This document shows positions 1 to 22,052 of a DNA stretch of 22,052 bases, in pieces. The stretch is from a virus. The notes beneath the pieces are model-generated. The model was given only the letters and a program-made list of their open reading frames with translations, made no database searches and had not been told where the DNA came from. The DNA is taken from positions 1 through 22,052 of the IMG/VR virus record IMGVR_UViG_3300044680_000100; one strand, 5' to 3'. Made by a program: the position numbers and the translations under genes. Within the stretch, counting starts at the first letter, position 1. Every line of letters begins with the position of its first letter.

Positions 1-592
1 TCGGGATCAGCGTGATCTTCGCCTGCTGCGTGGTACCCGAGTTGGCGTTGACCGATTGGAAGACGGTGAACACCGGGCTGTAGAACACGTTGCTCGACAC
101 GTACTCGATCTGGACGTTCTTCTGGGGCAGGAAATATTGTTCGAGGTTGACCAGCGCGGAAACGAACGGGCTGGCGGTCAGGCCGACCGTGATGTCCCAT
201 GCGCCGGGATGCAAACCGCTCTGTCCGGCACCCGGAGTCGCCGCACCGCTGACCACATTCCAGTAGTTGCTGTTGATGTTCTGGCGCTGGCGGCGGTAAA
301 TGTATGGGAGAATCACAGACTCGCTGGCCCCGATCTGGGCTTTCATCAACGAGCCTTTGATGTCGGTCATCCGGGACATCAGCAGGTCTTCCAGAGTATT
401 TTCAATGTACCCGGCCACACGCGCTTCTTTGGCACGGGCGATCACCTGGTCCATCTTATACTCGGTGTACCCCTGCGCGGCAAACACGGCGGGGGTCATG
501 CCCAGGATGCTGGCACGGGTCAGCGAGCAGCCGGTCGAGGGATCGACGTTGATGATCCGTGGATTACAATTTGTTGGAAATGTGTCGGCCAT
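1..592 (-). CDS. Probable major capsid protein, N-terminal 197 residues (runs off window)
   Basis: An open minus-strand frame runs from ATG at 592 to the left edge with no stop, so only the N-terminal 197 residues are visible. The protein starts MADTFPTNCNPRIIN and is moderately hydrophobic. It has a helical stretch around residues 35-90 (ending near SRMTDIKGSLMKAQIG), then beta-rich sequence such as SPFVSALVNLEQYFLP. I do not recognise a specific family motif. The call rests on position: it is the gene after terminase, portal and a scaffold-like protein, which is where tailed phages encode the major capsid protein. No Shine-Dalgarno is visible; the start is preceded by the A/T-rich cgatttt. 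A large inverted repeat lies 17 nt upstream (609-652). Another virion protein, such as a decoration protein, is possible. Confidence 0.6.
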   Translation of the reverse strand, partial: MADTFPTNCNPRIINVDPSTGCSLTRASILGMTPAVFAAQGYTEYKMDQVIARAKEARVAGYIENTLEDLLMSRMTDIKGSLMKAQIGASESVILPYIYRRQRQNINSNYWNVVSGAATPGAGQSGLHPGAWDITVGLTASPFVSALVNLEQYFLPQKNVQIEYVSSNVFYSPVFTVFQSVNANSGTTQQAKITLIP

Positions 593-608
593 AAAATCGT
601 TTCGTTTT

Positions 609-652
609 GTTCAACTATCGTCACATCAACTTTAATGTGACTTTTGTTGAAC
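609..652 (-). promoter_or_regulatory. Two-tier inverted repeat upstream of the capsid gene
   Basis: Perfect arms GTTCAAC (609-615) and GTTGAAC (646-652) enclose perfect arms GTCACAT (620-626) and ATGTGAC (635-641). A 4-nt internal loop separates the tiers and an 8-nt centre separates the inner arms. As minus-strand RNA it would form a 14-bp hairpin just before the capsid start codon. No T-run follows on either strand, so a simple intrinsic terminator is unlikely. The inner arms and the 8-nt spacing recur at 5966-5985. The rest of the 136-nt gap (593-728) shows only a weak TTTCC/GGAAA hairpin near 697-713. Confidence 0.6.
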
Positions 653-728
653 CAAAGCGATTTACGACTTTAGGCTGAAAATAGTTCCGGGGATTTCCAG
701 GAGATGGAAAGTTGCTGGTATCGGAAAA

Positions 729-2333
729 TCAAGTCTGCCCCAATCTCTGAGCAGATCCGGGTAACAGCGACTCCATAAGCCTCGCCGATTCGGTCATCGG
801 TTTGACCGTTGGCGCAGGACTCGGAGGCGGGCTTGACCTGACCTTTGGCGATGCTGGCGGCACATTCGCCGGCGGTGTGGAAACCACTGGTGGTTGAGGG
901 GATGCCGGTGCTGCTGGATTTGGAGTTGCAACAACTTTCCCGCGCTTGGCCCGCGTGAACCCCGACTGTTCCAGCGATTTCAGTTCATTGTTGTACTGAA
1001 TATTCGCGTTGATGGCCAATAAATCGCGCACATCCTGATCGCTGAACGTGTAATAGGCGTTCGCATTGGCCGGATTCTGCGCGAGCGCCTGATTGTATTG
1101 CGCCAGGGGGAGGAACTGGCGGCCGTTCACCGTCGTCTCGCTCGCCGGTTTGCTCGCGTGAATCTGGCCCTGATGCTGCACGAAGTTGATCACGAAGTTC
1201 TGCACCGGGTCGGCTGGATTGCGCGCGACCAGTCCGTTGGCCAAGTTCAGGTAGGTGCGCCATGCATTGGACGCGCCTTGGAAGATCGGGGCCTCCACGC
1301 GGAACTCCTTGAGCGCCGCCTCGTAGCCCACATCGTTGATCCGCTGGGCGACCTCCTGGGGAATCGCCTCCATCGTGTTGGCGTCCGGCAGGCTGTCGGC
1401 AGAGGTCATCACCGCAGCCAGGTCGTGCATCTGCCGGTCGATATGCGGCTGCAACTCCTGGTTGCGAATCCGCTGGTTGGCCTCGTTTAACCGCGGCTGT
1501 AGTTCGGCGCGCACCTGTTCGACCCGCTGGTTGATCTCGTCGCCGGCGAAGTACAGGGCTTCGGCCTTGCGCTTCTGTATCGCCGATTTCCACTTTGGCT
1601 TGTTCGAGTTTATGAACGTGTCCAGTTCCTCCTGCGAGGCATTGGGATTCTTCGACGCGAAGTCCTCGACCTTTTTGAAATACTGCAATGTCTCCTGGCG
1701 CTTGCCCTTGAGTTCGGGGAACTTGGTTTCCGCGATGGCCGCGATCTCCAATTCGGCGCGCTGGTCGTCGTCAAGCGTGGCCAGCAATGCGGCCTCCGGA
1801 TCCGGGGCTGGAGGCGGCGGTGTCACAACCGGCGCGGGCGCTGGTGCTGGTGGAGGCGGTACAGCCAACGGAGCAGGCGGCGTGACCTTGCGCTGGAGCC
1901 GTGGCGCGGGGGCTGCGGCAGGCGCGGGAGCCGGGGCCGGTGGTGCTGGAGCCGCAGGAGCAGGCGCGGGAACCGCATTTGGGTCAGCCGGTGGCGGAGC
2001 AGCCTTCGCCGCCTTGTCCACCTCGGCCACGATCTCGCCCAATGTCTTTGGCACCTTGGGGATGTTCAGGACCAGCGGCTCTGGAGCGGGCTTGGGCGCA
2101 TCGACAATATGACCATCCGGGCCGAGCACCTTGTCCACGCTCTTGAGCAGATCGGACATGAACTTCTGGTTGCTGTCCGCAGCCGGTGGAGTCGGCGCAG
2201 GAGGCGCGTTCGGTGGAGGAGGTTCGACCGGGGGAGGCGGCGCATTCGGGATCGGTGGCGTGGCGGCCGCTGCGGAGACGACCGGAGTGGTTGATTGGAG
2301 TTGGGCTTCGGTGGGTGTGGGTGGGGGTGTCAT
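729..2333 (-). CDS. Proline-rich scaffold-like head protein (534 aa)
   Basis: The protein has a low-complexity Pro/Ala N-terminal part (about residues 1-185, with repeated PAPAPA and PPPP runs). A charged, helical middle follows (about 185-345), rich in Q, E, K and R with coiled-coil character, e.g. FINSNKPKWKSAIQKRKAEA. The C-terminus is again Pro/Ser-rich and ends LPGSAQRLGQT. It has no membrane segment or catalytic motif that I can see. Scaffolding proteins are typically helical, low in hydrophobic residues and encoded just before the capsid gene, which fits here; that is the basis of the call. The ATG at 2333 overlaps the TGA of the upstream gene (ATGA), so translation is probably coupled. 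A tape-measure or other structural role cannot be excluded. Confidence 0.5.
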   Translation of the reverse strand: MTPPPTPTEAQLQSTTPVVSAAAATPPIPNAPPPPVEPPPPNAPPAPTPPAADSNQKFMSDLLKSVDKVLGPDGHIVDAPKPAPEPLVLNIPKVPKTLGEIVAEVDKAAKAAPPPADPNAVPAPAPAAPAPPAPAPAPAAAPAPRLQRKVTPPAPLAVPPPPAPAPAPVVTPPPPAPDPEAALLATLDDDQRAELEIAAIAETKFPELKGKRQETLQYFKKVEDFASKNPNASQEELDTFINSNKPKWKSAIQKRKAEALYFAGDEINQRVEQVRAELQPRLNEANQRIRNQELQPHIDRQMHDLAAVMTSADSLPDANTMEAIPQEVAQRINDVGYEAALKEFRVEAPIFQGASNAWRTYLNLANGLVARNPADPVQNFVINFVQHQGQIHASKPASETTVNGRQFLPLAQYNQALAQNPANANAYYTFSDQDVRDLLAINANIQYNNELKSLEQSGFTRAKRGKVVATPNPAAPASPQPPVVSTPPANVPPASPKVRSSPPPSPAPTVKPMTESARLMESLLPGSAQRLGQT

Positions 2334-2596
2334 GGTGTTACGAGTTCGTAGGTTGCTTCAAAAATATCGGGTTTGCAGGGGTAGTACTCGCCTTTGATTC
2401 CGCGAATAATCCAGTCGCCGTCAGACGCTTTCATTTCGCCTTCGAGAGTTGGAATGGTGATCTCCCCGTCATGGAACAGCCATCCTTCGACATTGGCGCC
2501 CTGTTGGGCGAGCCAGTTCATCATGCGGTTGTTTCCGAATTCGGATTGAAATTTGATAGCCTCAATCAGGACGGGCTTCTTGCGATATTTGGCCAT
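2330..2596 (-). CDS. Small PGDYG-like phage protein (88 aa)
   Basis: The start chosen is ATG at 2596, giving MAKYRKKPVLIEAIKF. A longer frame reaches 2710 but its upstream part lies over another real small gene (2601-2780) and reads as shadow sequence. The C-terminal core KASDGDWIIRGIKGEYYPC (about residues 57-74), followed by KPDIFEATYE, matches from memory a widespread small phage family (PGDYG-type, function unknown). The next gene starts by ATGA overlap at 2333. A weak GGATAA sits 7 nt before the ATG and overlaps the upstream stop codon. The match is strong by eye; no function is claimed. Confidence 0.75.
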   Translation of the reverse strand: MAKYRKKPVLIEAIKFQSEFGNNRMMNWLAQQGANVEGWLFHDGEITIPTLEGEMKASDGDWIIRGIKGEYYPCKPDIFEATYELVTP

Positions 2597-2600
2597 AAAA

Positions 2601-2780
2601 TTATCCGGGTGAAGTTTGGAGCGAAACGTCATCGGCGACGGCTTTGCCAGCAGCTTCCCATGCGGCTTGAAGTTCGGGGGCTTGGGCTTGGAACGATGGC
2701 AGAGGTTCACCGCGAACAGATTTCCATTCGCGCGATTTGCAATACGCCTCGTAGGCGATTTCTCCGTGTGTCTTTTTCAT
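2601..2780 (-). CDS. Small conserved-looking phage protein (59 aa)
   Basis: The frame runs from ATG at 2780 to TAA at 2601-2603. The protein begins MKKTHGEIAYEAYCKSREWK, continues VRGEPLPSFQAQAPELQAAW and ends DDVSLQTSPG. The pattern AYEAYC, then G-x-PLPS, then a short helix around AAWEAAGKAV resembles from memory small phage proteins of unknown function. It fills the gap between the portal-like gene (stop at 2813) and the PGDYG-like gene, which starts 4 nt after its stop. The tight packing and protein-like composition support it. No function can be assigned. Confidence 0.65.
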   Translation of the reverse strand: MKKTHGEIAYEAYCKSREWKSVRGEPLPSFQAQAPELQAAWEAAGKAVADDVSLQTSPG

Positions 2781-2812
2781 GGTATGGGTTTGTTGTGGTT
2801 TACTGCGCTAAA

Positions 2813-5353
2813 TTATGGTGTTCCTTTTTTAGCCTTGTCGGACATGATGCGGTCTGCGTCGGTCGCCGGGTTCAGGCCAAGAGCTTTCTCAATTTGCGCC
2901 TGAATGCTGAACGGTGCCGCGTCGTATGGGATTTTGTCAACCGGACGCGCGTTTTTGGTCATCAAAGTCTGCACATGCCCGGCTAGTTCCGGGAGCAGCT
3001 TCAAATGATCAGCCACGTTCTTGTTGATGCCCTGCTGCTGCTGGGTCGCCTGCACATCCTGCTGAACTGACTGCGCGAGTTGCTGCAATCCTTTTTGCAG
3101 GCCATCCAACTGCTGCGCCATCTGCTTTTGCGGGTCCTGGCCGATGTCATTCGATTCGCCGGGTTTGAGTTCGAGGTTGAGGTCGATGCCAGCCCCGGAC
3201 ATGCGGACGATCTCGTTGGCGATCATGTAGAGTTTCTCCTTGCCCATCGCCTGCAAGATCACCGGGTTCTGGGTGAGCACGCCTACCAGTTGGACGAGCG
3301 TGTTCGCCGCCTGGGATTTGACCGCCCGTTCCTCGCCATCGCGGGAACTGAAATAGTAGTCGAAGATGAGATCGCGCGCGGTGCCTATGACGGTCATCCG
3401 GTCAAGGTCGCCGGGGGAAGACGTGCCCTCCTCGCTCTGATCGACAATCTCGAATCCGGCCTTCTTGATCGTCTCCTTGGTGTAGCGATCCTCCACCGGG
3501 CACTTGATCTTGCCCTGCGAGCAGGCGACCAGCGAGTCGTAGATGATCCGCTTCTTCGCATTCCGAAATTCGTTGATCGCCTGAGTCAAGTATGAGTAAA
3601 CCGAACTCGTGGTGCTGGCGATCTCGGTGACCTCAGTGGCAGAGATTTCGCGTGGCGCCGGTTGGCCGGTTTCCGCCGGCGACATGGCCATCAGCTTCTC
3701 GGCCATTGCGATGAGCTTGGCGATTGACTCGAAGATGGCTGTGAGCGACTGGCCAACTTTGGTATCCGAGACGACCATCACTTGGTCGGGCTTGATCCCC
3801 AATTCCTCTTTGAGCTTGGCCAATGAGAATTGATAAACGATGGGAGCGGATGACCAGTCGTGGCCCTTTAACCGCTGCTCTATCTGCTTCACCTGAGCCT
3901 CGTTCAGCGCATCCGTGTTGATCCCGATTGTCTTGAACGCCTCGTTCTTGCATATGATCAGCATCTGGTTAAACAGGTTCGTGAGTTGATCCTGATAGGC
4001 CATCAGTTCATGCGCCATCGACACGTTAACCATCCGGTCATCGTTGCAGTTCAGACTCAACACCGCGCACGGGCTGGAGGGCAGGATCTCGGCGAACACG
4101 ATGGTAGCGTCCGAGGCAACGATGAACCGGAACCAGACGGGGAACGGGTAGTCTCCGATCCCAAAATCCTTGGGCACCAGCTTCTCGAAATACTGGGTGA
4201 TCAACAACGACACATCGCCCTGATTGACGTTGTAAACTCCGATGTTCGCCGCCCGGTCATTCTCGCCCGCAGGGTCGGTGGTCGTTCCTTGCGGAAAGCT
4301 GGGTGGCGTGATATTGCCTACGAACTGGTCGAAATATGCCTTGTAGTTAAGGAAGATGCCGCCCATGCCCCAGAAGCGCGTGGACCAACCGATGGCATCC
4401 ACGTTGAAGAACGCCGGGTTGTACATCACGTCCTTGAACCGCACGATGTCCCAGTAGCCGATGAACTCACAACCGCTGTCGGTGTTAAGCGACGAAAGCG
4501 GATAGGCGTTGTCCCAGAACACGCGCGATGGATGTGGCTTGAACCACGGCAGACCCTCCTTCACCACCTCGGAGTCGAGATCGGAATTATCGGTCGGGGG
4601 CAGGTTGGAATCCAGTTCCTTGTCAATGGCCTTCTTCACCCACTGACGCTCCACATCCCACGCGCATTTCACGAAGTCCACCGACCGCGAGTAGAGGAAG
4701 GCGTCTCTCATGCACTGGACATCATGGTTGCGATAGCCGAACTGATCGGCCATCATGTCCACCCGTTGCGACAGCACATCGGCCCTGCACTTGCCGACCA
4801 GCCCGGTGGTTCGCGCCTCGTACGAATAGTACGGGTAGAGGTTGCCAAAAATGTTCGCCTGGGCGGAGAGCCGGCGGGTGACGAACGAGCGCACGATGTT
4901 GATATTGCACTCGAAGAATTTCGGGATGTCGATGTTCACCGGCTCGCCGCGGTCATTCTCGCGCACATGGTTCGTGTACGCCGCGCCACCGATTTTCTTG
5001 AGCGCGGTGGCCGCCGTCTGGATGTTGATATTCCCCTGCGCGTAGAGCAGCAGCGGGATGGTCGCGCGGGTGATCGCCGAGGTGTCCCATGCGAGATCGG
5101 CGGCGGCAAAGAACTGGTAATTGGTGAGCGAGCGAACGACGCCCTCGTCAATGCGCGCGCGAAACCGGCCCTCAAGCTGCTCACGATACGCGATGTCCTG
5201 CGTGTTCTTATTGGACATCAGCACACGCTGGCGAACCTCGTCCTCTGGCACGGTGGCTATGGCCTCGGCCTGCGAACGAGCCTTGGAGGTTAAGACTTCA
5301 CGGAGTCTCTTATTACTCGTACCAAAGCGTTCCAATATTTCCATCGAAATCAT
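2813..5353 (-). CDS. Portal-like protein (846 aa)
   Basis: The long protein lies between terminase and scaffold/capsid genes, the standard place for the portal, which forms the dodecameric ring at the capsid vertex through which DNA enters and leaves. Sequence features fit a large portal of the kind seen in podoviruses: an alpha-rich N-terminus (FGTSNKRLREVLTSKARSQA), a central alpha/beta part with PWFKPHPSRVFWDNAYPLSS (about residues 271-290), and a helical, Gln-rich C-terminal tail (about 755-800, e.g. LQQLAQSVQQDVQATQQQQG). At 846 residues it is longer than most siphovirus portals. ATG at 5353 overlaps the TGA of the upstream gene. No decisive motif exists for this family, so the call is by position, size and composition. 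Confidence 0.68.
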   Translation of the reverse strand: MISMEILERFGTSNKRLREVLTSKARSQAEAIATVPEDEVRQRVLMSNKNTQDIAYREQLEGRFRARIDEGVVRSLTNYQFFAAADLAWDTSAITRATIPLLLYAQGNINIQTAATALKKIGGAAYTNHVRENDRGEPVNIDIPKFFECNINIVRSFVTRRLSAQANIFGNLYPYYSYEARTTGLVGKCRADVLSQRVDMMADQFGYRNHDVQCMRDAFLYSRSVDFVKCAWDVERQWVKKAIDKELDSNLPPTDNSDLDSEVVKEGLPWFKPHPSRVFWDNAYPLSSLNTDSGCEFIGYWDIVRFKDVMYNPAFFNVDAIGWSTRFWGMGGIFLNYKAYFDQFVGNITPPSFPQGTTTDPAGENDRAANIGVYNVNQGDVSLLITQYFEKLVPKDFGIGDYPFPVWFRFIVASDATIVFAEILPSSPCAVLSLNCNDDRMVNVSMAHELMAYQDQLTNLFNQMLIICKNEAFKTIGINTDALNEAQVKQIEQRLKGHDWSSAPIVYQFSLAKLKEELGIKPDQVMVVSDTKVGQSLTAIFESIAKLIAMAEKLMAMSPAETGQPAPREISATEVTEIASTTSSVYSYLTQAINEFRNAKKRIIYDSLVACSQGKIKCPVEDRYTKETIKKAGFEIVDQSEEGTSSPGDLDRMTVIGTARDLIFDYYFSSRDGEERAVKSQAANTLVQLVGVLTQNPVILQAMGKEKLYMIANEIVRMSGAGIDLNLELKPGESNDIGQDPQKQMAQQLDGLQKGLQQLAQSVQQDVQATQQQQGINKNVADHLKLLPELAGHVQTLMTKNARPVDKIPYDAAPFSIQAQIEKALGLNPATDADRIMSDKAKKGTP

Positions 5354-5652
5354 ATCGTCATCAAATCCAGAGGTATCGCCGGCTCAACCTGCTTGCCGAC
5401 CTTGCGGTGCAAATGCCACTCCCGCAGGTAGTGAAAGTGCAACGCGATTGGCGTGGGAATGCGGCCATGCCTCATCGCCTGATTCACGTCCCGGCCCTTC
5501 GCTCCGACCAGGGCGAATAGTTCGATCACCTCGACGCCAAGCAATTTGGCCAACTCCTCGACCTTGCCCCACGGCCAGCCCTGGTCCAGGCCCATGATCC
5601 GGTAGTGCTCGCTGATGAGCACCATCGAAGGCGTTTGTCGAAAGCGGGCCAT
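5350..5652 (-). CDS. Small basic phage protein, HTH-like helices (100 aa)
   Basis: The protein begins MARFRQTPSMVLISEHYRIM. Residues about 29-52 (GKVEELAKLLGVEVIELFAL) read like the first two helices of a helix-turn-helix, and RHGRIPTPIALHFHYLREWH follows. It is encoded between the 102-aa protein and the portal-like gene, with a 4-nt ATGA overlap to the portal gene, so it belongs to the head operon. The HTH impression is weak and could be coincidental. A head-assembly accessory role is equally possible. I do not recognise the family. Confidence 0.6.
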   Translation of the reverse strand: MARFRQTPSMVLISEHYRIMGLDQGWPWGKVEELAKLLGVEVIELFALVGAKGRDVNQAMRHGRIPTPIALHFHYLREWHLHRKVGKQVEPAIPLDLMTI

Positions 5653-5961
5653 TCACTTTTGACCTTTGCGGCGAAGGGTGGTTAAGACGCTTACAGGTTC
5701 TTGCGCCAATGATCCTGGCGGGGTTGGGGATGGAGCAATCGTTACATTCCCTGGTTCCGGCTTGTCCTCTAGCTCGAAACCGTCGGGGACCACAGTGCCG
5801 GGGACGAAGTTGAAGCTGAGTCCCTTGAGAGGGTCTATGGACAGCACTTGAGCCTCGGCCTCGAACTTGAAAGTGTCGCCGGGATGCTTATCCGCGAGTG
5901 CTTCTCCGAGCGATGGATTTTTAAGGAAGTCCATCCAACCGTCTTGGTTCTGAGCATTCAT
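5653..5961 (-). CDS. Hypothetical head-operon protein (102 aa)
   Basis: The chosen start is ATG at 5961 (MNAQNQDGWMDFLKNPSLGE). A start at 5997 would run through the inverted repeat at 5966-5985 and nearly into the terminase stop, so it is less likely. The protein is acidic in the middle (KPEPGNVTIAPSPTPPGS) with a basic end (LRRKGQK). It has no recognisable domain. Its stop lies directly before the start of the next gene (5652), so the genes abut. The leader before the ATG is A/T-rich (gaatta), without Shine-Dalgarno. Function unknown. Confidence 0.6.
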   Translation of the reverse strand: MNAQNQDGWMDFLKNPSLGEALADKHPGDTFKFEAEAQVLSIDPLKGLSFNFVPGTVVPDGFELEDKPEPGNVTIAPSPTPPGSLAQEPVSVLTTLRRKGQK

Positions 5962-5965
5962 TAAT

Positions 5966-5985
5966 TCACATCTACATTTATGTGA
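5966..5985 (-). promoter_or_regulatory. Inverted repeat TCACAT-N8-ATGTGA before the 102-aa gene
   Basis: Arms TCACAT (5966-5971) and ATGTGA (5980-5985) are perfect inverted copies with an 8-nt centre. They lie in the 42-nt gap between the large terminase stop and the next start codon, only 4 nt from that ATG. The arms and spacing equal the inner tier of the repeat at 609-652. In RNA this would be a 6-bp hairpin next to the start codon; in DNA, a protein-binding dyad. Confidence 0.5.
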
Positions 5986-6003
5986 CAAGTTTGGCAAGCA
6001 GAA

Positions 6004-7596
6004 TCACGCACCCTCCCCGGCGAAGAAAACTGCAAGATCATTTAATCTTTCAGCGATGTTGTCCCTGCTCGGAAATCTTCCCGGCAGCAGCGTGAAGAAA
6101 TAGAGCGGGTAGCTCATTGAGTCGAACGAGTGCAGATGCACGGACTTCACCGGCTGCAATCCGATATTCAAATCATTCTCACCCGGCTTTGCCTTCTTCG
6201 AGATCATGCTCCTGAACATCTGCAAGGTCTTCCCGCAGGTCGCGCTGATCCTGATCGAATCGTCGAGGAACATATCGATCACCATGCTGATGCGCTCCAC
6301 CACACTCCCGCGCCCGCGAGGACACGAACGCAATTTGATTCTCCCTTTGCCGAGGCGTTCGATGATCGTCGCATCGTATGAGCCTTCGCTGTTCACCTGA
6401 TTGAAAGCATCATCGGGCGCGATGAACGTGTACTTGAACTCTGTGCCGCAAAGTTCATTCCAGAAATCGAGGCGATTAAGCAGCCGGGGGATCGCCGCAT
6501 GGTACGGGGTGTAACTTCCTACGAAATTTATTTCGTCAAACACACACCAGTAGTGTCGCTGTTCCTTGGCGATAAAAAACCTTTGGAGAAAATGAATCGA
6601 CAGGTTGACGCCGCCTGTGTCCATTCCGACGATCACCGGCTGCGATTTCAAAGGCTTCCACCCGATGCCTTTCGCCTCATCTCCCACGATGTGAATTTCG
6701 GGCATAAAGTACGGGCGAAAAATAGCGTCACCGGAGGGCCGGTCAATCCACAGACCTTCGATCATCCGCTTGCGCTCTATCGGGTCGCGGTATGATTTCT
6801 GCAAATGCTCGATGTGCCCCTGCGGTAGCCGGTGCAGGTTCTCATGCACCGGAACGTGGATGACGTTGAACGCCGGGTCGCGCTGGCCGGTCTTCTCGTC
6901 GGTGCAATCCGTGTAGAAGGTTTTGTAAACCCAGGATGACGGCCCCGTAGGATTGGCGGACGCGTACCATTGCTGGAGGTCAATACCACGCCGGCGGTTC
7001 AACTGCGCGGCGGTGTGGACGAAATAGGCGTCCGAATCGCAGTTGGTCAATTCCTCAATGTAGATGAAAGAGGGTGCCGGGCCTTTGATGCGCGGCTCGA
7101 CTGCGGAAGAAAATGGAATACTGATGATTAACACCATCGACCATCCTCCGTGCCGGTTGCCAATCCACAGGATGCGGTCCTTGGTGTCCGGATCTTGCCT
7201 TGATGCGGTGAAGTCCAGGCCGATGCCTTCATCCATATACTCGTCGGCGTGGGGATGCGGCTGGCCGTTCAGGAATGGCGGATATTTATTTCCATCGCGC
7301 CATGCCGGCAAGATCAGCGATTCAAGGTCATGGAGAATCCCGTACTTGCCGGTACGGATGGTCACGCCGATTACAAAAGCGAGTGCATCCTTGTTCTCGT
7401 AGCAGTGACGAACCAGCGAGTGGCCGCACGCCACAGTTTTACCACTCGCGCGCTCGCCATAAGCCAGTGTGAATTTCGCCGTTGAATCGAAGACCAGTTG
7501 CTGTGAAGGATTTAACTCCGGCCGCCAACCTTCGGCCTTGTTCGCCGGCTTGGGAGCGTGCTCCGGCGTCGAGTCCCATTCGGGCTGTTTAGCCAT
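6004..7596 (-). CDS. Terminase large subunit
   Basis: This is the ATP-driven packaging motor and nuclease (530 aa, typical size). The Walker A-like motif GERASGKT spans residues 47-54, and a Walker B-like FIYIEE lies at 177-182. After it, ASANPTGPSS (about 212-221) is the usual coupling segment. The C-terminal nuclease half has an RNase H-like set of acidic residues: VGMDTGG (D326), CVFDEINF (D354/E355) and IAPDDAF (395-396). It overlaps the 75-aa gene upstream by 8 nt and lies downstream of a small-terminase candidate, the usual order. MAKQPEWDST is the only sensible start. This is the most secure structural call in the window. Confidence 0.93.
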   Translation of the reverse strand: MAKQPEWDSTPEHAPKPANKAEGWRPELNPSQQLVFDSTAKFTLAYGERASGKTVACGHSLVRHCYENKDALAFVIGVTIRTGKYGILHDLESLILPAWRDGNKYPPFLNGQPHPHADEYMDEGIGLDFTASRQDPDTKDRILWIGNRHGGWSMVLIISIPFSSAVEPRIKGPAPSFIYIEELTNCDSDAYFVHTAAQLNRRRGIDLQQWYASANPTGPSSWVYKTFYTDCTDEKTGQRDPAFNVIHVPVHENLHRLPQGHIEHLQKSYRDPIERKRMIEGLWIDRPSGDAIFRPYFMPEIHIVGDEAKGIGWKPLKSQPVIVGMDTGGVNLSIHFLQRFFIAKEQRHYWCVFDEINFVGSYTPYHAAIPRLLNRLDFWNELCGTEFKYTFIAPDDAFNQVNSEGSYDATIIERLGKGRIKLRSCPRGRGSVVERISMVIDMFLDDSIRISATCGKTLQMFRSMISKKAKPGENDLNIGLQPVKSVHLHSFDSMSYPLYFFTLLPGRFPSRDNIAERLNDLAVFFAGEGA

Positions 7597-7816
7597 TGGG
7601 AGTCCCCGCTTGCACCGTAGTTGCCACTAACGCAGTTTGAAGCAGCGAGGCAAGCGCACAACGAGTGCGGATGCTCCCGGCGTCGTTCGTGTAGATGACA
7701 GGTTGGCCGGTCGTCGCGTGAAAACCCACGACACAAAACCCGTCAAAGTGTTCGGTGAGCCGCGCGCCCATCGCCTGGCCGAACTTCGCATATTCGTCTG
7801 GGGTCATAGTATTCAT
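7589..7816 (-). CDS. Small hypothetical protein between terminase subunits (75 aa)
   Basis: The protein begins MNTMTPDEYAKFGQAMG and has a short beta-rich centre (FCVVGFHATTGQPVIYTND), then a helix (ALASLLQTALVA). The start at 7816 overlaps the TGA of the small terminase gene by ATGA, and its end overlaps the large terminase start by 8 nt. That makes it a coupled member of the packaging operon. No motif gives a function. A second ATG three codons in would also serve as a start. Confidence 0.65.
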   Translation of the reverse strand: MNTMTPDEYAKFGQAMGARLTEHFDGFCVVGFHATTGQPVIYTNDAGSIRTRCALASLLQTALVATTVQAGTPNG

Positions 7817-8481
7817 GCCGGTGGATTTACCTGAACGTTTTGCGCCACGATGTTTGTCTGACTTTGTTTGGGGCCGAACGCGGTCTTGCCCTTGTGAGAA
7901 CCCTTACCCGCATCTTGGATGGCTTTGACTTTTGCATTCGCCACCCTCCCCCGGTTAATCATCTCCGCAGTATCCCTGAGCGCCTTGTGCAATCCCAGTT
8001 GGTGCTCGTATAATGCCTTCATCTCCTCCGGTGTGCTGCCCCGCTCATGCTCCTTGCGCACCTGGGCGTCCACCTCGTCGGCGATCTTCTTCAACTTGAT
8101 CGCCCGCTCAAAAACACTCCCGCCGATCACCGATTCACACAGTTGAGAATGCTGGCCGTACGCCTTGGCCAGGGCCATCATTTCGGTCGCCTCGGCGTCG
8201 GTGCCCATGATCGGCTGGACGATGCGGGCGAACTGTCGTTCATGGTCGGCCGCGATCTCAGCCTCGTTGACCTTGAGCTTCACGACTTCGCCATCCGCCT
8301 GCTTGAGCAGCACGATCTTGCGGTTACGATTTCCCCACAGCGACATGACCTCGGGAAGTTTGTGCATCCGCAGACTCAGCGCGTTGACCGTGATGCCCAG
8401 CAGTTCGGCGGCGATCTTGCGCTTGCCCTTGGCTTGGGTGAGCGCATCGTTGATCTTCTTGATTTCGTCGGCGTCGGCCAT
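7813..8481 (-). CDS. Putative terminase small subunit
   Basis: Residues 18-41 (KGKRKIAAELLGITVNAL and on) form a clear helix-turn-helix of FIS/HTH type. A long, charged helical part rich in E, K, R and A follows (about 60-190), then a flexible tail ending QTNIVAQNVQVNPPA. DNA-binding N-terminus plus helical oligomerisation region, directly upstream of the large terminase, fits a small terminase that recognises the packaging site. ATG at 8481 (MADADEIKKI) is preferred over ATG at 8502, because a good promoter (TTGACA, then TAGTGG) overlaps 8490-8518 and would leave 8502 upstream of transcription. It is the first gene of the leftward operon. Confidence 0.68.
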   Translation of the reverse strand: MADADEIKKINDALTQAKGKRKIAAELLGITVNALSLRMHKLPEVMSLWGNRNRKIVLLKQADGEVVKLKVNEAEIAADHERQFARIVQPIMGTDAEATEMMALAKAYGQHSQLCESVIGGSVFERAIKLKKIADEVDAQVRKEHERGSTPEEMKALYEHQLGLHKALRDTAEMINRGRVANAKVKAIQDAGKGSHKGKTAFGPKQSQTNIVAQNVQVNPPA

Positions 8482-8489
8482 TTGCAGAA

Positions 8490-8518
8490 CCACTAGCAGC
8501 ATTTCGTTGTGATGTCAA
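8490..8518 (-). promoter_or_regulatory. Leftward promoter of the packaging/head operon
   Basis: On the minus strand a consensus -35 TTGACA (8513-8518) is followed by 17 bp and a -10-like TAGTGG (8490-8495). The first ATG of the small terminase lies 8 nt beyond the -10 element, so the predicted transcript starts at or within about 2 nt of that codon. The -10 is a weak match to TATAAT, but TAGxxx recurs in the other promoter candidates here. Confidence 0.55.
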
Positions 8519-8571
8519 GTCATTGCGCGAGATGGTGTTGTGAGGAAAGCGAAAATATTTGCAAAAAGTGC

Positions 8572-8600
8572 TTGCGTTTCAAAACGAACTACCTCATAGT
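8572..8600 (+). promoter_or_regulatory. Rightward promoter of the recombination operon
   Basis: TTGCGT (8572-8577), a 17-bp spacer and CATAGT (8595-8600) form a sigma70-like promoter. The expected start point near 8607 coincides with the ATG of the first rightward gene, implying a leaderless message. A short dyad CGTTT-CA-AAACG (8575-8586) lies across the -35 and spacer and could be an operator. AAATATTT lies a little upstream. Confidence 0.5.
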
Positions 8601-8606
8601 CATAGC

Positions 8607-8786
8607 ATGGGCAAGCCCAATAAAATCAACGGATTTGAACGCGCAGTAATTTGGATGCCGACTGTTGAGCACGTCGCCGCCAAGGAAACCGCCGCTTCGA
8701 TCAAAACCTCCAAATCAAAATTCATGCGCTCCGGGATTCGCCGGGAAGTGGAGCGCGTCCGTAAATTAACCAAGACCACCACATGA
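8607..8786 (+). CDS. Putative ribbon-helix-helix small protein (59 aa)
   Basis: The protein starts MGKPNKINGFERAVIWMPTV. A short strand (AVIWMPT, 13-19) is followed by helix EHVAAKETAASIK and a second basic helix SKSKFMRSGIRREVERVRK (about 35-53). That order, with the SKxxFxRxxIRxE pattern, is typical of ribbon-helix-helix DNA-binding proteins such as MetJ/Arc-type repressors. It is the first gene of the rightward operon, next to a dyad in its own promoter, so autoregulation is plausible. ATG 8607 is chosen because the promoter predicts transcription starts there; a TTG at 8559 would lie upstream. Its TGA overlaps the next ATG (ATGA). Confidence 0.55.
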   Translation: MGKPNKINGFERAVIWMPTVEHVAAKETAASIKTSKSKFMRSGIRREVERVRKLTKTTT

Positions 8787-9820
8787 GCGAACAAAATGCA
8801 GAACATCTCGAAGTAGTCGCGCCGTCCGCCCTTGAGGCAATGGAGCGGGCCAATGTGGACATGCTCGTGTCAACGGCCAAGAAGTATCCCCGCGACATCA
8901 ATGTGTCCAAGCGCAACGCGCTGGCCATCGTCACCCTCGACCCGGAGACAGCCGCCGAGTGCTTCTTCAAATACGACCGTGGCGGCAAAACGATTCAGGG
9001 GCCGTCCATCCGGCTGGCCGAGATTGTCGCCTCGACCTGGGGAAACATCCGCGCCGGGAGTCGCACCATCCAGGAGACAGAAACCACGGTCGTCGCGCAA
9101 GGTTTCTGCCACGACACGCAGAACAATGTGTTCATCGCCAAGGAGGTCGAGCGCAAAATCTGCAACAAGGATGGCCGCAAGTTCAATGAGGACGTGATCA
9201 TCCTTACCAAAAACGCCAACTGCTCCATCGCCCTGCGCAACGCCGTATTTTCGGTCGTGCCGCGCGCGGTGATCAACACCATCTACGAGGAGGCGATCAA
9301 GGCGGCGGTCGGCGACATCAAGACGCTGGCCGAGCGGGTGACCAAGGCACTCTCCAAGTTCGCGGCAATGGGCATCGTCCAGGAGAAGGTGCTGGCCAAA
9401 CTTGGATTGCAGCGTGTGGACGAGATCACCGTCGAGCATCTCGAAACCCTGTATGGACTTTACACCGCGATCAACGAGAAGGAAACGACTGTTGACGAAG
9501 CATTCCCGGCGATCAAGAAAGGTGCGGCCGGTCAACAGCAGCCCGTTGACGCCCCAATCGGCGCCGAACCTCCTGCCGCCGCTACTGCCGCCACCGCTCA
9601 ATCGCAGTCACCCATTCCCGCACCCATCGCCGAGATCCGCCGCCGCGCCGAGACAGACGGGGTGACCGTGCCGCAGATCATCACCTACCTCAAGTCGGTG
9701 AAGTTGATGGACAAGAAGTCCACCGAGTTGGAGCAGATCACGGATGCCAATGCGCAGACGCTTATCGGGGCATGGAGTGGAGTTGTCGGAAAATTGCGGT
9801 CTATCAAGGTTGAGGTATGA
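8783..9820 (+). CDS. Putative phage single-strand annealing recombination protein (345 aa)
   Basis: The first 230 residues form the conserved core: AMERANVDMLVSTAKKYPRD, AIVTLDPETAAECFF, GGKTIQGPSIRLAEIVASTW, and NCSIALRNAVFSVVPRAVI. The last part is a small helical region (LAKLGLQRVDEITVEHLETL), then a Pro/Ala-rich linker and a short helical tail. From memory this belongs to a common phage family usually left as hypothetical or called RecT/SSAP-like. It is encoded with an exonuclease, a RecB-like nuclease and an SMC-like ATPase, which is the usual company of annealing proteins. The role (annealing of ssDNA during recombination) is inferred from context and weak resemblance, not from a catalytic motif. 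ATGA overlaps join it to both neighbours. Confidence 0.55.
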   Translation: MSEQNAEHLEVVAPSALEAMERANVDMLVSTAKKYPRDINVSKRNALAIVTLDPETAAECFFKYDRGGKTIQGPSIRLAEIVASTWGNIRAGSRTIQETETTVVAQGFCHDTQNNVFIAKEVERKICNKDGRKFNEDVIILTKNANCSIALRNAVFSVVPRAVINTIYEEAIKAAVGDIKTLAERVTKALSKFAAMGIVQEKVLAKLGLQRVDEITVEHLETLYGLYTAINEKETTVDEAFPAIKKGAAGQQQPVDAPIGAEPPAAATAATAQSQSPIPAPIAEIRRRAETDGVTVPQIITYLKSVKLMDKKSTELEQITDANAQTLIGAWSGVVGKLRSIKVEV

Positions 9821-10392
9821 TTCTTGTATTTGATACCGAGACGACGGGCAAAGCCGACTTCAATGCACCGATTGAGGCGTCTCACCAACCGCACATTGTC
9901 CAGATCGGGGCGCAACTACTGGACGACCAATATACCGTTCGCGGCGAGATCAATCTGATTGTAAAGCCAAATGGCTGGACAATTCCAGAGGAAGTATCGC
10001 GCGTTCACGGCATCACCACCGAGATCGCGGAGACGTTCGGATTCGAGTTGGAGCACGTCGCCGAACAGTTCGGGAGGATGGTATCCCGGTCGCACGTTCT
10101 AGTGGCGCACAACTTTTCGTTCGACAGCCTGCTGATTCACGCCGAATGGCATCGACTTGCATACAACGATCCGCCTTTCGAGGACGATCAGGTTAAATTC
10201 TGCACCATGCATGAGTCAACCGACATTGTTCGCATTCCCGGCAAGTATGGCGACTACAAGTGGCCTTCACTACAGGAGGCGCATCAATTCGCTTTCGGCG
10301 AGAAGTTCGAGGGTGCTCACGATGCGATGGCGGATGTGCGGGCCTGTGCGCGTTTGTACAAATGGCTTAAGACAAGGGAGGTCACGGTATGA
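9817..10392 (+). CDS. DEDDh 3'-5' exonuclease (DnaQ/RNase T family)
   Basis: All exonuclease motifs are visible: FDTETTG with D6 and E8 (Exo I), HNFSFD with D103 (Exo II) and GAHDAMADVRA with H168 and D173 (Exo III, DEDDh type). At 191 aa it is a stand-alone exonuclease domain like the DNA polymerase III epsilon subunit. It would remove nucleotides from the 3' end of DNA, for proofreading or end processing during recombination. It overlaps the genes on both sides by ATGA. Base composition and style match its neighbours. Substrate preference (DNA or RNA) cannot be told from sequence alone. Confidence 0.9.
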   Translation: MILVFDTETTGKADFNAPIEASHQPHIVQIGAQLLDDQYTVRGEINLIVKPNGWTIPEEVSRVHGITTEIAETFGFELEHVAEQFGRMVSRSHVLVAHNFSFDSLLIHAEWHRLAYNDPPFEDDQVKFCTMHESTDIVRIPGKYGDYKWPSLQEAHQFAFGEKFEGAHDAMADVRACARLYKWLKTREVTV

Positions 10393-11513
10393 GCGAAGAC
10401 ATTAGAGGCAGTTTACCCAGCGCGTCGGGCATATACAGATTGGTCGCCTGTGCCGGTAGTTGGCAGGCCGAAAAAGATCAACCCGATCTCCCCAAACAGG
10501 ATGTCACCGATTCCGGTACGGCCATTCACGCCGCCTTGGAGTCCGGCGATTCGAGCGAGTTGCAGGAGTCTGATGCCGAGGTCGCCGAACGGTTGGCCGC
10601 TTTGGAGAAGCGGGCGTTAGAGGAATGGATGACCACCAATGGCATCGACGCGGCTCCGGTGCGCCATGCCGAGGAGCGGGTGTGGGCGCGTAACCCAAAG
10701 ACGCTGGAGTTGTTGTTCAGCGCACAACTCGACGTTTACTACATCCATGAGCAGTTCGCGCTGGTTCTGGATTTCAAGAGCGGGTATCTTAATCCCACTC
10801 CCGCCGAATCCAACTGGCAGGTCGCGGCACAGTGCATCTGCCTCGTCTGCGAGAATAAACAGTTGCGCCACTTCACGGCCGGCATTGCCGCCTCACGCCT
10901 GACCTCGAAGCTGGACTTGACCATCTACGAGCCTCAGTCACTCCAGAACGCCGAGATTGAGATTCGCCGCGCCATCTGGAAGGCCAGTCAGCCGACGCCG
11001 CCGCGCTATCCGGGAGAGCATTGCCGGTACTGCAAGGCCAAGGGCGTATGCCCTGAAGCCGCTGCCTACTCCAGTGTCATCCTCCACAACGGATTGGTCC
11101 CCAAGCTGAACAAGCTGGGCATCGTCGAGGCGGTAGGACAGATGACGCCCATGCAGTTGTCGTGGGTGTTTCAACGATCAAAAATCGCTTCTCAGATATT
11201 CGACGCCTGCGAAGATCGCCTGAAGGCCATGCCTGAAGATCAGCTTGCGGCCGTCGGGTTGAAGTTGAAGCCGGGTGCAGTCCAGCGCAAGATCGCCAAC
11301 GTCGGCTCCGCAATCGAGAAGCTCCAGAGCACAACCGGCGTGACCGATGACATGGTTTACGATTGCCTGTCACTCAGCGTGTCCAAAGCGGAGGATATGG
11401 TCGGCAAGGCTCTCGACATCCCAAAGAAAAACCGCCGCGACAAGATCAACGAGGTGCTCGCCGGACTCATCACCGAGAAGCAAAATTCACCCAGTCTGCA
11501 AACCATCGACTAA
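10389..11513 (+). CDS. PD-(D/E)XK nuclease, DUF2800/Cas4-RecB-like, probable Fe-S cluster
   Basis: The nuclease core can be followed. GTAIHAAL (H47) matches the first motif. LDVYY (D115), VLDFKSG (D128, K130) and the later NWQVAAQ (Q144) are the D-x(n)-D/E-x-K and Q motifs of the RecB/Cas4 clan. C21 near the N-terminus plus C212, C215 and C221 (HCRYCKAKGVC) are spaced like the four cysteines that hold a 4Fe-4S cluster in AddB and Cas4. The family is known in phages as DUF2800. The enzyme would resect or cut DNA, probably together with the downstream ATPase and the upstream annealing protein. Its ATG overlaps the upstream TGA. It ends 4 nt before the next ATG. Confidence 0.82.
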   Translation: MSEDIRGSLPSASGIYRLVACAGSWQAEKDQPDLPKQDVTDSGTAIHAALESGDSSELQESDAEVAERLAALEKRALEEWMTTNGIDAAPVRHAEERVWARNPKTLELLFSAQLDVYYIHEQFALVLDFKSGYLNPTPAESNWQVAAQCICLVCENKQLRHFTAGIAASRLTSKLDLTIYEPQSLQNAEIEIRRAIWKASQPTPPRYPGEHCRYCKAKGVCPEAAAYSSVILHNGLVPKLNKLGIVEAVGQMTPMQLSWVFQRSKIASQIFDACEDRLKAMPEDQLAAVGLKLKPGAVQRKIANVGSAIEKLQSTTGVTDDMVYDCLSLSVSKAEDMVGKALDIPKKNRRDKINEVLAGLITEKQNSPSLQTID

Positions 11514-11517
11514 TACC

Positions 11518-12813
11518 ATGACCACCACACCAGAAAAAACCTACCGCATAGTCCGTCTCTCGGCCTCGAACATCAAGAGGCTCCGTGCAGTTTCAATCAC
11601 CCCCAAGACCAACGTGATCACCATCGGGGGCAAGAATGACAATGGCAAATCATCGCTGCTGGATAGCATCCTCTACGCCTGTGCCGGCGCATCGGCCACT
11701 TGCGAGCAGCCCATCCGCAAGGGTGCCAATGAGGGCGAGGTCATCCTCGACCTGGGCGACCTCGTGGTTACCAAGACGTTCAAAACCAACTCGTCTCCCA
11801 AACTCAAGGTTGAGATGAAGGGTGTCGCCGTTGGAAGTCCCCAGACCATCCTTGACCAGTTGATCTCCCGCGTGGCCCTCGAACCGCTGGCGTGGTTGAC
11901 CCTTAAGGCCGACAAACAGCTTGAGCTTTTGCGTAAACTGGTCGGCCTGGACTTCACCAAACTGGAGGCCGACAAGTCGGTCAAGTACACCCGGCGCACC
12001 GAGGTCAACCGGCAGATCGAGCAGAAGAAGGCGCAGCTTGCGGGTATGCCAGAGCATCCTGACGCACCTGCCGAGGAAGTGTCGGCCAAGTCGCTGATGG
12101 AGGAATTGCGGGCGGTGCAGAAGGTGAACAAGGACAATGCTGACATTCGCCAATCAGTCAACCTGTTGAATGACCGGGCTGTAGCCGCGCGCGACAAGGT
12201 GGTTGAATTCGACGATGACATCGCCGAGATGGAGAAGGCGCTTGAGTTGAAAAAGACCGGACGCGGGCTGGCTATCAAAGACCAGGAAGCCGCTGAGAAG
12301 GCGCATCAATCCGCACTCGCATCATCCCAACTGCTGGCCGATAAAGACGAAGCACCCATCCTCAAAAAAATTGAGGATAACGACGGCACCAACGCCAAGG
12401 TGCGGGCTAACCAGGAGCGTGCCAAGCTGGCCGCTCAGATCGAGCCGCTGGAAATCCAGTCCAAGTCACTCACGCTGGAGATCGACGCGCTGGAGGCGGA
12501 GAAGTCGCGGCAGTTGTCGGAAGCAAAGTTTCCGCTGCCAGGAATGTCCTTCGACGAGGCGGGGGTGTTACTCGACAATGTGCCTTTTTCCCAGGCTGGC
12601 ATGGCAAAGAAGATTCTCGCCTCGGTGGCCATCGCTATGGCCCAGAATCCCAAGCTACGGGTCATATTGGTGCGCGACGGCTCATTGCTGGACGACGAAT
12701 CGACACAGTTGCTCCACGACATTGCGGATAAGAATGACCTGCAAGTTTGGGTCGAGTGCGTGGGAACCAAGGACGTGTCAGTAGTTATCGAAGACGGCAA
12801 CCTTAAACAATAA
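11518..12813 (+). CDS. RecF/SMC-like ATPase (431 aa)
   Basis: The chosen start is ATG 11518 (MTTTPEKTYRIVRLSASNIK). A longer frame reaches back to 11347 but only through the upstream nuclease gene. Walker A is GGKNDNGKS (37-45), in the usual N-terminal RecF/SbcC context (SASNIKRLRAV, then LLDSILYACAG). The central third (about 160-330) is a charged coiled coil (EKALELKKTGRGLAIKDQEA). The end has a signature/Walker B-like block: SQAGMAKKILASVAIAMAQN, then LRVILVRDGSLLDDES. It is a short SMC/RecN type, as found in phage recombination cassettes, where it probably works with the nuclease next to it in an SbcCD-like manner (inference). Confidence 0.85.
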   Translation: MTTTPEKTYRIVRLSASNIKRLRAVSITPKTNVITIGGKNDNGKSSLLDSILYACAGASATCEQPIRKGANEGEVILDLGDLVVTKTFKTNSSPKLKVEMKGVAVGSPQTILDQLISRVALEPLAWLTLKADKQLELLRKLVGLDFTKLEADKSVKYTRRTEVNRQIEQKKAQLAGMPEHPDAPAEEVSAKSLMEELRAVQKVNKDNADIRQSVNLLNDRAVAARDKVVEFDDDIAEMEKALELKKTGRGLAIKDQEAAEKAHQSALASSQLLADKDEAPILKKIEDNDGTNAKVRANQERAKLAAQIEPLEIQSKSLTLEIDALEAEKSRQLSEAKFPLPGMSFDEAGVLLDNVPFSQAGMAKKILASVAIAMAQNPKLRVILVRDGSLLDDESTQLLHDIADKNDLQVWVECVGTKDVSVVIEDGNLKQ

Positions 12814-12858
12814 CTTTGCGAGCACACCGCCCGCAACCAACCAACCATAAACCAAGAA

Positions 12859-13206
12859 ATGAAAATCAACATCGACGAATTAACCATCAAGGAAGTCCGT
12901 GAATTGCAGGCGTTGCTAGGCAATGCTGCCACTCCCCAGTCACCTCACCCGTTCACCATCGGCGCGAATTACTTCATCCGCACCGTGACGCATCACCACA
13001 CCGGCAGACTGGTCGCGGTCGGAGACAAGGAGCTTGTCCTCGAAAACGCCGCGTGGATTGCCGACGACGGCAGGCTTACCGATGCGCTGAAATCCGGCAC
13101 GTTCAACGAAGTCGAAATGTTCCCGATTGACGCCAAGGTTATCGTTGGTCGCGGGAGCATTATCGACGCCCTGATCGTCTCGACGATTCCAACCTCTCAA
13201 AAATAA
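12859..13206 (+). CDS. Conserved-looking phage protein of unknown function (115 aa)
   Basis: The protein begins MKINIDELTIKEVRELQALL. Its core has the pattern YFIRTVTHHHTGRLVAVGDK, ELVLENAAWIADDGRL and VIVGRGSIIDALIV, ending IPTSQK. It looks well folded and beta-rich, and I recall similar phage proteins with TGRLV, AAWIAD and VGRG motifs but no function for them. A short N-terminal helix precedes an Ala/Pro linker. The start lacks a Shine-Dalgarno; the 45-nt leader is A/C-rich. Its TAA overlaps the ATG of the hexamer-repeat gene (TAATG), suggesting the two are translated together. Confidence 0.72.
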   Translation: MKINIDELTIKEVRELQALLGNAATPQSPHPFTIGANYFIRTVTHHHTGRLVAVGDKELVLENAAWIADDGRLTDALKSGTFNEVEMFPIDAKVIVGRGSIIDALIVSTIPTSQK

Positions 13207-13424
13207 TGAACGCTGCAATAGCATTTGAAGGATGGTCGCGGTCGTGGTCGCGGTCGTGGTCGGGGTCGTGGTCGTGGTCGGGGTCGCGGTCGTGGTCGCG
13301 GTCGGGGTCGGGGTCGTGGTCGTGGTCGTGGTCGGGGTCGCGGTCGTGGTCGCGGTCGTGGTCGTGGTCGGGGTCGCGGTCGTGGTCGCGGTCGTGGTCG
13401 TGGTCGTGGTCGGGGTCGCGGTAG
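13206..13424 (+). CDS. Low-complexity (W/R/G)-S repeat protein (72 aa)
   Basis: Starting at the ATG that overlaps the upstream TAA, the frame gives MNAAIAFEG, then alternating X-Ser dipeptides with X = Trp, Arg or Gly up to TAG at 13422-13424. Every second codon is TCG. The variable sixth base of each GGTCGN unit is the first base of the alternate codon, so it sets W, R or G. The stop-start coupling and the non-repetitive nine-residue lead favour this frame over the other two open plus frames (Gly-Arg from TTG 13225, Val-rich from ATG 13232). I recall similar low-complexity phage proteins after homologues of the upstream gene, unverified. It may be untranslated; function unknown. Confidence 0.4.
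   Translation: MNAAIAFEGWSRSWSRSWSGSWSWSGSRSWSRSGSGSWSWSWSGSRSWSRSWSWSGSRSWSRSWSWSWSGSR
13234..13424 (+). repeat. GGTCGN hexanucleotide tandem repeat, 31 units
   Basis: Thirty-one perfect GGTCG cores in a row at 6-bp spacing run to 13419, with a broken copy at the end. The sixth base in order is CTCTGTT GCTCGGTTT GCTCTT GCTCTTT GC; it is never A. The internal GCTC-start blocks show a higher-order repeat of 36-54 bp, pointing to stepwise duplication. The tract is strongly G-rich on the plus strand and has no stop codon in most frames of both strands. Confidence 0.95.
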
Positions 13425-13455
13425 TATTAACACTTTCCGGCACCAACGCCTGAAA

Positions 13456-13509
13456 CCCCTGCCAGCCGTCCAGTCAACACCCTGATTTGCGGGCTGGTGG
13501 CTGGCGGGG
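13456..13509 (+). other. Long imperfect hairpin after the hexamer tract
   Basis: CCCC (13456-13459) and GCCAGCC (13461-13467) pair with GGCTGGC (13499-13505) and GGGG (13506-13509), with one bulged T. Inside, CCAG (13470-13473) pairs with CTGG (13494-13497) and CCC (13480-13482) with GGG (13491-13493). No T-run follows on the plus strand. It could be a factor-dependent terminator, an RNA-processing site or an mRNA end stabiliser for the upstream genes. Confidence 0.5.
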
Positions 13510-13528
13510 TGAATGGGGAAGGAAGAAT

Positions 13529-13762
13529 ATGAAAAACTAAAGACTTCTGGAATTATTACAGGACGGCGGGGCGCTCCACCAAGTGACCGTAAGGGCATCG
13601 TGCACTGGGGACTGGCAACGAATCCTAATGGACGCTCACGCCGAATTGACACGCGAACTTTGTTTTTACATGGAGCACCATCAGGTGAGCCGGGTGTGCC
13701 GACGCTTGAAGGAGATCGAAGACATTTGCGCGGCATGGAGAACCAAAGGCCCGAAGGAATGA
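13529..13762 (+). pseudogene. Small gene with an early in-frame TAA (or with a later non-ATG start)
   Basis: ATG 13529 has the best Shine-Dalgarno-like leader in the area (ggaaggaagaat) but meets TAA at codon 4 (13538-13540). In the same frame, protein-like sequence follows to TGA at 13760: LLELLQDGGALHQVTVRAS, then MDAHAELTRELCFYMEHHQV and RRLKEIEDICAAWRTKGPKE. By my count about 64% of its third bases are G or C, like the neighbours. A competing 94-codon frame (13513-13797) has roughly balanced third bases and Gly/Arg/Pro-rich shadow-like sequence. Either this is a nonsense-mutated gene (CAA to TAA would do it), or the real start is GTG 13583 or ATG 13628. Family unknown. Confidence 0.38.
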
Positions 13763-13798
13763 CAACCCCACCCACCAAACCGCTTGAGGGAAAATGAG

Positions 13799-14014
13799 AT
13801 GAACAAATATTGCGAATGGCAGTTAAAACACGGCAAGCGTTGTGGAGCGCGGGCGCAATACCTGCTTGGCTATCCCGATGAGCAACCAGTGCCGATCTGC
13901 TCACTGCATTTCAGCCGCGCTTCAACGTTTGGATGGCCGGTTAAGAAGATGCCCAAACCCCCTCTTGACAATCGACCGGGCGGGGTGAAAGAAAATGCTG
14001 GTGGGGTGAATTGA
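13799..14014 (+). CDS. Small zinc-finger-like protein (71 aa)
   Basis: ATG 13799 gives MNKYCEWQLKHGKRCGARAQ and later VPICSLHFSR. C5, C15, C34 and H37 form a C-x9-C-x18-C-x2-H pattern, as in small phage zinc-binding proteins with the general form C..GxRC..xA, then C..H. The C-terminal third is disordered and Pro/Gly/Lys-rich (KKMPKPPLDNRPGG). A TTG five codons upstream (13784) is possible but less likely. Its role is unknown; such proteins often bind nucleic acid or other proteins. Confidence 0.6.
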   Translation: MNKYCEWQLKHGKRCGARAQYLLGYPDEQPVPICSLHFSRASTFGWPVKKMPKPPLDNRPGGVKENAGGVN

Positions 14015-14021
14015 GAATATT

Positions 14022-14291
14022 ATGAAATCGGAATTTGATTACATCTGCCGCAACCAGGACTGCGAGCATGAGTTTGAATTGCAGATTGAATACTCGCCTA
14101 TTATTCCAGCGCAGACCTACGGCCCTCCTGAGAACTGCTACCCGGAGGAAGGCGGCGATTTCGACATTCTGAGTCCCGATGCCTGCCCTAAGTGTGGGAC
14201 GGCTATTGACTCGGAAAAGGCGGCTGAGGACTTCTTTGAGAAGCTGGCTGACGCAAGGTATGACGATGATCGGGATTGGGAATCGGATTAA
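14022..14291 (+). CDS. Zinc-ribbon protein (89 aa)
   Basis: The first cysteine pair is C9 and C14 (YICRNQDCEHEFEL), the second is C55 and C58 (DACPKCGTAI). This is a zinc-ribbon layout similar to FmdB-like regulators, with an acidic loop between the knuckles and a helical acidic tail (AAEDFFEKLADARYDDDRDW). The protein is acidic overall. It starts 8 nt after the previous stop, behind the A/T-rich leader gagaatatt. No function is known for such phage ribbons. Confidence 0.7.
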   Translation: MKSEFDYICRNQDCEHEFELQIEYSPIIPAQTYGPPENCYPEEGGDFDILSPDACPKCGTAIDSEKAAEDFFEKLADARYDDDRDWESD

Positions 14292-14314
14292 CCCCTCCCC
14301 TCCGCGACAATAGC

Positions 14315-14584
14315 ATGACCATTCAAGAACTCCAATCAATCCACCGCAGACTCGGAAACCAGTGCTGGTGCCGCTGGTGGGCGAATTTCGGAGAGCGTCG
14401 GGAGAATATCCTGATGGCCATTCAATGCCTCTCCGTGGAGGCTAATGGCCGATTCAAACCGACCCACACCGTCGGCATGATCGAATTGGGATTCACCGTC
14501 GATCCCGGGACGCCGCTGCGCTACATTTACACGATCCCGCGCACGAACGAGGACGGCTCGCCGTATGTGTCTGAACTGTTTTGA
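14315..14584 (+). CDS. Hypothetical phage protein (89 aa)
   Basis: ATG 14315 gives MTIQELQSIHRRLGNQCWCR. A TTG at 14276 would add 13 residues but lies inside the previous gene. The sequence then runs ENILMAIQCLSVEANGRFKP and a beta-rich part GMIELGFTVDPGTPLRYIYT, ending GSPYVSELF. Composition is protein-like, with no motif I recognise. It is followed 3 nt later by a 26-codon frame. Confidence 0.6.
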   Translation: MTIQELQSIHRRLGNQCWCRWWANFGERRENILMAIQCLSVEANGRFKPTHTVGMIELGFTVDPGTPLRYIYTIPRTNEDGSPYVSELF

Positions 14585-14587
14585 AAT

Positions 14588-14668
14588 ATGGACTACCAAC
14601 AATTCATCGAAGCGAAACAATCCGAACAGGACACGCTCTTCGCGGAAGGGGCTGAAAATAATGTTTGA
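14588..14668 (+). CDS. Possible micro-protein (26 aa)
   Basis: ATG 14588, 3 nt after the preceding stop, opens MDYQQFIEAKQSEQDTLFAE and ends with TGA at 14666-14668. The peptide is acidic and helix-forming, plausible as a tiny phage protein. Its end overlaps the -35 of the promoter at 14665-14694. The leader is A/T-rich, without Shine-Dalgarno. There is no independent evidence for expression. Confidence 0.35.
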   Translation: MDYQQFIEAKQSEQDTLFAEGAENNV

Positions 14669-14694
14669 CAATCGCACGAACTTGGGCGTAGAGT
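14665..14694 (+). promoter_or_regulatory. Promoter for the candidate small RNA
   Basis: A consensus -35 TTGACA (14665-14670) is followed by an 18-bp spacer and TAGAGT (14689-14694). The expected start is near 14701. The element resembles the candidate at 19191-19218 (TTGACAAT-G-CAC, then TAGATT). No start codon with a protein-like frame follows before the terminator at 14769-14806. Confidence 0.6.
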
Positions 14695-14700
14695 GCGGGC

Positions 14701-14806
14701 AGACGGTGCCACTGGTAAGGACGGCAACGATTCGCAGATTTGGGGTTGGTGCGTCCAACCTCCTTCCGAACCCGTATCGCTCTTACCGGCGAGCGGGTTT
14801 CTTTTT
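14701..14806 (+). ncRNA. Candidate phage small RNA (about 105 nt)
   Basis: Promoter and terminator frame a segment of about 105 nt with no credible protein frame. It contains a perfect 6-bp hairpin GGTTGG-TGCGT-CCAACC (14744-14760) and ends in an intrinsic terminator. GGTAAG (14714-14719) is complementary to CTTACC (14782-14787), part of the terminator stem and loop, so the 5' end could form a pseudoknot with the terminator or compete with it. That could make it either an independent small RNA or a conditional terminator in front of downstream genes. The ends are inferred from the promoter and T-run only. I do not recognise a known RNA family. Confidence 0.45.
14769..14806 (+). terminator. 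Intrinsic terminator
   Basis: AACCC (14769-14773) and GCTC (14779-14782) pair with GAGC (14791-14794) and GGGTT (14795-14799) around loop TTACCGGC, with bulge GTATC on the 5' side. A T-rich run TTTCTTTTT follows (14798-14806). It is the clearest intrinsic terminator in the window. The bulge weakens the stem somewhat. Confidence 0.7.
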
Positions 14807-14828
14807 GCCCATCAAACCGTCCAGCAAC

Positions 14829-15119
14829 GGCCAACCGGCGCTAACGCTGCGCTGCGGGGCCAAAACACGGCGGGCATACTTGTCAGACCCGCTCAAAGAT
14901 TTGGTGACTATTGGCGAGAAGCCCGTTAGCACCAGCTTATTTCACGCGCCTGCTTCAAGGCTGAGGCTTCCGAATGACGGAGGTGTGCCAAAGGTGAAAT
15001 CAAAACTGCGAACGATACCGAGCCTATGGAATGGCTGCAAGGCAGTGGAGCGGGTCTTGACAGACCTTCTCTGCACCGAACCCGTCCTTGGAATTGCTGT
15101 AAAGCACTCATGCGAGTGC
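14829..15119 (+). ncRNA. Dense hairpin region, candidate structured RNA
   Basis: No convincing protein gene occupies 14669-15172. Within it I can pair: GGCC-aa-CCGGCGC with GCGC-tg-CGGGGCC (14829-14861, 11 bp); TGTCAGACCCGCTC (14881-14894) with GAGCGGGTCTTGACA (15049-15063), 14 bp with one bulge, closing about 155 nt; inside this GGTG-CTA-GGC with GCC-TAG-CACC (14903-14933, 10 bp) and ATTTCAC (14939-14945) with GTGAAAT (14994-15000). The 3' closing arm can instead form GGTCT-TGAC-AGACC (15053-15066). A last hairpin GCACTC-ATGC-GAGTGC is at 15104-15119. The set suggests a structured RNA or a folded 5' leader for the gene at 15173. A single-strand-dependent DNA function (origin) is the alternative. 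Confidence 0.4.
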
Positions 15120-15172
15120 GATTCAATGAGAATGAGAGAGAACACCAGCTTGCGGCAGAGCGAACCACCACA

Positions 15173-15637
15173 ATGAACCCAAACCAGACCGATTCTCTAA
15201 ACGCTCTCAAATCCATGCTTGCCCCTATTTACAATTCAGAGCGCCGATGGTCATACGAGGAGGAGTGCGGGCTGCTGCTCCTGATGCGAGTTCCCAACTA
15301 TTTGGAGGAGGTAGCGCAGGTGCTCGAATACTGGAAATCCCTGCCACCGCACGGCAAGCATCTGTTTCCGCGTTCGATGCAGAGGCTTCTGAGCGACTGG
15401 ACGGGCGTTCTGGACAATGCGGCAGTGGCCGCGCGCACCGCAGAGACGCCAGAGCCGGCCACAGCATCGCAAAAGATTCTGTGGCACTCCGAATTGAAAC
15501 GTGTCGATAAGCGCATGAAATCCCTGAAGGATTCCTACTCTGAGAATACGAACTGGTCTGACAGCGACCGCGTGGAATTCAAGACGCTGCGTGAACGGAA
15601 GAAAGCTTTGCTCGAAAAACTTGGGATGATAGTCTGA
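15173..15637 (+). CDS. Helical protein of unknown function (154 aa)
   Basis: ATG 15173 gives MNPNQTDSLNALKSMLAPIY. The frame is open back to 15026, but the upstream part is translated hairpin sequence and looks unnatural. Residues 25-85 are helical (YEEECGLLLLMRVPNYLEEV, LLSDWTGVLDNAAVAART). The C-terminal half (about 100-154) is a charged coiled coil (HSELKRVDKRMKSLKDSYSE, LRERKKALLEKLGMIV). It may follow a long structured leader (14829-15119). No Shine-Dalgarno is visible. I do not recognise the family. Confidence 0.6.
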   Translation: MNPNQTDSLNALKSMLAPIYNSERRWSYEEECGLLLLMRVPNYLEEVAQVLEYWKSLPPHGKHLFPRSMQRLLSDWTGVLDNAAVAARTAETPEPATASQKILWHSELKRVDKRMKSLKDSYSENTNWSDSDRVEFKTLRERKKALLEKLGMIV

Positions 15638-15653
15638 TGAAGATGCCTTTTTT

Positions 15654-16142
15654 ATGATCGACCGCAAAACCATTTTCTCTCCCGACCGGGTGCATCGTTA
15701 CACCTTGTGGCGGGAGTTCGATTTGTTCTCCAGCAAGTTCGTTCAGTTTATCGGGTTGAATCCATCGACGGCGGATGAGCAGGCGGATGATCCAACGATA
15801 AGACGGTGCATCGGGTTCGCGCAGTCGTGGGGTTATGGGGCCATCTGCATGACAAACCTGTTCGCGTTTCGCGCGACGCTGCCACAGGTGATGAAGGAGG
15901 CGGCGGACCCGCTCGGGCCGGACAACATGAAGTGGATCAACGCCGTCGCCCAGGAAGCAGATTTGATTGTCGCCGCGTGGGGCGTGCACGGGGATTTCAG
16001 GAAGCAGCATCGGGAGGTTTTGAAAGCGGCGATTGGTTGGCAGAAACCGATTCATTGCCTGGCGGTGACGCAGAGCGGGCAGCCGAAGCATCCGCTTTAC
16101 ATCCTGGGGAGAGCACAACCGGTTTTCTACACACCATCCTAA
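15654..16142 (+). CDS. DUF1643 family protein (162 aa)
   Basis: The hallmark of DUF1643 is present: FIGLNPSTADEQADDPTIRR (about residues 32-51) followed by CIGFAQSWGYGAICMTNLFA, and later LIVAAWGVHGDF and HCLAVTQSGQPKHPLYI. The family is widespread in bacteria and phages; its biochemical role is not established. Length is typical. ATG 15654 follows a T-run (ccttttttATG) with no Shine-Dalgarno and 16 nt after the previous stop. I am sure of the family and do not claim a function. Confidence 0.88.
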   Translation: MIDRKTIFSPDRVHRYTLWREFDLFSSKFVQFIGLNPSTADEQADDPTIRRCIGFAQSWGYGAICMTNLFAFRATLPQVMKEAADPLGPDNMKWINAVAQEADLIVAAWGVHGDFRKQHREVLKAAIGWQKPIHCLAVTQSGQPKHPLYILGRAQPVFYTPS

Positions 16143-16227
16143 AACGAGTTATGGCAAGAATTCGCCTGACGGCCCGGAAGCGGTCGCTGACGGCATAATT
16201 AACCCCGCAAAACCGCGCTGAAAAAAT

Positions 16228-16422
16228 ATGAGCAAATGGCATCCGATTTCGACCGCGCCCAAAACAGGCGAGCGGCTTCTGCTATTCGCCGCCGGGACCG
16301 TGACCATCGGCGCATGGTGCGCCGTGTGCGTCGGCAAGCCGGGAGGCGAGTGGAGATCGTTTGAGCGAGAGCAGCCGACGCACTGGATGAAATTGCCCAA
16401 ACCACCAAAAACCAAACCATGA
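16228..16422 (+). CDS. DUF551-like small protein (64 aa)
   Basis: The order WHPISTAPKTGERLLLF, then a short beta core ending WCAVCVGKP, then WRSFEREQPTHWMKLPKPPK, matches the DUF551 pattern (W-I-x-A/V-x-x-P-x-x-G-E at the start and THWMPLPxPP at the end). These small phage proteins have no known function. ATG 16228 follows gaaaaaat, with no Shine-Dalgarno. The 85 nt before it hold only a 15-codon frame and no clear signal. Confidence 0.72.
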   Translation: MSKWHPISTAPKTGERLLLFAAGTVTIGAWCAVCVGKPGGEWRSFEREQPTHWMKLPKPPKTKP

Positions 16423-16447
16423 ATCGAAAACTAGTCGCCCTAATTTT

Positions 16448-16651
16448 ATGAACCAACAACCACCGCAATCCCAGGAGCATCTTGTTCTGCAACTGGCCTA
16501 TCAGCACACCATTCGTACCGTCTCGCAGGAGATCGGTAGAAACATCCCGCAGGTTAAGTTCACCACCACTGAGTCGCCTGTCAAACCAACCGCGCGCGAT
16601 CTGGGCGATGTTCAGATTGCGATTAACCTCAGCTACGGGGGCGCAAAGTGA
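16448..16651 (+). CDS. Hypothetical protein coupled to the SSB-like gene (67 aa)
   Basis: The protein starts MNQQPPQSQEHLVLQLAYQH and contains EIGRNIPQVKFTTTESPVKP, ending VQIAINLSYGGAK. It is mainly a short helix, then a strand region. Its TGA overlaps the GTG start of the next gene (GTGA at 16648), so both are likely co-translated. The leader is ccctaatttt, A/T-rich without Shine-Dalgarno. No family recognised. Confidence 0.55.
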   Translation: MNQQPPQSQEHLVLQLAYQHTIRTVSQEIGRNIPQVKFTTTESPVKPTARDLGDVQIAINLSYGGAK

Positions 16652-16950
16652 TCGTGCTCTCCATCAATGTCCAGAAGATCCAAAAAGATCGGCTTAAAGA
16701 GGTCAAGCTCAAGGACGGCTCCATCGGCAAGTTCCTCGACCTCGTTCTGTTCGAGACGCCGGCGAGTCAATACGGAGATTATTGCTGCTCCCAGTCATGT
16801 TCAAAGGAGGAGCGTGCCAATGGCGTCAAGATGCCCATCCTAGGCAATGGCAAGATTCTCAACAAGGATGCGATACCCAAGCGTGGCGAGCCTGAGAAAA
16901 AGCCGGTCAAGCCTCCGGTTGATGAGGATGATTCCGAAGTCCCGTTCTGA
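16648..16950 (+). CDS. Putative phage single-stranded-DNA-binding protein (100 aa)
   Basis: GTG 16648 is the likely start (MIVLSINVQKIQKDRL). Features are a beta-rich N-terminal part (SIGKFLDLVLFETPASQYGD), then SQSCSKEERANGVKMPILGN, a Lys/Pro-rich linker (KRGEPEKKPVKPP) and the acidic end VDEDDSEVPF. The last residues copy the acidic, Phe-ending tail by which bacterial SSB recruits partner proteins. From memory this is a small phage family with the LDLVLxETPxSxYGDY pattern. DNA binding is inferred from this architecture and the replication context; an OB fold has not been shown. Confidence 0.6.
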   Translation: MIVLSINVQKIQKDRLKEVKLKDGSIGKFLDLVLFETPASQYGDYCCSQSCSKEERANGVKMPILGNGKILNKDAIPKRGEPEKKPVKPPVDEDDSEVPF

Positions 16951-16951
16951 T

Positions 16952-17143
16952 ATGAAATCCATCTACGACATTGCCGATGAGATCATCAAGGCTTACGAAA
17001 GCGCGCAGCCTTATGAATGGGCTACATGGGATTCGTTCGCTGGCCGTCAAGTCTGCCACAAGGAGCCGATTCGTGATGCGCGGAAGAAGGCCATCGTCGC
17101 CGTGATTCAGGATAACCGGCTGTCTATTATCCAATGCACATGA
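16952..17143 (+). CDS. Hypothetical protein (63 aa)
   Basis: ATG 16952, 1 nt after the previous stop, gives MKSIYDIADEIIKAYESAQP, YEWATWDSFAGRQVCHKEPI, RDARKKAIVAVIQDNRLSII and QCT. The protein has two amphipathic helices, at the start and near residues 42-55. The end overlaps the next start (ATGA at 17140). No recognisable family; composition is protein-like. Confidence 0.5.
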   Translation: MKSIYDIADEIIKAYESAQPYEWATWDSFAGRQVCHKEPIRDARKKAIVAVIQDNRLSIIQCT

Positions 17144-17328
17144 GCATTCTCGACCAACCAATCCCCCGCGAAGCATGGCTCTCCATCGGAGCCATCTTCC
17201 CACCCGAACCACCCAAGCGTGTCGTAAAGAAGCGCAGCAAGGGCGGTGTGCCAAAAGAGGTGCGCCGCCGTCAAATGCGCGAGGCGTATCTCAGATTCAG
17301 AGCGAAGAAACTTGCTAACAAACAATGA
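17140..17328 (+). CDS. Small basic protein (62 aa)
   Basis: ATG 17140 overlaps the TGA of the preceding gene and is chosen over ATG 17134, two codons earlier. The protein begins MSILDQPIPREAWLSIGAIF, then PPEPPKRVVKKRSKGGVPKE and VRRRQMREAYLRFRAKKLAN. Its C-terminal half is very basic and helical, suggesting nucleic-acid binding, which is inference. Its TGA overlaps the start of the acetyltransferase gene. Confidence 0.55.
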   Translation: MSILDQPIPREAWLSIGAIFPPEPPKRVVKKRSKGGVPKEVRRRQMREAYLRFRAKKLANKQ

Positions 17329-17675
17329 CCACCACCCAACCATTACCCATCACCACCCCGTCGCAATCCATCACCGCCCTGCGCCGGCAACTCAAGGCCA
17401 AGTACCCGGCCGCCACGTTCAACCTGGCCGAGCATCACGATCACATCTGGCTCTACAACCTGGGGGTCAAGCGTGACTTCCGTGGCCGCGGCATCGGCAC
17501 ATCGCTCATGCGCGAGATCAAGGCGTACTGCGCCGGCGTTAACAAACCGCTGCGTCTTGCGCCCGTGCCGGGTCATCAGGAGGACTTGTTCGCCCTGATG
17601 AGGTTTTACACCCGGCTGGGATTCCGCGAGCGCAATGGCCTGTTTGAACTCGAATGGCGTCCATCGCCCCACTGA
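17325..17675 (+). CDS. GNAT-family acetyltransferase (116 aa)
   Basis: The acetyl-CoA-binding motif A is visible: LGVKRDFRGRGIGTSLMREI (about residues 46-65), with RGRGIG as the R-x-x-G-x-G loop. The later ALMRFYTRLGFRERNGLFEL is the usual C-terminal GNAT block (FYxxxGF). At 116 aa it is a short but complete-looking domain. GNATs transfer an acetyl group from acetyl-CoA to amines or protein residues; the substrate here is unknown. Phage GNATs may modify host proteins or nucleotides, but the sequence does not show which. ATGA overlap with the previous gene. Confidence 0.85.
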   Translation: MTTTQPLPITTPSQSITALRRQLKAKYPAATFNLAEHHDHIWLYNLGVKRDFRGRGIGTSLMREIKAYCAGVNKPLRLAPVPGHQEDLFALMRFYTRLGFRERNGLFELEWRPSPH

Positions 17676-17676
17676 T

Positions 17677-18072
17677 ATGCCGCGCATGACCTCCATCGAG
17701 TTGATGAACTGGCTGGCCCGTCAGAAGGCCAAGATGCCGACCATTCTTTCCGGTGACGAACCCTGTGACCGCGAGTCAAAGCTGCGGGAGAGGATTCTGG
17801 AGTATTGTGACGCGCAGAGGCCGAGGTGGATGGTTGAATGGGCCAGATCGGACAAACGTTCGACGCTGCCACCAGGCTGTCAAGACCTAGCGATCTGGGG
17901 GCCGCATCCGCTGTGCCTCTTGATCGAACTTAAGACCAAGACCGGCAAGTTGGACAAGGATCAGATGATCTGGAAGAATCGGATGAACCTGCTGGGATGG
18001 GAAGTCCATGTGGTGAGATCGTGGGAAGATTTTGTGAACGCCGTGATGCCTCCGCAACCGACTAATACATGA
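17677..18072 (+). CDS. VRR-NUC domain nuclease (131 aa)
   Basis: The start at ATG 17677 gives MPRMTSIELMNWLARQKAKM; a frame extends upstream to 17635 only through the GNAT gene. The nuclease core is GCQDLAIWGPHPLCLLIELK (67-86): G67 and D70 in the first motif, E84 and K86 in E-x-K. Q96 follows in DKDQMIWK, then LLGWEVHVVRSWEDF. This is the PD-(D/E)XK-type VRR-NUC fold, known from stand-alone phage proteins and from FAN1, and thought to cut branched DNA. It ends in an ATGA overlap with the methyltransferase gene. Confidence 0.85.
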   Translation: MPRMTSIELMNWLARQKAKMPTILSGDEPCDRESKLRERILEYCDAQRPRWMVEWARSDKRSTLPPGCQDLAIWGPHPLCLLIELKTKTGKLDKDQMIWKNRMNLLGWEVHVVRSWEDFVNAVMPPQPTNT

Positions 18073-18938
18073 TCAACATCATCTGCGGTGACGCCGCCGA
18101 AAAGCTAAAGGAGCTTCCTGATGGCTCAATCGACCTTGTGGTGACTTCGCCGCCGTACGATAATCTTCGCACCTACGATGGTCACAATGACTGGCACTTT
18201 GAGGCCATAGCGTTGCAACTTTACCGGGTGCTCAAGTCGGGGGGCGTCCTCTGCTGGAACGTCAATGACAGCGTGGTGGACGGCAGCGAGACACTAACAT
18301 CCTGCAAGCAGAAGATTTTCTTCCGCGAGCAGTGCGGGTTTCGGATTCACGACACCATGATTTATGAGAAGGTCAACGGCAGCAAGCCCGACCCGACCAG
18401 GTATAATCCGTGCATGGAATACATTTTTGTTCTCAGCAAGGGAAAGCCAAAGACAATCAACCTGATACGGGACAAGCGCAACTCGACTTCTGGAAAACCG
18501 TGCTTCGGCCTGCACACGATGCGCGAGAAGGACGGCACCATGTCGGTTCGCAAAGACCGTAAGATTGCGGCCGAGTTTGGGGTGCGGTCAAACGTCTGGT
18601 GCGGACTGACGCGCGGGCAGGAGGATGCTGGGATGTCCCTGCCGCAGCCAGCCATGATGCCTAAATGGCTGGCCCGCGATCTTATTTTGTCGTTCTCCAA
18701 CCACGGCGATCTTGTATGCGACCCTATGGCGGGCAGCGGCACAACCGGAGTTCAAGCGATTGAAACCGGACGCCGCGCGCTGCTGATCGAGAAGAATCCG
18801 GAGTATGCGGCCATTGCGCAAAGATTCTGCGGTCAAGCTACTCCGGGGATGAACCTTGGGACTTGCGAGACGCCTCCCAGCCAATGTCCCCCAGATGGTA
18901 ATCACCCCAGCATTTCGGATCAGCCTGAAAGTAAATAG
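18069..18938 (+). CDS. DNA N4-cytosine/N6-adenine methyltransferase, beta class
   Basis: Motif IV TSPPY (26-30) comes before motif I DPMAGSGTT (218-226), the order of beta-class enzymes (N6_N4_Mtase family). The motif X region lies after TSPPY (LQLYRVLKSGGVLCWNV), and PKWLARDLILSFS is the helix preceding motif I. TSPPY leaves open whether the target is N4-cytosine or N6-adenine. No restriction enzyme is next to it, so it is probably an orphan methylase, used for example to protect phage DNA. The last 33 residues (257-289) lie antisense to the gene on the other strand and look atypical (TCETPPSQCPPDGNHPS). Translation is coupled to the VRR-NUC gene. Confidence 0.9.
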   Translation: MINIICGDAAEKLKELPDGSIDLVVTSPPYDNLRTYDGHNDWHFEAIALQLYRVLKSGGVLCWNVNDSVVDGSETLTSCKQKIFFREQCGFRIHDTMIYEKVNGSKPDPTRYNPCMEYIFVLSKGKPKTINLIRDKRNSTSGKPCFGLHTMREKDGTMSVRKDRKIAAEFGVRSNVWCGLTRGQEDAGMSLPQPAMMPKWLARDLILSFSNHGDLVCDPMAGSGTTGVQAIETGRRALLIEKNPEYAAIAQRFCGQATPGMNLGTCETPPSQCPPDGNHPSISDQPESK

Positions 18939-19188
18939 CGGGCGTCCAGCAACCGCACCCAAGATCACTGCCAAAGAATGGGCGGCACATTCTCAGTTCG
19001 CGGTTGTAGATAACGCAGGACTCGCAAACGCTTCGGCGCCTCTCCCGCTCCACCTTTGGCACCGGCCACAGTCCGAAGGCCGCTCGCACCAGGGTCAGCG
19101 CGAACGCCAGCTTGTCAACTACAGAGAGCCTGCGCTGGTGATTGTGCAGCACGGTCGCCCATTGACGGAGTGCCGAGATAAAAGTCAT
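18838..19188 (-). CDS. Cysteine-rich zinc-binding-like protein, convergent with the methyltransferase (116 aa)
   Basis: ATG 19188 gives MTFISALRQWATVLHNHQRR. The C-terminal half carries C55, C58, C68, C78, C80 and C93 in the arrangement CESC, MCRP, LGCGCW, KCWGD, ending YHLGDIGWEAS. This looks like a compact metal-binding module; I recall similar cysteine-rich phage proteins of unknown function. The upstream frame to 19269 is not protein-like. The 3' 101 nt overlap the end of the methyltransferase gene tail to tail. A promoter for this gene is uncertain; TTGTTC-N17-AATCTA upstream is a weak candidate. Confidence 0.65.
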   Translation of the reverse strand: MTFISALRQWATVLHNHQRRLSVVDKLAFALTLVRAAFGLWPVPKVERERRRSVCESCVIYNRELRMCRPFFGSDLGCGCWTPAIYFQADPKCWGDYHLGDIGWEASRKSQGSSPE

Positions 19189-19190
19189 GG

Positions 19191-19218
19191 TTGACAATGG
19201 CACTCGGCGGTGTAGATT
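19191..19218 (+). promoter_or_regulatory. Promoter of the small 19246-19410 gene
   Basis: TTGACA (19191-19196), a 16-bp spacer and TAGATT (19213-19218, preceded by TG) form a sigma70-like promoter. Transcription would start near 19225, about 20 nt before the GTG start of the small basic protein. The -35 begins 3 nt outside the start of the oppositely oriented gene. Confidence 0.6.
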
Positions 19219-19245
19219 TCCAGTGAAAATGAAAGGAACAATATT

Positions 19246-19410
19246 GTGAGTACCATGGTCAATTCGCATCCTGGCTTCAAGGCCGTTCAGAAGAAGATAG
19301 CCGGCAAATACGGCATGGCCGCAGCGGGCCGAATTTTAGCGGCAAGTACGCGCAAGGCTGGCAGCGCTGCCCGCAAGGCCAATCCGAGACTAAACCGGGT
19401 CAAGGGCTGA
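19246..19410 (+). CDS. Small basic phage protein (54 aa)
   Basis: GTG 19246, with AAAGGA upstream, gives MSTMVNSHPGFKAVQKKIAG, KYGMAAAGRILAASTRKAGS and AARKANPRLNRVKG. ATG 19255 is an alternative start. The pattern SHPGFKAVQxKIAxK, then GRILAASTRKA, then AARKxNPRLxRVK recalls a common small phage family (function unknown). It is highly basic and helical, so nucleic-acid binding is possible. It has its own promoter (19191-19218) and is flanked by minus-strand genes. Its last 11 nt overlap the end of the C5 methyltransferase gene. Confidence 0.75.
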   Translation: MSTMVNSHPGFKAVQKKIAGKYGMAAAGRILAASTRKAGSAARKANPRLNRVKG

Positions 19411-21079
19411 ACCGCTTCACCCGGAGAGCAATCCAGGCCAGCACGGAAACCGTGACGGCGTTCCCTAGTTGCTTATACCTCGGCCCATCCGCCTGCTCGT
19501 AAACCTTGCCCGTCTTTTCGGAGAGTGCGTATCTCGTAAAATCAACTGGAAACGCCTGGAGTTTTTCGCACTCACGTACAGTAAGTCGGCGCACCTTCAT
19601 TTTGGTCAACAACCCCGGTTGATTGTCTCCCATGTTGCTCCTAAGCGTTGATACCTGGTCTTGCAATCCGCGCTGGCCAGCATTTCTCGCGATTGATCCG
19701 GGTTCAAATGCCACAGCCGGCGCGTGCGCCCCACTCGCCAGCGGATGACACGGATCGCCAGGCTGGGGATTCGAGTAATTGCCTTGACTTGTGACCTGCG
19801 TGGTGTCGAAGGGGATTGGGATTAAATGGCCTTCTTTTGTGCTGCTGTCGCTTCCCTTGCTGTCGCTTCCCTTGCTGTCGCGCTCTTGCAACGCCCAGGC
19901 GAGTTCTGGAATATAGTCCAGCGAATCCACCTGGTTGGTTCGTGAGCCGCCTTTGGGACAATTGAGCGTGTCGGCGACGAGCGGCACGCCGCGTCCCGTG
20001 CCGTCTTCGCTGGCATCGAAGCCTTCCGCTTTGAGGCTGTGGGCAATTTGAATTGGTATCACCGCTCCGTCGCACTCGGCGTCGGTTCCGAATCCGCCAC
20101 CTGCTGTAGTGCGAGCCGCAAGGCTGGGGGCAGTATCACGCTGATTGTTCAGTCGTCTCCTTATCGCACCGCGTTTGGTATTTTCCTGATTAGTAACAGG
20201 CTCAAGATGCGCTGGATTCACACAGTGTCTTACGCAGCATTTTCTTTCCTCATCTGGCCTACCGCGTGTGTTGATTGGGATTGCAGCATTTACATCCCCG
20301 CTTGTTCGCCATCTTTGGTAATGCTGATTGCACCATCCTCTTTTTCTGGCTGGGAGTCCGCATCCAACGATTGAGCAACATCCATCAATGCATTCATCAA
20401 CGCTATCGGGAGTTCCTTGCCTCTTTTCTTCGCGCGCCTCAAAATTCCCCGACAGGCTTTTGCGCTCAAATAATATTTGGCCGGCACTTCCGTCTCCAGA
20501 ATCGAAGACAGCGAACACACGCCTCCTCCGTTGCGCGACTCCGAAAAATTGACTGTCGAGTACTGTCCAAGCCGCACAACGGTGTCGTCCACTAACCATA
20601 CCAGAATCGGGCCAGCTAAAGTAGTCTCCTGACTTTCCCTGCTTCCACCGGCCAATGGTTCTTGGCGGAAGGAGTGGGGCATTTCCTCCCACCATCGCGG
20701 AGACAAAGCATCCGAAGGCGTTGTCTGCGGTGGAGAGGATTCCTGGAACATTTTCAAAAACGACGATTCGTGGTCTGAGTGCATTGGTTATTTTTACTGC
20801 GGCTAAGGTTAAATTGCCGCGCGCATCCTGGAGTGAACCGCGCAGCCCGGCGACTGAGAAGCCTTGACATGGTGTAGATAGAAGAAGCACCGATGGCTTT
20901 GGCAGGTTCTCCAAATCCAGTTCCAGCATGTCCTTGTAGATCGTGAGGTTCGGCCAGTGGTGGCGCAATACCTCGCGGCACTGGCGGTCAATCTCGCACG
21001 CCCACAGCGGTTCAAACCCGGCGTTGTGGAACGCCAGGTCGCATCCGCCGATGCCGGTGCAGATACTTGCAAACGTCAC
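19400..21079 (-). CDS. C5-cytosine DNA methyltransferase with a decayed HNH insertion
   Basis: Numbered from GTG 21079 (559 aa), which sits in a GTGA overlap with the clamp stop and has AAGAGG upstream; ATG 21106 is an alternative. Motif I is FASICTGIGG (3-12), motif IV catalytic PCQG (70-73), motif VI ENV (109-111) and motif VIII QRRRRVF (183-189). After the variable region come RRLTVRECEKLQAFP (497-511) and motif X LGNAVTVSV (538-546). All core catalytic motifs are intact. Between VIII and IX, residues about 228-304 are a foreign block: a zinc-knuckle part (C235, C240, C250, H253) and the tail HCVNPAHLEPVT of an HNH endonuclease, without the catalytic DH part. A Ser-Lys-Gly-Ser-Asp repeat lies near 401-412. 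It methylates cytosine at C5; the target site is unknown. Confidence 0.92.
   Translation of the reverse strand: MTFASICTGIGGCDLAFHNAGFEPLWACEIDRQCREVLRHHWPNLTIYKDMLELDLENLPKPSVLLLSTPCQGFSVAGLRGSLQDARGNLTLAAVKITNALRPRIVVFENVPGILSTADNAFGCFVSAMVGGNAPLLPPRTIGRWKQGKSGDYFSWPDSGMVSGRHRCAAWTVLDSQFFGVAQRRRRVFAVFDSGDGSAGQILFERKSLSGNFEAREEKRQGTPDSVDECIDGCCSIVGCGLPARKRGWCNQHYQRWRTSGDVNAAIPINTRGRPDEERKCCVRHCVNPAHLEPVTNQENTKRGAIRRRLNNQRDTAPSLAARTTAGGGFGTDAECDGAVIPIQIAHSLKAEGFDASEDGTGRGVPLVADTLNCPKGGSRTNQVDSLDYIPELAWALQERDSKGSDSKGSDSSTKEGHLIPIPFDTTQVTSQGNYSNPQPGDPCHPLASGAHAPAVAFEPGSIARNAGQRGLQDQVSTLRSNMGDNQPGLLTKMKVRRLTVRECEKLQAFPVDFTRYALSEKTGKVYEQADGPRYKQLGNAVTVSVLAWIALRVKRFSP
19843..19880 (-). repeat. 15-bp direct repeat inside the methyltransferase gene
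   Basis: TGCTGTCGCTTCCCT occurs twice in tandem (19843-19857, 19858-19872), followed by the first 8 bases of a third copy. In the minus-strand gene it codes for repeated SKGSD between the variable region and motif IX. The 15-bp unit keeps the frame, so copy number can change without a frameshift. Confidence 0.85.
20168..20398 (-). other. Decayed HNH endonuclease domain within the methyltransferase gene
   Basis: The block translates to CSIVGCGLPARKRGWCNQHY, QRWRTSGD, then after a short stretch CCVRHCVNPAHLEPVT, NQENTKRG. Phage HNH enzymes of this type have a zinc knuckle followed by QRWRxxGD, then a catalytic region ending in a DHLC-like motif, then VRxCVNPAHLEPVT and ENxxRG. Here front and tail remain but the middle with the catalytic histidine is missing, without breaking the reading frame. 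The limits are approximate. Confidence 0.7.
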
Positions 21080-22052
21080 TTCAGAATCCTCTTGCTCAAA
21101 ACGCATTTATAGTCCCCCTCAGCCATCTCCACCACATTCAACGCGGCCGTCACATCCACCGACGGCCCCTGCAACGACTGCAATCCTTCCAGCAAGTTTG
21201 CAGCCCCGAACCGCACCTTGTGCTCGTTGTATCTGCCGTCCAGCCGTGTGTTGAAATCGTTGATCTGCGAGGCGTAAACCACTTCCAGCCCCGCATCCGA
21301 GAAATGCAGGTCCACGCCGTCATTCCACGGCTCGGACAGCATTTTGATCTGCTCGACCGCGGCGATCAGCGGCGCGATCTCCAGCGCCCCGATTTGGGTG
21401 CGGTCGTTTGACCAGACTTTGGTGACATCGAAATAATTCCCCTCACTGAGCCGCACATAGGCGGTCATACCATCGGTCGAGGCCATCGCAAATTTGTCGG
21501 ACACCCCAAGATTGCAATCCTCGTCGGCCAGCACTTCGCAGAACAGCTTGGCCTGCGCCGCAGGGAGCATGAACGTCGAGGGTGCGCAGATGCTGGGCCG
21601 GTCAACGTAGCCCACACGGCGGCCGTTGGTGGCCGCGCAGACAATCCCCCTGGCGGTCGTCCATACGCCGATGCACCTGACTTGAATGCGCCCATCCTGG
21701 CTCCCCGGATCAGCCGCCCATTCGACGCGCGAAATGCAATCGCCGAGTTCCTGGGTGTTCAACCCGACGAGCGGGATGTTCGACGGCCACTCCGGGAAGT
21801 CCTTTGGATCGGCTGTTCCCAGCAGACCCACACCGCTGGCCTTCACCTTGAGCCGGGAGTTGGCAGTCGCCTCGATCTCCACGTCGCCGGTCGCATTCTG
21901 GATCAACGCCTGCAACGAGGTGGCTTTGACACACACGGCCTCCAAATCCCCTTCGCACTCGCAGGTGGCCGTCGCGTACGCGTCAAGATTAGTCGCGTAC
22001 AAATGCAGCACTCCGAGCGTGGCGTGGAGTTTGATGTTGGACAGGACGGGCA
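21076..22052 (-). CDS. DnaN-like DNA sliding clamp, N-terminus beyond window
   Basis: The frame is open to the right edge, so the true start lies outside. Visible residues begin PVLSNIKLHATLGVLHLYAT, which fits the beta-clamp start PxLSNxL, then LYATNLDAYATATCECEG as in the TATDLE region. VCVKATSLQALIQNATGDVE and LKVKASG correspond to domain I of DnaN. The middle has EWPSNIPLVGLNTQELGDCI and the end LDGRYNEHKVRF. The protein would form a ring that tethers the replicative polymerase to DNA. Phage-encoded clamps of this family are known. Its stop overlaps the start of the methyltransferase gene. A GTG at 22011 is probably not the start, since clamp-like sequence continues upstream. Confidence 0.8.
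   Translation of the reverse strand, partial: PVLSNIKLHATLGVLHLYATNLDAYATATCECEGDLEAVCVKATSLQALIQNATGDVEIEATANSRLKVKASGVGLLGTADPKDFPEWPSNIPLVGLNTQELGDCISRVEWAADPGSQDGRIQVRCIGVWTTARGIVCAATNGRRVGYVDRPSICAPSTFMLPAAQAKLFCEVLADEDCNLGVSDKFAMASTDGMTAYVRLSEGNYFDVTKVWSNDRTQIGALEIAPLIAAVEQIKMLSEPWNDGVDLHFSDAGLEVVYASQINDFNTRLDGRYNEHKVRFGAANLLEGLQSLQGPSVDVTAALNVVEMAEGDYKCVLSKRILK

Follow-up and report, generated by a model that had tools for sequence, protein, structure and literature searches.

A start-coupled (Trp/Arg/Gly)-Ser repeat gene beside a predicted Sm-fold protein gene in uncultured phages

RESULTS

A hexamer tract begins where the gene for a 115-residue protein ends

We analyzed a stretch of 22,052 nucleotides, hereafter the window, from a virus record in IMG/VR (IMGVR_UViG_3300044680_000100, positions 1 to 22,052). 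Its genes match families of terminase, polymerase-type exonuclease, Cas4/DUF2800-type exonuclease, AAA/SMC-like protein, and methyltransferases. Our interest was drawn to two overlapping genes, the second of which consists almost entirely of a tandem repeat:

12859 to 13206, plus strand: gene for a 115-residue protein (P0001) of predicted Sm/LSm fold, subfamily A, the partner upstream of the array (AF2 model; 407 tblastn-confirmed relatives in IMG/VR)
13204 to 13208, plus strand: TAATG, in which the stop of the Sm-like gene overlaps the start of the repeat gene (start coupling; sequence and homologues)
13206 to 13232, plus strand: leader of the repeat protein, MNAAIAFEG (leader column counts over 80 homologues)
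13233 to 13421, plus strand: (Trp/Arg/Gly)-Ser array, unit NGGTCG, in the same ORF as the leader (TRF, ORF, and the frame decided by homologues)
13422 to 13424, plus strand: TAG stop directly ending the array (sequence)

TRF reported a 6-nt array of 31.7 copies at 13233-13422, and a four-unit pattern confirmed it, with 28 forward matches versus 0 for a reversed control. The plus-strand ORF at 13206-13424 begins inside the TAATG, translates as MNAAIAFEGW(S[WRG])n, and ends on the TAG at the end of the tract; it contains 31 TCG codons alternating with 16 TGG, 9 CGG, and 7 GGG codons. The hexamer tract described in the original prediction is therefore real. The same prediction held that the variable base is never A, which is true of the window and fails elsewhere, where the Arg codon AGG is frequent (284 codons in the anchored arrays described below). 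It also proposed a second-order repeat of blocks starting GCTC. These correspond to Gly-Arg-Trp-Arg blocks, which recur three times in the window array. The tract is open in three plus-strand and two minus-strand frames. However, openness alone proves no coding frame, because a hexamer without stops is open in several frames.

Elsewhere in the window, a DNA methyltransferase ORF (19400-21106, minus strand) has matched halves (approximately residues 7-253 and 486-565) flanking an HNH-endonuclease match near residues 288-330, which may represent an HNH element or an insertion resembling an intein. The same ORF contains a perfect 15-bp tandem repeat, TGCTGTCGCTTCCCT, at 19843-19881 (2.6 copies).

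Homologues decide the coding frame

We collected relatives of the 115-residue protein regardless of any repeat, from IMG/VR (407 tblastn-confirmed relatives, 79 loci kept) and from GTDB genomes (13 loci), and refer to these as anchored loci. The size of the IMG/VR set confirms the suspected conservation of the upstream gene. A start-coupled ORF of alternating X-Ser dipeptides was present in 80 of the 84 anchored loci that extend 150 nt or more downstream, so that the low-complexity frame seen in the window does follow this gene in its homologues. The start usually overlaps the upstream gene or comes close to doing so, and 48 of the 80 coupled loci have an ATGA-type stop/start overlap. Three of the remaining four loci (L026, L031, and L165) have arrays elsewhere in the locus; for the fourth, L161, no array was found in the stretch examined. 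The ORFs open directly with a leader of 9-13 residues, for which 80 homologues give a consensus of approximately M-N-[AQ]-A-[IV]-L-R-[TA]-G-[FYW]-[DE].

Phages differ in which Ser codon dominates: over 69 arrays it is TCG in 42, AGC in 13, TCA in 11, AGT in 2, and TCT in 1. One locus, L022, encodes a similar protein rich in Ser, Gly, Arg, Lys, and Thr with mixed codons and without a DNA repeat. Because the Ser codon varies, what is conserved is the X-Ser protein and neither the hexamer nor a Gly-Arg frame. The latter (13225-13485 in the window) had been our first favorite, since the variable base is silent there. It was excluded by the homologues, as in that frame the AGC arrays would read Gly-Ala, the TCA arrays Gly-His/Gln, and the TCT array Gly-Leu. 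Minus-strand Arg-Pro and Thr-X frames were rejected on the same codon evidence. We conclude from these comparisons that the tract is a real coding gene for an X-Ser protein, and that the frame coupled by TAATG, correctly singled out in the original prediction, is the one used. The prediction had left open whether the locus yields a protein or acts as a DNA or RNA element. Five hexamers and, in a few phages, non-repetitive DNA encode the same X-Ser protein, which decides the question in favor of the protein.

The same diversity bears on assembly. An assembly artifact, which had been raised as a possible objection, does not explain the origin of the array, because arrays occur in many independent contigs and with five Ser codons; the exact array length is less certain for any one short-read contig. 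The repeat array would account for the many contigs that end beside the Sm-like gene: 17 of 101 anchored loci stop within 150 nt of that gene. Two loci, L034 and L085, proved to be the two ends of one 105,858-base contig, each stopping inside an X-Ser array, which suggests that the genome is circular or terminally redundant and that the assembler opened it at the array.

The pairing was also recovered in the reverse direction. Among the repeat matches listed, which were chosen by the DNA repeat alone, 76 loci had enough upstream sequence, and 61 of these have an Sm-like gene no more than 600 nt upstream. The two proteins are encoded separately, with no single ORF fusing them among approximately 35,000 stop-to-stop ORFs. 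Tandem extra X-Ser genes occur in 36 of 200 locus-strands, with up to 11 copies. The extreme case, L024 (3284-6179), has one Sm-like gene followed by eleven X-Ser ORFs, several of which have leaders resembling MNQAIAINVW, in an apparent tandem gene amplification. Two further loci, L150 and L100, contain Ser-rich hexamer tracts within longer ORFs, without an Sm-like gene upstream; these are perhaps unrelated low-complexity segments.

The upstream protein is predicted to adopt an Sm fold

An AF2 model of the window protein, a member of subfamily A, was built from 34 homologues and had a pLDDT of 89.1 and a pTM of 0.71. Nearly all of its listed PDB structural matches were Sm/LSm proteins, the best being the archaeal Sm protein 1i8f (VIA-align Z 9.8, rmsd 1.6 Å over 64 residues); the Foldseek E-values were only about 1e-3, as is usual for such a small domain, and a common fold is no proof of function. 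A second subfamily, B, was met upstream of about twenty arrays. Its AF2 model (pLDDT 91.0) aligned to 1i8f with a Z of 10.6 and 1.8 Å over 65 residues (VIA-align), with Sm/LSm chains again making up nearly all of the PDB matches listed. Profile comparison shows the two subfamilies to be homologous (hhalign 96.6%, E 5.8e-10). We thus predict with good confidence that both adopt the Sm/LSm fold of an N-terminal helix followed by a five-stranded bent sheet.

In sequence, the two subfamilies stand apart from known Sm/LSm proteins. The 115-residue protein had no match above cut-off in Pfam, PHROGs, or NCBIfam and none among PDB sequences, and subfamily B had nothing above curated cut-off in Pfam, PHROGs, or NCBIfam. 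LSm models in particular gave no Pfam match up to an E-value of 1 for either subfamily, and none in NCBIfam. Because no LSm profile matches, these are Sm-fold proteins by prediction that lie outside the curated LSm sequence families. By eye, the canonical Sm1 uridine signature, Asp-x-x-Met-Asn, is not evident in A or B, while many subfamily A members have an Sm2-like G-R-G-S-I in their last strands. With the Sm1 signature not evident and the Pfam LSm models unmatched, RNA binding by the Sm-like protein is not assured. Subfamily A further differs from archaeal SmAP and eukaryotic Sm/LSm proteins, which it resembles in its predicted helix and five strands, by a helix inserted after strand 3. The best viral structural neighbors of the 115-residue protein are DUF6948-type phage proteins in BFVD (e.g., A0A6J5MA76, E 7.3e-6, 23% identity), although a Pfam search gave no DUF6948 link from the Sm-like sequences. 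A literature search for the repeat, DUF6948, and phage Sm-like proteins returned no description, most subscription papers lying outside its range.

The leader of the repeat protein tracks the Sm subfamily. Behind subfamily B the leaders are basic, with a mean charge of +3.3 and often KQKY or RYRR, whereas behind subfamily A they are nearly neutral (+0.2). This pattern is consistent with docking of each leader on the Sm protein that it accompanies, although co-inheritance alone may produce it too.

Array diversity is concentrated at the amino-acid-changing base

Over 73 arrays, X is 29% Trp, 35% Arg, and 36% Gly, with a scatter in composition between arrays of 1.3-2.0 times multinomial. Arg-Ser dipeptides make up about one third of the units, mixed with Trp-Ser and Gly-Ser. 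Beyond residue 12, Glu accounts for 0.2% of residues, and Asp and His round to 0. RGG-box clusters are absent, as X and Ser alternate and Ser separates Gly from Arg in regular arrays. The X codons favor GG whichever Ser codon is used: anchored arrays contain 701 GGG versus 49 GGA and 420 CGG versus 12 CGA codons. Degenerate members depart from this pattern, with third-base G in only 35% (L022) and 42% (L194) of Arg and Gly codons, and keep the Ser/Gly/Arg/Trp protein. Array proteins had no match above curated cut-off in Pfam or NCBIfam. NCBIfam gave weak matches to the repeat regions of SdrC/ClfA (best 3.5e-5, well short of cut-off), which we rejected as compositional.

Within arrays, Simpson diversity was 0.67 at the first, amino-acid-changing base of the X codon, in comparison to 0.09 at the Ser third base and 0.08 at the silent third bases of Gly and CGN codons; the X first base was more diverse than the Ser third base in 68 of 69 arrays. 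Because all of these sites share the same unit turnover, the gap implies either selection that keeps Trp, Arg, and Gly together or base-specific mutation. The two are not separable from these sequence data, and we favor selection. Identical adjacent units are rarer than in shuffled arrays (z -3.7), the opposite of single-unit slippage.

The gain and loss of whole units foreseen for the window is supported by near-identical phages. L027 and L028 do not differ in the 3.2 kb preceding or the 2.6 kb following an array of 44 versus 24 units, and all of their differences lie in the array. The same is true of the 17 differences between L019 and L020. The window and L122 show three differences in approximately 10.4 kb outside the array and many inside, with 6 of 9 in the array in one alignment. 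In contrast, L168/L169 and L188/L189 have identical arrays and one difference elsewhere. Short-read collapse or misassembly may account for part of the between-genome differences in arrays.

The gene pair lies among replication and recombination genes

Across loci, the neighbors of the pair include helicases, exonucleases, an ssDNA-annealing protein, primase, clamp loader, and methyltransferases. Replication, recombination, and methylation prevail among neighbors with a named family, in a tally of 130 neighbors with few matches each. No tail or head genes are among the family matches adjoining the window array, and few are among the neighbors elsewhere. Helicase and exonuclease neighbors do not point to RNA in particular.

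We searched 50,697 phage records by tblastn with P0001 and two hand-made family consensus queries. Matches were confined to two metagenome-derived Manatee Spring genomes (MW202573 and MW202825), one of which has a 'hypothetical protein' annotation (MNAAIIRAGLDASWSWSW...), and a short N-terminal match in a Vibrio phage. One query against plasmids gave no match. The GTDB matches are MAG contigs. In one of them, L158, the module sits in a prophage-like region of a 649-kb Isosphaeraceae contig, where by eye we recognized terminase, portal, NinB, and RusA among the nearby ORFs and relaxase/coupling-like ORFs at a greater distance. The terminase, portal, and NinB ORFs adjoining L158 make an Isosphaeraceae host plausible. 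When 392 Planctomycetota genomes were searched, this already known locus (G001) was the only one recovered.

DISCUSSION

Sequence comparison establishes the frame of the repeat gene, its start coupling and pairing with the Sm-like gene, its composition, and its pattern of diversity. The Sm fold of the partner is predicted from models. From these, we tentatively propose, at somewhat less than an even chance, that the pair is an early-region module in which an Sm-fold protein and a co-translated, disordered, cationic-aromatic partner docked through its leader bind or condense nucleic acid. Gene 1 would yield a small Sm/LSm-fold protein, expected to form rings. Gene 2, started by translational coupling, would yield a probably disordered protein with a short leader followed by (Trp/Arg/Gly)-Ser repeats. 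The leader would dock on the Sm-fold partner, leaving an array in which Arg and Trp act as stickers, a role generally ascribed to them, and Gly and Ser as spacers. Such an array may bind phage or host nucleic acid and cluster or condense it, probably at sites of phage genome replication or transcription. The parts that we infer are expression, disorder, docking, nucleic-acid binding, condensation, and the place and time of action.

Several other roles were weighed against this proposal. Trp/Arg antimicrobial peptides are a known class, which the Trp/Arg-rich, almost acid-free array resembles, and short coupled genes with tandem extra copies are common for effectors; the repeat protein could then be a membrane-active or toxic peptide (a lysis aid, or directed against host or competitor), with the Sm-like protein as its regulator or chaperone. 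We consider this unlikely: with almost half of its residues Ser and a third of X Gly, the array is only weakly amphipathic, the leaders examined contain no hydrophobic segment, and the pair does not lie among lysis genes. An adhesive product was one option in the original prediction. A surface or virion role, as an adhesive or stalk-like Ser-dipeptide protein, recalls the Sdr/Clf adhesins of staphylococci, whose Ser-Asp repeats come from variable-length arrays. Alternating Ser does produce the weak SdrC/ClfA matches. However, X in Sdr/Clf proteins is Asp, which is 0.0% of the phage array after residue 12, and those proteins are anchored at the surface and have no Sm partner, whereas the 40-100-residue phage ORFs have no anchor domain, run straight into a 9-13-residue leader, and lie beside a predicted Sm-fold protein and replication and recombination genes with few tail or head genes nearby. 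The adhesive role thus found no support, and we hold it very unlikely.

The target of selection could also be the nucleic acid: GG every six bases could form two-tier G-quadruplexes or an mRNA or DNA binding site, with the protein a by-product, and GG is indeed kept beyond what Arg and Gly need. Yet the degenerate members lose GG and keep the protein; position, frame behind the Sm-like gene, and leader are conserved; and GG retention is expected if recombination homogenizes arrays while only the Trp/Arg/Gly differences persist. This explanation is improbable. We give hardly more credence to a base-specific diversifying mechanism that keeps the first X base variable and produces a hypervariable decoy or anti-defense protein. 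Both the excess of first-base diversity over silent sites and the concentration of differences in the arrays of near-identical phages would follow from it, but two such pairs have identical arrays, misassembly could create part of the differences, and balancing selection on Trp, Arg, and Gly needs no special mutator. A neutral microsatellite that is open in most frames by chance is practically excluded. A stop-free hexamer with a length that varies between near-identical phages invites that reading, which is contradicted by the conservation of leader, coupling, and partner at 80 of the 84 loci, by the same protein being encoded with five Ser codons and also by non-repetitive DNA, and by diversity at the amino-acid-changing base with neighbor identity below that of shuffles.

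The proposed binding or condensing module has partial parallels in known systems. SR proteins and the RG tails of Sm proteins are Arg-rich low-complexity segments of eukaryotic RNA-binding proteins. The phage array differs from RG/RGG and SR segments in its strict X-Ser alternation, in having Trp at approximately 29% of X, and in lacking RGG boxes, and we claim no homology. As described in PMC10881997, an RG-rich segment of coilin undergoes RNA-induced phase separation; it resembles the array in being Arg-rich and of low complexity with Gly/Ser spacers. Hfq is an Sm protein with a disordered C-terminal domain (PMC5606850), and so offers a likeness of an Sm-fold protein that works with a disordered low-complexity stretch. 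However, Hfq has this stretch within its own chain, and in Escherichia coli the stretch is acidic, while that of the phages is a separate, start-coupled, basic and aromatic protein.

The Sm fold and the low-complexity principle are thus known already; both protein families and their pairing were absent from all resources searched. A broader reading, which we regard as doubtful, is that a two-gene condensate system resembling a ribonucleoprotein is common to uncultured tailed phages with diverse hosts. It would consist of an Sm-fold protein and a separate sticker-spacer partner whose Trp/Arg/Gly mixture is kept diverse by selection or targeted mutation, and would be the phage equivalent of the RG/SR tails found on eukaryotic Sm-type particles. 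The two families and their easily found signature can serve in annotating viral dark matter. If the broader reading is true, many uncultured phages would carry a two-part system of an Sm-fold protein and a minimal sticker-spacer protein of essentially four amino acids, and this large natural variant series of one disordered protein would show which mixtures work, making rules of condensate composition testable.

Follow-up and report, generated by a model that had tools for sequence, protein, structure and literature searches.

Known RNAs and the phage locus

Phages P1 and P4 make the C4 antisense RNA, a short phage RNA produced upstream of a long leader, and the packaging RNA (pRNA) of phage phi29 has loops that are complementary to each other within one molecule and that, by pairing between molecules, give a ring on the portal. 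Kissing-loop RNAs of phages or mobile elements are exemplified by ROOL and GOLLD (PMC12286853). The alphaR14 or cuckoo RNAs, e.g., NfeR1 in rhizobia, act on ribosome binding sites by base pairing and have three hairpins, each with an identical unpaired CCUCCUCCC (PMC10746234). In uncultivated phages most structured RNAs are unknown, since their letters diverge faster than their folds.

At the phage locus considered here, the evidence is evenly balanced on whether the segment 14665-14806 encodes a new small regulatory RNA of the phage, with a structured RNA downstream of it. The sequence comparison below makes it quite probable that these phages have a structured small RNA built in this way, and the RNA is apparently new. 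Like C4 it would be short and located 5' of a long leader; unlike C4 it has no match to the Rfam C4 family and no matching target in the leader. With the phi29 pRNA and the kissing-loop RNAs it shares complementary loops within one molecule, found here in three phages, and hence a potential loop-loop pairing, but fold and size are different, and one of the loops caps a terminator. With alphaR14 it shares three hairpins, stems that vary in their letters and an unpaired CU-rich motif resembling an anti-Shine-Dalgarno sequence (PMC10746234). In contrast to alphaR14, CCUCCUCCC is not found in all three hairpins; there is instead a single, variable motif, CCUCCUUCC, in the linker between hairpins 2 and 3, and a loop that matches that of the terminator.

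Coding status of the region 14669-15172

The window is an entire IMG/VR virus record of 22,052 nt. Codon usage was scored after training on the genes of the window, one of them entered out of frame, so that the score is slightly weakened. It stays positive as far as 14584 and becomes so again at about 15173. Both neighboring genes are clearly positive, while in 14669-15172 each of the six frames scores about zero or below. This bears out the claim of the initial annotation that the region lacks a protein gene, although a 203-codon open frame at 14565-15176 (+), which spans the whole non-coding region, had gone unmentioned. Such a run of codons without a stop is what a protein gene would require, but the frame is without codon bias, it has no relative in Pfam, PHROGs or the phage, viral and genome collections, and a 13-bp terminator lies within it, so that a protein gene here has negligible probability. 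A possible frame of 26 codons (14588-14668), read from the sequence, lies just ahead of the region.

The region has no match in Pfam or PHROGs and no DNA or protein relatives in the phage, plasmid, viral and genome collections. None of the Rfam 15 families, C4 included, exceeds its gathering threshold in the window, in a scan that the initial annotation had proposed; on L165, L088 and L279, three viral contigs discussed below, the sole Rfam 15 match is a tRNA of L088. The virus is also present in another assembly, with a terminase that is 100% identical; by match position this assembly covers about 1402-13347 and excludes the region. By the same measure it ends inside an array, located between two genes at 13233-13422, in which the hexamer TGGTCG occurs about 32 times.

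A promoter-to-terminator unit in three phages

The unit was compared with those in two viral contigs, L088 (IMGVR_UViG_3300009175_000043, also L008) and L165 (IMGVR_UViG_3300047463_000320). Its parts in the window are as follows.

14665-14694, + strand: promoter TTGACA, 18-nt spacer, TAGAGT; 10 of 12 consensus positions matched, by itself not above chance.
14701-14806, + strand: candidate small RNA, about 106 nt long when counted from the start that the promoter implies; fold and length alike in three phages.
14704-14729, + strand: hairpin 1, with loop GGUAAG (14714-14719) complementary to the terminator loop in the three-phage comparison.
14744-14760, + strand: hairpin 2, GGUUGG-UGCGU-CCAACC; six pairs kept in all three phages, pairs 4 and 5 different in all three.
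14761-14767, + strand: pyrimidine linker UCCUUCC, a possible seed; flanks included, it reads CCTCCTTCCGAA both here and in L165, and ACCCUCCC in L088.
14768-14806, + strand: intrinsic terminator of 8 bp, 1-nt bulge, 5 bp, loop CUUACC (14782-14787) and U run.

An RNA of about 106 nt would thus be transcribed from its own promoter, ended by the intrinsic terminator and released as a free-standing molecule. The loop of its 5' hairpin would pair with the terminator loop to give a closed fold, with hairpin 2 and a pyrimidine-rich single strand in between. The initial annotation had referred to part of this unit as the first terminator; the best-supported element is the whole promoter-to-terminator RNA.

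The relatives were reached by two routes. Alignments of the ATPase gene (11518-12810) and the phrog_3657 gene (8783-9817) led to about 150 viral contigs, among which the record of L088 is the nearest relative, with 68% identity in the phrog_3657 gene and 45-46% in two others. A covariance model (R1) of the single stretch 14695-14812 has its best match in 50 complete records, at 24.3 bits, in this same record, and its next at 14.4 bits; in 50 further records there is nothing at E up to 0.05, and in 1.3 Mb of loci the best score is 9.3 bits. To gauge how far a similar terminator alone raises the score, all viral contigs were scanned for the terminator stem, which gave 118 stretches, and on the 80 of these that were listed R1 scores at most 18.6 bits, the closest relative excepted. 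L165 was picked by the terminator stem only, yet it carries CCTCCTTCCGAA directly 5' of its terminator. It scores 13.1 bits with R1, no better than other contigs bearing this terminator, and no proteins common to it and the window are detectable.

Single-sequence searches do not connect the window, L088 and L165. A further pattern scan, which asked for the linker together with the terminator, gave no additional member; closer relatives were found neither through the downstream gene nor through A2 in bacterial genomes, and the terminase leads to the same virus only. In all, about 5 Mb of records were searched in addition to the pattern scans. Several candidates were set aside: the linker match of L154 sits in coding sequence, L276, L277 and L278 were not judged members, L279 has a terminator with CCTCCTTCC in a layout that does not match, and the terminator-loop match of L188 (IMGVR_UViG_3300001598_001538) looks like an unrelated CRISPR-type RNA. 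At about 260-288 of this last viral contig, AATTTCTACTGTTGTAGAT, which resembles a Cas12a-type direct repeat, precedes the terminator.

Counted from the inferred start, the three sequences fold alike, with a hairpin at about 3-30, a spacer of 11-12 nt, a 6-bp hairpin from 41-44, a pyrimidine linker of 7-8 nt and a terminator from 67-69. From the -35 box through the T run, the unit measures 142 nt in the window, 141 nt in L088 and 144 nt in L165. The promoter of L088 is TTGACC-17-TATGTT; L165 has a weaker TTGCAC box at an equal distance from its terminator. The terminator of L088 is built as in the window (8 bp, 1-nt bulge, 5 bp, 6-nt loop), and that of L165 has a 14-bp stem without bulge and a 7-nt loop. 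Hairpin 2 is closed by GGUUGG/CCAACC in the window, by GGUGUG/CACACC in L088 and by GGUCCG/CGGGCC in L165, and in the upper terminator stems the letters differ in all three phages while the pairing is kept in all three.

Consider now the two loops. In the window, GGUAAG in hairpin 1 is complementary to CUUACC in the terminator. The corresponding match in L088 is GUAGCA:UGCUAC, inside a perfect match of 12 nt, and in L165 it is UCGCU:AGCGA, with only five contiguous pairs. The distance from the hairpin 1 loop to the terminator is 54, 52 and 54 nt in the window, L088 and L165, respectively. Each loop pairs best with its own partner: the own pairings have energies of -15.3, -19.1 and -16.1 kcal/mol, compared with -6.1 to -12.4 kcal/mol when partners are swapped between phages. 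The summed loop-loop energy of the three phages is reached in none of 20,000 shuffles. For the contact in the window taken alone, 1.7% of shuffles do as well when judged by exact loop match and 14% when judged by duplex energy; for the 5-nt match of L165 the figures are 39% by match length and 2.7% by energy. The test was devised after the three sequences had been seen, and n = 3; neither L088 nor L165 was selected for the loop-loop feature. The case for a loop contact is therefore made by the three phages taken together and by the way in which L088 and L165 were chosen, since L165 alone is weak. Among 249 distinct terminators (3.0 Mb), hairpin 2 combined with a loop match occurs in the three units and in one weak case. 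At the level of sequence, then, layout, spacing and a co-varying loop-loop complementarity are common to the three phages. The element is invisible to Rfam, BLAST and folding energy, and the comparison reveals it as a compact RNA in which the two loops co-vary.

From the window alone, one could instead assume ordinary intergenic sequence. Decayed DNA would then lie behind an internal promoter and a strong terminator, and the resemblance to two other phage contigs would be accidental. Folding energy is near chance, the promoter and terminator counts in the window are within those of shuffles, and relatives are few, all as this assumption predicts. It does not account for the recurrence of layout, spacing, matching loops and an identical 12-nt linker in sequences not selected for them, nor for the compensatory pairs, and it is unlikely, though far from negligible.

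The loop contact may stabilize the fold, join two molecules or alter termination. The last case corresponds to an attenuator or riboswitch-like leader, where pairing between the hairpin 1 and terminator loops sets read-through into 14808-15172 and the gene at 15173, and where the downstream domain is part of the control. Promoter, terminator, structured leader and gene are all on one strand, and the L165 unit likewise precedes a long non-coding stretch and then a same-strand gene. In L088, however, the unit is followed by only one very short frame and then by a convergent integrase, which argues against an operon leader, and the lower 8 bp of the terminator would stay intact under the loop contact; the attenuator is rather unlikely. 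If the loops of hairpin 1 and terminator were to pair between molecules, dimers or rings would form, and the locus would hold a self-assembling phage RNA with the hairpin of its own terminator at its core, and downstream of it another new structured RNA; this is improbable.

A C4-like antisense immunity RNA of the P1/P4 type would silence the downstream leader of its own operon. It would be a short terminated RNA 5' of a long leader, as here, and its sequence pairs would change fast and still match, as the loops do. Against it stand the missing Rfam C4 match and the ordinary complementarity to the leader of the region before hairpin 2 (14724-14746), for which 66 of 218 blocks in the window are as good; that of the whole RNA is equally ordinary among window blocks. 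A particular antisense pairing, 14731-14742 with 15001-15012 (12 nt, one mismatch), was rejected since its duplex energy is ordinary. The C4-like mechanism is thus very improbable.

The downstream stretch 14862-15000

Returning to the preferred reading, a small RNA with a structured RNA downstream, the stretch 14862-15000 is likely, as judged from two sequences, the window and L165, to be a structured RNA with a homologue in L165. It has two blocks.

14862-14899, + strand: block 1, AAAACACG, stem (14870-14874/14888-14892), TCAAAGA; L165 8649-8687, two of five pairs compensatory.
14939-15000, + strand: block 2, helix 14939-14945/14994-15000 around GGC 14965-14967 / GCC 14987-14989, UUCCGA and AGGUGU; L165 8709-8763.

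The 5-bp stem of block 1 goes from GCGGG/CCCGC in the window to GGGAG/CTCCC in L165, with both sides changed in two pairs. In block 2, AGG-N-UUCCGA..AGGUGU-N'-CCAAA.GUG, the pair N/N' is C/G in the window and G/C in L165, and the helix around it, UUCAC/GUGAA in the window, is UCCAC/GUGGA in L165, in a register that was read from the sequences and is not recovered by MAFFT. Local alignment of 14808-15172 with L165 8551-9000 gives a score of 70, reached by none of 500 dinucleotide shuffles (mean 39, maximum 63); among 3138 other segments with a comparable composition, one does as well. When gaps are penalized more strictly, the score becomes 202, and five of 5326 segments equal or surpass it, so that the similarity rests on a probability near 0.001 at a site nominated by the upstream unit. 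The combined block scores are reached by one of 8368 segments, a figure that is somewhat too favorable, since the blocks were chosen after alignment. A model of the downstream stretch (R3), run on 1.2 Mb of loci and on 50 records, has no further match, and L088 has no similarity to 14862-15000 downstream of its unit.

These changes bear on the helices drawn in the initial annotation, all of which can be formed. L165 supports the nested helix 14939-14945/14994-15000, with one compensatory change, and a hairpin near 14903-14933. The 14-bp helix 14881-14894/15049-15063, proposed to close the domain, has no counterpart in L165 and is incompatible with the stem 14870-14874/14888-14892, which shows compensatory changes there. 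Because of both, the suggested two-state switch is unsupported. A model (R2) of the minimum free energy fold of 14876-15068 returned nothing. As a 14-pair, one-bulge helix (14881-15062) it is rare for a region of such length, being equalled in one of 100 region shuffles; the window has two helices of this kind, the other one (15 pairs) within the portal gene, compared with 0-2 in each of six shuffled windows. The segment that it bounds has z = -3.6, with ends picked after the fact. The hairpin at 14829-14861 forms with 10 pairs in the minimum free energy fold, where 11 had been claimed, and is unremarkable (z = -1.4). GGTCTTGACAGACC, taken up from the initial annotation, is present, and the repeat CCGAACCCGT does occur twice, at 14766-14775 and 15076-15085, the latter having been quoted two bases off.

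The minimum free energy of 14669-15172 is -185.9 kcal/mol, compared with -174 ± 6.5 kcal/mol for shuffles, nine of 300 of which are as low (z = -1.82). Folding against shuffled controls, the check proposed initially, therefore places the whole region near chance, and 200-nt windows across it have ordinary folding energy. That the region holds an undescribed structured RNA is thus supported by comparison and not by folding energy. A replication origin or other DNA element had also been suggested, and a long non-coding stretch with imperfect repeats could suit one, but G+C is about 0.56 without an A+T-rich part, GC skew does not turn there, iterons are not seen, and the compensatory changes point to RNA; this suggestion can practically be dismissed.

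The 6-bp hairpin at 15104-15119 (GCACTC-ATGC-GAGTGC) holds in its loop an in-frame ATG at 15110, at which the gene read from 15173 might alternatively start.

Possible functions and other features

The chances are even that the small RNA regulates by base pairing. The exposed UCCUUCC (ACCCUCCC in L088) could then be the seed, directed at Shine-Dalgarno-like sites in phage or host mRNAs; that the linker is the seed is conceivable but doubtful, and by duplex energy it pairs with the gene starts of the phage itself no more strongly than with random 28-mers. The stretch 14862-15000 could serve as leader to the gene at 15173, or it could be made together with the small RNA on terminator read-through. 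If confirmed, the RNA would be an additional family, with an unusual contact between hairpin and terminator, and phage regions now filed as empty or as spurious genes would be resolvable with few relatives.

Elsewhere in the window, the strongest folding signal (z = -4.5 to -6) belongs to a long hairpin at 592-671 (-), with nested GUUCAAC/GUUGAAC and GUCACAU/AUGUGAC, which ends just 5' of the ATG (592-590) of a structural-cluster gene and is a candidate for translational control of this adjoining minus-strand gene.
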